64,000 nucleotides of DNA from Dryococelus australis (taxonomy: Eukaryota; Arthropoda; Insecta; Phasmatodea; Phasmatidae): contig CM056994.1 in NCBI GenBank assembly GCA_029891345.1, positions 227,408,991 through 227,472,990 on the forward strand, read 5' to 3'. The notes under the pieces were generated by a model, which searched no databases, had not been told where the DNA came from, and saw only the letters and a list, made by a program, of their open reading frames with translations. The translations under genes and the position numbers were made by a program. Shown here piece after piece: positions 1 to 64,000 of the stretch; the first letter of the stretch is position 1; the number at the start of each line of letters is the position of its first letter.

Positions 1-73
1 TTCAAAGTTGTTAACTGAAGTTGATTGAGCATCATAGCTTTCGCATGCCTGGTGCCTTGAGTGTGCTGTTCAC

Positions 74-76
<3 letters not shown>

Positions 77-107
<31 letters not shown>

Positions 108-112
108 CAGTT

Positions 113-188
<76 letters not shown>

Positions 189-197
189 AACTGTAAT
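77..197. repeat. (TA)n microsatellite with inverted arms
   Basis: A first TA run (about 77-103) is followed by a 12-base arm ATTACAGTTCAA (104-115), about 35 TA units, and the exact inverse arm TTGAACTGTAAT (186-197). The whole segment can fold into one long hairpin. The open frames across it (poly Tyr-Ile) are artefacts of the TA repeat. Confidence 0.95.
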
Positions 198-2557
198 AAC
201 AGAAATAATTTCGATCGTTGCAATACTGCGCCTTACAAAATATTTTTAAGCGTTTAAAAACACAGAATTAAAAAAAATTACTGTTCTCCAAAATTTATGA
301 AGACCAAAATTTGTAATGCTTTGCTTTATGCCCCACTCTTTGACAAGTGTAAACAGACAGTATGAGAATAATTTATATGCCTGTGTTTCCAAAAACTAAA
401 TTTCGTACACAGAGCTTGCGGGCGGGAGGGGGGGTGGGGGGGTTGCTTGTGGAGTCATAAACATATTTATGATAACAAGGAAGCAATATTAGATTATGTT
501 ACCAATGCAATATACGGATATGGAGCACGCCAACAACAGCAGATTCTCTATAATCTAACCAAATTTACACTGAAGGTAACCAGGAGCCTAAAAATGATGA
601 ATTTTTTAAAACTACTTTTTTGAATGTTAGCATATTTACGTTTGTACTTCATGCAGAAAGTCTAACAGGGAATAAAATGTACAAGGCACCTACCAACTCC
701 TCTAAATTCTTATAACGTTATAATAATGTATGGCTTAACCGGGTATTCTGTGCCGGTGCACTTAGTACCAGAGGGTAGCGTTTTAACTAACTACGCCACA
801 GATGTCAGCCGAGGAAATTTTTTCGCGCCGATTGATTAAATATTTTGGCGCAGTGTAAGTCAGTATTCGAAGGGAATAATATAAAATTATGTATTCATCT
901 AAACAAAGTATAAAACAAAGTCTAAACTACTAGAAGAATTCTTATGCGTTTTTCACCTACATTTAGAGAATTTCTTGAAGAAGCTTTAGGATAAGTTAAG
1001 GATAACAGAGAAATATTGACGTTTTTAAATAAAGTCGGAAAAATCCGCTTTTCGGGCGCTTACATGGCTTACGCTGACTAAACCATAAGAGATACACCAA
1101 AGGCCTACTACAGAATTGTAGATCTCGGAAAGGTCTACAAAAATGTCCGCGACAGCATATGTTTATCTTTTAAGGATGACCCACAGTAACCACTTTTCCT
1201 TTTAAAATTTAATTACGAAGACTTTTTGAACAGCACAGTATTAATCGGATGTTAGTTACTTTGATCATTTAGTGTATATACTAACTAACAACCTAAACAA
1301 CGCCGTATTTGTAAATCGCACCCGAACAAGGCCGGGACGGGTCGCTAGTTATTTATAATCGTGGCTTCAATTTTTAAAACTAATTCTACCCCTATGTTTT
1401 TCTAAGTCCTTGACTAAAGTAAAGCAAGGGGAAAATGAAAATGAAAATAAAGGAGGCAAAAATCTGTTGAAATGCTTATGTAACAATAAAAAAAAAAAAC
1501 AATACAAAACGTCATGGAAATCACAATAAAGTGATGGTGTGAGAGTCAAACGTCGGGAATGATAAGGAATATCGTCGTTTTCAAAAATTATTTCACCAGT
1601 AATGTTTACAACTGATGTTGCTAGAAGTTCCAAAATATCTTCCAGTTCTCAATAAACTATACAAATATACTAACTAAAGTAAACTATGACCTGTGGCATT
1701 TTAAAGTAAAGTGTAACTAGAATATTAACAGTGTTACAGAATTCTATGTACATTATTTTAAGGGTCTTCATGTAATGAAATGTTGCTGTACTTTCATAGA
1801 GCAGTTTATAATTTGCACAACAACTGCACAGGTAGAAAATTAATTTAATAACTATATATATAATTATATATATATTTTTATAGAACACATTTCTTTCTAC
1901 GCCTGCTATTGTTCAATAACGAAATGGCTTACAGAAATGTATCCCTTTATAATGTTGCATTATTTAATTCACCCCAAAATTACATACATGCCCACATATG
2001 TATTAAACTCGGTTTATTTGAATTCGACCTGCAAATTAAAATATTTATGACACGTAGCTTAAAGTGACTCCCTAGGTCAATGCACGTCATACAATCTTGA
2101 TCTGAGTCACAATTTCACTTTTCATATATTATTATATATTTAAGATGGAATTTTGAGAATTGCATACAAAGGTGTCACTGAACAAAGTTACGAAAACATC
2201 CCGATGCTTATAGCAACTATTTAATTCCGTAGAAATAATAGTGTTCTACAGGTTTTTGCACAAGTATTTGCAATGCGGAAGCATTGAAAATGGCAGATTA
2301 TTAATTGCATATCGAAATTCACAAAACTGGTCATCTTGTGTCACTACTTTTAACCTCATTGTTTTCAAGGAATTTGAGCATCAGTTATCGAACGAAAAGT
2401 TGGAATGCCCAAGTGGTAGGCAACACGCACCATTCTACACAATAGGGCTGCAGCAGATCTGAAACTGTTATTATTTAGGGACTGAAGAACACATTAAAAT
2501 GTTAATTAAGAAAGGCTTTTACTAACAATAAATGCAAAAGAATCGCCGCTGTTTGTA
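198..2557. other. AT-rich sequence without recognised gene
   Basis: No open frame with recognisable protein content was seen on either strand. It holds a G-rich run near 420-443, a short poly-A near 1489-1499 and a TA-rich patch near 1850-1878. It could be intergenic DNA or an upstream intron of the channel gene that begins further right. Confidence 0.5.
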
Positions 2558-2772
2558 AACTGTAATAAAATTCTGTCGAACTCCCTAAACTGTAATGGAA
2601 ATTTTCAACCTGGCTGGAGGTATAGGAATGGTAAGCGTCACTTCTATACCAAGTTGGACAGTGCACTATGCATTTGACTCTTTCCTGAGCAAATATAGGA
2701 ACGCTACCATAGATATATGGGAAAATAACTTACCGGCTGTGCTTATACGTATGGACGGGTATGGTAAATTTG
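2558..2772. repeat. Dispersed repeat, copy A of two
   Basis: About 215 bases clearly resemble 44089-44341. Both share the stretch around CATTTGACTCTTTCCTGAGC and then TATGGGAAAATA and TATGGTAAATTT. The frame starting ATGGAAATTTTCAACC is open for 65 codons here but not in the other copy, so I treat it as repeat sequence rather than a gene. The family is not recognised. Confidence 0.75.
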
Positions 2773-2814
2773 CGAATAATTTCTTAGAGTAGAGAGAGTA
2801 TAGGGCTTTTTAAC

Positions 2815-2962
2815 GTGCCCCGGTTTTACGCTTGAAGGCTTAGCAGGGGATGGCTTAAAGACTAACTTATAACCTAACTTAAATTAACACCCATGCCTTG
2901 CCCGGGGTTCGAACCCAGAGCCTCCTGCACCCCAGATCGGTGACACACCAACCGACTGAAAT
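2815..2962 (-). repeat. tRNA-derived SINE-like element (type 2)
   Basis: Read on the minus strand, 2962-2880 looks like a tRNA head with a canonical B box (GGGTTCGAACCCC, 2904-2916). A tRNA-unrelated body runs on to about 2815. It differs from the main SINE family of this window. No second full copy was noticed. Confidence 0.5.
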
Positions 2963-3929
2963 GGCGTATAGATATATCAAAATGAAAGGCGTGATTGTTT
3001 TAAATTTGTTGTAAACCAAAACAATTCCTCGTGACATTTTCATAAGATTATCAGTCCCTGAGGTATAAATGCTTCTGATCTGTTGTGTGGGGTACTATAA
3101 TGCCTACCAATCAGGCATTCCAATCCTTCTTTCTAAAAATGTATTCTCAGTTAAAAAAAAAAAAAAAAAAGGTTTAGCTATTTTCTCAGCCGTAAGTAGC
3201 GGCAAAGTTTAAATATAAATTCCTGCATTGGAGAAATGCCTTCTCAGTCCGTCAGGTGCAAATAAATATTATTCGTAAAAATTTTTGGACGATACTGCCT
3301 GGCATTAACTTAATAACCAGTTTCTAAAACTACTAGATATTTGATTTTACATATAATTACAATACTTTGAACACATATTTAAGATTTTAGTCCTGTTACA
3401 GGGTTCGTAGAAACATTCCACAAATAATAATTAGTTTGAAACCCTGAAGCCCTGCTTCAAGTCTGACACGCGTGTCAATTAGCAAACTCAAGCTGGTGAA
3501 ATGTGTGATGCCTACAATTTTCTGGACTACGATTAAATGCTGCTATTATGTATTATGGGGTTGGTGTGTTTACAGAATTACATGACGTTAATGAACTTGG
3601 TTAGCAAGTCTGCTTGGCTATTTGCCACGTCTGTATTTGGTAGCCCAGATAAATAAACTGTTATGTTGTATGAAGAGGGGTTTCTATATGAAGAGGCAAT
3701 ATTTTTGCTGCAGAAGAAGCTACTGTTTTTTTCTTCGCCCCCTCCCCCCTCATCCTTGGGGTGGCGCACGTCTGAACGATTCCAAGCGCTGAGTTATACT
3801 GAAGAGAGGCGCGCGGCGCTCCTAGCGCGGCCGAGCGCTGTCTGGTGGCTACTACTGGCAACGAGTTAAGCTTCACACACTCTGGCACCTTCCATACGCC
3901 TCTCTGCTATTCTCGCCGCCTCCATAACC
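2963..3929. other. Non-coding sequence, no gene seen
   Basis: AT-rich with an 18-base poly-A at about 3153-3170. From about 3720 the composition becomes GC-rich. The open frames here overlap on both strands and carry no recognised domain. Confidence 0.5.
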
Positions 3930-4085
3930 TTCCCGAGCCACGTTTTCGCGTATAAATGTTCGTCCCCAGCCCAAGCAAATGTGCAGTGTCCCTCTTCGAG
4001 ATGCGCGGGCTGGCCGACGATAGATCATGTCTACATCACTTCGTACTTCAGGGCTTCAGCATGCTAGACGCGTTTTCGCGTAATT
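3930..4085 (+). promoter_or_regulatory. Candidate TATA promoter with CGTTTTCGCG direct repeat
   Basis: A good TATA box (TATAAATG, 3951) sits in a local GC-rich island. CGTTTTCGCGTA occurs immediately before it (from 3941) and again 130 bases downstream (from 4071). This could be the promoter region of an old LTR or of an unseen transcript. No coding region follows that I can recognise. Confidence 0.25.
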
Positions 4086-4161
4086 TGAGTTCTACTCAAG
4101 TTAAGTATTGCAATTAATGTAGTGGTTGTTATGCTGGGGGTAGGGTTTCCCTTTTAGTACT

Positions 4162-4162
<1 letters not shown>

Positions 4163-4194
<32 letters not shown>
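4163..4194. repeat. Poly-T tract
   Basis: An uninterrupted run of about 32 T. It may be the reverse of a retroposon poly-A tail, but no element body was recognised beside it. Confidence 0.9.
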
Positions 4195-4198
<4 letters not shown>

Positions 4199-5559
4199 GA
4201 TTTTTGTGTATATGAATTTTGTAGGAAAGTGTTTCTTCACTGTTTTGATTGTGTGAATTTTCGATGTGGTATTTTATTGGAATGTTTGTAATAGGTGGGT
4301 TCTTCTTTTTTTTTTTGGCGTGCTGTAGGAATTATCTCCTGGACTACGATTTGTCAAAAGAATTTTAATGCCAAGGAGATTAGTGGATATTTCATGGCAT
4401 GCCTTTATACTCATGGTTAAATGTAATGAGGGTTTTTGGTTTTTCCCAATGGCATTCATGAAATTAGTATTCCATGTTGTACTTATTGGTGAATCATCAG
4501 ACGTACTTTACTTTAAAGTTTTAATGGTGCTTACTTCAATCAAGGAGTCATTTTACCTTTTTCTAATGGGATTTCACAAGTGTTATTCAATTTGGGTGAT
4601 TTCTCAGAATATACGAATATTGCTGTTTTTCTGTTTGTTCTAATGCTTGTGTGTTCTCCCCTTCCCCTAGTTCACCGATTGGTAGCAAGCAACATAAATT
4701 AACAAAGGCAATTTATATGTTTCAATCAAGTTCCGAGGTAGATGTTGGTGATAATGAATAGATGGGCTTCAATATATTTGTATTGATTTTGGAATTTTTG
4801 TGTCCATTCTTTCTTGATTTCTTTAAATGTTGTGCGTCCTTCTCCTTGCCTTCCTTTAGCCCTGCGATGCCATAAAGGGGCGTAATAACCCTTAAATTTA
4901 AAACTATACCATTGAGAAGTCATTATTTAAGTATGGATTCCCTAGTTAGATTTTGTAGCTGCCAAGCCTAAAGGTAGTGACAAGAGACTATGTGTATTGT
5001 CAGTTTCAACTTACCGAATGATAATTCGTCATTACGAACCCAATTATGCTTCCGCATAAAAAAATTGCGTAATGAGAGTGGAAACGTCTATAATTTTAAC
5101 GAAGCAGTATACCGACAGCGACAGGTCTCGGGGACATGAGTTTGAATATCATTATTCACTTACACAATAAGTAAACACGCTAAGTTCCATATTAAATAGT
5201 CTATCTAACATATAAAACAAACAAGTGAATGCTGGTCTAACTTATATTGAATTGTATTTCCTTTAGTAAATATCTTAGGCCGATGTTTCTTAAACTCCCG
5301 GTTTTGGCAGATTTTCCTGTTGTATGTGCATGTATAAATGTTTAGAGTATGTATACGGTAGTGTTTCACAGACAAGTTGATATCCATTTGCCGCCTCTCC
5401 TCCTGAGCTGTTTCGATGATCTATTATAAAGCTTGAATATTTTTCTCGCTATCGTTTTGTCCTCAAACCAATAATAATATTAATAGTGTACTTTTTCTGG
5501 TGATCATAAAATGGCATGTTAAAAAAGTAAACACAGATTAATTTAGATGGAGATTTTTG
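4195..5559. other. Non-coding sequence, no gene seen
   Basis: T-rich on the plus strand. The short open frames have no recognisable domain. A gene-free stretch upstream of the small Penelope-like fragment. Confidence 0.5.
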
Positions 5560-5643
5560 GACATTCTCCCTGCAGACAAAGGTCGTGCCACTGCCATCCT
5601 AGACAAAGCAGACTATGCATCGCAATGGCGAATGTCCAGAAAT
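5560..5643 (+). pseudogene. Penelope-like reverse transcriptase fragment
   Basis: Twenty-eight codons read DILPADKGRATAILDKADYA and onward. This resembles the ADKG(N/R)ATVV motif near the N-terminus of Penelope-like element reverse transcriptases. Nothing else of such an element is visible, so this is a very short relic. The family assignment rests on this one motif. Confidence 0.45.
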
Positions 5644-7149
5644 GTCCATTTAATCATTCACCACCATTGCACTATTCATTCAAAGATCACACAAATAAAT
5701 TTAATAATGTTAGTCTGAATAAAATACAGTTTGCTACAAAATTTTTAAATATTTATTTAATGGATGAATTATTAAGGCAAATTTTAAAAATGTTACAAAT
5801 AAATTTGTTGGGGCCGAGCAATGGAGTTTCATTTTATTTAGGATAAAATATCAATGTCTGTACTCGCAATCTAGATATTAAAATATTTTCTTGTTCAAAC
5901 ATTACGTTTTCTGAAAAAATATATTGTGCTTGGTCAGTAGATTTATAAAACTATTCAGAATGTAATTCGTTAGAATAAATAATTAAATTTAACTAAAAAA
6001 GAAGAGAATTTTTTTCCTAATTTATGTTTATTAAGTGTCTTATGTTTCAGTGTTATGCGATGTATTAACATGTTTTTCGGTGTTATTTAGGTAATATCGC
6101 TATTAAAATGTCATTGTGTCTCTAGTAACTTGGCACATGCATTTACATCTTGCCTTCAAATACCAAATCAATCAATAATGCAGCCATTCCCTAGCACAAA
6201 ATTATTTTAGTAACGTTGTTCAGGAATTCATATTTTTGACTTTATCAATTTGTAGTCAAGTAAAGTTGACAGTTATGACGCCATACTCTTTTCGTGAAAA
6301 TACAATGTCAAAATTTTTCTGTGGAGCTATACGTGAAGTTGATTGTTGTTCACTCACTGGGAAGATTCTCTACTTATTTTTATTCAGAAAACATATTATT
6401 TTCTAATATTCTGGCGGCGATAGCAATGAAAGCATAGCATGAAACGTGGAGTTTATGTATTATTCCTTGTTCTTATAGCGAAAGACCTGTTACAAATACG
6501 TTTACGTGACACGACTCAACGTGAAAAAAATTATTTAGGGGCCATAGTATTTTAGAAGTAAACTATTTAACAATATTCTGAAAACAAATAGAGGTATACG
6601 TGGGAGCAGATGGAAGTACACATTTGAAAAATTGACTCACGTTTCGTCAGGGGTGTAGGGAGGGGGACTACCTACACCCTCTGGCTACTCCCCTGCTTCG
6701 ATAGTAGGTTCCTTAGTGGCGTGACAGCTGGCTGGCAAGCAGGTTCCGAGATGCTGGCTGCCGAACGCCATTCCAATATGCTGTTGGCCATGGGCAACCA
6801 TTTATCTGGTGTGTGCAGCTGGAGTTGACAGTGTAAGCGTCTGCTTCACCCCCGTCTTCTCAAGTACTGTGCGGCATAGTATAATGTGCTTGATGTTTGT
6901 GAATACTACTGGGCGCGGTGAAAGGTGGGTGCATGTGTGAGAGTGTTGGTGAAGGCGGTGTGCTTCTTACACAGCACGCATGCCAATCAGTCAGTCCTCG
7001 TGTGCCGCCGAGCACGCCCGACTGTGAAGTCTGCATGCAGACTGGTGAACGTCATAGACAGCTCAAATAAGCAGGAACGAGCTCGGCGTACTTTATTACA
7101 CGATACCTGCAACGAGTTCGGTCAAGCGTTGGACTGTGGCGCAAAATTC
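5644..7149. other. Non-coding sequence with a small inverted repeat
   Basis: Mostly AT-rich up to 6600. At 6651-6692 GGGTGTAGG and CCTACACCC form a short hairpin. The 6700-7150 stretch is GC-richer and open on the plus strand for 150 codons into the following SINE, without recognisable protein similarity. Confidence 0.45.
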
Positions 7150-7436
7150 AAATATGATACAGAATTTCGTCAGTATCACATCAGTATCGCCTCCCACCTA
7201 GGCGAACAGGGTTCGATTCTTGGCAGGGTCGCTCCCAGATTTTCGCTCGTGGGAATCATGCCAGATGATGCCTTCGTTCTCGGGTTTTCTCGGGGATCTC
7301 CAATCTTCCCGCTCTTGCGTTCCGGTGCTGCTCCATACCTCATTTCACCCTCATCGGCTCTCAATACCTTGATGTAAAGAGACACCCAAATTTCACCACT
7401 TTACTTTCCGTTGTAAAAAAAAAAAAAAAAAAAAAA
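7150..7436 (+). repeat. tRNA-derived SINE, family 1, copy 1
   Basis: A tRNA-like head with a B box (GGTTCGATTC, 7210-7219) is followed by the shared body (TTTTCGCTCGTGGGAATCATG, TTTTCTCGGGGATCTCC, CCCTCATCGGCTCTCAATA) and a poly-A tail at about 7416-7436. The body matches copies at 16.2, 25.0, 45.3, 49.4 and 52.6 kb. The tail fits target-primed insertion by a LINE partner. It is the best-preserved 3' end of the family here. Confidence 0.75.
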
Positions 7437-8640
7437 CCGGTTCGCTAAGAAACTCCCATCGCAAAAAAAACCCCCTTGAATAATAAAATGACAGACTACT
7501 TTTTCTTATAAAACTATCTATTCAAACTGTCTAAATATTTGGTTAATCATTCGTTTGAACTGAAAACACATCAATAATTTATTTAATGGTATTTTGCCAG
7601 AAGACCTTACGGCCTGCTTGGTGAACCCCGAACCTAAATGGGCCGGCCCTATTAGCTGACCGTTACTTTGTCGTTCTAATTAGCGGCCATAAACTAAAGC
7701 GTGTCAGGCCGCTGGTCAAAAGCGAAAGTTCTCTGCGGGGAGCTGGTCCTACGTGAAACTCGCAAAAACTTCCCGGCACTACTAAGAGAGTAAAAAAAAA
7801 ACCTACAGGAAACAGGAAGGATCTAATGGGAGATTCAGAGATTGCAGTTCATTGAACTAAATTTTCTGTTTCATTTTAATGTTATCTAAATGATGTTCGA
7901 CGTAATACTTTTCAGATGGTAGCCTGGTAACGTTTATTATAAAGTAATTATTTATTTATTTACACCCATGGGGAAACTTATGTTAAGACAAAATATGTAA
8001 ATACTGAAGAGTTTATATTTTTCTCTGTTATCCATATTTTTATTTATCTTCATGCACTTCCATCATCAAAGTTTGCAGGTATATGTGAGAAAATTATGTG
8101 TCAGCAGTCTGGTAGTATTCCACTCTTAGTTATCACTGTGCGTATTGACGAGGTGTATCGCTGGATGTAGGAAAGACGTGAAGTAGTTGGATCACTGGAG
8201 CTGTGAGAGGCAGTCCCGTGCTCCAGTGAGAGACGACGCTGCCTGAACCGTCTCATCACATGACAGAGGCTGATCAGAAGAAGGGGGCAGGTGGCTGCCC
8301 CCCTTCCTTTTCTTAATATGCACCCACCTCTTATAGTTTACTTAAAAGTAACTTGGAAGTTAACAGCACAACCTTTTTATTGCTTATTATTGTCGCCATC
8401 ATATTTCAGATAGCTGACTGGGAAAGGTTTCAAACACGTTAAATTCCCTAAGTATTTTCTTGAGTTTGACCAACATCCAAAAACTATCTGCAATTCTAAC
8501 AAAGAATCCCTTGCACTAGCAGAGTAAGAAATAATATTAGGACAGAAGGAACTTTTCAATGGCAGTTTGGAAGCAAAATTAATAAAGGAGAAACATACTC
8601 ACTATTTCGTGTTGTGTTATATGTTCTTTAGTATCTACAG
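7437..8640. other. Non-coding sequence, no gene seen
   Basis: No gene recognised. At 8281-8305 AAGGGGGCAG-GTGG-CTGCCCCCCTT forms a strong short hairpin. The sequence just left of 8641 is pyrimidine-rich and ends in a plausible splice acceptor (TATCTACAG). Confidence 0.5.
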
Positions 8641-8754
8641 TGACGTTGCACATCACGTAAGTAGTTCTAACGAAATAAGCGTATTTAACGAGAGAGTTTC
8701 ACCTATAAACAAATCAAGTTCGTTATCCAGAACAGTGCAAACATTGGCCACCAT
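8641..8754 (+). CDS. Candidate extra N-terminal exon of the channel gene
   Basis: An acceptor (TTTAGTATCTACAG, ending 8640) and a consensus donor (AT|GTGAGT at 8755) bound an open frame. It contains SSNEISVFNERVSP and SSSLSRTVQTLAT. The exon would leave two bases (AT). These join in frame to the coding exon at 9.6 kb only if that exon uses the second AG, starting at 9590 (AT+G = Met). The phase fit and donor are supportive. The low GC content compared with the other exons and the lack of a known homologue for the N-terminus keep this tentative. Confidence 0.35.
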
Positions 8755-8879
8755 GTGAGTTAATTTTGTCATATACAAACAGGTACAGAGAGAGTCACAC
8801 ACAAAATGTCTTATGCATTTGTGCATGGCCAAAAGCTCCCTCCCCTTTTTCCTTTTTCAAACGACTTTATTCCCTCCTG

Positions 8880-9215
8880 ACAAGCTCCATTTACACCAAA
8901 GCAAACAGAAATGAACACGCATGAACGAGCGTCAACGAACCGAGCATTACCATGGGAGTAAATTGTATGCGGATGCGAGCAAGTACCTTTCGTCCGTGTT
9001 CGTTGCAGGTTCGGTGCATATTCGCTGATGATCAGTTCTCTGTCGGTCTTTTCACCACCCCATTCTAAACTGTACGCTCATATTAGCTGTTTGCACCTCG
9101 CTTACACCAGGGAGAAGATCTGAGAATCAAACAAGAGCGAGTGGTAGCAAACACATGCGAATTGTTCGTACGTGTTCGCTTTTCTTTTTACTCCTATGTA
9201 AACAGAGCTTCTCCC
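8880..9215. mobile_element. MITE-like element with imperfect inverted ends
   Basis: The left arm (about 8880-8945, containing AAGCTCCATTTACA and GAACACGCATGAAC) matches the reverse complement of the right arm (about 9140-9215, containing GTTCGTACGTGTTCGC and TGTAAACAGAGCTT). The arms are roughly 50-60 bases and imperfect. No coding potential lies between, so a non-autonomous DNA transposon relic is likely. No second copy was seen in the window. Confidence 0.45.
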
Positions 9216-9309
9216 GTGGTGGAGGTTTGAGGTCACCACAACAAACATCAAGGGCGGATTCAGAAGGGTGAGGGGGGGTTGGGGAGGGGGTGTTACAAAG
9301 ACTTGACAC

Positions 9310-9325
9310 CTCCCCCCCCCCCCCC
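9310..9325. repeat. Poly-C tract
   Basis: A run of about 15-16 C follows a GGGGGGTTGGGGAGGGGG stretch (about 9270-9290). Part of a group of G/C homopolymers scattered through the window. Confidence 0.9.
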
Positions 9326-9587
9326 AGAACAAATCCTTACGTTGTCATGAAACTTTGTGAATATCTTAAAACTGAAATGACATGACATAAGTATTATTTA
9401 AAATACTGATCATATTTAATTAATTCAATATAATTTCCTAGAATTAGGCCTACAATGCTAGAGTGGCGGCCTCCGATGGCTCGAATAGGAGATCTAGACG
9501 TGGACGTGCACAATGGGTAAATGACTCCTCCCCAAACACGAAGTCTAGACGGGCTCCTGCCAGCAGGCGTGTTGTTGTGTGTGGCAG

Positions 9588-9720
9588 AGGATGGTGTACC
9601 CGGAGCACCTGGAGCTGGACATCCTGGCGAGGGCGAGGACGGGCTGCAGGAACGTCAAGGACTGGCAGGACTCGTGGAGCCAGCACGCCAGGGAGCCACA
9701 GCAGCACTTGTCGTCTCGGG
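9588..9720 (+). CDS. Cngl: Channel exon A: N-terminal cytosolic segment
   Basis: The frame reads [20 protein letters not shown] and then an acidic/Trp segment ending QQHLSSR, with one base left over. The acceptor is TGTGTGGCAG (ending 9587); AG at 9588-9589 is an alternative that moves the start to 9590. The donor is GTGAGC at 9721. The left-over G plus GT of the next exon makes Gly, which supports the join. N-termini of this family are poorly conserved, so this exon is assigned mainly by phase continuity and codon composition. Confidence 0.65.
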
Positions 9721-12700
9721 GTGAGCACTCACACCTGCCAACTCAACTTTCTGGCTGAGCAGTTTCCCTTTGTCACCCAGCAGCTGGCTGAAATATCCGG
9801 TTTTCTAGATACGTGTAATAAATAAAAGCGAAAGCCATCCATAGATGTTACATAAAAAAAAATATATATTAAGATTTTTAAAAGCAATATGTATAGGCTG
9901 TTCGCGGGTAAAATGAGCACTTTCGTAAGCCCTGTTTAAGATCTACTTGTATGCACGTTGTGTGTTCTTCCGCCTTATGTAAAATTATCATTGTCACGGG
10001 CCTCAACGCTTTATTCATACGTCGCCCAAGTGAAACTGTACAATTATTAGAAAAGTAAGTATTTTAAAAATCTGCTACCCAACACTTTTTATTCGATGTT
10101 AATTTATGTCAATCATTTCCCCTCCATCGATACCAACTTTACTGGGCGCATGTCTCTAAGAGCAGCCGTTCATATATATGCCGTTGGAGCAGTGACTTTT
10201 TCTAAGGTTGATTTCAGAAGTGCTCAATTTACCGTGAACAGCCTTTAGATTGTTTTTTTGTTTTGCAACTGTAGCTGGCTGTGTCTGAGTCTTCATCTGG
10301 TAATTAATGTGTTTCTAGTATTGTGATATATATTTTTAAAAATATATTTACGTGAAATGTGGGGTCCGTGGGTAGTACGGCAAGTTCTAACGTAGAGATA
10401 AATAATGAAGAAATGAGAATACGCGAAACTTCGTGTTTTCTCGATGTATTTACTGGCGAGCACGATGCGCGCGCTATCAATCGACGCTGGAGTGATGAAC
10501 ACCCCCCAGTTATGTACTGTAAATGGCAAGCAGACTGTCTAAAGACGTTTAAGTTTTTTGGTTTTTATTGCGCTTGTCGTTTCCGATGGCACGAAAATTA
10601 TGAGCTGTTTGTTGTTGCAGCTTTCACAATGTCTACTGTACATCAAAAATCGTTTTTTTTTTCTCCAGAGACATTTATGTATAGGCCTAGGTAGGTTTTT
10701 TTTTATAGTATTATTGTAACAACATTTATGTATAATGCTGCTATTGTCAGTTTAAAGTATGAAAAATATTTTTTTTATAATAACTGATACTGTTTAAAAC
10801 AAACATAGGCTCTTTATTATGTTTTGTCAGGACGATGTAATTCCTATCAGCTGTAGCAAGACAGTGGGTAATTCCCTAAAGCTATGTTCTGGGATCTAGT
10901 TCCTACGAACTTAAATATTAAGGATTCGTTTTAAGTAACCGAATAATAGCTCTAGATTTAAGTTAATTAGGAATGTATATACTTATTTCACGATTCTATA
11001 CATATCCTAAAGTTAATAAAAACCACTAAAAAAAATTGCAGTTAGAGAGAACTGTAAAAATGTCTTGACAATTGAAAGTTAATTTTTACATAGAAGATAA
11101 AGAGATGCAACCACTTTACCACCAAAGTTAGCTGAATTGTGTTTGGAATTTCCTCCTTTTCTCCAATGAGATGTGTTTGGCTGAAAAGTGATAAGTCATT
11201 CAATGATAGTAGGGATAATGATTCACGTTTCATTTAATTCTATACCAGGTGATAGTGTTTACACAGCTCCGTTTTTATAAATGGAAATCATACTTTTAAT
11301 TCTTACAATTCTTCTTCATTATCGTCTGATGAAATTTACTGATTTGCATTAAAAAATCGTAAACACTAAACGAATTCGTTGCTTTCTTTTGGAAAATGAG
11401 ATTTTTTAGTAAACAGTAAACAAATTTGTCATGTGTTCAAGGTTGGGTTGAAAAAAAATATTTTCTCGTTTACTACTTTGACAAGATTTTTGCAATGGAA
11501 ATAGAGTTTTACTTTTTTATTTACAAATGCCTAACTCAAAATGGCATTGGAAACCTTTTTTTTTTCTAGTGAGGTTTAAGTTCGGTAATAATACCATTTG
11601 GTGCAACAAAATTCAGAATATTATTAAGAAGTGTTGCTGCAAGTCAGATATTAAAAATGTCACACGGCAGGCGTACGGGAAGTTAATAGAATTATTCACA
11701 TAATGCAAAAGAAATACATAGAAAAACCGAAAATACATTTGCCAGTAAATCCAAAACCAACTACTCATGAAATAAATAAATCAGTATTCTTAGGCATCGA
11801 GCCTGAAATTAATATCGTAAATGCAAATTATAAAGCTTGTGTTGCAGCGTGAACAATTTACAAGCTCGAGCATGATAACTGAAAAAGAAAGCTTTTGACC
11901 CGAAATGCTGAGTTTCTTGATATGTGTAATAAATAGCACATTTATTCCAGCAGTATGATGGAGTAAATTTGTTCTGTCCCAATAAAGAGGCAACCAATTT
12001 TTGCGAATATATTAAGACCTATGAGAGTTTTTAAAAAATGTCTCCAAGAAAACTTGACATGGTGTCTAATATACGTTAGTAATGAATTTTCGTTGACAGC
12101 AGGCAGTGATACGTGATGCCTGAAGGAATCTGTTTTATGGTAAATATTTAAATGTGTGTTATGTGAATATAAGAAAGGGAGAACCAAATCAACAATACCA
12201 AGAAAAATAATAATGAACCTAACAAGAATAATGCACATATAAAGGTACAAACTTGGTGCATTGTCGAGTCATGGAATATTTTATTTCGTATAGTGGTATA
12301 TATTGCAATAAAAAAACAGTGTACTAATTGTTTAGTGAAATACAATATATTAGTATGTTCTTCTGTATGAATATAAGGTCTATCAATTTTGGAATCACTC
12401 TCTGTTACAACATTATTAAATAAATAATTTTTAACCCATTATTTGCATACTGTTTGGGAATTATCAACACTCCAATGCCGCTAGATGGTGCAAGCGTCAC
12501 GTTCGCCAGTTTTATCAGTGAGTTTCACATATGATCATTTATGCAGTATCTGATAGACACACACTCATTGGGTGATAGTTATCCTTTAGGCTTAGAGTTC
12601 TTCTTCTAGCAAAAATGAACACACATAGGATGGTAAAGAATTCTATAATGTAAATTGCAAGTATTATTCCTTTATATAAAAGCGTTCGTTAACAACACAC

Positions 12701-15700
12701 ATATCGTTTACAGGAAATACTTTTCGTTATAATAGGCTATTTCTGGACCTGAATCAATGACAACAGAATATAATAATGTTAAAAGATACATGCAGGCCCA
12801 GCATGGTATTACGCGTTTGTATGGGTTTTCATGTATGTATATAGTATACCGTGGTGTGTGGCAAGGTTGTTAATAAAGTGTTTGCTATGACAAAATATAC
12901 AAAAATCACAACTTCAGGGTATTGTTTTCGTTTTTAAATCCATAGTCAACATGCTTACAGTGGCATAAATTACTTCAGTGCCTGGTACATAAACAAGTAA
13001 ATACAGTATTCATTAATATGATACACAATTTATAATTACTAGAAAAACAACACAATGTACCGTGGAAACTGACGTAAAAATTACAATATTCTCCTGCTAC
13101 CACAATGCCAGACACTATTAATCCACCTGGTATCATATATAAAATATTAATTTTTTGGAAGCATTATTGGAAAATGGGACACACGTACATGTTACCTAGA
13201 AATTGATTCTAATAATACTGTGTTTAACTAATTATATTTCAATTAGTTATTTATTGTCCAGAGGTAGACATAAATTTAATAAATGAAAAGTGCATAAAAT
13301 GACAGTTTTAAAATAAATATTTAAATTCAACCAATTGAGTGTGTATAAAAATAAGACAATTGAATCACTGTGAAATATTCAATGAATAATTGCGGATAAA
13401 CCGAAATTAACTCGTGAAAAGTTTATGGTCCTGGAAGCCTTGAAAACCCCGGAAGTGCACCCAGTACAATCTATTTAAATTTAATTTGCAATACAAATGC
13501 GTATTTTCTTTTACTTGGCGAATGATTCTCATTTAAAAAATTCATAAATTACAGATAAATATTTCAATCAAATTTTACGTCACACAAAGGAGTTCAAGGA
13601 ATCATGACGTAGTTACGTGGTGATGTGGTCCATATGATACCAAGATCCAGGCGAAATCATGCAGCTGGAGATAAAACTTTGCTCTGGACGGCAAATAAAG
13701 AGAAGTAAGGCAAATGGTTCTCAAACGTAATAAATATTTGAACATTTGAACTCTTGAAAACTTGATTACTTGAAAACTTGAATTAAAACCTCGAATAATA
13801 CTTCTTCCCTTTGGAAAACACAAATAAAAATAATCGCGAAAATTAATTACTTTTTTCCAGAGTCAACAAAACATGGCACATACTACCGGAGAAAGACTTA
13901 TGCTGTACGCGCTCGGAGGGAAGGGATGAAACTGCATATGGTGATTGAAGATAAATCAGAAAAATTAAATACCCTACATTATTACTACTAACACGGCACT
14001 ATTATACACAACGCTTCTAAGACTAAACAAGATGCTACAGGGAAATCATCCGCCGGCAGCAACTTCCCCGAACACGGGAGCACATGGCGAATACGTCACG
14101 TCGCGACTGCGTCCGTGCAGTGTGTCAGGCAAAAAACTGTTGGCGGCGGCGAAAAGATACAAAATTGCGCGTTGCGCGTGGGCACAAAGGTGACAAAATT
14201 TAGCTCAGAAGCCATTCCTAGAGAGAACTGGGGGTACCGCAAAACGGTCCACAAACTACACACAACTGTTCTACAGCGAGAACTACGTGTGTTGCACCTC
14301 TGGCAAGTAGCACGGACAAGGTCCAACGAAAGGCGTCCCAAGCCTTCAGGAATGCGAATTTAGCAGCTAACATCATGTTGCAAGCTGAGCTGTCTACTGC
14401 AAGCGACCAGGCTTGGCAGCGAAGTTATCCCGGTGCTAACTCCAGTGCATGAGTACATGACTGAAATAATATTCCTGAAATAACAAAACTTCCCTAAAAT
14501 TGGACTGAATCAACATTGGCCAAACCTTTCCTAACACACTGACGAAATTAGTTAGGGAAAAATATCAGAGTAAATAAGATTGCGTAAAATCTGGATAATA
14601 TTGTGCCGCAAAATTTTCCGGAATTTTACAACGGCACAATAGGAACCAAGTTTTAATAATGTCGCTTCTTTGACACTTGCTGTAATTTTCCGTAGGCTGT
14701 CAAATTATTTTCTTATGCTACCAGTACGTAATTCGGTACTTGTTACCATACTTTGATGTTAATCTGCTTGCCGTTACCATAACGCCTTCTTCAAGAATCA
14801 TGGAAGCAAATAAACTAGGGAAGTATTAAAATTTTTGTGCCAGTTTAAGTTTAAGATCCACCACTTCTCTACCGTCGTAACAACATATATGAGAGGGAGA
14901 ATAAAAGCATATTCCTTTAAATCCATACCATCTGCATGAAAGCCTTCCAACTTATTAAGGTAGGAAACATTTTTCAAAACACATTTGATGTATGAAGGTG
15001 GCAGTTGACAAAATGGCAAGTTGCCTTAATTTATACCGGATTACTTTCTTGTATACCAATAATTTTCTATTATTAATTTGAGTGAAATCCAGTGTAAAAT
15101 AATTATATCCCGTGAACTGCAGTACTACTAGGATGATACATGGCAGTCTCAAGACTATATTATGCTGTACTCTTTCATCCTCCCAACGCTACTCTTGTGT
15201 GTGAACAATTCATATTCCCTACTTATAAGGCAGGAAGAAAATATTAAAATTTTAGAAGCTGTTTGGGCTACACAGTTACGTTTTAGCATAGGAATGTTAT
15301 ACCACTATATGGCCCTTATTCTTAGTTTTTCCTTTCGGTATGCACATTTGTTTTATATTTATGAGGTCTTACATTTTGTATTTCGTATCTCAGAAAAAGA
15401 AATTGATTTGCAGAGAAAAAAGAGGAAGTTAGTTCATAGAGGGATATACGTCCCTTAAATATACATTTTACAAAACTATGTTTAATGTTTAAACGGCGTG
15501 ACTGCAATTTGAAAAGAATGCCCACATCATTTCGAAGTTTGAATATCGCAGGCATTTCTTGGAAGTTTTTAATGTTTATTGCAGTGAATATAAATACATC
15601 CAAATAAACTACTTTGTACCAAAAGAAGAAATTTTAATTTGTCACGTTTCGTAAACATAGTAAAAATTTAATCGAAATTTATCTTCCCCTTCCGCACTCC

Positions 15701-18700
15701 TTTAAAAATACGATTTTTTTTTAAGGTTTGCAAATGTTCAATTATTTTAAATCTCGGAAACCATTTCGGCTACAATTATGAAGATTGGCGAAAAGATATG
15801 TAACTATAATTCTTCTCTTCCGCAAAAATGTTTCCTTTCGTCCTATATTTTATTTTAAGAGCCAACAAAAAATATAATTTTGTTTATTTCTAAAATAGTT
15901 TGAGCTACAGTGATGGGGTCTGACACAATTTATACACTGGTACTAACTCTGCCGTACTGCTAAAATTTGTCTTGTTCTTTTCTCTCTATTTTATTTTAAA
16001 TGTTTTATTCCGAACATTTAAACTGGAATCAGAGGTCCAGCGATGAGACCCACTCAGTGCTGTATCACTGCAAGGTGGTGGTGGTGGTAGCAGTAGCTGT
16101 GACCGGGGAGTTATCTCGGAGACCTCTGATTACCTTAGACGTTGCATTCCGTAGTTTCTCATTTCATCCTATATTCAGGCTACGCTAGCAGCGTAATGGA
16201 TCACACCTAAAGGTAGTGCCAGTTGTATGTGGGTCCGCGGTGGTCTAGTGGTCTGACTACTCGCCTCGCACCACGGCGAACCGAGCTCTATATTCCCGAC
16301 GTAGACGCCTGGATCTTCTCGCGTGGGCAACATGACGGACGTTGCCGTTGGCCAGCGGGTTTCTTCGAAGTACTCTCGTTTCCCCCGCCCATGAATTCCC
16401 CGCCACTTCATCTTCGTCTCACTTCATCTTCATAGGCGTTCAAGACTTCGTTGTTAACAGCCGACCCAAACCTCCTAATCCACTTCAGTTGTGTGGATGC
16501 CAACCTGCGCTAGACTGCCGTCAGCATACGCAATATATCTGTTTTATAACAAAACTCAGAAAGAAGCAAGTGACATTAAAGGCTGTTCACGATAAAGTGA
16601 GCACTTTCGAAATCAACCTTAAGGAAAGTTCCTTTCCCTACCTGCATAAATTTTAACGAACACCCTGAGTGACATGCGCCCAATTAAGTTGGTAACTATG
16701 GATGGGAAAGTAGTTCCGTATCTTAACGTCGAATAAAAAAGTGTTCGGTAAACATTTCTGTTAAATTAAATTACTTATTTTGCTTTCTGTATTTTAATGC
16801 ATCAAAGTGTAAAAATTTGCGGATTTGTGAAATATTTACTTTTCTAATAATGTCACAGTTTCACCTGCCCGACGCGTGAATAAAGTGATGACACCCATGA
16901 CAATGATAATCTTACAAAAGGTGGAATAATACACGATGGGCATACAAGTAGATCTTAGGCAGGGTTTTCAAAAGTGCTCATGTTATCGTGAATAGCCTAT
17001 AGAAGTTAGTGACTGCATACCTAGTTCCGTAGCAGTAGCAGTACATGGAGAGTATCAGGTGGTTGTCGCGAGGTGCTGCTGGTGCCTGCAGGTGGCGGAG
17101 ATGCGGACAGGCAGGACGGCCCCGCTCCAGACACAGTGGCTCCTGACACGCCGCTGCTGGAGCGAGGCAACAGCGAGGCCCCGCTGGACTCCAGCTCCGC
17201 GGCGCGCTCTGCCAGCCACGACAGCTCCACGTGAGTGCCGCTACACTTTACATTCCGCCGCCGCATGTAACTACTCTTGCATATTACTACGATGGCACTT
17301 TCTACTCTGCTCACAAGCATATATCAGAATCCAGATTGGTATATTGAATAAAGTAGTTTACATTTCATGTTGTATTCCTAATAGCACGTAAAGGGGAATG
17401 AAAAACAATACTCGTTTACATCAACCCAGTATGAAATAAACCAAAGGAACAGCATTAATTGTCTTCTCAGATGCATTGACAAACTTCAATTGTAGAACCT
17501 CCGTGATTTCTGAGGCACGCTTGTATTCGACGAAGCAGGCCATCAACAAGATCATTAAGCATTTCCTGAGGCAAAGCGTTCCATCCTCAATTGCGGCTAT
17601 TTTTAAGGCCTGAGGTTTAAATATACTGTATTTGTGTACGTGCAATACACATGCTGCTGGAGGGGAAGACGCTAATGTTTACATGATTTAAACAACGAAG
17701 GTACGATCCATTCCTACCAGAAACCTAAACTTTTTGTGAGCAGCGGGGAATATGCTTAAGTTTTTGTGAGCTGTATATATCTGCTTGCTTCATTGTCAGC
17801 AGAATTTTTATTGTTACACCGTATGTTGAACTTTTAACATGTGTAAATATATTCCACAATCGTTTGCAATTTGTTTTTTTTTAAATTCGGTACTATAAAA
17901 TACCGAGTGTCCCAACTTAATGTTTACACACTTTGAACGGAATTACCTGAGAAACTATTAAACACTATCTGTTGGGACTGCTTGTATTTGACGCTGTAAG
18001 GATAACACTGGGTGTGTGCGAATGTTATTAGCGCTTGAAAATGTTCAGAATGACAGCCATCAGCAGTAAGACATCGTCTGCAATGCTGCAGAAGAGAACG
18101 ACAAACAGTAGCTACAGTTTCCAAGGTAGTGGACTCACAAGCGGTCACAGTCACGTCTTTCATAGCAGCCAGTATCCGTGGCTCTGTGGCAAACACAATC
18201 TTCTTCAGCGTTCTCCTCATATAAAAGTATAACGGCGTTAACTCTGGAGGACCTGGCGGATACTAAACACTTCCTTGTCGTCCTATATACCTCCTACAGA
18301 CGTTTCATCCAGGAGCAACCTTACGTCACTATGGCAATGTGGTGGTGCACCGTCCTGCTGGAGAAATTAATATTGTAATCTGGGTAGAGCTGGTGAACTG
18401 CTGGCACAATGTTTATTGGGACTTTGCTTTGCAAGTTTCGTCCGTCACCGTTCTGTCAAAGAATAATGGCCCCGCAAGTACTATGGAAGACATACCACAC
18501 CGCACTCTTAACCCAGGAATATTAACTGCTTTCTGTATCACAATGTGAGGATTTTCATCAGACCAGTACACACCGATGTAGCAGTTCACAGTTCCATTCA
18601 ATTTGAAGTTTGCCTTAGCAGACCAAACACGTCAGTAAAATGTTTATTGCAGTTGCATATATGTTCACAACCCACAAAAAATACTACTCACCTATCTGGG

Positions 18701-21700
18701 TTTTCGTTCGTAATGTGAAGTAATGTGGGAATGTAGGGTCTCCACTACAATTGTTTTTAAATGCGATGGACATGGGATTCCCTGACACCTGAATCATGCA
18801 CAACTTTCTGTTCGGACTTCGACTTCCAGGGGGAATGTGTGAATGTGTGCAATACAGCCCCTACACTTCGTTCGTCCACAGTCATTCTCTCCCTGCCGCA
18901 CTGTCCTTTCTTCACATTACACACAGTTCCTCCCTTCTCAAACGTGTCACCTAATCGTGTCTTTGTTACACATTATGGTGACGCAGTATAGAGCTATGTA
19001 CTTGTTTGTCTCTGTATCTCAATCACGTTCTCACATTTCGGATATCAATTTTAAAGTCCACTTTCATTGCTCGAGAGAAACATTGTCACCTCCACAACTT
19101 ACTCTACAGCTATAGCGCTGGTCCGAGACATCAAACATCAAAAGTTTGCATATCATGGATAGTAGCCAACAATCTCACATGATATAACCCCGATCCTTCA
19201 GTTCACCGATGATTGAAGATATCTTAACAATGTGTAAGAGATCTCCGCATTAGCAGGTCAGTCAAATTTATGAGTCTATATACAAGTTAATTCGTGTCTT
19301 CGGGAAATATGTAATGATCTTTATTGACGTCTTTTGCCTTCTTCTCGCCACTTGTCACAGGAAACTTGTTACAGAAATGTGTGGGAGCATCGGGAGGATC
19401 ATCATCCTTCACATCTGACACTTTAGCAACACTATCGTCATAGTCATTATCCTAAATGATATCTTCATGATCGTCTTCACCTTCTGTTTCGTCCCAATCC
19501 ATGTAGCAAGCCACAGTCGGCCGACTGGTTTTACTGCTAGCACTGCTGGATGACTACTGACACTGAATACTTATGGGCTTACACTAATGGACCTGTTATG
19601 GCTGACTGCTGGCAAAAGTACACTTCTTACGCCCTTTATGGCCGACTAATGGAATGTTGATGGAAATGAAACTGATGTTTGAGAGTAGGTGACCTATTAA
19701 TGGCCCATAAATGGCTTGCGAACAGTATTCCAGCACTGGTGGCACTTAAACTATCCATTTTTGGGCCATTGATGGCCCTTCACTATATTTTTTGCGCACT
19801 TAAGAGACAGTCAGCCGACTGTGGTTTTACTGATGGCATTTCTGAATGACTGCTGGCCCAGAAAACTTATGGGTCCACACAATTGGCCCTGCTATGGTTA
19901 ACTGCTAGCACCAAGACACTTGGCATGCCATTTATGGCCCACTAATGGAATGTTGATAGAAATAAAACTGATGGCTGAGAGTAGGTGACCTATTAATGGC
20001 GCGTGTATGGTTTACCAACTGTATTCCAGTAATGGTCACGCATAATCAATACTTATTGCTGGTGAAAGTATGGGTTGCAACCTATAGGCCATTTGATGGC
20101 TGTGAAGTCGTACATCGATGGACCATTTACTGGTGCAGTTTGGCTTATTATGGGAATTTAATGGCTCCCACTTTTTGCAGATAGCCTCTTTAAACTGCAC
20201 ACACACACACACACACGTAAATGCATACATGTGGGTTTTAATATGATCAAAGTTTATTTGTAAATATATAGTGATGGAAATATCTATGGCAAAATGTTGT
20301 AAATACAGGGACTGCTATTAAATCATTTGACATATGTAATGTTTTCCATGTATGACTGGATATAATTATAATGAGAAGTAAAAAAAATGTATAACTACAT
20401 TTAGAAAATTAACATTGAAGAGCTTTTGTTGTGTCACTTCTTAAAATATTTATAAATGGCGACTGCATTTCAAAACAGATGAATAGCATCCAGGTGACAT
20501 ACATACTGTGAAAGATTACATTAAAGGCGATTTTTTGGGTCAATATCGCCAGTCATGTAGGAAGATTTATCTTAACGATAGTATTTTTTTATGTATATCT
20601 TTTTAAGAACTGATTTGTTCGCATGATAAATTTTAAGGTTACGGAATATCTGGATTAATGTATATTATATTAGTGTTTGTTAATAATTCAAGTCCCAATA
20701 TATTCTAAATTAGTTCATCTAACTGTAGGAATACACAGTCAAGTAATGGTTAGCATGTTGGGCTCTCAATACAAGGGGTGTACGTTCGCGCCCCCTCTTC
20801 TGCAATGGCAATAGTAAGATTTTCACGCCGTATAATGTGTTTAATAGTGATGTTAAGGTAATTAAAAACAGATAAACGATTATACTGATGGTCTAAATAA
20901 TTATTTTTTAAGAGATACAGTTAGATATATGGTGAAAGGATAGCTAATCATCAGTAGGTCATCTTATGGCTGTGAAATGGCACAACAATGGTCCATTGCT
21001 GTTTAATCATATGGGCTATACTTGGGCCATTTGTGTTCACCACACCTGGGTGCATGCTAGCTTTTGGCCAACTGTTTGCCAGCTTGGCATCTGACTGTAA
21101 ACCATCAATGGGATATATGTGCCTTGCTACATGGGAAATATCAAATTTACGTTTGTTTTTAGTAGTCGTATTGTCATCATAAATATTTATAGCCGAAGAT
21201 AATTTATTTGGAAGTTGATCAGTGTAACACGAAAGACCTGCAAGTGTACATTTTGCACAGACCGACTCTACAATGCGTCGTGGGTCTCAAATTAAATCAT
21301 TAGCATTAAGTGTTTCGTCATAATCATCTGTGGTATTGGCACCTATAGATGTAGCAAGAGGTGTTGACGACATCACGTGCTGGCTCCCAGTAGATGAACC
21401 CTTGCGGATCTTGACACGTTCCTTTAATATATCGCCTTCCATAAACTGTACGGGGTTATTATCGTAACGCTTCATCATTCGAGCTTCCTCATTATCTGCG
21501 AACATATTATGTGGTGTATTAACAGGTTGTAACGATGTCAACACATACGGTTTCTCATTGGGTGAAAGAACACTACGTTTGTTGGTCTTGATGTGTTTAA
21601 GTTATCACTTCGAGTGAACTGTCTGGAACTCTTATAGCAGCTAAGTAATACATGAGATCGATTCTTCAAACAATCACTCTTATAATGTCTTGGCACAGTA

Positions 21701-24700
21701 ACAACATTGCTTTCCATGTTATCTTTGGGCAGTTGTTGAAGGTATGCATGTAGCCGTACATGGCATACTCGATCTAACATCGTCAGTAGTTAGCATCGTC
21801 TTCATGAATACACGAATTCATAAACATTACTCAGTGCTGATTCACCAATGCCGACTCCTGCAGACTGACTCCTGCCGACTGACTCCTGCCGAGTTACTCC
21901 TGCAGGCTTAATCCTGCAGACTGACTCCTCCCGACTTACTACTGCAAACTGAGTACCTACGTACTTTCCTACCCATTTACTAAAAAACAAATAATGTCAC
22001 TAAATGCTTCTATGTATACACCTGTCTTACAGTCTGTATACCAGTCTACCTTATTCCGTATATATGCCAATAAACGTTTTATTATATGAGATAATTGTGT
22101 GGGTTGTGTTATATCAGTTCGTTTTTATTCACCAGAAAAAAAAAACGTAGCTTGCACGTTGCCCGTTGTAACAGCCATTCTCATCGGACTCGATTTTCTT
22201 TTTCTAATGGGCTTAATATTTCTTATTCAGGACGCACAATAAAAAGGGATATATTCAGAATACTCCATACTGCAACCTCTTCATTCCTCTGTCACCTTCA
22301 ACATTATCACTATTCTCGTGTTAAAATATTTTACAAAGGACAAGATACAGGGATTATATAACTACGAAGGACCTTAATCACGATTTTTTCCCGAGACGTA
22401 GTAATGTCCAGTACACTTGAGTAGCTTCATAAAAACGTTTTCTGCAGGTAAACACAGAAGACACATTTATATTTATAGTGGCCTTTTTCTGTTTACAGTT
22501 ACAGCTAACCATACCGGTAGTAATAATGATGTATCTTAGGAATTTCATGATGAATCGGTAGTTAAAATTCGTTTACTGCCATCCTATCTTCCAAAGTTAC
22601 AGCCTTTTTTTTTCAATGGTATAATGAGCCCCTCAGAAGATCAGAGTAAATTCTTTCAGGACTTCAGTGTTAGTTTAAGAGACTAATGCCAATGTAGCGG
22701 ATGGGCAATGGACTACTCGACTAAACCATAACACCATCTCAACATTATCTCAAAAAGGCTTAGGTAGAATATTTCAAACGATTTCTTCCTATAAACTGTC
22801 GTAATGGAGGCTCCAAACAATTATTTCTGGGAAACGATTTTTTAAATAAATTTTTACACTGATAATATTTATAAATGTTACCTCTTAAGCATTTCAAGCA
22901 CTTCATGAGGGATATTGCTTATTTAGTAATTTAAGATGCTGCGAAAAAGTGAAGCGCTGTTTATTCTTACATTGATAAATACCAGTTTTCGTGAATTTTT
23001 ATAGAACTGCCTTCAGCACTTTACAAAACAAAGGTGAGTGGCAGCGGCGTAACAGTCATTAAAAAAAAATTCTCGCATGATAATTGTAATGGAATCAAAC
23101 TTATTAGTTCTGTTGAAATCCAAATAATTCGTGTAAATTTCTTAATTTTTTTTAGATTTATTTAACTTACACTCGAAAATAACCACAACTCGAGTAGTAG
23201 TGATACACTTCCACTTCGCCGAATGAAAATAATGATTAGTTTTTATGATGGGGTCGGCTTGAAGCATTACTCACTTGGAGTTAATGATTAGAGTAATGGG
23301 TGCTCAACCAACTTGCCAACATTGTTGCACAGAACGTAAGATAGTGCCACGTCCTCATCGTGTGCTCGTGAAGACAATATCATCGTAACGCATGGGCGCG
23401 ATTGACAGTTTTCCGGGAACCCAACGAGCATGTAGACAAATGCCAAACTTATTACTCCACAACCCCGCCAATCCAAACTAGCTGGGACAGGGTCACTTCG
23501 GATTTGCTGATATTCGAATTATCTGAACTAATATAAATTTAAATTAAACAATATTACGACTTCTTCAAGGTTTACGTCCATACAACAAAAAGTTTTTTGT
23601 GCAACCAAACAGTAGAGTTTTGTATTAATAATTGTTGCAATAATACAGTATCTATTTTATGATTTTAATAATATTAAATGGTTATGTTCTTTTACTGTTC
23701 TGAACTGAACATACGTGTAGCGAATATTATAATGTAAATAACTTTAGTGTACATACATAATATAAATATTTAACTATTTAAACAGTTTTCTAACTAAAAA
23801 AATAGTTTGAATTTTAATGGACATTCAGAACAACAGGGTAAGAATTGGCGAGGTTATATAGTGAATGCAAATAAATGTTTACGGAAAAAGTACAGTTATC
23901 ATCATGAGTGTCTGTATAGGCGATGGACAATATTAATGTTTATTTTGCGTTTCGATTACAACTGAATAGCCGGGCGTGTAGGTACAGGGAGCGTAGAGAT
24001 GTGTGTGGTGAGAGAGCGTGGCGTGTGTCGCAGGTCGCAGACGGAGCAGCAGCTGTTCATCAACCAGCGCCTCAGCGTGTTGGTGCGCGCCTTCAGGGAG
24101 AGAGCACAGAGGATACGGCGACGTCTGGAGCTGCCGCCCACACCATCCAGCCTCAGCAGCGAGCAAGGTCAGTCCTCTCCTGTCTCTCTCTCTTTCTTTC
24201 TCTCTCTCTATCTATCTCCGTCTTTGCAGTGCTTCAGTGGCTCTTTATTGGCCATCATGTTCACCACCCTCCAGCCAGTTACATTATAAATATACACGTT
24301 CATTGCAAACTTGACACACTTTTATCTGACTCTCCCCCCTCTTCCCTCATTAACCAATTTGTCGCTTTGCAGATTTACACGGCAATGTGCCATATGCCTA
24401 GGATTACACTTCATGGATAAAGAGTAGGAAGATCAGCGCCATTCCTGTATGTCTGCATACCTTCATACCGTTCCAATATCTGCACTGAGGGAAAAGCCAA
24501 CAAAATATTGGCTTGTGTAGCTGCAAAAATATAATTAGTTGCCCCAAAAAAAATCCCGGGTGACTCGACTAAAACTTGCACAGCAAATATTTATGAAATG
24601 AAGGTGCTATTTATATGCTAGTTTCACAGGATTGAAGTTCAGACAAGGGCTCATAGGTGCAACCCAATCACAGATCTGAATACTTATTAGAATGTGTATT

Positions 24701-27700
24701 TCTTCAACATAGTTACATTTTTTTTCAAATGGAAGAATGCTTATTCAAATCAAGATAATAGATCTAGAGGAGTTTAGAATATCAATGATGTTTTCGCAGG
24801 ATTCTAGTTTATCGTGCTATCATGATATGAAGGTGCAGAATGCGTAGTTATCACGCCACCCCCTCTTACGATCGCACGGGACTTCACATGCGGATTTACA
24901 GCAACAGCAGCTAGAACATTATTTTCACCCTCTTCTTTTGTCTCTCGTTTGTTTCTCTCATTTTCGAGATGTAACACTTATCATTTCCGTGATTGTTTAA
25001 AGCGTGAGGGAGTGAAGAGATTAGTGTGGCTCTTGAGAGCCCGACGAGGGTGATTGAGGTGAGTATGGAGCAATGCCAGATTGAGAGGGCGGGGGAAACA
25101 GGAAATCCACAAGAAAATTGGTTAAAGAGATTCGCAAATAATTGTCGAGATGATTTATGTATATTGGGATATCGTTCAGCGTACGCATTACAAGAACGAA
25201 CAGCATTCTCCCTACATTCGCTATAGATCATAAGCATGTCAGCTTTTTCCGCATTAGTAAATACAATCTTCCAGCACGTCCTACGTCTAGATAGTATGAA
25301 ATATCGCAAAGCACTGACAAGGAAGTCCCAATGCAGTCACTGTAAAGTAAACATAATCTAAACACACGTACGAACATCGTAGCCTAGTAAGGAAGCAGTT
25401 AAATGGAGCAGATAACTGTCGGTATTTAAAATTACCGTATTACGATAGCACGTAAAGTACTTGTACTATATTCCTGCACAAAAGACATTGATATTAAAAT
25501 TTCCTCTAGTTTTGTTTTCTTGACGTGAATAAGCACTGTAACATTTAAAAAACATTAACATTAACTCTCTTCAAGAAATATATATTCTAATAAGTATTAA
25601 AATATGTGTTTGGGCTGCAATTATGAGCCCTTGTCTGAACTGCGATTCTGTGAAATCAGTACAACAGTACTTTATATTTACGAAATATTTGCGGTGCAAA
25701 TTTCAGGTGTATCATCTTCTATTTTTTTGAGTAAACAAAATATGAAAAGGAACAAAATATATATATTTTTTCCAGCTAGCAAAATATACGCTTGAGAAAC
25801 AAACTATGGGTTGGTCCAAAAGGAAGATAAGACTGTCAACAAAAAAATTTGTTATATCAACTGTATATATTTGGTTGGTTACTCATTTTACTGCCTTCAT
25901 TCGGAAATACAGCTCGAGAGTTTGTTTTCATTTTTGTGACAATTACGAAAGTAACAGTGTTAGTGAATTTATTGATGTTAAATAATGTTATAAAAGCCCT
26001 GACAAAATCAGTTTAACAGGAATCTAAAAAGTAAAGCTATAAAACTTTAAATATATTTATATGTGCATGTAGTCCAGTCTTTAAACTGTATGCAAAGTGG
26101 ACCAGAATCCATGTGCCAAACTCCAGGAGGTATTTCCCTTTGTAAAATAAGATGGGGTATTCATTGACAACACCATCATGTAGCGAATATTAAGGGACGA
26201 GCGCAGTGTTGAAAATCGAATTTTGAAATGAATAAATGTAAATATTGCAGGAAGTACCTGAGATGGAACAACCAAAATCGGAATGGTGTTCCACGAATCG
26301 CAGATCGTACATCTGTGTAAATTTGGTTGCTCAAATCATCCTCCTTCATTACGTAAGTAGGGGTAGTCACCTTCTTTTCGTAGGGAACTTTGGAACACTA
26401 TGTGGTAAAGAAAACGTCGGTTCCCATTATAACCCACCATGAAAAAATGAAGACGAAAGGCCCTCTTGTCCGAACTCGCTCCGGTGAAACATTTTGGAGA
26501 AAATGCCACTCAGAATGTCGATGGTGCGATGTAAACCTGCGGGTTTAGGCAACCCATCTGTTACTCTCGCCATGCTTGTAATAGTTTATGTAAATGAGGA
26601 CAAGTGTAGGGAACAAGGAACGGAGTGCAGATATATCAGTACATGATACATATGTACATAGTACGTATTTATTAATGGCAGCATTTACAACAACTGTTCA
26701 AAATGCCGTCCCCAACTTCAATACACAAATGGCAACAGCAGATCAACGTTGGCCTGGACCCATGAATAAATGTCTGGTATGATGCGTACGGAACTAAATT
26801 CAGCTATCACACGTGCGACGAGATCTTTCTCAATAGCCACAGGTAGATAAAGCGTCGACATGACCCCATAAAAATAAATCCAGTGGAGTCAGGTTTGGAG
26901 ATCGGACCGGCCAATGGATGGGCCCACCATTCGGCAATCCAGTCGCCTGGAAATGCGACTTCAATATGGCGGCATACGGCCGCAGGAAAACGTGGTGGTG
27001 CCCCCATCATGCTAAAACCACATGGTGTGGCGAATGCAATATGTGCTTCGTCCAGCAAACCTAGCAATACCGCCTGCAAGAACGTCAGGTAGTGGGCTCC
27101 ACTGAGGCGGCCGGGCAGCAAATAAGGCCCCAACAAGTGATCGTTGACAATACTTGGCCCACATGTTGACATTGTAGAGCACTTGGTTGCCCATGGATGT
27201 GGAGGAGATTAGTGTGCGTCCAGACGAGGCTGTTCCTCCTGTTGATGATTTCATCCCTGGTGAAATTGACCTTATCTGTGAAGAGAATAATCAATATGAA
27301 GTTTGGACGTACATTGTTTCCATGAGGTAACCATTCGCAGAATGTAACACGTAGCACGTAATCATGTACGCCAAGAACGTAGACTTTCCTTTGAATGGTG
27401 AGGGATGCATACTCGCAGAATTCGCAGGATCGTTGCAATGGCTAACATCTATACCGCCGTCCACAGCCCGTGAACAAACAGACGGTTCCTGCCGCACACG
27501 GAGAAGCACGCCTTCGTTAAATGCCACCTTTCGCTTTGTCCGTAGTCCCCCATCATTCGGCCTCGTCACTGTTGTTGAGCCTTCATCCCGCAATCTCTAA
27601 TGTAACCGTACATCTGTCGCATGGGAGGGTTGAAGTCACGCTGGGTAGCGCAGCCAGTACAGCTCCACTGCTTACCTTGAATTCATGTTGGCTGTTCCGT

Positions 27701-30700
27701 ACATGAAGCGCATGTCAGCCAACTTCGCTCGCGTAAGAAGTTCCATGCTTCCACAACCAGCTGAGGCACATGCTGACTTGCCAACAGCCTAGGCCACCTC
27801 CACGCAAGCACCGATTACCCCCTCACGTGTTTCTTCCGTCAAATGCGTGGCGCAATTGGTTAGTGTATTGCCTACCTCTGCAGGGCAACAACACACCTTC
27901 GACATTTTGAGGGGAATTACCTCGAAAACGGTTCACGGAGCGAGTTCGGACAAGAGGACGTTTTGTCTTAATTGTGCCACAGGGGCATAGTGGATCTCGA
28001 CGTTTTCTTTACTGCTTAGTTTTCCAAAGTTCCTTGCGAAAAGAGGGCGACTACCCCTACTTACGCAATGAAGGGGGACGATTTAACCAACCAAATAGAC
28101 ACTGATTTTCAATCTGTGACTCGTGAAACACAAATATGATATTGGTTGCTCCATCTCAAGTACTTCCTGCAATAATACATTTATGAATTTCAAAATTCTA
28201 TTTTCAACGCCGCGTATTTTCCACGAGGAATCACCGCCTGGTGTTTGGCACATGAATTCTGGTCCTCGTTGTATATGAAAACATTCTGATTTTATCTGTA
28301 GTCACTTTATTTGAGGTTGCTAAGGCACGGTCCTCGGGCGCCGGTGATTTTTTCGTTCGAATCACGTTTGGGCTTCCATTTCTATTTATATCAACGGAAT
28401 CCCTTTAATGTACGTAGAGCCAAACAAATATTTAGTTGCAGTAACCAAATCTTTTTTTTGGGTAAACAAACACAACAAAATAATTTGGTTTCGACAACAA
28501 AATATTTCATTGCCACTATAAAAACAAATAATTTGGTTACATCAAACAAACTTTGCTTGATTAAGAGAAATACTTTTTTCTCAGTGTGCTTTTCCCATCC
28601 TGCTTAATAATGCTAGCGTAAATTACCCTCACACCAAGCAGTAATTTTGAAGAGTAAGTCAGTGTTAGTTAGTTTGGAAGCATGTAATTTGAAAATTTTA
28701 TGGGATATAATATAATTTTGGAGTATGATTCGACGGTTGCGAGTTTGAGTAACGACACTTTCCTCTGAGAGGTAATGAATTGTCCTGAGAAAGGTTGTGC
28801 ACTGGAGGTTTAAAATGTGAAGTAAATGCTTAATGTTTACTTGCTAGTGCAATGGCGTGGCTGGGTTTTTCAAGAGCTCCCGAGTATTGCTTTTTCTTGG
28901 ACATATCTTCTTCTGGTATGTAAAGGCAGGCAGAGTCCGTGTGTAGAAGGCGACAACACTTGAACAAAACTGCCCCTAGCGGTGCAGCGGCCTAGAGCTG
29001 CGCACGCGAATGAAAGCTGGCGTTCTTGCGTGTGCAGGAGAGAGCTCGGGAACGCGAACTCCAGTGACGTCACACAGGACCCAGCAGTTAACTGGAGACA
29101 GCCATCTGCAGCTGAAGGAGGCAGACTCCTGCCCACAGCTGACGGGGCGCATTCCCTGTCTGCCTGTGGTGGACCCTGAAAGTGAGTTGTGCCACCTTGC
29201 TTCACTTTATTGTGCAGCTGAACAATCCCGACTAACTTCTGCTGCCAAGTTTTTCACAAAAATGTTAATATTAAGACATTTATAAGACTTATAGTCCAAA
29301 GTGATTCCTGAGGACGGAATAAGATTTTTAAGTTAGAGCGGAAACGTGTGATGATTGGGAAATACAAAGTTCTGAAACCACTGCAATTAGTTCCGTTAAA
29401 TATTAATGAAAAGGGTACCCTTTAACTTTTTGTCATTTCGATAATAATGAGTGTTATCCATCAGAAATGCATTCAACCCTCTTATTTAATAAATTAGGCA
29501 CGAATTTCTCTAATGCATGCAAATTTAATGTTGTAGTTGAATGCTACCCTCTTTCTTACATTTATGCATAGTGATTAATATATCACCATTGAAATATATC
29601 TATGTATTGTGTGCCACAAAATGTGATGTAAAATAGTGGTAAAATATACATTATTTACGTTAAATTTTAAAAATCTGGCAGAAGTTTGCCGGTGATCGCG
29701 TGTCGTTATTTAAATAAATTTTATCCAGACACTCGATGTTTCACGTAACATTTGCTAGAATATTTTCTTAAAACTGAAGTTTCAATTCAATTTTGATGTT
29801 TTAATACCCTTTAGATTGAAGGTCGTAATGTGTTTTACAAAGTTTTCGCAAGATACCTGAAACTGTATTTTTTCTGTTACTAAGACAGTGTCTTGTTGTA
29901 TGAGGTACATATTTTGAGAACTTACAGCCTAAACATTGAACAAATAGCCACTAACGACTATCAGAAATGTTTTGTCGTAGCTAACGTATTATTGATGACT
30001 GTTTCTAAAAGAAAGATTTCTAGAATACTCTAGCAACAGACAACTATTAAGGAAACTTTTACAAACATTCTGTTTTAATAATCGTTATTCATTTCAGCAT
30101 GATATCTTGCGGCCTACTAAATTATACAAATTTTCGGTGCAAGCTGCATCGATTTAATAAAATATTTTCACACGAAGTTTAAGGAAGCTGTCTGTTTCTA
30201 AATGTAAGATGTAAAATAAAAACACAATTCCAGTGTCTTTTTAGCATTATTGCATTATGTCCTGCACGATCGTAACTTGCTAGAATAGAATATATAGTTA
30301 TTGAGTAAATTCACGACCATATATACTTATATTTATAAATGTTAAACTATTGTGAGCGTTAGATTTTTACTGCGTGCTAGCACGTGATAAGAAGAATTAA
30401 AGTATCGAAAATCGCAGTAAAATATGTCATAAAACATCTGTCAACATTTAATCTGTTGGCTTCTACATAAATTGCAGCCGGAAATTTGCTGATACTCAAA
30501 TTGAAATCATTTTTAGTAAAAGGCGGAATGGTAAAGCCCGTATCACAGCTCATAAATGAGGCAAGAAATGTTACGCAAAGCAAAACTAATACTCATACAG
30601 CTAAACCGTTCTCGCCAGGAGTGATTACTGAAGCGTAGCGTGCGGGGCGCTAGCGTTGATGTGTATCGTACTGTGCACACTATTACCTGTGTCGTTTATG

Positions 30701-33700
30701 AAACATGAGCGCGCGACTACTGATTGTTACTTTGCAACGGTGGCTTCTTGACCCCCTCGTCTTGCTTCCGGAAGTTTATTGGGGAGGTATGGTGGTTCAC
30801 AAACTAGATTAAACATTTTCTTAAAACTGAAAACATTACACATAGTCGTGACTTACCCTGGATTAGACCAGAAACCCTCAAATCCTCCCATCATTGTTGG
30901 CATTGGGGCCGCGGTGGTTAGCCTGCTCGTATCCAACCAAGGCAAACCGAGTTTAATTCCTAGCCGTGATTCCCCCCCCCCCCCCCCGCAAATATTTCAT
31001 TCCGTCGCTGCTCCACCTTCACAGGTGCCACAAATATGTTACATTATGGCATACCTGTTTATTTGTATCTTAGCAAACAACTCACCAATCCGGTGTAAAT
31101 TTAAACAAATCAAATATGCGTTGATGCATAGGATCACAATATACAATAACATTACACTATTTTCCTTTTATTCCATTTTAATTTTGATTTCTTTCAATAA
31201 TATTGAACTTGACAAAGAATTGCAATGATGCTTATAAAACTTCACAAAAAGTAACAGTATTCAACAGACGCACTTGGCCCTTCAATTAAAAAATCAATTA
31301 AAAATGTTTACTGTTCACACCTTTTTAATATTGCCACATAAATTAAATGTGCCAACATGGCACGTAATATTTAATCCTTTAAGTATAAGTCACTGACATA
31401 AGAAATTACTTGTCACACATATTAGCTATAACTGCTGAAATTAATTAAACATCAACAAGCAAAATTATTACGTATCAGCTCAGCTGGTTGGACCATTTGA
31501 CTGAATTGCACAAAAGTTTACTAAACTTGAGAGAATACACTGAGACTGGTAATTGAATGTCAAAGTAAAACATATAACCTTGAAAACACGTCAGTTAAAA
31601 GCTCAACGAGTAGACGGTCTCTCGTTTTATTAACAAACATTCTTGTTCTAATTAAACGTCACAGTATTCTAGCTCCAAAACCCAATTAATAATGCTAAAA
31701 GGGTGAAAAACTGGAACACACAATAAAAATCGTGCGCAAGTAATTAAACTACGTGCTCAAGTACGGTATCAGCTATAACTGACCAACAAGCACCATTTAG
31801 TTATTTTCAAACTTAATTATATCGATCCAAAACACCACTGTGCCTAGCACGCACAACATTTAAGTTACGCACAATTCGTACAGCCGTGAAGCGGCACCGA
31901 AAAGCTCGATAAGGCGCTTCACAGTAAAAACACATTAAAAAAAATACATTTAAAACCCTAATAAAGTAATTACCCAACAGAGAGGCAGCCGATTCAATAG
32001 CAGCCCCTTACAGACCTTTGTCTATAAAAACCTTGAAACACGCAATTAATGAAAACAAACTGCGGTGAGCTGTAGATGCGAAACTAAAGCCATTCAGGCT
32101 GGGCATGAATAAATGGGGCGGCAATTCCAAGCTAAAGTAGGCCACACTGGCAATCCAAAAAACACACACGTAGCTACAATGAAACACGCTTTAGAATAAT
32201 CCAAAATGAGCTTCCAGAAGGACTAAGAATAATAAATAATTACTGCACGTCCAAACTACCCCTACTACACGACCAAAAACTAACACGAGAACTAAGTGCC
32301 CTTCGAAAGATATGTATAAAAAAGAAGGCCATAGCTCACCACGACTGTTCCACCCTCTCTCCGGCGTACAAAACTAATTCAAATAATTAGTAACGTATTC
32401 AGTATTACATTAATTCGCAGACTTAAATTGCCGTGCGCTGTGCCGGACAATCAGATGATTTCACAGCTCATGTAGGTAAATGCTGCTTGAAGTCGGAAGA
32501 CGAAGGCGGCGACACACAACGTGTCGTGAAGAAAGCCAGTAGGAGAGTGCCGTATTAAATATGGTAACTTCAGACGGTTAAAGACGTGACGTAATAAAAC
32601 GATAATTGATTAAGAGGTAGGGAGCAGAAAGGAGAAAGGAGGAAATGCCGAGGCGTCCATAGAGGACGGCGAGTGGCGCTAGTGTTCTGTTTTTGTTATA
32701 CCAACTACTGCAGCGGTGGCAACGCCGCGACGTTACACACACTTGTAATATATAAGCAATGTCAAAGAATGAATCTGTCACTTTACGTCTTTACCGATCA
32801 TATGTGTGCGACCCGAAGATCAGTCGATGTAATTATGCAAGCAGAGATGCCTATTTGACCAAGTTCCGTATCAATTAAGGGCTCAGCAGGTGTGACTTGA
32901 TGAACACAAATATGTGGTTCACACTCTGAAATTCCGCTTGGGTCAGTAATACTTGACCTTGATAATAGCCTACCTTACTGCGGCCTCGAGTTTGACACGT
33001 ATGCCCTATTGTAAATTATTACGGAATTTCTCCATCATTTTCGTTTTCCTTATATACCTCCACTTTTTCTTGAACATTTCCCAAAACATGTGTGTTTCTC
33101 TTAAACATGACCAGATATTGCAAAAACTCCGAATCTCCATATTTCAAACGATCAGAAGAGTTAATTTCTAACAATTAAAAAAAATTATTTCATCTACAAT
33201 GGTGTGTCTTCTAAAGACATTTCTAAGAAATATAATTTTAGTATACAAAATTTCGTTGAAATTTCTTAAATGGTATGGTAGATATACCATATAAAGCTGA
33301 AATATTTGCATGGCCACCATTTCGAAAAATTTACCTAATCAAGTTAAATCTCAAAATTTTTTTGGCATATAAAATTTTTAAGTACCTGCCAAATAGGATG
33401 ACAATACGTTTAATAGTGTTTGATATATAATGTAAAATATTTATTTCTTCATATGATCCTATTTTACAAAATATGGCACTAACAACAATATATATTTCAA
33501 AATTTAATGCTTACTTGATGCTCTGCCAGCTTACAAAATTTGGTTTAATTCGGGGGGGGGGGGGGGGGGTTATTATCTCACTGTGCAGGTGCAGGTCTAG
33601 ACTTTCTATTCAAGGATGGGAAGGGGGCTCTTTCTCATCATAACTGTTTGGAAACAATGTTTATAAAGTAAAATCGATATATTAAACAGTTGTGATAGCA

Positions 33701-36700
33701 TTTCATTTCAGTTTTAATACATTCATAGAACAGTTTGATGTAAAATGTTACGGATTTAGTTTTGATTATCGTGTGCCCTGTGAACCCGGTCCTCTTTTGG
33801 AGTTGCCACTGGTTATATATGCTGTGAATTTGTGACGACGTGTACAACTGCTTCACTTCCATACTTCTAGCTCCTGTTGTAACCGTTTGTAATGATACTG
33901 CGATTTTTTTTAAGGTAAGTTTGTGGTCGTTTGTAATTATGGTGTGTTGCTGTTCCCAGAACGATTATATCTGTTGTGTTGACTATTCAAAATTAAGCTA
34001 AATGATTGATTCCAGCGTTAGCTGGTGATGAGTGTAGTGGCTGTTCGTAACCATACAGTGTTAAAACAGTTAGCAGGCTGTTGTAATGTGCCGTGGTTGT
34101 CCGTTGCGATGCAGTGCTGTTGTTCCCAGGCTGGTGGTACATGTTGTGGTTGTTCGCGGTGACGCTGTGCTTCGTGTACAACTGCTGGGTCATCCCGCTG
34201 CGTTGCACGTTCCCCTACCAGACACCTGGCAACACCGCTGCGTGGTTCGCCCTCGACTACTCGGCAGACTTCGTCTACCTGCTCGATGTGACTCTGGTCA
34301 AGCCCAAGTTGTCCTTCCTGGACGACGGCTTCTGGGTTCAAGACCCTGCTCTCACTCGCAAGAACTACGTCAACAAATTCCAGTTCAAGGTGCATCCACG
34401 TTACCTTCGCTCTGTACATTCATGTAGGCAAAGGAAATATTTATAAATAAAAAATTTGAGATGGTCTAAGTTAGTTCTTGTCTATGCTCTTTCTTGGAAC
34501 ATTAGTTTATACAGAAGAATAAATTTATGCATACGCAAATATAAATATTCTGTAATTCTCCGTAAAAATTTAGAAAAATATGGCACAACTCGACATATGT
34601 TCCACTGATGCCACTTCATCATTTAACCGCAGAAGTCTTCTAGGCGTATCAGCAACGAAAATATTCGAAGTCGGCCGTGTTTCATTCTTCAGTCTGGTCT
34701 CCCGGTTGTGTAGTTGTACGATTGCACTTACATACATTATATATGGCTCTGCTTGTTACCAACTAACATTAGAGACACAGCTGGAACTGGGAGTTATAAA
34801 CGCGTGCATTATATACATGTCACCTTAATGTCACTGTGGTTCTGTAAAGGTTCCCCTCACGCCGCTTGTCAATTACCCCTTCTTACTTTTATTTTATATT
34901 TCCATTTAATTCTATGATATCATTTGTTTACATTAATTTTACCACAGGCTACACAGCCTCGTAAGAAAATGTTCTAGTTTCAATTACGGCACCGAACCAA
35001 ACTCGTCGGAATTCATTTTAATGTTCTTCTTGCAGTATGATGATACAGTTTTTGTTGTATCTCCGTGGACCCTGCACACACAATGATAATTAAAGTCTTG
35101 CTACGCGAGTTTTCCGTAAATTATTAGAAATAATAGTGTGTGTTCCACCATAATCGCCAAGAAACATTTTTCACTCTAATTTGTTTGATTTTCACTCAAA
35201 ACAGAATGGCGAGCATGTGACAGCACAAAATACACAATATTCATTCGACCTTAAAAATTAAGCTGTACCTTGTAACCATCCTGAAATGAACTCGTACACA
35301 CATGCTAAGCTGCCGTCTTTTCAGCAAGTGACACTATAGTTTCCTGCGTTCTGACTCACGTCAGCCGCCATCTGAGAACATCTCAAAGCCTACCTTACCC
35401 TAAAAAAAACATGAATGCTATACATTTTTGTCCTCCCATCAGGAACTTAATTTTTTGATAGAAACCTATAATTGATTTTCATACAGTACATGGGGACAAA
35501 ATTTTGTTTTAATAATTCATTTCACCACTTTCGTTGTGCCCTAATAAATAATTCGTTTTTTCCTTAAGCATTTGAAGTTTAGCTCTACGGTTCGTCTCGT
35601 TACGGGAAAGTTGATTTCATGCTATGTGCGTGGCAGTGTAGTGATCATAGAGTAAAGATGAGCTAGACTGATTCTTTGTCTTATGCACATGCACCCAACA
35701 CAGACCCATCCCAAACCAGCACAACTGTTGAAGTCACATGGTCAACAATGTTGATCACGTTTATTTGTATCTTTGTTTTCTAAGGACGAGTACTTTTATG
35801 TGAATCAAACAATTTTTCTTATTTAAATTTAATAAAACGTTATTAGAAATTAGTAAGAGGAAGAATAAAGGCATCTCAAAAACTTTGTTTATTGAACAGT
35901 AACATTAAATCCTATCCACGCCGTTTTAGATGGTCGTGTTGGTTGATAAGCAACCCAACGTTGGGACGCGGGGACTGGTTCTGAGAGATTACTCTACCGC
36001 ATACTCACTCTATGGCAGCGACTCTCTCTCTCTCTCTATCTCTCTCTGTCTCTCTCTCTCTCTCCTGCTACCGGACTCTAGGCTGACAGGAGGGATGGGC
36101 ATGTCCGCAGCGTCTGGCTCCGCCTCTGAACCGAGCTTCCGCAGTGTCGCGCTTCTCTTGCTGTTGCCACGAAAGGCATTTCTCAATTTTACTACACATT
36201 AAAAGACGAGAAGATATGCATACTTGTGTGTATTTTGGAATAAATAACAATATATTCAACCATATTGTGTCATACCTACTCCGGATTATGTGGCCGTTTC
36301 CCACTTCCAGTTCATAGGCCAAAATTTGAAATTGTCTTCATATCGCCTTAGTTACACATAGTATGTCTGTGCTTTATTTGATATATTTTTGAACATCAAG
36401 AAATGTATTTATGTTCTCAAGTTTGAATTCAACACAAATTTTATATATTGCCTGTTCATGGTAAACTAAGCACTTTTGAAAGCCATGTTTGAGATCTACT
36501 TACATGCACATTGTGTATACTTCCGCCATATAAACTCAACACTGCAATGTGCCTGATTACTTTATTCGTCCGTCGGCTAAGTGAAACTTTGGAATTATTA
36601 TAAATGTAAATGTTTTAAAAAATGTTCTCATTCTTACACCTATATGCATTAAAACGATGGGAAGCGAAGGAAATAAATCCATTATTCACGAATTTTTATC

Positions 36701-38165
36701 TAACACTTTTAATTTAATGTTAAGTTTATGGAACTATCTTTGCTCCGTAGTTACTAACTTTACTGGGCGCAAGACAGTGAGTGTGCACGTTTAAATACAA
36801 GCAGGAAGACACAGTGACATTATTCAGAGGCTGACTTCAAAAGTGCAGTTGATCGCGAACAGCCTGTAGCCTGATGCGTTCCATTTAACCCCAATTTCAG
36901 TAGTCACATATATCCTTATTGAAATATTACAGCCCGTGCATTAATGACGTGCATGGATAAACTAACTTATTTTGTAGACTCGGCGCGTGTTTCCATGAAT
37001 TTTAAATTATTAATAAATTTACATTTGTGTGCTTCGAGTAAATAGTAATTTTCGTCGATTCAGCTGACGCCAGAGTCTCTGTCATTGATTTGAAGGATTG
37101 CATGTTTCGATTATGCATTTATTAATAGGCCTATACTTTTTACTGTTGTATTTTTTATGTTATAAATAACCTAAACGTGGTGGAGTTAAGTTGTTCAGGA
37201 TTCGTGATTTCCTTTCCTTTCGATGTTCACAGAGAAAAACTATTTAGTGTCAGTATTACCACAATTACGTATTTCGTGTTGACTTCCGTGTCTGCGGGAG
37301 CAATCAGTAAAACCAACTGTAAGACAGTAATAAAATCGAGCCATTAGGAAACACGTAGTTTCACGGTTACTTCACACTTCTGAAGCCCGACTTAAGTTCT
37401 TCTTCCAGCATATTCCTCCGCCTCGTGTAAACTAAGCTTAACTAAGTCTAGAAAATTACACTAAAGGACCATGCACCGAATTAGTGAGCACTCAGTGATA
37501 ATGATATTTTGCATGAGAACTATTTCTTTCTAGGTGCTACCAACACACAGATTTCTCACTGTTTTTATTCATATTGATCATAAATGAATTGTTATAGTTT
37601 ATAATATTAAAATGCAGGTAAAACTTCAGTTTAACGAAAAATAAGATATTTCATTTCAACAGATATATAAAACGCTTGTAATACATTACATATTTAGGAA
37701 ACATGGGGTGATTTTTCAAAGATTTGATTCAAAAAGTGTGAAGAAACAGCGAATTGACTATAGCAGACTGAGTGCACCCAGCAAGATGCCGGTTGGTACC
37801 ATGGAGCTCACCGTAATAGTACATCCCAATATAAGTGTAGTAGCGAAGGAGTGACAGTTGTAAATTAGCTTCACGTGATAGCGATGCAACACTTTGGGAC
37901 TGACTTGTAACTGCTGTCTTTCTACTGGCAACACCTGAACTACTCATCCTATTAATCGAGAATAGGATCAATAATTCTACTATGCGCTTCCCCACTACCT
38001 GCGAGCAATCTCCAAGTAACACTATAGATTACAAAAATCCATTTCTGTTGATTGGTGGTTCACCTCTAATAGCATTTTCAATTGCATTATGTCTTCCTAT
38101 TCTCATATAATAGCGGAATAATGCAGGTCAAATTAAAACCAGGCATATTAAATTGTTCTTTCGCT

Positions 38166-38196
<31 letters not shown>

Positions 38197-41100
38197 CTCT
38201 CTCTCCCCCTCTATCTAGAGAAAGTCCAAGAACAAGGTCATTAGCCAGACAGTTGTTAACTTCTTCCAGTGACTGTATGATAGGTGAAAAGGTGTTTCTT
38301 GGATGTGCTTAAATTTTGGCTGTCAGTACTGCCTTGGTATCCTTGCAGCAATCTGATGATAGAGATGGGATCCTTATGTTAATTCTACATCTGTCTCAGC
38401 TACTTAATAATGAATCCTGGGAATTTATAAATACATACGAGACAGTGCAGGTATTGTGCGGTCATGCTCGTTGCTGCTTTTCAACCAGTCATTTTCGCTT
38501 ACTATCAGGCATGTGTCAATTATTTACGGGGTGAACATGTGAGCAGTTGGGACGGTTTGTGAATCAGTTTAAGTGTTATAATGACCTAGATAAAATTATA
38601 AGTTTTACGGGCCTTGGATCATTTTCTGCTCAGGTTCACAAATTTAAATTAAATAATAGGTCTCCAAGCTCAAATTTTTAAATAAGCTGTTTTATATCCG
38701 AAGCATTGTTTCCAGGGACTACAAGTTGATGGCATTTTATGTGTGTTGCGATTTACATGTTCAGCAGTGTACTTGTGGTTTACACCACGTGGTTGGTCCC
38801 GATACAAATACTTTCCCCTGGATCGTAACATTTTGCTTATTCTCATTGTGTAAATCAAATTTAAAGTAGTAAGTAGTTACTTTAACTTGGTGACATCTTA
38901 TGTATAGAATATTTCATAAAATTTACACATAAACGTACATATGTTATGTTATTTTCAGATGGATGTTATTTCACTTCTTCCCCTTGACATCTTTTGCCTG
39001 GTGCTGGGATCGCAGAAACTTCTGTTCCGTTTGCCGAGACTGCTGAAGGTATGACCACACATCTCGCTTGTTAGTTATGCCAAAGTTGTAGTAAAATAAC
39101 TGTCATCTAATTTCAATCAAAGATTAAATAAATTTTAGTTAATTTCTTCAACTCAGATATCAAAGCATTTATCTAAACAGAACGGATAATTTTTAAGGAG
39201 TATAATTTTCATGATAGATCGACAAAAGGGAATTGAATATCTTTGTTCCGTGTATTCCCATTTAAATTTTTGGTGCTTCATAGCGTGAATTTAAGAGTTT
39301 TTGTAATATTTCATTCACAAACCTGTTTTTTTAAGGTAATCAATTCTCTGTAACACCGGTTTTTTAAAGCTACAATAATGAACAAATTATTAACACGTAA
39401 TTTTTATGTTTAACAACCTCAATTTGTTTTTCACATAATTTAATTTATTTTGTGGCAAGATTTATCTATTTGTTTCGAAACAGAGTAAGTAATATTTATT
39501 ATTCTTTAACAGTATTTTTTATTTGACAGCATATTTATGTCTTTCAATTTTTACATTGTGTACGTGTACTTACAAGGCCATATGATTCTATGCATTTTTG
39601 AACGTTGGGGAAGTTTTAAGTGGCAGTATATATGAATTTAAATTGTAACACTCGTGATTGGTTGGTGTTTAAAGAACACGCTTAAGTTAAGTTCACGTGG
39701 TGCTGCAACACGTTAACAGACAGTCACTTTGATAAACTCATTTCCAATGAAGAACTTCTGGTGAAAAACTTAAATAATCTTCAAAATTCAGTTCAAACCG
39801 ACAACCAGGCAATCAGAGATATTATTAGTTATATACAAAACACAACGTCACAGTTTTATGACCGCTTGAGCTTGGTATCCGCGACCATCAACAACATGTC
39901 ATTACATAACCAAGGACCATCACTGTACACTGAATTATTAGCATTGACACAATAACTCACCCTTTCAATCATCCTTCACATTTTGGACACGCTGCTACAA
40001 GAACAGGAAATATTAACGCATCTTACACAATGTAAAACAAGCCAGTTCCCACTCAAACTTATTGCAGACACAACATTTCTGAAGGATATCAATGAATTGC
40101 ACACTCAATCTCACCACAACAACACTCACAGAATGTAGTATCACATCTTCAAGATTCGTTGTCAAAATTCAGTTACTGCTACTAAACAAAAATTCTGGTT
40201 GGCATGTCTATCACGTCACACCAATGCCATTTCAATCCAGAAACAGATCATGTTACCTGCATACCACTGAGAACACTATTGCGCTGGAGTACCAAACTCA
40301 ACAATTCGTGGAACTTGACACAAGGAAGGAACATGTGGACGATCTTTCTCATATAGCACGACCACAGCCAATCACAAATATCATTCACTGCTTCACGGAA
40401 ATATTTTTCGCACATCTATGTCCATCGAACTTGAATACATGCAAGTTTCAATGCCAAATGATACCTTTACGAAGATCACGGAAATATTGCAACAAAAATC
40501 TTTAAGTACAAATGTACCATCACCACCGTATATTAATTGCAAAAACAACTCATTTCAATAGATTCATCATGACTCCATTTGAATAATAGAACTAAATTTT
40601 CCTTGTCATTGTGAATTCCGTACTCCACACCAAATTCTTATTCACAGCAGACACATATTTGCGACACCCGAACACACAATAATACCCACACAAATGTTGG
40701 CATCCCTGTTCAGTGGCTCCGCAAGGTTATTTTCAACCAGAACAACTACACATTAATACCAGAGTACATGTATAAAATATAACAGAAATACTCCACACAG
40801 ACTGGAATACGAATTCCACATTAACGCAAATTAATAGCCACTTGAATGCTCACATTACTCAGTTACCAGAAAATGATAATTATGTTTTCACACCTATGAT
40901 AAAACTCCCGCAATATTCCTACTTCATCGCAACACTTAATGGACTTTGTATCTTTTTATATGTCCGCATATGCCAAATGGCAGAAATATTATGACGGACT
41001 CAGTCGCATACCAACACCACCTTCACTCGACCATATTCCTCAAAACCGGACGAAGACCGCCGTCGCCCAGACGAGGACCGAATCCGGCCCTCCCGACTGC

Positions 41101-41606
41101 AGAGCGCTTCACAACGCGACGTAACCGTATATCAACTGGCGATCGGCAGCACGTCCACGCCCCGGCAGGGCTTAACCTCTAATACGATCTTTAGCTTGTG
41201 CGCGGGGCCGTGCATGCACGCCGACACCGGTTACCTACGCAGCACTTTTGCGAACACGAATAGACAGCGTGACAAGTAAGGGATACCAACTTCTTTGAAG
41301 CACATATCGCTCTCCCGTCTGAGCAGCACCTGAATGCATTTTAGTATGAAACGATTACGTAGTAAAACATTGAAGTCCGTTGTTACGTTAAAATAGCTCA
41401 AGTTAATAATTTAGAATTTTATAACTTACAGTACGTGCACGTTCCTTTACACCTTTCCCAACACCCCATTCACTTTACGTTCAAACAGCCGAAATACTGC
41501 CGACAGAATATACAATCAAATAATTTTCTCGAAAACTTTTAATTTCCAAATTAGACTCTTTTAACATATTTTCTTTCAGTTCACATATTGGTGCACCAAA
41601 ATCATT

Positions 41607-41656
<50 letters not shown>

Positions 41657-41921
41657 TGTGTGTGTGTGTGTGTGTGTGTATGAATAATATAACCATTTAT
41701 ACACAGTTATAACTGGACCGGTCCACATAAGCTGTTACCCTATACATCTACATCATTCATCCTTACTCAGACATAATGCACAAAGATGTATATTATTGTG
41801 TATTTCTGTGGAATTTTATTTCATTTTGTAGATTACTATAAAATATGTATACTATTGTGTTTTACGGTGAAATTTTATTTCAGTTTGTATATTATAGTAG
41901 ATAGTTTGGACATATTGTGTG

Positions 41922-41969
<48 letters not shown>

Positions 41970-44900
41970 GCCTCAGAGGCTTGTTATATAAATAAGTGTT
42001 AAAGTACATCCATATGAGATAACTTTAACGCTCACTTGAAGATTTATATCAGTTATCACACAAAAGGAACATTTTAAAATATAAAGAGCCAAGTACACTA
42101 GTGTCGGGACAGTGAGTGCGTACAAATAACCTCAAACCAAGAGGTCAAATAACTAATAATATGTAAGGAAGGCACCCTTACTACGGACAGTTGAACTAAA
42201 CACGATAGCCTTCCAGATTTTCTGTTTATAATAGGAATAATGTAAGTGGAACAGGTAATATTTTCCTTGATATATTACCAAGGTTTCCACTACCAATCTC
42301 TTATAAATGATATTAGTGTTTACAGTTATGTCTAATCACTTTAAAAATATAGCATAATGCTATTTTTCTTAAAGAAGAAACTTTAAAAGGATATTATTAA
42401 CTGTAAATCAACCATAAGAAGAACCGTGTGCACAATACCATGTTGGGACACCTGGAAACGAGTTATTATATATGTAAATACTTCATTTACGAAGGGGCAT
42501 AGTTTACAATATTGATCCAACATTCATGCAAATAATTGTACTATACAATATACCACCAGCTTAATAATAACCTCCACGAGGTACTAGCAATTCTCAGTTA
42601 TCAAATAAGGTGTTGTGTTACAATCTCTGTAAATATTGTAAACTGGTTTAAGATATAAGATTCACACATGTAGAGTATGTACAAATCCTAGGCGTTAGAG
42701 ATATTTAGTTATTTCAAGTTAACAAGTTTCTTCTTACCAGCAACTGATTGTATCAAATGAGTTGAAGAAAATAGTTTAGTAGTGATACTTTTATTCGTTA
42801 CTGTAGATATAATACCCCTTAGACAAGTCAAGAATATGCAATCTACAAGATCATATTTTCACAGCTAGAGCATGACATCACATATAACTACCTTACTTCA
42901 ACATATGTAAATCAACAGTTGGTAGCGGCCAATATCCGCTCACCCCCCCCCCCCTTCCCAAAGCTCACCCTCGTCTCGCACCAACGTCAACCAAGACGTC
43001 GACCGGCCTCCGTGTGAAGCACTTTTCCCGTGTGTTAGTTCACCGACTCGAACGGAACATGAAGTGGATCACAAACATGCTTGCCACTACTTGGCACAAC
43101 TTTCCTACTGCACTCAACCACAGAAATATTTCGGACCTACTCTTCAAGTAATTAATACTCTTCACTATATCTCCTTATCTACAACTTCAGAATATTTTCT
43201 ACCAACTGACAGTCTCTTATAATCATCCCCCGGTCTTCTTCTTAATTTCTAAAATATCTAATACATTTCTTTGGCATCTCTCCAGAGCTGGGGACAGCTC
43301 TTTTCATCACTCGGGGGGGGGGGGGGGGGGGTAGAATGTTACGAAAACCCCGTCGAGCACCCTGTTTCTAAATACTCCTGTTTACATCGCAAGTAAGCAA
43401 CCGAGGACACATATCAGTTTCTAAACCTCAAAAACCAAATACGGAACCAGAATTGCTATCAGTAAACTACCAAAGGAATGCGCCGAGGACAACGGAATAT
43501 GTGAGTCCGGCAAACTAAGTAAACTTAGAAGTAAGCACAACAAACAATCCTTCGGCAAACTCCACCCACGGAGTACGACGGGGACCAATCACAATATTTT
43601 ACGTCACTAACAGACGTGGTGGGGTGAGAAGTGTGGACGGAGCCACGAGGCCCAGGGAAGACTCAGTCGACGGTGTGGCAGCGAGCAGCGCGGCCAAGTG
43701 TCCAGGCAGCGGCGGCGGAGCCAGAGTGTCCAGGGTGCGAGACCTGGTGAGTCCTTCTGCCATGTATTAACTTAGTCATTCTGAACTCCTTCTTCCCTTC
43801 TTCCCTCCTCTCCAGTGGCCTCCATCGATTCAGATTTTTGTAATTGTAAGAGGTTGACTCTAGCCTAACTTTAATTACATTTATTTCTTATCATTTAATT
43901 CACCTACTTCCACTTCATATCCCTCTATCTTCTACGTTTATAGTCTTCAGCCGAGGATAATAACACTGGGTGTAGCAGAGTTTACGATATTCTGACAGGC
44001 AGGTGACCGTTACACTTGGTGCCATGGCAACTTCCACTCTGTTTATTTTCACCACGATATGAATCGGATCCCGAAAAGCGGAAAAGTGCACTGTAAAAAA
44101 AATTTCTGATAATCTTCCTAAACTCTAATGGAAGTTTTTAACCTGTACAGTGTATGGAAATAGTAATACGTGTCAGGCTGAAAATATGGGAATGTTCAGC
44201 ATCGCTACCATACAGAGTTGGGGACATCCCCACGCATTTGACTCTTTCCTGAGCAACCGTAGGAAAGTGACCATGCATGTATGGGAAAATATTTTACCAT
44301 TCGCACTTTGTCACTGTACGTATACACTGATATGGTAAATTTAAAGACTGTTCATGAAAAAGTGAGCGCTTTAGAAATGAACATTTGAAAAAAGTCACTG
44401 GCCCTACATCCATGTATTTTAATGGGCGCACTGAGTGACATTCGCCCAGTAAAGTTAGTAACGATAGAGGGAAAGTAGTTCCATATCTTAACGTCGAATA
44501 AAAAGTGTTAGGTAACATTTTATAATAAATTAAAATTTTTTTCTTTCACTTTCCGTTTATTTTAATGCATCGAAGTGTAAAAAATGAGCAGATTTTAAAG
44601 CATTTACTTTATTAATAAATTCACATTTGCATTCGACCGACGCATAAATAAAGTGATTAGGCCATGATAATGCTATTTTTACATAGGGCTAAGGAACACA
44701 CAACGGGTTTACAAGTAGATCTTAAGCAGGACTTTTAAATGTGCTCATTTTACCGTGAACAGCCTATACAAATAATATTTTAGTGTGTGAATGAGAATCG
44801 CAGGCCCAGAGAGACGGTGTGTATTAGCGAGGAGAGAGGACTGTGGTCGCGTTGCTGCAGGTGCAGACGTTCTGGGAGTGCTACAACCGCCTGGACAGCA

Positions 44901-47900
44901 TGCTGGCGTCGCCGTACATCGTGCGCATGGTGCGCACGCTAACCTACATGCTTTACCTGATCCACCTCAACGCCTGCGCCTACTACGCCTTCTCCGCGTG
45001 GCAAGGGCTTGGCGCCAACGGCTGGGTTTTCAGCGGCAGCGGCAGCCCGTCAGTATATACACCGTCGCCTCTCGTTCGTCTCGCCTTGTCTCGCCTTGTC
45101 TCCTTGCACGACGCGACTCGCATTCATTTCATATACGCACTTTGGCGTAGAAACTCCCAGTCCCCCTCTTCACGATCGTGTACATGTTGCAAATTAGGGA
45201 TATTTATGGTCGGTGCTGTACACGGGAAATAACCAGAGCTCGGTGTGTTGAGTGTACTCATTTTGAAGAGTGAGCGAGTGAAGAGATTTGGGCGGCTCTT
45301 AACAGTGAGGTCTGGGGAGCCGATGAGGGTGATTGACGTGAATATGGAACGGCGCTGGAATGAAAGAGTGGGGGGAACGGGAAATCCCCGAGTAAACACG
45401 CCGACCAACGGCATCGTCCGGCACGATTCCCGCTTGCGAAAATCCGGTGACGTGGCCGGAGATTGAATCCGGTTCGCTTTGGTGGGAGGTGAGAGTTATA
45501 ATCGCTCAGCCACCGTGACCCCCACTCATTTTGAAAAATATGATTTGCCAATGCTTGTGCGCCTCACGTCTGTGAATGGTTGGTGCTGATAACATAGAGC
45601 ACGCAGCACATTATGTATTAGTTGTGAGAAGTACACCCGATCCAAATGAGCACACACCAAAATATTTCACGATTGCTTCACTTGAGATCATGAATTAAAT
45701 CGGGACCGAACGTGTTAAAATTAATCTGCATGAAATTAAGAAAAACTTAAATTCTTCGACAGAGTGTTTACAAAAAATTTGTATAAAATTACTGAATGCC
45801 TTTAGCAGACGCCGGAAATCGTTTTCTTAGTGTACATAAAGCGCTGTTAGATAACTGTCATAGTTGGAAAAGCACGCTAAATTGAAATAAAATTTCTCAG
45901 ACTTTTTTTGCGTAAAGATTCTGCGACTATTTGCACAGCAAAATTCTTTAGTTCACATCCACTAACGTGATTGGATAAATTAAATTGCCACTCGTCTTCA
46001 GCGTCTGCTTGCCAATTACAGACGTACAGTGCCGGGGTAACTTACTTCCGAATGGCCCAGTCAGGCGAGACAATGTCTTCCCACAGAGTCATGCGGTCGG
46101 CAACCACAGGAAAGTTGCAGATGTGCGCGTAGAATATTGAAGACTGTCTTGCGTTTAATCAGGTGTTCCTAGGTATACACAAAATATTGCACAATAGTGA
46201 AAGTAGACAATCTCTTTATATATGTATCTACGCATAAAAGCTGATTACCTACTACAATGGTAAAATGGAGACGTGTAAGTTATGTAATATATCTTGATCA
46301 TTTATAAACACGTGTCTGGAAGAAAGAATGTTTAAAGGAAATAAGATACATGATTTCCGGCATCTAATAAGGTTACATATTACTGCTTAATAAAATTATA
46401 TCTCCTATTAAGAATAACTATTGTCAGTACACTTCGGAAAGAAAAACTATGAGGGCACATTCCTGTTCTTAGGTATATGTATGTGTGACCCTTAAATATT
46501 TTCAACTTCTGTACTAACACTAACACCTAGTGCCTAAAAGGGCACCCAACTTTTATAGTTTTGAACCACACTGAATGCTTATTCTCCAAATGAAAATGCT
46601 TCAATATGTTTAAGATTTTATGTAATTAAACTATTAAGTCGATTTTAATCTAATTACATATGGTAATATTTAATGTGATAGTTAAATTTCCTTTCAATAA
46701 CAAGTTATGCCAGCTTAAGCCAACAGAAAGCAATGCAGGAAACAGAAACTTTTTCTGGGAACTTATAGCACGCTACTTGTGACAGTTTGTGCTGGTTCCG
46801 CAAATGAAGACAAGAGCAACCTATTTTAATTATCCTTTTACGCATGCAATTTTCGATAACTAATAATAGTAGCATATTAAGAGCTCTTTTATTAAATGCG
46901 TATTTTGTAGAGAAACTGCCACACTATAATTCTTTTTCGTAATAATGTTTGTATGTTTTCGTCTAGTCTGACCTTATTATGTCAGACTATATAAATATCT
47001 TGATAGTTTTCTTAGTGTCGTAATATATCATGAAGATATTTCTAAAGTAACTTTTGTGAAAACACGCAGAAAAATAATGCGGAACATTAAGTTTTTTGTG
47101 GGGCATATGAAAGTTTGTTTATTATTCCTCAAACAGTTATATATTTGTATTTGAAAATCCAAGTTCTTAGCAGTAACGTAAATTATTTTCTTCATTTGTC
47201 ATATTCGGATTACTTGATATTAGTAATCAACAAATGAAATAACGTTTCGGTTAGTTCCACAATCCAAAATTAGCAATAATACTTCGTAACTAATCTGTGA
47301 TCACAACTGCAGCGTTGTGTACATGGAAATATTGCTTAAATATTTCAGTCACTACCTTCAGCAAGTATGCTGAAGAACATAAGTTGAGAGTTGGTACCAG
47401 TGTAGTTTGGAGTTTAGTTGAGTCACAAGTTCGTGTCAGTTTTAGCATGTCGGTACAAAACGTGCTATTAAAACAAATTATACAACGACATACTAGCGAA
47501 GCTAGTATGAAATTCAAACAGTATATTTTACAGTATATGACGAGATACAAATATCTAGGTTTCGACAAACAACTCAATTTATTTAACTTTTAAATCATGA
47601 AATAATTATAACACTTTATTGGAATTAAAAATAAAGCAGAATTAGTTAACTTGAAAACGTGCACGCAGTTATGGAGACTGAAATGGCACTAACTTGAAAA
47701 AAACAATTCTTATGAATACTGTCACCTGGTATTCAAGTTTTAGTAACATAGTTCAATACGATTAAAAAATAAGTTTAAACCTACACTGCTAGTCTTGGAA
47801 ATCACTACACCAGGTGTCATCCATTTGTAATAAAATCAAGAACATATACAGTGCCAGTTATGCTTGTAGGACCATACAATGGACTGGAAAGGCAGAAATA

Positions 47901-50900
47901 TACTGTAGGTGTTGAGAGGCACGTCAATATGCAACAGCGTTGTGCTGGCGAACATTGTCACCACACAAACCCATTTGAACGGGTCGTATGGTCGGACTTA
48001 ACACAAAGCGGGATGATCGGCTCATTTTACAGCCATTCATCTTGGCCATGCAGTCACCACTGTGACACGATGTGAGCAGGCGCGGATACGTACATGTTGT
48101 AGGTCACGTACAGTAGGTACTAGTACTTCCAGACGCACCACAGATAAAGAAGATCGTCTTGTCCGCTGTGTAGAAGCTGAATGTGGTACCACATTTACAG
48201 AGATCCTGCAGTCTGTGGGGCACGGACAGCACAAATATATGTCAGTGAAGTTATGCGGCCCCATTACCTACCATTTTTGCGGAGTATATCCAACACTATG
48301 ATGCAGCAAAATAATGTTCTTTCCTATACGCTATCTCTTGGCCTGCTGGACACTCAGATTTATCCCCTATTGAACACTTATGGGATATGATGGAGCGATG
48401 TTTGCCCCACCATAAACCACTTTTCCAATAACTGGCTGATCTACGTGTGCAGTTGCAGTTAGCGTGTAATTATTGTTAGGGGAGATCTTTTATTATTTAA
48501 TATTTCTAACACCCAAACTATGTTAAATACTTCAATGTGGTATGCTGTACTCGAGAAAGTATTTTTACTGGATTTAAAGCAGTGAGCGAAAATAATAAGA
48601 GTATAAAGTCACATGATGTTAATTTATGCGTATTCCTTACTTAGATATACTGGCACACCTAGTGATTATGAAGAAACGTTCTTGTGCTTAAATTAAAAAT
48701 ATATACAAAACTCTGGTATTTGATACACGGAGAATCTCTAAAAAAAAGTAACTGAAAATGTAAGCATAAAGAAATTAGCCAATTATACCAGTAACTTGTG
48801 CATTCAAGTGGTGACCATCATCTTTATGTTAGTTATTACTATGCATTGTAAATGAATAGGACATCAAAAACGTTTATTAATGGGCTGCTATAGCATTTGT
48901 CTGTATCAGTGATGCATCACTAACACAGTAGGTCAGGACTGAACTCACTACCCCCGGAATGCAATCTAGGTATGCTATGTCCTTTATAAGCATGCTTTGT
49001 GAAATACATGTTATGCAATTTCTTAAAAAGTAATGTAGGCTGCATCATTAAACGGCCTATGTTTAAGTTGTGCAGTGTATATTTGCTGTAGTATTGGTAT
49101 TGCGGCAGGTACATACGCTGCTTCTACTTCGCCACGAAGACTGCCACGTCGATCGGGAAGAACCCGAAGCCGGAGACGGAGGAGGAGAGTTTGTTCATGA
49201 CGTGCAGCTGGCTCATGGGCGTCTTCGTGTTTGCCATCCTCATCGGCCAGGTGAGTCTCTCGACCATTGATGCAGCGGGTTGATGGGGGGGGGGGGGGGG
49301 GGGCTATATGGATGTCATAGCTCCTCCCTTTATCCCTTTGGCAGTCATGAATTACTATTATTATTATTATTGACAGGCCTTTAATTGTGATACAAGCATG
49401 TCATTTCGCTAAACTATAAGTCGGGTTGAGAGATCTGGACGACTCTCAACAACGTAGTCTTAAGAGCTAATGAGAGTGGGTAATAAGGACTGTATGCAAA
49501 ATACTTAATCGCCCAGAAAAAAAACGCATATCTTTGAACAAATACGATTGAAAGTAACTGTCATTATCCATAAGCAATTATTCTGTGGGAGCACCGAACA
49601 CCTTCCAGGCCTGTTCTGAAAGAGCCTTAACCGTGTCAGAAGCCTTCATATTGCGCAAAGGTAAAATCACAAACTTCATTATAATGTCCAATAAAATTAA
49701 CACACATATATTTCCCTTACGCGAACGAACCAGTGGGCCAAAATATCGAGATGAACAATCTGCCAAGGATATTCTGGTATATGAACCACTGACTAACCAA
49801 AATTTGTTTCTTTCGTCTGTTTACAGTCCTGGAAATCAGCACATGTTTGCACATATTCAGACACATCTGTCTGTAAGGTTGGCTAGGCAAAGTAAACTGA
49901 AATTTCGCGAAAAGTTTTATTGACTCCTAAATGGCCTCCGAAAACCAAACGATGAAAATACTTCAAAATAATGGGATGCAAAAATTCTGGTACTACCAAC
50001 TTTAACGCACGCCTGTTTTCCCCATTGTAGTACAACAATCCATCTCTTTCTACCTAAGGAATAGCTATCTTAGAAGCAATATCAGACTTTACTTGCAAAC
50101 ACCAAACATTCAAAAATTGTACACAATGAAATGAAAAGAATTATAAAAGACAATAGCAGAATGTATTTATAAGAAAATACTCCGCCCCAGTATATTAAAG
50201 CTAAATCACATAGGTTTACGTAGAATAGTTACAAAAAATACTGCAAGGATTACATTAAAGCTTAATACCAGGGTTTATGTACATATAATATTAATACCAA
50301 AATCCAAAAAAAGGATCACATTAAAAAGAGGAACTAGCCCGAAAGTCAACGAGTGCAGTGTTAAAAACTGTTGCACTCCAAGGCAACACTCACTAATGCC
50401 CATTTAGCCATCGTTACTATGCACAAAACTTCCAACAAGAATTTAAAAAAAAATGACGAGTGAAATCCAGACAGCATGCCGTGAAGCGGCTTACCGAAAC
50501 TGAATTTTAAATGCTGACCATAAATATAATTTAAAACTTAAGGCAAATACCAGAAGGCCCCTAAAATCACTAAACCATAGCCTGCACACATCATATTAAA
50601 AACTCTTAAACGTTACTAAAAGGTCAAACACTGCTCCCTTGACTTACCTTAAAGTTAACGACGCCCGCTAAAACATGATACCTACGTGCTGGTTGCACCA
50701 ACATCACCCCCGATCCGAGATCAAATGATCCTAGTTCCGAACAATGATACAGTTTGATCTTGGTTCCAATGTAAAAGTGTTGCACCAACGAAATTTCATG
50801 GTTCTGGATCTTCTATTCATCGATCCTGGTTCCAAAGTGAGGGATCGATATTAAGAATGAGACAAATTTTACTATTGGTTCGTAATATACCACGTTATGG

Positions 50901-52026
50901 AAGTAGGCGTATTTATACTAATAGATAGAACTAGATGTGCGATCTTTTATCTGTTTTAAGTGAATTATTGTTGTACAAATTTTACTGAATAATATTCAAT
51001 TACATAGAATATTGTCTTAATTTTCTAAGAAAACAATCGAACGTAGTTCTGTCTGTTGGCGTATTTTCAAACTACATTTGTCGACCATGGCTGCTGATCT
51101 TGGATCGAGATTTCGAACTGCCAATTTCGGCGGTTCGAAGTGAACTTAATCGGTATCTCCAGTCCAGATCTGAACTCGAAAGGTGCAACAGTTTTCTGTG
51201 TCGATCTTAGATACGCTCTCAGATCGAGTTTCGAACCACTATGATGCAACTGGCCCTAAGTAGTGTGCGTCGTTAAGCGATGGTGCCAAGCAGCGGAGTG
51301 CTCGGGCTCAGACAATTCGAAAAATCTAAAGTACAGAAGTATCGAATACGCATGCACTTGGAAAGGGGAGAGGTAAGGCATAGAGTTTGAAGCAAAGAAT
51401 GAGGGTAGGGGAAACGACTGAGCGTGCCACCATCTGCCGGGAGTCGAACACGCGTAGACAGCGCCATAGCAGAGACCAATTAAAGGTAGTGTAGGATAGC
51501 GCAGAATTATTTTTTAATATTATAGTGTAAGATACGCACAAAAATATTTATTATTTAACACGAACTTGATACAACCGTATGGAAGAAAATAACTCAGATA
51601 TGTTAATATTTCAATTTGTTGTTAAAATATATTCATCGTTTTAATATTATCCATGAGTATGAATAAGTTACAATAGTTAAGTCTATGAAAAACTTTAATG
51701 TGATCAGTGATTCAACGTTAAATTAATTTTACAAGCGACAAATTCCGCCGGTGATTATAAGTCAAAATAATTTAGAAGTGACAAAATGCCTTGGCTTTGT
51801 GAATGTTACAGAAACTGCCATCTGTGTGTCTGCGACGAGACCTAAATTAATGGTCATCGTTTACAGATGAGAGACATAGTGGTGACGGCCACTCAGTCGC
51901 AGACTGAGTACCGGAAGCTGGTCGACGAGACTCTGGAGTACATGAGGCGTCTGAGCCTGCCATCTGACCTACATGAGAGAGTTAAGCTGTGGTTCAACTT
52001 CACGTGGGAGCAGCAGCATACTCTAG
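9588..52026 (+). CDS. Cngl: Cyclic-nucleotide-gated channel, CNGB/CNGL type, partial (9 exons)
   Basis: A plasma-membrane cation channel subunit opened by cAMP or cGMP. Exons: 9588-9720, 17092-17230, 24034-24167, 29038-29181, 34130-34389, 38959-39048, 44861-45048, 49109-49250, 51867-52026. They total about 463 codons. Every junction keeps frame (phases 1,2,1,1,0,0,2,0,1) and all introns are GT-AG. In order they give a Ser/Pro-rich cytosolic N-terminus, a basic helix ([20 protein letters not shown]) of the sort CNGB proteins carry before S1, S1-S6 with a P-loop, and the start of the C-linker. The cyclic-nucleotide-binding domain is absent and must lie beyond 64000, or the gene is broken there. 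The 5' end is also incomplete. The pore and C-linker resemble the insect CNG-like subunit more than CNGA. The coding part is GC-rich against AT-rich introns of 2.6-7.4 kb. No in-frame stop was seen. Confidence 0.85.
9896..10243. mobile_element. MITE family M1, copy 1
   Basis: Starts GGCTGTTCGCGGGTAAAATG and ends TTTACCGTGAACAGCC, so the ends are inverted copies of each other (about 30 bases, including AGTGCTCA/TGAGCACT). Inside are AGATCTACTTGTATGCACGT and ACTTTACTGGGCGCATG. The 348-base copy is shorter than the others (415-419). No coding potential, so a non-autonomous DNA transposon is likely. Same orientation as the copy at 36.5 kb. Confidence 0.8.
10244..16227. other. Intron 1 sequence, no further gene seen
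   Basis: About 6 kb of the intron between the first two supported channel exons. Open frames are short, AT-driven and lack domain similarity. The 14050-14350 part is GC-richer but has no recognisable product. No tRNA, rRNA or clear mobile element was identified here. Confidence 0.5.
16228..16450 (+). repeat. tRNA-derived SINE, family 1, copy 2
   Basis: The head GTCCGCGGTGGTCTAGTGGTC is strikingly tRNA-like (A box) with a degenerate B box (GGCGAACCGAGCTC). The body carries TTCTCGCGTGGGCAACATGACGG, GTTGCCGTTGGCCAGCGGGTT and CGTTTCCCCC, shared with the other copies. The C-rich block precedes CTTCATCTTC repeats. No long poly-A remains. Confidence 0.7.
16581..16997. mobile_element. MITE family M1, copy 2
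   Basis: A 417-base copy in the opposite orientation to copies 1 and 3. The left end is GGCTGTTCACGATAAAGTGAGC and the right end CATGTTATCGTGAATAGCC. Internal markers are GAGTGACATGCGCCCA, CCGTATCTTAACGTCGAATAAAAA and AGTAGATCTTAGGCAGGG. It ends about 95 bases before the acceptor of the next channel exon (17092). Confidence 0.85.
17092..17230 (+). CDS. Cngl: Channel exon B: Asp/Ser/Pro-rich linker
   Basis: The acceptor is GGTGCCTGCAG (ending 17091) and the donor GTGAGTG (17231). Joined to the preceding exon it reads [20 protein letters not shown] and then [20 protein letters not shown]. This is low-complexity, acidic and serine-rich, and probably disordered cytosolic sequence. It ends with two spare bases (AC). 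The minus strand is also open here because of GC richness; I prefer the plus strand because the phases match both neighbours. Confidence 0.65.
17231..17926. other. Intron 2, first part
   Basis: AT-rich intronic sequence without a recognised feature up to the transposase relic that begins near 17927. Confidence 0.5.
17927..18990 (-). pseudogene. Tc1/mariner-type transposase relic
   Basis: A minus-strand DDE transposase in several frames. From N to C there are a helix-turn-helix part ([11 protein letters not shown], then WRPYIP, near 18720-18800), a central block ([18 protein letters not shown], near 18530-18600), a segment ending [13 protein letters not shown], and the C-terminal block [20 protein letters not shown] with [13 protein letters not shown] (18060-18260). 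These are the expected order and spacing of insect mariner-like transposases that end in a HFEH motif. Stops and frameshifts are frequent, so it is dead. The outer end near 17905 reads GAGTGTCCCAACTTAATG; no matching terminal repeat was found on the other side. Confidence 0.75.
19287..19502 (-). other. Unidentified acidic reading frame
   Basis: The minus-strand frame starts [16 protein letters not shown], meets one stop, then continues [18 protein letters not shown] to a stop at 19287. It is strongly acidic and looks like real, decayed coding sequence. It may belong with the minus-strand frames at 21287-21780. No family is recognised. Confidence 0.3.
19510..20110. repeat. Tandem repeat of about 300 bases (two units)
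   Basis: The first unit (about 19510-19800) and second unit (about 19805-20110) share AGTCGGCCGACTGGTTTTACTG / AGTCAGCCGACTGTGGTTTTAC, CACTAATGGAATGTTGAT and GAGAGTAGGTGACCTATTAATGG. A short word like TATGGCC(C) recurs throughout. A looser match continues at 20940-21120. The origin is unknown; it may be part of a larger element that includes the unidentified minus-strand frames on both sides. Confidence 0.7.
20200..20216. repeat. (AC)n microsatellite
   Basis: A short run of about eight AC units at the right edge of the tandem repeat region. Confidence 0.85.
20217..20735. other. Intron 2 sequence, no gene seen
   Basis: AT-rich with no recognised feature between the tandem repeats and a SINE-like head. 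Confidence 0.5.
20736..20805 (+). repeat. tRNA-like SINE head
   Basis: GTAATGGTTAGCATGTTGGGC resembles a tRNA A-box half and GTGTACGTTCGCGCCCCC a degenerate B box with the expected spacing. It does not fold as a clean tRNA gene by eye, so a decayed SINE head is more likely. Confidence 0.4.
21287..21780 (-). other. Unidentified broken coding sequence
   Basis: Two minus-strand frames abut: 21780-21538 (begins [20 protein letters not shown]) and 21544-21287 (contains [13 protein letters not shown] and [20 protein letters not shown]). They are in different frames with a small overlap, so one frameshift would join them. The composition is protein-like: mixed charged residues, no low complexity. 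I do not recognise the family. The tandem repeats and the acidic frame at 19.3-19.5 kb may belong to the same element. Confidence 0.35.
21843..21960. repeat. Minisatellite, about 15-base unit
   Basis: Seven or so imperfect units of CTGACTCCTGCCGA / CTGACTCCTGCAGA occur in tandem, giving a repeated CTCCTGC word. The open minus-strand frame across it is simply periodic. Confidence 0.8.
21961..24033. other. Intron 2, last part, no gene seen
   Basis: About 2 kb of AT-rich sequence without a domain, RNA gene or clear repeat. It ends with the acceptor GTGTGTCGCAG for the next channel exon. Confidence 0.5.
24034..24167 (+). CDS. Cngl: Channel exon C: basic pre-S1 helix
   Basis: The acceptor ends at 24033 and the donor is GTCAGT at 24168. 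The first base completes the Thr codon left by the previous exon. The frame reads [20 protein letters not shown], then [20 protein letters not shown] and SSEQ. Vertebrate CNGB subunits carry a similar block in the N-terminal region (a DRLQELVRLF-type helix, then basic residues and TPP), which helps place the gene on the CNGB side. It ends with one spare base (G). Confidence 0.8.
24180..24225. repeat. (CT)n microsatellite
   Basis: An imperfect pyrimidine run TCTCTCTCTTTCTTTCTCTCTCTCTATC directly downstream of the donor of the preceding exon. Confidence 0.85.
25018..25117 (-). repeat. SINE family 1, copy 3 (fragment), nested in L1
   Basis: The minus strand carries the 3' body of the SINE (CCTGTTTCCCCCGCCC, CACCCTCGTCGGGCTCTCAA). 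It abuts the transposase fragment at about 25117, breaking it, so the SINE inserted after the transposon. The head is missing. Confidence 0.65.
25118..25261 (-). pseudogene. DUF4817 domain fragment of a transposase
   Basis: The minus-strand frame reads [20 protein letters not shown], then a [15 protein letters not shown] block. This matches the DUF4817 helix-turn-helix found at the N-terminus of many arthropod DDE transposases (pattern: DM..(I/V)YG, then YAERYP.R, then F). After about 48 residues the frame passes into SINE sequence. Only the DNA-binding end remains, and it lies on the side of the right arm as expected for a minus-strand gene. Confidence 0.75.
26099..28265. mobile_element. DUF4817 transposon with long inverted repeats (element L2)
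   Basis: The ends are GGACCAGAATCCATGTGCCAAAC (left, 26099) and, on the other strand, GGACCAGAATTCATGTGCCAAAC (right, ending 28265). The arms continue inward for about 330-390 bases, with blocks GCAGGAAGTACYTGAGATGGARCAACCAA, GTAAGTAGGGGTAGTC and CCTCTTGTCCGAACTCGCTCCG (26460 and 27960). The left arm has an extra stretch of about 50 bases. Inside is a decayed minus-strand transposase. Total about 2.17 kb. I see no convincing target duplication. Different arm sequence from L1, but the same architecture. Confidence 0.8.
26690..27745 (-). pseudogene. DUF4817/DDE transposase pseudogene of L2
   Basis: N to C on the minus strand: the DUF4817 block ([17 protein letters not shown], stop, [10 protein letters not shown], near 27640-27740), the middle ([17 protein letters not shown]), the catalytic region [18 protein letters not shown] with [55 protein letters not shown], and a C-terminal segment. 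This order is that of insect Tc1/mariner-like transposases with an N-terminal DUF4817. Stops and frameshifts occur throughout, so no functional enzyme is encoded. The first Asp lies in the FTD motif; the acidic residue expected after WP.RSPDL is in a degraded block. Confidence 0.8.
28266..29037. other. Intron 3, last part
   Basis: No gene. A weak tRNA-like B box (CGTTCGAATCACG, about 28353-28365) may be a SINE trace. It ends in the acceptor CTTGCGTGTGCAG. Confidence 0.5.
29038..29181 (+). CDS. Cngl: Channel exon D: linker before S1
   Basis: The acceptor ends at 29037 and the donor is GTGAGT at 29182. Gly is completed by the spare base of the preceding exon. The frame reads [20 protein letters not shown], then [20 protein letters not shown] and VDPE. 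Polar linker sequence without a domain. It ends with one spare base (A), which forms Ser with GC of the next exon. The minus strand is also open, but the phases support plus. Confidence 0.7.
29182..30894. other. Intron 4, first part, no gene seen
   Basis: AT-rich sequence with no recognisable coding or RNA feature. The segment 30600-30780 is GC-richer but featureless to me. Confidence 0.5.
30895..31035 (+). repeat. SINE family 1, copy 4 (partial)
   Basis: The head GGGGCCGCGGTGGTTAGCCTGCTCG resembles the tRNA-like start of copy 2, followed by GGCAAACCGAGTTTAATTCC (B-box region). A run of about 16 C (30971-30986) follows, and then TTCCGTCGCTGCTCCACC from the distal body. The middle is deleted. 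Confidence 0.55.
31036..34129. other. Intron 4, last part, no gene seen
   Basis: The 31230-32560 part is A/C-rich with short frames only. 32570-32760 is GC-richer. A run of about 18 G lies at 33551-33568. No protein, RNA gene or intact mobile element recognised. It ends in the acceptor TTGTTCCCAG. Confidence 0.5.
34130..34389 (+). CDS. Cngl: Channel exon E: S1 and S2
   Basis: The acceptor ends at 34129 and the donor is GTGCAT at 34390, a weaker but usable donor. The frame reads (S)[20 protein letters not shown], then [20 protein letters not shown], then [20 protein letters not shown], ending [12 protein letters not shown]1 is [20 protein letters not shown]. The FPYQTP motif is typical of CNG channels after S1. 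S2 is the segment around [12 protein letters not shown]. This exon gives the clearest family assignment. It ends in phase 0. Confidence 0.95.
34390..36449. other. Intron 5, first part
   Basis: No gene seen. A TC-rich microsatellite lies at about 36022-36065. A plus-strand frame around 35930-36200 runs through that microsatellite and has no recognisable domain, so I do not call it. Confidence 0.5.
36450..36864. mobile_element. MITE family M1, copy 3
   Basis: A 415-base copy, same orientation as copy 1. It begins GCCTGTTCATGGTAAACTAAGC and ends TTGATCGCGAACAGCC. It shares GAGATCTACTTACATGCACATTGTGT and CTTTACTGGGCGCAAG with copy 1. Confidence 0.8.
36865..38958. other. Intron 5, last part
   Basis: No gene seen. 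A CT microsatellite lies at about 38168-38212. The intron ends in TTATTTTCAG. Confidence 0.5.
38959..39048 (+). CDS. Cngl: Channel exon F: S3 and start of S4
   Basis: A 30-codon, phase 0-0 exon: [20 protein letters not shown], then [10 protein letters not shown]. The acceptor is ATTTTCAG and the donor GTATGA. It carries the conserved S3 motif (D..SLLPLD) and the RLPRLLK stretch that starts S4 in CNG channels. It follows QFK of the previous exon without a gap. Confidence 0.95.
39049..39685. other. Intron 6, first part
   Basis: AT-rich, no feature recognised before the env-like relic. Confidence 0.5.
39686..41110 (+). pseudogene. Retroviral env-like relic (errantivirus type)
   Basis: Plus-strand frames from about 39686 resemble the envelope-fusion-like protein of insect errantiviruses and related LTR elements. 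A polar coiled segment ([18 protein letters not shown]) is followed by a Leu-rich block ([15 protein letters not shown], near 39990). A later block in another frame ([14 protein letters not shown], near 40160) has the pattern of the core that precedes the Cys-rich part. Several stops and frameshifts separate the blocks; gag and pol are not present to the left, so the element is 5'-truncated. It is not a working gene. The similarity is of pattern rather than exact motif, so confidence is moderate. Confidence 0.45.
41609..41681. repeat. (TA)n(GT)n compound microsatellite
   Basis: About 22 TA units are followed by GCGTGTGTGTGTGTGTGTGTGTGTA. Confidence 0.95.
41783..41925. repeat. Imperfect tandem duplication, about 60-70 bases
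   Basis: Two units with GTATAYTATTGTGTWTT, then GGTGAAATTTTATTTCA / GTGGAATTTTATTTCA, then GTAGATTACTATA / GTATATTATAGTA. They are followed directly by a second TA microsatellite (about 41926-41964). Confidence 0.7.
41926..41965. repeat. (TA)n microsatellite
   Basis: About 19 uninterrupted TA units. Confidence 0.95.
41966..43311. other. Spacer between env-like relic and LTR
   Basis: No gene recognised. A C run occurs at about 42942-42954. This may be the decayed 3' part of the same retroelement, since a purine tract and LTR follow. Confidence 0.4.
43312..43336 (+). other. Candidate polypurine tract
   Basis: A run of about 18-19 G followed by TAGAA directly precedes TGTTACG, the apparent first bases of an LTR. 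This is the position of a plus-strand polypurine primer. Confidence 0.5.
43337..44014 (+). repeat. Candidate LTR, 678 bases
   Basis: It starts TGTTACGAAAACCCC and ends GACCGTTACA, so it has TG...CA ends with a short imperfect inversion. It is preceded by a G-rich purine tract and followed one base later by TTGGTGCCATGGCAAC, which looks like a tRNA primer-binding site. The GC-rich middle (43620-43750, GCGGCGGCGGAG) could be R/U5. No second copy was found in the window, so it may be a solo LTR or part of a rearranged element. Confidence 0.5.
44089..44345. repeat. Dispersed repeat, copy B of two
   Basis: Matches 2558-2772 (CATTTGACTCTTTCCTGAGCAA, TATGGGAAAATA, ATATGGTAAATTT). MITE copy 4 begins immediately after the shared TATGGTAAATTT, so the MITE inserted into this repeat. 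Confidence 0.75.
44346..44764. mobile_element. MITE family M1, copy 4
   Basis: A 419-base copy in the orientation of copy 2: GACTGTTCATGAAAAAGTGAGC at the left, ATTTTACCGTGAACAGCC at the right. Shared internal blocks include GAGTGACATTCGCCCAGTAAAGTTAG and CATATCTTAACGTCGAATAAAAAG. It lies 96 bases upstream of the next channel exon, close to its branch-point region. Confidence 0.85.
44861..45048 (+). CDS. Cngl: Channel exon G: end of S4, S5, turret
   Basis: The acceptor GTTGCTGCAG ends at 44860. The donor GTCAGT at 45049 is chosen over GTATAT at 45053 because the two left-over C join the next exon as Pro in frame. The frame reads [60 protein letters not shown] and ends GSP. LIHLNAC.YYAFS is the conserved S5 motif of CNGB/CNGL. 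The stretch before the pore ([10 protein letters not shown]) matches the short turret of this family. Confidence 0.95.
45255..45530 (-). repeat. tRNA-derived SINE, family 1, copy 5
   Basis: Read on the minus strand: tRNA-like head CACGGTGGCTGAGCGATTATAAC, then B-box region CGAACCGGATTCAATC, GGATTTTCGCAAGCGGGAATCG, GATTTCCCGTTCCCCCC and CACCCTCATCGGCTCCCC. It is nearly full length and clearly the same family as copies 1, 2 and 7. The plus-strand open frame across it is a shadow. Confidence 0.8.
45531..48059. other. Intron 7 sequence
   Basis: No gene seen up to the Tc1 relic. Frames at 47297-47593 on both strands have no recognisable domain. Some of 47850-48060 may be the degraded 5' part of the following transposon. 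Confidence 0.45.
48060..48480 (+). pseudogene. Tc1-like transposase relic
   Basis: A plus-strand helix-turn-helix block ([18 protein letters not shown], near 48125-48180) has the RRTT..ED pattern of Tc1 transposases. A second block in another frame ([18 protein letters not shown], near 48355-48410) is the C-terminal PDLSPIEH(L/V)WD motif with the catalytic acidic region. Between them most of the catalytic domain is lost, although a QQ(N/D)N-like segment (MQQNN, 48301) remains. Dead, internally deleted copy. Confidence 0.7.
48481..49108. other. Intron 7, last part
   Basis: No feature recognised. Ends in the acceptor GGTATTGCGGCAG. Confidence 0.5.
49109..49250 (+). CDS. Cngl: Channel exon H: pore loop and S6
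   Basis: Starts with G, completing Pro, then [47 protein letters not shown]. The donor is GTGAGT at 49251. The P-loop filter is SIGKNPKP: Lys stands where CNGA subunits have the Glu of TIGETPPP and CNGB1 has Gly. S6 is the hydrophobic segment ending FAILIGQ, the usual end of S6 in CNG channels. It ends in phase 0 and runs directly into MRDI of the C-linker exon. Confidence 0.95.
49285..49303. repeat. Poly-G tract
   Basis: A run of about 18-19 G shortly after the donor of the pore exon, followed by CTATATGG. It could form quadruplex structure in the transcript near the 5' splice site. Confidence 0.9.
49425..49492 (-). repeat. SINE family 1, copy 6 (fragment)
   Basis: GAGAGATCTGGACGACTCTCAACAACGTAGTCTTAAGAGCTAATGAGAGTG aligns with 45280-45335 of copy 5 (GAAGAGATTTGGGCGGCTCTTAACAGTGAGG). 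Only the 3' end of the element is present. Confidence 0.5.
49530..50065 (-). pseudogene. Gypsy-type integrase fragment (zinc-binding and core)
   Basis: A minus-strand retrotransposon pol relic. The block [20 protein letters not shown] is followed by an H2C2-like zinc region ([15 protein letters not shown], then [17 protein letters not shown]). The integrase core follows ([20 protein letters not shown], ending KVFGAPTE). This is the usual order of Ty3/gypsy integrases. Stops and frameshifts separate the parts. Reverse transcriptase and RNase H are not recognisable at higher coordinates. Confidence 0.75.
50066..50684. other. Intron 8 sequence, no gene seen
   Basis: A-rich sequence. A GCCGTGAAGCGGC word at about 50477 recurs at about 31882 with ACCGAAA near it both times, possibly an old shared repeat. 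Confidence 0.35.
50685..51258. mobile_element. MITE-like element with inverted ends
   Basis: Left end GCTGGTTGCACCAACATCACCCCCGATC and right end (minus strand) GGCCAGTTGCATCATAGTGG...CTCGATC are similar. Both sides carry GATC-rich words (GATCCTAGTTCC, GATCTTGGTTCC, ATCTTAGATACG). About 570 bases, non-coding. A decayed non-autonomous DNA transposon is the best reading. Confidence 0.45.
51259..51866. other. Intron 8, last part
   Basis: No gene. GC-richer between 51250 and 51490, then AT-rich up to the acceptor ATCGTTTACAG. Confidence 0.5.
51867..52026 (+). CDS. Cngl: Channel exon I: start of the C-linker
   Basis: The acceptor is ATCGTTTACAG and the donor GTGACA at 52027. The frame reads [53 protein letters not shown] with one spare G. 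This is the A'-B' helices of the CNG C-linker, with the expected W.(N/E)(F/Y)TWE motif. Family members continue with Asp-Glu, which the spare G would begin. Reading through the donor gives 21 further codons to a stop at 52089-52091, without family similarity. No later exon, and no cyclic-nucleotide-binding domain, was found in the remaining 12 kb. Confidence 0.95.
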
Positions 52027-52440
52027 GTGACAACACTCTGACATTTGTGGAAAACAATTTCTTCTCCGCTGCAGCATACAGCCTGATATAGTCTATTTGA
52101 GGTTTCTTAACACATTTGAATCAAACATTTGAACAATCACCCCATGTATACCGTGTTTAGTTATTTCATAAATATATACTATGTATTACAAACATTTTAT
52201 AACTTTCTTAACATAAAAGTATGTATCTTATCTTTTATTAAATTTAAGTTTTGCCTGTATTTTAAGTATGAGTTATAATACTTGGTTGTTTTATAATAAA
52301 TATCAATAGAAACAGTAAGAAAATATGTGTGTTGGTAGCGCTTAGTAAGAAATAGTCCCCATGCAAACTATCGTTACTATTGAATGCGCACGAATTCGGC
52401 GCGTTGTCATTTGGTGTAATTTTCCGGACTTTGTTAAGCT

Positions 52441-52527
52441 TATTTTGCACGGGGTGGAGGAATATCCTGGAATCAGATCTTTAGCAGGGCTTCAGAAGAG
52501 TGTGAAGTAACCGTGAATGGATTATAA
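52441..52527. mobile_element. MITE family M1, copy 5 (fragment)
   Basis: CAGATCTTTAGCAGGGCTTCAGAAGAGTG then GTAACCGTGAAT matches one terminus of copies 2 and 4 (GTAGATCTTAGGCAGGGTTTTCAAAAGTGC). Only about 85 bases remain. Confidence 0.55.
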
Positions 52528-52574
52528 CCGCGTTATTCCTGACATGCCTGGTCTCTCCTTTTACTTTTAGGCAG

Positions 52575-52850
52575 CCCCCACTAGGCGCTGACAGAGGGCG
52601 GCAATGACATGTGTAATAGTCAGACTAGTCGCTTTTCACCTAGGTAAACAGGATTCGATTCCTTGGTGGGTTCACCAGGATTTTCGCAAGTGGGAAACTG
52701 GCGGACTTTACCGCTAGTCAGCGGATTATCTCGGGGTACTTCAACATCCTCAGTAGTTGAGTTCCACCTTTGCTCCATCTTCACTTCAATTTACCCTCAC
52801 CACCATTCGGGATCTCGCTGTTGAGCACCAACTGAAACCTTTTAAACTCA
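52575..52850 (+). repeat. tRNA-derived SINE, family 1, copy 7
   Basis: B box GGATTCGATTCC (about 52650), then GGATTTTCGCAAGTGGGAAACTGG, GCGGATTATCTCGGGGTACTTC and a degraded C/T-rich part (CTTTGCTCCATCTTCACTTCAATTTACCCTCACC). It ends near GTTGAGCACCAACTG. No poly-A tail remains. Confidence 0.7.
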
Positions 52851-53540
52851 ACTATGTTCTAACATGTCTTTTTCTTCTTTTGTAGTACAACAGTCGATGA
52901 GACTCTTTCAGCATTGGATGACATCCTTTATTTCTTGAACGACATACGTTATGTGACGGAACACATATTTGTGAATGGCATTTCCTCAGAAGCAAATGCC
53001 TGGTGATGACACTCCTTGCAACTATGACTTATATTTCCTATGTGACATGTATGAGTTATATGATTTTGTAAATTGAAATTCTGAGTGTTGCACTTTTTCA
53101 GTTACCGCTTATTTGTGTTTCTTAAAGCTGATCGCTATACTACAGTATATATCCACAAATATCTTGTAAAATTTAGATGTTGCATTTCAGGCTAAATCGC
53201 AATTTTACAGTGAGATTAAACAAATCTACGTACAAAAGTTTTATATTAGCTTATACTTGCTATGCATAAAGTAAATAAGAGTTTTATTTTTACTTGTTTT
53301 GCTTTCAAGTCATTAGTAGAATAAATTAGCCTATTCTGGTGCATGATACGTGGGTGTGGAGCTGCAGAGTATGTGAATGACCCCAGGCAGTAGCCATTTT
53401 GTGATTCCACATCCGTAAAAATATTCCCTTGTAACCCCATAACCCCTTCATAAATCAATGTTTTTAATCAATCCCATTTTCCCCACAAAATTTCCAAAAA
53501 AATTAAAACATTTTTAGATCGAATTATATTTAATTTGTAA
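52851..53540. other. Sequence after last exon, no gene seen
   Basis: No recognisable feature; presumably the continuing intron. Confidence 0.45.
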
Positions 53541-53829
53541 AAGACGTCTAATCATCGCTTTGGAAAGAAGAAGTAAAAACAAGAAGTTATCCAAGTTGCA
53601 AAAGTTTCAGCCAGGACAGCTAGTGCTTATGTGAGCAGCAAACGTAAGTAAGCAGTGAGACTATGTTACCAAGAAATTATTACAATTTTTGAAGGGCTCT
53701 AATATGATCTCTAATGTCATGAAAGAAAACTGCTATGAGCTGAAAAACCCTACCACTGAAGAAGCAGTAGGAAAGTTTAACCTTATATTTCTTTGTGCTT
53801 ATAGGATTCTGCTGACTATGGTGTAATTA
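53541..53829 (+). pseudogene. Gypsy integrase C-terminal domain relic
   Basis: A plus-strand frame with two stops reads KLQKFQPGQLVLM, NVSKQ, KGSNMISNVMKENCYELKNP, TTEEAVGKFNLIFLCAYR. The KFQPG(D/Q)LVL and YEL.NP...G.FN...L.(P/A)YR patterns are the C-terminal domain of Ty3/gypsy integrases that precedes the 3' non-coding part. No env or LTR was identified downstream with confidence. A separate insertion from the minus-strand fragment at 49.5-50.1 kb. Confidence 0.7.
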
Positions 53830-56800
53830 AGTTTACTTTTGTGCGGGGAATTTATTTGCGTGGCGAGCAATATAAACGGCAAGCTTTGAGGAAGTTTATG
53901 GTACGAAGTATTTAAATGACGTTGTTATTTGGTAGGCCTTTTATTTTTATAGCGTGAAGTTAACTGAAGAGTTTACATAGAACTGGATTGCCGCAACCCA
54001 GTGAAGTGTTTAATGTGTTGAGCCCCAGGTAATGTGAGTAAACATGCATCTGCTTCGCCTTGAAGTAACGAGTTTGTCGCACGCGCATCGCCAGAGTATT
54101 GCTCCTCTACGAAATGAACTGCAATGCATTATAGTATTTGGACGAAGTTGCGCAAGTGACCTACATGGTGAAGAATTGTTCCTATTTGCCGTAGCATGAA
54201 CTTACAAGTGACGAAACTAACCCTGCATGTAGTATGGTTACCTGTCTACCCACACTTCGTTAAGATGATGAATATAGTACTTACAGTTTATCCTGGTCCT
54301 TTCAATTTTTAACTGCGGGCGCAGATAATTTATTTCTTTAAGGAAGGGTGCGAATCATGATTCCTTTGGTTGATTTTTGTTTGGAAACAGCTGCTGCGAT
54401 AGTCTTCTGAATTAATTCAATTTAGGTGGTGCTGAATGAATTTGGTTGTTGTTTATCATGCAAGATGTATGTTTCTTCTGTATTTGTCGGTGCTATGTTA
54501 TGTTATACATATGTTTGGAACTTTTTTTGTGTGTCTTCCTATTTGTAGAATTGTTGACGCTATTGGATATTGCTTGCTCTTTCAGCATTTATTTTCCTGT
54601 ATTCAGGTATGGGTTGGTGAAAAGTTGATGATTTTTCGTTGTTGTGCTTATTATTTTCATCTTATTGGTGTTGTTGTGTTCTGATACATAGTTTTGTTAT
54701 CAGATAAGTATATGAGTGAACTCGTAACTAGCAGTGTAATCGTTTTTGAATTTGAAGTTAAAGTGCTATTGTTGTATAGCGAACCTTTATCATTATAAAT
54801 GACCAAGAGAAGAAAGCGTGTTGGCGTGTTTTTAAAGATGTCCCCATAAGTAGTTGGTGCTTAACCCTTGGAGACATTTAAATGGGATCTTCAAGAATAA
54901 ATGTGAACACCACAACACAACACTACACATGCTAGTTTTGAACACTTGTTGCACAAAATTTTCATGCAAAAGGGCGGTGTCAGATGGTCGTCGGACTTAA
55001 CAACACCCGAACGCCACATTAGTAAAAACTCTGAAATGCAGGTGGTGCGAGTGTAGTAGTGATGTGCTGTGAATTTGTTAGCATATATAGTTCCAGGTGC
55101 AACATAGTCCTTTGAAGTAGTTATCTTCGTGCATGATAACTTTATCTACAGACACGCCTGATCACCTGACCTACAGACGCAGAACCGGCCCGATTTAATT
55201 CCTCTCGACAACTGACTGTTTGGCTGGTAACGGTCTGATACGCTGCCCTGCCGGAGGCTCGAACGAGGTACAGAGCCAAACGTCGCCGGAAGAGGGCGAA
55301 GAGAATCGCCGAGGACCAGGTCACCCTGACCTCCCCAAACCCACGAGGGAAAAAAAAAACTGTCTCAGTTTTATTCTAACGCGAGAGGTACTACTAGTGT
55401 GCTTTTCTTTTATTGTATTTTGTCTTCAAGGTTTTATTTATTCTCTCAGTTTTGTTTTGTTTTTCTTTTGATTGGTGAGATCTAAGAATGGTAAAATGTA
55501 ATTGACAGGATATATTTTTATTTGCCGCGATGCATTTATTATTTGATGATGAGAAATTATATTTGCAGACTTGGTTTTCAGAACAGAGTTTGATGTATGA
55601 AGTTGTAATGTTTTTCTTCAAGAAAGACACTGTAGTTTAAAGGGATGATATTTTCTATAAAATTCAGCATTTCCGTTGTTCATAACATACTAAATTTGGT
55701 GGTACAGTCTCTAATGCCTCCAATAACCTTTACTTATTCCTGTCACTGTTATCTCAATTTATTTTTGAAATGTGTATGTTAACCTAATATGTATTCGTTT
55801 TATTTAATATTTTTGTGGTGGATTTATTTTATTTACTCGAGCTCTAATCCATATTATTAACGACAAGTTGTTTTAATATTATAAAATATAATTCCATGTT
55901 ATTATATTTGTAAGTCGTTCTGTGTTCATTCACAAGGTTTTTTATGCGGGCCACTTTGAATAGGCAAATTTGTTGGTTGGTTGCTATGTTAACGCAAGAT
56001 GTATGTGTAAAATGTGATGTAGCCATCTCGTGATTGGCATGATGTTTAAAGGTGTTGTTAAATACTGGATTTACATCGATGCGATAGGCATGACGCGAAA
56101 ACCACGACGCGATGGAAGTAATGTCTCACCCAATCACATACGGTTATTTTGTGACGTCAACGCAATAGAAATCTTGGGCGCGATGGACTTTATGAATAGC
56201 AATCATTTCTAATTTCGTCGCATCGCAGGGGCGACAATCGTCAATAAACATGTTTATTTTCTTGTCGCAAGAGTGGTGGCAGTGTTACGTTGGCAACATT
56301 TGTAATAATATGATTGCGAAGATATCTTGTTGGTGTTGTCGGAATATTTTATATGTAGTTAATTATTTTTATTTGCTTTCTTTGAGCAAAGTTAGTTGTA
56401 GGTACCATTGTAGTGCGTTTTCTTGAGTGAAATGTAATATTAGTCGACACATGTTTACTGCTTCGTAAAACTGATCATTCCGCTGTTTTTCTTTACCATT
56501 GTCCGCAATGAAGCAACACGAATATAATTTACGGGTTGGTTTCAGGAAACGTGACCAGTATAGATTTTACTGAATGATTCTGCAAATAAATTGTTTAATG
56601 CTAGCGATGAACTAATGTGATTTCGGTGAAGTGAACTTGTAAGGATTTCCATATAAAAACACATGTTCAAGAAGTTGAGAATTTTACAAAAGATAAGTTT
56701 ACGTGTTTTGTAAGTAATATATTTGTAAACCACCACTATAATTATTAAAATGCATGTGGCCTGAAAAAGTTGCACTTTCAACACTTTCGTAGTGTATAAA

Positions 56801-56934
56801 TAATATTTGTTTATTTGCTTATATCAATTATTCGAGTGTAGGTTAACTTTGGCCAAAGTGTGTGTATTTGCTGCATCTGTACGAATACGACCAGCAATGA
56901 ATGTGTTACTCGCAATGTCAAAATTTGCCCACTG
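53830..56934. other. Non-coding sequence, no gene seen
   Basis: T-rich frames without domain similarity. At 55225-55285 a tRNA-like B box (GGCTCGAACGAGG) suggests a SINE trace. 56080-56230 contains recurring GACGCGA / GATGCGA words. Confidence 0.4.
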
Positions 56935-57150
56935 CCCAAAATTTGTACCCACAATCCATTGTGGGTACATCCAAATGTATACAATGCGTTCTGGGTATAT
57001 TTTTCGGTCACTGGGTAGTTGGAAATACCCACAATGCATTGTGGAAATTCCTGCTCAATACCCGAACCAATGTAATTTTTCACATTGTGGTCATTAAAAA
57101 TGAGCCAGAACGCGTTGTGGGTAGTGTGGTTTTACCCACAACCCATTGTG
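56935..57150. promoter_or_regulatory. Cluster of ACCCACAATGCATTGTGGG-type palindromes
   Basis: At least four partly palindromic copies lie within about 200 bases: ACCCACAATCCATTGTGGGTAC (about 56949), TACCCACAATGCATTGTGGA (about 57028), CAGAACGCGTTGTGGGTAG (about 57107) and TTACCCACAACCCATTGTGAG (about 57133). A weaker one is ATACAATGCGTTCTGGGTAT (about 56978). The word resembles the Staf/ZNF143 site (YWCCCRNMATSCMYYRCR). They end about 125 bases upstream of the integrase start codon, so they may be its promoter or sub-terminal transposase-binding repeats. Confidence 0.6.
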
Positions 57151-57276
57151 AGCATTTTGCACTTAACCACAACCCTCAGCTGCAAGAGCAGATGAGTCAT
57201 CAGCGACTTGGGGCGACACGTTTACAACACGCCACCATGTGCCTTTGTTTTCACTCTCAGTTGATTTCAAGCAGCC

Positions 57277-59406
57277 ATGCAAGTCAAGCACACGATGAGA
57301 GAAGAGTTCGAATGTAAAATACGTGAACTGTTGGGTGACAAGGCTGATAGATCCCTTTTAATGAGCAATGACCGCTACAATGAGATAGTGGAAGAAATTA
57401 AAGCAGCGAGGGATAAAAGAAAGAATGGAATACCATTATCTGCTAAAGACTATCTTTGTCTTAAACACTTCGATGTTATTTATATTGGCGATAATGTAAG
57501 GTTGATTAATGCAACAGAAGAATCTTACTCAGAAATCAAAATTATTGTCGAGTCGGGGAAATGTTTGACATTATTGAATGTGCACATCATAAATTAGGCC
57601 ATAAAAAAGAAAAAGCAATGGATGTACAATTAAAAAGAAAATATTCCAATATAACAAGAGACTTAATAAATGCATATTAAAACTTCCGTGAGCCCTGAAT
57701 TTTGAAGAGAAAGGCAAAAGGAAAAGGGGTTGTTGTAAAACCAATGGTGATGTCTGAGCTGAATTTGCGATGCCAGGTAAATGACAACTTTGTTAAATTA
57801 TTTATAACATTCTGTATATTTAAATTATTTATTATAATTATATTAACTTTTTCATTTTGTCGCTTGAAATTTTCATTATAATCGTTGCCTACTCCTCTAA
57901 CGCTGCCATCAGAATTTCTAAATGGGCGATATGTTTATTGTTATTTACTGAAATGTTTCATTTTCCTATACATATAGGGCAGCGGTCATCTGATTGTATT
58001 TTTTTGCGAGCCTGAATTAATGGTCTGTATGCTATCCCATCATTACTCATTGTTGCAGAAGTTATTGTTTTTATTATTATTCGCAACTAGATCTCATCAA
58101 TATGCAAAGTGAACCTGATGGAGACTACAAGTTTATCCTGAACTACCAAGATTACTTGACAAAGTTCGTCGTCTTACGGCCACAGAAAACGAAGACAGCA
58201 GATGAAGTTGCAGATGATATTTTAGATATATTTTGTTTGCTTGGAGCTCCAAACGTCCTTCATGGGGACAATGGGAGTGAATTGTGTAATAAGGTACGGT
58301 AGCTGTTATAAATAATTCTAATTTTATTACCTAAGTATCATTTATGATAATTTAATTTATAGGCTATTTAAATTTATAAAAATAATAAATAGTTTTTTTT
58401 TTTATTTTTCAGGTGATAGAAGCTTTGGTGGCTAAATGGAACGGAATTAATACCTTTCACGGAAAACCACGCCACTCTCAAAGCCAAGGATCCGTTGAAC
58501 GAGCGAATTAAGACGTCCGAGACAGTTTGATAGCTTGGATGAAAGACAACAATACTTCAAGTTGGCTGTATGGTCTTCGAATTGTTCAAAACTCAAAGAA
58601 TTGCAGTTACCATTCTGGAATTAAGAGAACTCCTTATGAAGCTTTGTTAGGCATTCCACAGAAAAATGGGTTGCTTGATTCCTGCTTGCTATCTTATATA
58701 GCTGGAAACATTGACACGGAAGAACAACTTGAAGAATATTTCTATAATCTAACAAAAAAATTTTGATGAGACACACCGAAAATGTAGATGAAGCTAAACA
58801 CATGTGAAATTAATAACCAACAAATTTAATCACCAATGGAAACTGAGGAGAGGGTTAGAGCTTGCATCGTTTGTGATCAACAGTTTGAAGAAGAAATATC
58901 CTGCTTCGAATGTGCTGAATACATTCATTCGACATGCACTTCAGCACCACAGTCCGAAATTCCGTTATGTCATCTTCTTGCAAATAAATCGGTTATTGAG
59001 AACTCTCGCAAACACTGCAAACGTGGATTACAGGAACATGCTGAGATGATGCTTCAGACATCCAGGAAGAAGTTTCCACCTGCCTCTACTGGTGATAATA
59101 CTTTAGTTAGTATTCCCGATGTGGATCGCGGGCGACTTGCTCCCCGAAATGTGCTTGCCGTGATAATGGAAGAAGTAGAGCCTAATTTATTTTCTATTGG
59201 AACTAAGCATGGCAAGCTTGAAAAACTATACTCAATAAACGAATTTTCAGCTAGCTCCTAATAAATCCCTGGAAATAAGTGATTTCCCAGATGGGAATGT
59301 GACTGTCCGACAGGAAGCTATGTTATCATGAGGGTCTAAACAAGGTTTTGTGAGATACGGCTGCTCAAAAGGATGCAATAACAAATCGTGTTCTTGTGCC
59401 AAATAG
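57277..59406 (+). pseudogene. KRBA2/Ginger-like rve integrase pseudogene
   Basis: Plus-strand blocks in order: an N-terminal helical part (MREEFECKIRELLGDKADRS from 57295, then NGIPLSAKDYLCLKHFDVIY); a His-rich zinc segment in a shifted frame (CAHHKLGHKKEKAMD, about 57577-57620); and the integrase core (MQSEPDGDYKFILNYQDYLT, GDNG near 58267, QGSVERAN near 58485-58508). The first catalytic Asp falls at the 58090 junction, the second in GDNG, and Glu is 58497-58499. Then come KRTPYEALLG, a C4HC-like zinc finger (CIVCDQQ...CFECAEYIHSTC), a VDRGRLAPRNVLAV block and a Cys-rich tail (YGCSKGCNNKSCSCAK) to a stop at 59406. GT-AG introns are possible at 57778-58090 and 58294-58411. Breaks: a frameshift near 57560, stops at 57678 and 58509, a frame change near 58760, and further stops near 59262 and 59328. 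Related to KRAB-A-domain-2-like and Ginger transposon integrases; inactive. Confidence 0.8.
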
Positions 59407-61207
59407 AAAAAAAAACTGTAATTCTAAATACCACAACAGTAGTTCATGTAAGAATATGTAAATAGGTACCAAACATAAATATTATGCTTAAATTTTCCCT
59501 TGTGTTTTTATAAGTTTCACTAGTCTACATTTTATTTTTCTGGTACAATTTTTAGGCTATGATTTTCTAATTGTATTAACCGAAAGTGTTTTGAAATTTG
59601 TTGTATTTTTCTGTTGTAAGAAATTTTGAATGAAAATGTATAAGCCTATTTTAATTTCTGCAAGACTAAAAGATAATAACATAATAAAACAAAGTAATAC
59701 AAACCATAAAAAAAGAAACTAATGAAAACTAAAACACACCACACTTTGTGGGTAAACGCAAAATACTCGAAACTTGTGGTTGACGGGCAAGGGCATCGGG
59801 CATCGGAGCCAGAGCCGAGTGACGTCGCCATGTTGTTACATCACCGTATGCCATCTTGGACCCATATAAACTTGACCTTGACCCCATTGACCCCTGAGCC
59901 AAAAACAAAAAAATAATGTACAAGAATTCATAAAAAATGATAAAAAATTTATAATAAATAATTTGACTAAAAATCGTTTAAAAATACAAAATCGAAAAAA
60001 AAAGTTTTAAAAAAATAAATTACAAAAAATTTAATTAAAAATATTGTTAAAAATTAATTATTAAAAAATCTAAATTAAAATCTTTTAGAAATTTATTATT
60101 TAAAATTTTACTAAATAATTACTCAAAATTGTAGTCACCAAGCGGCCATTTTCCCTAAAAATTTCCCTTTTTCCTTAAAATTTAGTTTTTTCCTTAAAAA
60201 TTTGAAAAATACCGAAAAAAATCATTAAAACTTATGAAAAATTTATTTTAAAAACTTACATTTCTGAAGGTCCTCCCAGCCTCACATCCAGCAGAGGACT
60301 GGCTAACTCACTCTCACCCCCCCCCCCAACTATACTCATTCTATCAAGCTGAAATATTTATTTTTTGTACATTATTTGTTATGTTACTGGAGGTGGTCAT
60401 ATTTCTTTTTTATCGTTCTTCATTGGTTTATATGTTACTGGAGGTAGCCATACATTTTTTTTCGTTAATTTGTTTATATATTTTACTGGAGGCTGCCATG
60501 AAGGGAGGAAGCCATCTTGCTAGGTGCAGTCCTCCATGTTTGATTTTTTATTGTCATTTGTTTTATAGTTTACATCTCACATTCATGTGACTACTATATT
60601 AGGTTTCATATGTTTTCATCACTTTTGTACTATTAGGTGGTAGCCATATTGGTTTATGTGTTTAAAGTATTGGTTGTACTGTCGGCCTCCACCAATGTTT
60701 TTCATTGGCTAATTAGTGTTTAGGGGGCAAGAAACCACCATCATTCCACTGATTACTCAGTTGAGTTCGACTCCCTCCATGCTGGATTATATTTTCTAAA
60801 CGCTTAAGTAGTAATGATTATGTCGCCTGCTATCGGCCTGTAACGAATGGTGACATTGACCATTCCTGCGAAGTATTTAAATTTACCATTATTTTCTTAA
60901 ATGAAAGTGTTTTTATTAAAATATTTCTTACATATAAAGCAGGGAGGTTTTTTTTTTAAATGAAACAGATAATATCATTTTAAATAAAATTTATTGTACA
61001 CGTAATAAAATGTACAGGTTTAATAATCTTTTTCGACGTTCACCGCCCGATTTCTGCCTTTGCGACCCAGGAATTGAAGCGGGCAGGGAAACATCACCAC
61101 TTGAAGTACGCCCTTAATTTACATCGTTTCAGCAACTTCTCGAACCTTGAAGCTGGCGATGCTCGAAGACGACTAACTAGTTATAGTGAGCGAACAATCA
61201 GCTGTTC
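59407..61207. other. AT-rich spacer between integrase and capsid relics
   Basis: No gene recognised. 59930-60250 is extremely A/T-rich low-complexity sequence. A C run lies at about 60318-60327. Confidence 0.5.
60377..60505. repeat. Tandem repeat, about 45-50 base unit, three copies
   Basis: Three units share TATRTTACTGGAGGTGGTCAT / TATGTTACTGGAGGTAGCCAT / TATTTTACTGGAGGCTGCCAT followed by T-rich spacers. Confidence 0.75.
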
Positions 61208-62390
61208 TCACGACATTATTTTGATGGTCTTGTTACGGCAATTGTAAGATACAAGTCGGTCGTGAAGTATCAGGCAGAATGTGTTCCTGTTGGCAGGAAT
61301 ATTTCCATGTGTGAATTAGGTTCTGCAGTCGATCACGTTGCAGGTAATATGCTCTACCTGTTTACTCACAACGAATAACATGAGCGGGGCCAAATTCTTG
61401 AACGTATCAGGGCTCAATATCGGAGTTGAATGCGTCTAAAATATGCAATTTGGAATTGAGTGTACATATGATATGCCAGAAGATACTGTCCATTTACAAA
61501 CTTCGTGTTCATATCTACCTATGGGTTGCTTTCGCTATTCAAAAATACTTAAACATTTTCCATTTAACATTTGTCTAACTACGAATGGCTCGATCTTACA
61601 TTGTGCTGTCTTCTGGTCTGTATCCCAACAATGATGTACCTCAGTTTCTCAGAAGAAAAGCTGAAATTCACCATCCAATTGATGCGCTGGCTTGCTGGCA
61701 ATCCGGGGTATGTCTCCAGACTCCATGACCAGAAAGCCACATCGATGTTTTTACCATCTTCCACATTCTGCAACATTTGTACTCATTCTGGCGTGCTCAA
61801 CTGCACATGAGGCAACATCCATTCGGTAGACTGTAGTTTTAGTTCCACCACCACCAGGTTTTCTCCCGTATCCAAGATGGTGTCCACGTGCTTATTGGAG
61901 AGTATTTTCACCAGCTCCTGCTTCAAATGGAAGATAATGCATTTGTAGTCTTCGGCAAATCCCAATATCATGGAGAGCGGAACACATACTTCGAACCTGC
62001 CTTTGGCATACCTGGGAACACTGTAGCCCTCTTTGATTCCCCAGCCTGCCATCTTGGCTGGAGACAGCTCATTCAGCATGAGCGAAAGGTAATTTTTGAT
62101 CGTTGATGTTATGCCCGCATCTCGCGACTTGTCCACCTGGGCACCATTGAGAAAGTTGTCGATGCGGTCGATCAGGTGAAGAATTCCATTGCTCGTTATT
62201 TTCATAGATGCTGGATTAGACCCATATTCTTTTGTCAGAATCCTCCTGATTTGCAGGAAAGACTGGCATAAAAGAGTGCAGATATCTTGGTGTTGGACTG
62301 CTATCCGAACGTTTGACGGTAGTGTATATGGACCGTTCAGGAACGGCTGGTACGCATTAAGTTCCACCTTCGTTATGCTATCTTCGAAAA
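61208..62390 (-). pseudogene. Double-jelly-roll capsid-like pseudogene
   Basis: Minus strand, roughly 390 codons long including breaks, the usual length of double-jelly-roll-like proteins found in insect genomes and attributed to adintovirus/Maverick-type elements. Visible in order: an N-terminal ELNAYQPF block followed by RIAVQHQDICTL, then NGAQVDKSRDAGITSTIKNY, GRFEVCVPLSMILGFAEDYK, and a WMLPHVQLS block near 61800. The rest is in other frames: RYIIVGIQTRR near 61600, and a C-terminal block FCLILHDRLVSYN near 61240-61280 before a stop at 61208. Frameshifts near 61785 and 61580 and several stops make it inactive. It would be a virion shell protein by family; no working product is predicted. 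Confidence 0.75.
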
Positions 62391-62556
62391 TGGCTGGCTA
62401 TTATTAGATTAGGAAATTGTCCACGGTGATCGACCTCGTAGCCGAGACTGCAGAGGACAATCTCGCTAGTGCATGTTAATTCCTTGGAGACCTGTGGAGT
62501 ACTGATTGTAGGTTTTGCATGAAACATTATTTTATAGCCTCTGGTCGGCGTAGATC

Positions 62557-63098
62557 TTATTCCCATCTTCTCAAATGCAGGCGTAGTGTGATTCCTTCGT
62601 TTCGAAAGTTGGCCAACTCTCTGTGCTGGTCGACGACAATCACGACCACCTTGTGTGCTCGCTTTGCGATGACAGGAACGTAAATAACGCTTTGCAGTAC
62701 CACTGCTAGTTTATAACCTGGAGGGACCATAGGCGAAAATTCATGCAGCGTATTGCTTGGTCTGCTGTCGAGGTACGTGCCACTCACTAAATTGCGGGTT
62801 ATTCGTATCAATTTGACTGGCAAAATGTTTACAGGCTACGACAACACGTGTGTTTTTCTAGCTTCATAGATGCAAGGCTCAAACCCCAGCATCTGTCCAA
62901 TAGTATCCGGTTTCGTGAAGCGATATCTTTACTGCATCTGATAACACTCTTCAGAGTATTGGGATCCCCACATAGTTCAAATTCTTTGTCGGCGGGCAGC
63001 GAATATTCAATGTAACTTGCAATGTTGTCTATTTCATAAGAGTCTATGGGTAGTGAGACTTCGTGGGAAACATTGCCACTTTTTACGAGGTACAGCAT
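62557..63098 (-). pseudogene. Second virion-type gene, broken
   Basis: Two minus-strand frames: 63098-62829 (starts MLYLVKSGNVSHEVSLPIDS, with ASYIEYSLPADKEFELCG) and 62823-62557 (contains RNLVSGTYLDSRPSNTLHEF, PPGYKLAVV, NFRNEGITLRLHL). One frameshift near 62830 separates them. The gene lies just upstream of the capsid-like gene on the same strand, the position where related insect elements carry a conserved companion protein, possibly a minor capsid or penton-like jelly roll. That role is inference. The intact length would be about 180 residues. Confidence 0.6.
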
Positions 63099-63224
63099 GC
63101 AGTTTTTTCATCACTGTTCGGTATCGCATTGTAGGTTTGAAAATCGACAATGGCTATGCTCCATCCCCCCTCCACGTCAAGTGGCGGAAAATTTAATGTA
63201 CGCAGCTCGGAGCTATGGCCCGTC

Positions 63225-63999
63225 AAGGTAAGTATTATCGACATAACTGATTGTTTCCTTATGGTGTATAGCCTTTTTATACAATTACTTGCACGAGCGA
63301 ACCAGGAAGCGAAGGCACAAATCTCTACATTTCCACATGTTAAGCAGGTACTCTGTTTAGAAATTGTATGCTATTTTGGGATATCTCAAGTGCTTGTGCA
63401 ATTCGGGCAGAGGATGCAAATTCCCAAAACTATCATGATAGTCTGCTTGTTTACCCTTTTTTTATGTACGCTACCCAGTGTGTGCCGGGCCCTTCTGTCG
63501 TATCCAGATTAATTAAAGTCCATTTGTGTCTCTTGGATTTAGCAGGCAAATCATCTCTCATAAAAATTCCTCTAAAATCAGGTTTTTTCAATTTGCGTGG
63601 AAACAGTTCTAAGTCCACATTAGTGAGTGCTCGTTTCGGTAGAGATTTCATTATTGATTCTTCCTGCTGCATCACTTTTGCACACTTCCACTTCCTACTG
63701 GGTAGGGCCTTAGGTGAGGCCTTTCCTGTTTTTTTTTTTACCCATGGCGACTGTTTCCATGTTTGCATTGTGTCTATGTTCCTCGGAAAACTGCTTTCGT
63801 TCGTTCGATGCTGTGTTGACAGTTCGGGCAATGCCACTTGTAGCTCCGATTAGGCCTCCGAGGGCGCCGAGTGTCGACAAAATCAATGGAAAAATCTACC
63901 GATAGATATTTTCTTAGCCTTACAGACTTTTCTTCTTTTTGTACCTGCTTTTATTTTCGTTTGTTCCTTTCTTTTGCTCTTATCACCCATGCCTATCAT
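63225..63999 (-). pseudogene. Adenain-type cysteine protease with basic/hydrophobic leader, broken
   Basis: Minus strand, reading down from the window edge. A Lys/Arg-rich start (KSKRKEQTKIKAGTKRRKVC) is followed in another frame by a hydrophobic Gly-rich helix (ILSTLGALGGLIGATSGIAR, near 63830-63885), as in small basic minor core proteins of adenovirus-like elements. Then 63837-63451 has RALTNVDLELF, DFRGIFMRDDLP, NLDTTEGPGTHWVAYI. GTHWV carries the catalytic His (codon 63478-63480) of adenain/C48-like proteases. Past 63451 the frame shifts: FGNLHPLPE near 63400 and a degraded LCLRFL segment near 63310, where the catalytic Cys would lie. Frameshifts and stops make it inactive. The cluster continues past 64000. 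Confidence 0.7.
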
Positions 64000-64000
64000 C

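What the first reader, a model, noticed from the sequence alone, without database searches (positions are those of the whole stretch)
61208..64000. Inactive adintovirus/Maverick-like gene cluster at the right edge
Three consecutive minus-strand relics appear in order: a basic/hydrophobic leader with an adenain-like protease (GTHWV), a companion virion-type protein, and a double-jelly-roll capsid-like protein of near-normal length. Each is broken by frameshifts and stops. The order and shared strand argue for one endogenous viral/transposon insertion rather than chance. Motifs are seen directly; family names come from known insect elements of this kind.
Basis: partly seen in the sequence, partly recalled or inferred. 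Interest (0 to 1): 0.75.

Follow-up and report, generated by a model that had tools for sequence, protein, structure and literature searches.

The report
Dead polymerase-less Maverick in stick insect
The right edge of this stick-insect window holds a decayed copy of a common virus-like jumping element that carries virus-shell genes but no DNA polymerase of its own, while a separate element nearby carries a polymerase, which suggests a virus-like gene set split over two elements.

Summary
But it is not one adintovirus with its polymerase further on. Host sequence past 64000 gives the whole element: about 8.4 kb between long inverted repeats (window 59761 to about 68183), adding a PLA2-like gene, an ATPase-like gene and one unknown gene. 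No PolB was found inside. Sister copies carry the same cassette, some with a Maverick-type integrase and 6-bp target duplications; the window copy's integrase is deleted. The host is Dryococelus australis. A PolB element about 4 kb to the right has its own inverted repeats and no detected capsid genes. In capped genome-wide hit lists, capsid and integrase co-locate (15 pairs), PolB and a neighbour gene co-locate (10 pairs), capsid and PolB do not, apart from the window's own pair. Best reading: a PolB-less Maverick relying on polymerase in trans, possibly half of a bipartite system. High-copy Mavericks in stick insects are already in print; I found no description of the split in the open-access papers searched.

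The parts
59761..61161 (.). left terminal inverted repeat; the outermost ~16 bases are decayed, so the outer end is approximate (the partner arm ends at about 68183 in window numbering, L009 4183)
   Evidence: blastn with L009 2653-4167, 72.5% over 1535 columns; terminus compared with sister copies
61043..61144 (-). remnant of the integrase C-terminal tail (codons 269-302) inside the left inverted repeat
   Evidence: tblastn with the L033 integrase ORF, 56% identity, 2.5e-5
61233..61361 (-). double-jelly-roll major capsid protein, C-terminal piece
   Evidence: similar piece at the same relative place in sister copies, 57-81% identity; no Pfam hit on its own
61579..61782 (-). double-jelly-roll major capsid protein, middle piece
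   Evidence: PF21738 4e-10
61783..62397 (-). double-jelly-roll major capsid protein, N-terminal piece (204 aa, no stop)
   Evidence: PF21738 9e-27; 39% identity to an Aphidius gifuensis protein
62557..62835 (-). penton-like minor capsid protein, C-terminal piece
   Evidence: similar pieces in the sister copies; penton fold of a homologue
62829..63107 (-). penton-like minor capsid protein, middle piece (part read in a shifted frame)
   Evidence: similar pieces in the sister copies
63083..63370 (-). penton-like minor capsid protein, N-terminal piece; the frame also runs over the end of the protease region
   Evidence: similar pieces in the sister copies
63451..63849 (-). adenain-like cysteine protease, broken, with GTHWV motif
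   Evidence: motif read directly; conserved in the sister copies; sister frame Peptidase_C5 E 0.05 only
63710..63895 (-). small hydrophobic/basic protein in an overlapping frame (protein-X-like, weak)
   Evidence: similar frame in 8 of 10 sister copies (not C2, C6); sister frame Adeno_PX E 0.035

Best explanation
The window holds one old, inactivated copy of a high-copy Maverick-type element of Dryococelus australis. The element is about 8 kb, with long terminal inverted repeats. It carries capsid, penton, protease, protein-X-like and PLA2-like genes on one strand and, divergently, an ATPase-like gene, an unknown ORF and, in the fuller copies, an rve integrase. No DNA polymerase was found in it. 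SHOWN: gene content, inverted repeats, 6-bp target duplications in some sister copies, integrase deletion in the window copy, and, in capped hit lists, linkage of capsid with integrase but not with PolB. INFERRED: the integrase inserted the element; copying was done in trans by a protein-primed PolB from a separate element family whose ends start with the same bases; the window copy was inserted by enzymes of other copies and then decayed. This reading covers two special cases, listed as rivals: a bipartite virus and a plain deletion derivative.
For: Inverted repeats bound an 8.4-kb element in the window, and 9 of 11 copies read have both arms. DJR, penton and protease are found in 11 of 11, ATPase-like in 10 of 11, PLA2-like in 9 of 11. 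Integrase: full or near-full in 4 of 11, first 59 codons in 1, deleted from the same left breakpoint in 4, undetermined in 2. L033 integrase ORF: rve 4.9e-8, above cut-off. Target duplications: TCTAAT/TCTAAT (C17), GTTATA/GTCATA (C3), AATAGC/CATAGC (C5), AACGAA/AACAAA (C4). PolB pieces hit inside 0 of 11 copies. Co-location in capped lists: DJR-integrase 15 pairs, all divergent at 4.4-5.5 kb; DJR-PolB only the window's own pair at 27.5 kb, outside the repeats. PolB-P1 10 pairs, all same strand; DJR-P1 only the window pair. Profiles of capsid-side genes find nothing inside the PolB element.
Against: No direct evidence of trans-replication. PolB identity rests on motifs read by eye plus PF03175 at only 0.19, and the one PolB piece searched had no homologue at E<=1e-3 in the protein database. 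PolB was sought in the copies with pieces of one PolB family only. Hit lists are capped (150 or 130 scored of thousands of candidates), so full PolB+capsid elements could exist unseen. The ten sister copies were not a random sample: three were ranks 2-4 in similarity to the window and the other seven were hits without a stop in the capsid piece. The window copy itself shows no clear target duplication, and target duplications were unclear in C12, C2 and C7 (L031). Searches with the inverted repeats, which could have revealed a PolB-bearing parent, did not complete.
Confidence: 0.62

Rival explanations
1. Bipartite virus-like system (a special case of the best reading): the capsid/integrase element and the PolB element are the two genome segments of one Maverick virus, co-replicated by PolB, inserted by the integrase and co-packaged.
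For: Complementary gene sets in two linkage groups; both families large and similarly diverged, 66-77% identity for the non-self hits listed; ends of both start AGTAGTA, and AGTAGTAGG in the PolB element's right end and in C3, C4, C7 (L031) and C12; the PolB element also has a 5-of-6 duplication; a second PolB copy shows no capsid-side gene over 8 kb.
Against: Past the first bases no similarity between the two repeats was found (blastn 1e-6 with the L011 part of the PolB repeat); other capsid copies end AGTAGTATG or AGTAGTATA; only one PolB element was read end to end, with a nested LTR-type element inside; no virion or expression data.
Confidence: 0.2
2. Ordinary internal-deletion derivative (the other special case): a one-molecule adintovirus/Maverick with PolB lost the polymerase in one master copy, and the capsid genes were carried along as passengers during one burst.
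For: Star-like tree of 14 copies with long terminal and short internal branches; integrase and protease change as expected without selection; C12, C3 and C5 share both breakpoints of an integrase deletion, so deletion forms do spread.
Against: Capsid (0.46) and ORFX (0.34) dN/dS lie below the neutral simulation ranges 0.70-1.03 and 0.59-1.06, though the capsid copies were chosen by protein similarity; none of the 11 copies read holds PolB, but no search for a PolB-bearing parent by its repeats could be made.
Confidence: 0.33
3. One reading: one endogenous adintovirus with PolB beyond the edge.
For: A PolB relic does lie about 27 kb to the right of the capsid gene on the same chromosome.
Against: Inverted repeats close the element at about 68183, before the PolB, which has its own inverted repeats.
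Confidence: 0.04
4. The breaks are sequencing indels and the genes are whole.
For: The assembly is from PacBio CLR reads and its authors warn of indel errors (PMC10268593, passages).
Against: The window copy is the most diverged of the 14 compared (mean nucleotide distance 0.145), its repeat arms are 72.5% alike, and most of the integrase is missing.
Confidence: 0.01

Closest known systems
Polinton/Maverick elements and adintoviruses (Eupolintoviridae)
   Same: DJR capsid, penton, adenain-like protease (weak by profile), ATPase-like gene, rve integrase with chromo-like tail (in sister copies), inverted repeats, 6-bp target duplication
   Different: About 8 kb instead of 15-20 kb (size from PMC4028283 passage) and no PolB found between the repeats; window copy also without most of the integrase
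Capsid-less Polintons (PMC4028283: nine elements without MCP also lacked protease and ATPase; passage)
   Same: A Polinton that has lost one of its two modules
   Different: Opposite loss: here the virion module is kept and the polymerase is missing. The neighbouring PolB element looks like the capsid-less kind, but no integrase was found in it either
Polinton-like viruses (PMC11071308 passage)
   Same: DJR capsid module without pPolB
   Different: Those mostly lack the rve integrase and have another replication protein; here the integrase is rve type and no other replication protein was recognised
High-copy Mavericks of stick insects (Timema cristinae 145,675 copies, 3.13% of genome; third most abundant in Clitarchus hookeri; PMC5691397 passage)
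   Same: Maverick abundance in the same insect order
   Different: The passage seen gives repeat counts, no gene anatomy and no PolB/capsid split
Bidnaviruses
   Same: Insect viruses with a Polinton-type PolB, some with several segments (PMC11071296 and PMC11071308 passages)
   Different: Their capsid is a parvovirus single jelly roll; here it is a DJR Maverick capsid

Membership tests
Adintovirus / Eupolintoviridae | PolB with N-terminal OTU-like domain (definition in PMC11071296, passage) | tested here: not met
   PolB pieces of the neighbouring element hit inside 0 of 11 copies; in C17 the 8.48 kb between the ends is largely taken up by the other genes and the repeats
Adintovirus / Eupolintoviridae | Hexon-type DJR capsid protein | tested here: met
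   PF21738 9e-27 in the window, 1.7e-88 over the whole domain in a sister copy; not compared with a reference adintovirus hexon
Adintovirus / Eupolintoviridae | rve integrase with C-terminal chromodomain | tested here: inconclusive
   rve 4.9e-8 in a sister copy, chromo only 0.046; window copy keeps only the tail
Polinton/Maverick | Terminal inverted repeats and 6-bp target duplication (the 6-bp figure is recalled) | tested here: met
   Both arms in 9 of 11 copies; duplications of at least 5 of 6 bases in 4 sister copies, 4 of 6 in C9, none clear in the window copy, C12, C2 and C7
[quoted passage not shown]
   No PolB hit inside; end-to-end lengths 7.3-8.7 kb in eight of the nine two-armed copies and 10.4 kb in C9, whose right arm is interrupted
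Polinton/Maverick | FtsK-like packaging ATPase | tested here: inconclusive
   Walker A and B-like motifs read by eye at L009 507-1021; no Pfam hit to an ATPase; found in 10 of 11 copies
Polinton/Maverick | Adenain-like cysteine protease | tested here: inconclusive
   GTHWV motif; Peptidase_C5 at E 0.05 in a sister copy
Polinton/Maverick | Penton-type minor capsid protein | tested here: met
Polinton-like virus | Mostly no rve integrase, and an alternative replication protein (PMC11071308 passage) | tested here: not met
   Full or near-full rve integrase in 4 of 11 copies; no alternative replication protein in the Pfam scans made of selected frames

The most novel reading that the evidence does not exclude
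The genome of Dryococelus australis carries the fossil record of a bipartite Maverick virus: one segment for capsid, packaging and integration, the other for PolB and unknown cysteine-rich proteins. The segments share AGTAGTA-type ends, each was amplified to a high copy number, and they were copied and packaged together.
Probability: 0.2. Interest if true: 0.85.

Novelty: new variant of a known kind. Interest (0 to 1): 0.55.

Why it matters
Polintons are defined as elements that encode their own polymerase. Loss of the capsid module has been described; keeping capsid, packaging and integration genes while the polymerase sits on another element would be the opposite case, and hard to explain unless the capsid genes did something during the spread. 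A genome with many copies of both halves makes it testable by comparison whether Mavericks travel as particles and whether their genomes can be multipartite. If the split turns out to be a plain deletion family, the finding is an ordinary relic in an order already known to be rich in Mavericks.

Tried and rejected
Searches of viral contigs with the DJR piece and with the DJR and penton alignments found no relative. PHROGs gave nothing convincing for the capsid-side pieces (best a holin family at 0.0099 for the small basic protein). No solved structure matched the DJR or a protease frame by sequence. Rfam and tRNA scans were empty. A protein search with one PolB piece gave no hit at E<=1e-3 among 61 candidates.

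A programmed frameshift in the penton gene was considered and rejected: in L032 one open frame of 250 aa (5415-6167) runs through the first two pieces and most of the third. Five sister copies (L019, L026, L029, L032, L033) have seven bases where the window has six; C3 and C17 read through that spot like the window.

The integrase relic at window 58021-59261 was considered as part of the element and rejected: it lies outside the left repeat, and its pieces had no hit at the sister copies except a 30% match of one piece to the L033 integrase.

One ancestral integrase deletion for all four integrase-less copies was considered and is not established: C12, C3 and C5 share both breakpoints, the window shares only the left one, and in the weakly supported tree the window groups with C6 and C2, not with C12, C3 and C5.

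Selection: the capsid dN/dS of 0.46 is below neutral simulation, but the copies were chosen by protein similarity and many for lack of stops, so I do not count it as proof. ORFX (0.34, nine copies) is less affected. Integrase (four copies) and protease (11) are within the neutral range.

Dating: repeat-arm divergence (27.5% in the window) and the coding terminal branch (0.096) disagree by almost twofold per arm, so I give no age.

The own-genome search tool was busy for most attempts. Never answered: the ATPase query, two inverted-repeat DNA queries, PF00078, PF03175, and a second DJR family (P0004).

Literature: searches for Polintons lacking PolB, Polintons in cockroaches or stick insects, Maverick in Timema and D. 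australis repeats listed no paper whose title or abstract describes a capsid-keeping, PolB-less Maverick. I saw listings and passages, not whole papers, and only open-access papers are held, so this is weak evidence of novelty.

Full report
1. Where it lies. The own-genome search places the window at G000:C2:227408991-227472990 of a 3.415-Gb, 646-contig assembly. A penton homologue returned by the protein search is PR048_007253 of Dryococelus australis on a contig of 376,236,745 bases, exactly the length of C2. The published assembly is 3.42 Gb in 17 major scaffolds with N50 262.27 Mb (PMC10268593, abstract in search listing and passages), and C4 here is 262,277,254 bases. [quoted passage not shown] A word search of that paper's main text finds no Maverick or Polinton; the passages seen call most repeats unclassifiable.

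3. The whole element. Reading 32.5 kb past the window shows an inverted repeat: window 59777-61161 against L009 2653-4167, 72.5% over 1535 columns. With the termini the element spans about 59761 to 68183, or 8.4 kb. Past 64000 it holds a PLA2-like gene (L009 3-212; 0.2 in this copy, 3.6e-12 to PF08398 in sister L032), a divergent ATPase-like gene (L009 507-1486; Walker-like motifs read by eye, no ATPase profile hit) and an unknown ORFX (L009 1944-2639). ORFX abuts the right repeat.

4. Sister copies. Besides the window I read 10 copies at letter level, so 11 in all. They are not a random sample: three are ranks 2-4 in similarity to the window, seven had no stop in the capsid piece. DJR, penton and protease are found in 11 of 11, the ATPase-like gene in 10 (not C6; only a short stretch in C15), PLA2-like in 9 (not C2, C6) and both repeat arms in 9 (not C6, C15). 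A 302-aa integrase ORF stands between ORFX and the right repeat in C4 (rve 4.9e-8, chromo 0.046). It is at or near full length also in C9, C7 (L031) and C17, present as its first 59 codons in C2, and absent but for the start and tail in the window, C12, C3 and C5; C6 and C15 are undetermined. The four integrase-less copies share one left breakpoint; three share the right one, and the window's lies 37 bases away. C12, C3 and C5 therefore look like one deletion form that spread. The window's deletion may be a relative of it or a separate event: in a weakly supported tree it groups with C6 and C2 instead. The C17 copy shows an exact 6-bp duplication (TCTAAT) at both ends; C3, C5 and C4 match at 5 of 6, C9 at 4 of 6; none is clear in the window copy, C12, C2 or C7.

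5. The missing polymerase. PolB pieces hit inside none of the 11 copies. The nearest PolB relic (L011 3911-7231; motifs read by eye, PF03175 only 0.19) lies in a second element whose own repeats run from L009 8242 to L035 719 (about 72.2-94.7 kb in window numbering), 84-86% alike, with near-duplication GGCAAT/GGTAAT and ends AGTGGTAGGG/AGTAGTAGGG. It contains an LTR-type insertion (L010 5770-9561) and unknown proteins P1, P2 and P4. Profiles of the capsid-side genes find nothing in it. A second PolB copy (L036, 8 kb) again shows P2, P4, P1 and the PolB start in that order, with no capsid-side hit by tblastn. The ends of capsid copies start AGTAGTAGG (C3, C4, C7, C12), AGTAGTACG (window right end), AGTAGTATG (C5, C17) or AGTAGTATA (C9); past the first bases no similarity to the PolB repeat was found.

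6. Genome-wide linkage. Own-genome searches scored 150 DJR hits of 12,319 candidates, 150 PolB of 9,956, 130 integrase of 33,015 and 150 P1 of 7,490. Candidates are not copies, and the lists are capped. Using positions only: DJR-integrase 15 pairs within 60 kb, all divergent at 4.4-5.5 kb; PolB-P1 10 pairs within 30 kb (one is the window region's own), all same strand; DJR-PolB 1 pair within 60 kb, the window's own at 27.5 kb outside the repeats; PolB-integrase 1 pair, 51 kb apart; DJR-P1 1 pair, again the window's own. If the lists were independent draws, the two linked pairings imply roughly 1,300 and 2,250 elements (150x130/15 and 150x150/10), and a DJR-PolB linkage of the same kind would have shown about 10-17 pairs. 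This is a rough estimate of mine; ranking by similarity breaks independence.

7. Decay and selection. Fourteen DJR copies form a star-like tree with terminal branches of 0.04-0.10; the window copy is the longest. Pairwise dN/dS medians are capsid 0.46 (14 copies), ORFX 0.34 (9), integrase 0.69 (4) and protease 0.80 (11). Neutral simulations with the transition/transversion ratio of the repeats give 0.70-1.03, 0.59-1.06, 0.56-1.34 and 0.65-1.08. Capsid and ORFX fall below, integrase and protease within. The capsid result is biased by how the copies were chosen. The assembly's CLR reads may add false frameshifts (PMC10268593 passage).

8. Mechanism. Shown: a repeat-bounded element with an rve integrase in some copies, duplicated targets in some, and a virion module without a detected polymerase. 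Inferred: integration by the integrase acting on AGTAGTA-type ends, copying by a PolB in trans, and insertion of the window copy by enzymes of other copies. Whether the capsid genes packaged the element is open.

9. Known and new. Mavericks are already reported as the most abundant repeat of Timema cristinae and third in Clitarchus hookeri (PMC5691397 passage). Capsid-less Polintons are known (PMC4028283 passage). By the definition in PMC11071296 (passage) this is not an adintovirus, because PolB was tested and not met; it works like a Maverick with its polymerase elsewhere. I rate it a new variant of a known kind. The window relic by itself is ordinary; the two-linkage-group pattern is what raises the interest.

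Noticed in passing
window 57265-59261 (+): Relic of an integrase gene (rve E 0.0012, below cut-off) followed by a zinc-finger-like stretch; it resembles KRBA2/Ginger-type integrase genes (label recalled). It lies just outside the left inverted repeat.
   Followed up: partly
L009 8242 to L035 719 (about 72.2-94.7 kb in window numbering): Second Maverick-type element with PolB and unknown proteins P1, P2 and P4, its own ~1.7-kb inverted repeats and a nested LTR-type element. P1 alone has 150 scored genomic hits, a cap, and no Pfam hit.
   Followed up: partly
L036 7190-7432 (+): Bro-N domain (PF02498, 2.3e-8) between two PolB pieces of a sister PolB element; insertion or gene of the element, not resolved.
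   Followed up: no
P0006: A DJR capsid protein of this insect-type family is filed under a Nitrososphaera (archaeal) MAG on a 1.4-kb contig; probably contamination.
   Followed up: no
window 34074-34446 and 44791-45232 (+): Frames that read like exons of a cyclic-nucleotide-gated channel (recognised by eye, not tested); the window may lie in a long-intron host gene.
   Followed up: no
window 26243-28174, 9909-16985, 24622-25655: Several inverted-repeat pairs of 94-193 nt, 81-84% complementary, probably other repeats.
   Followed up: no
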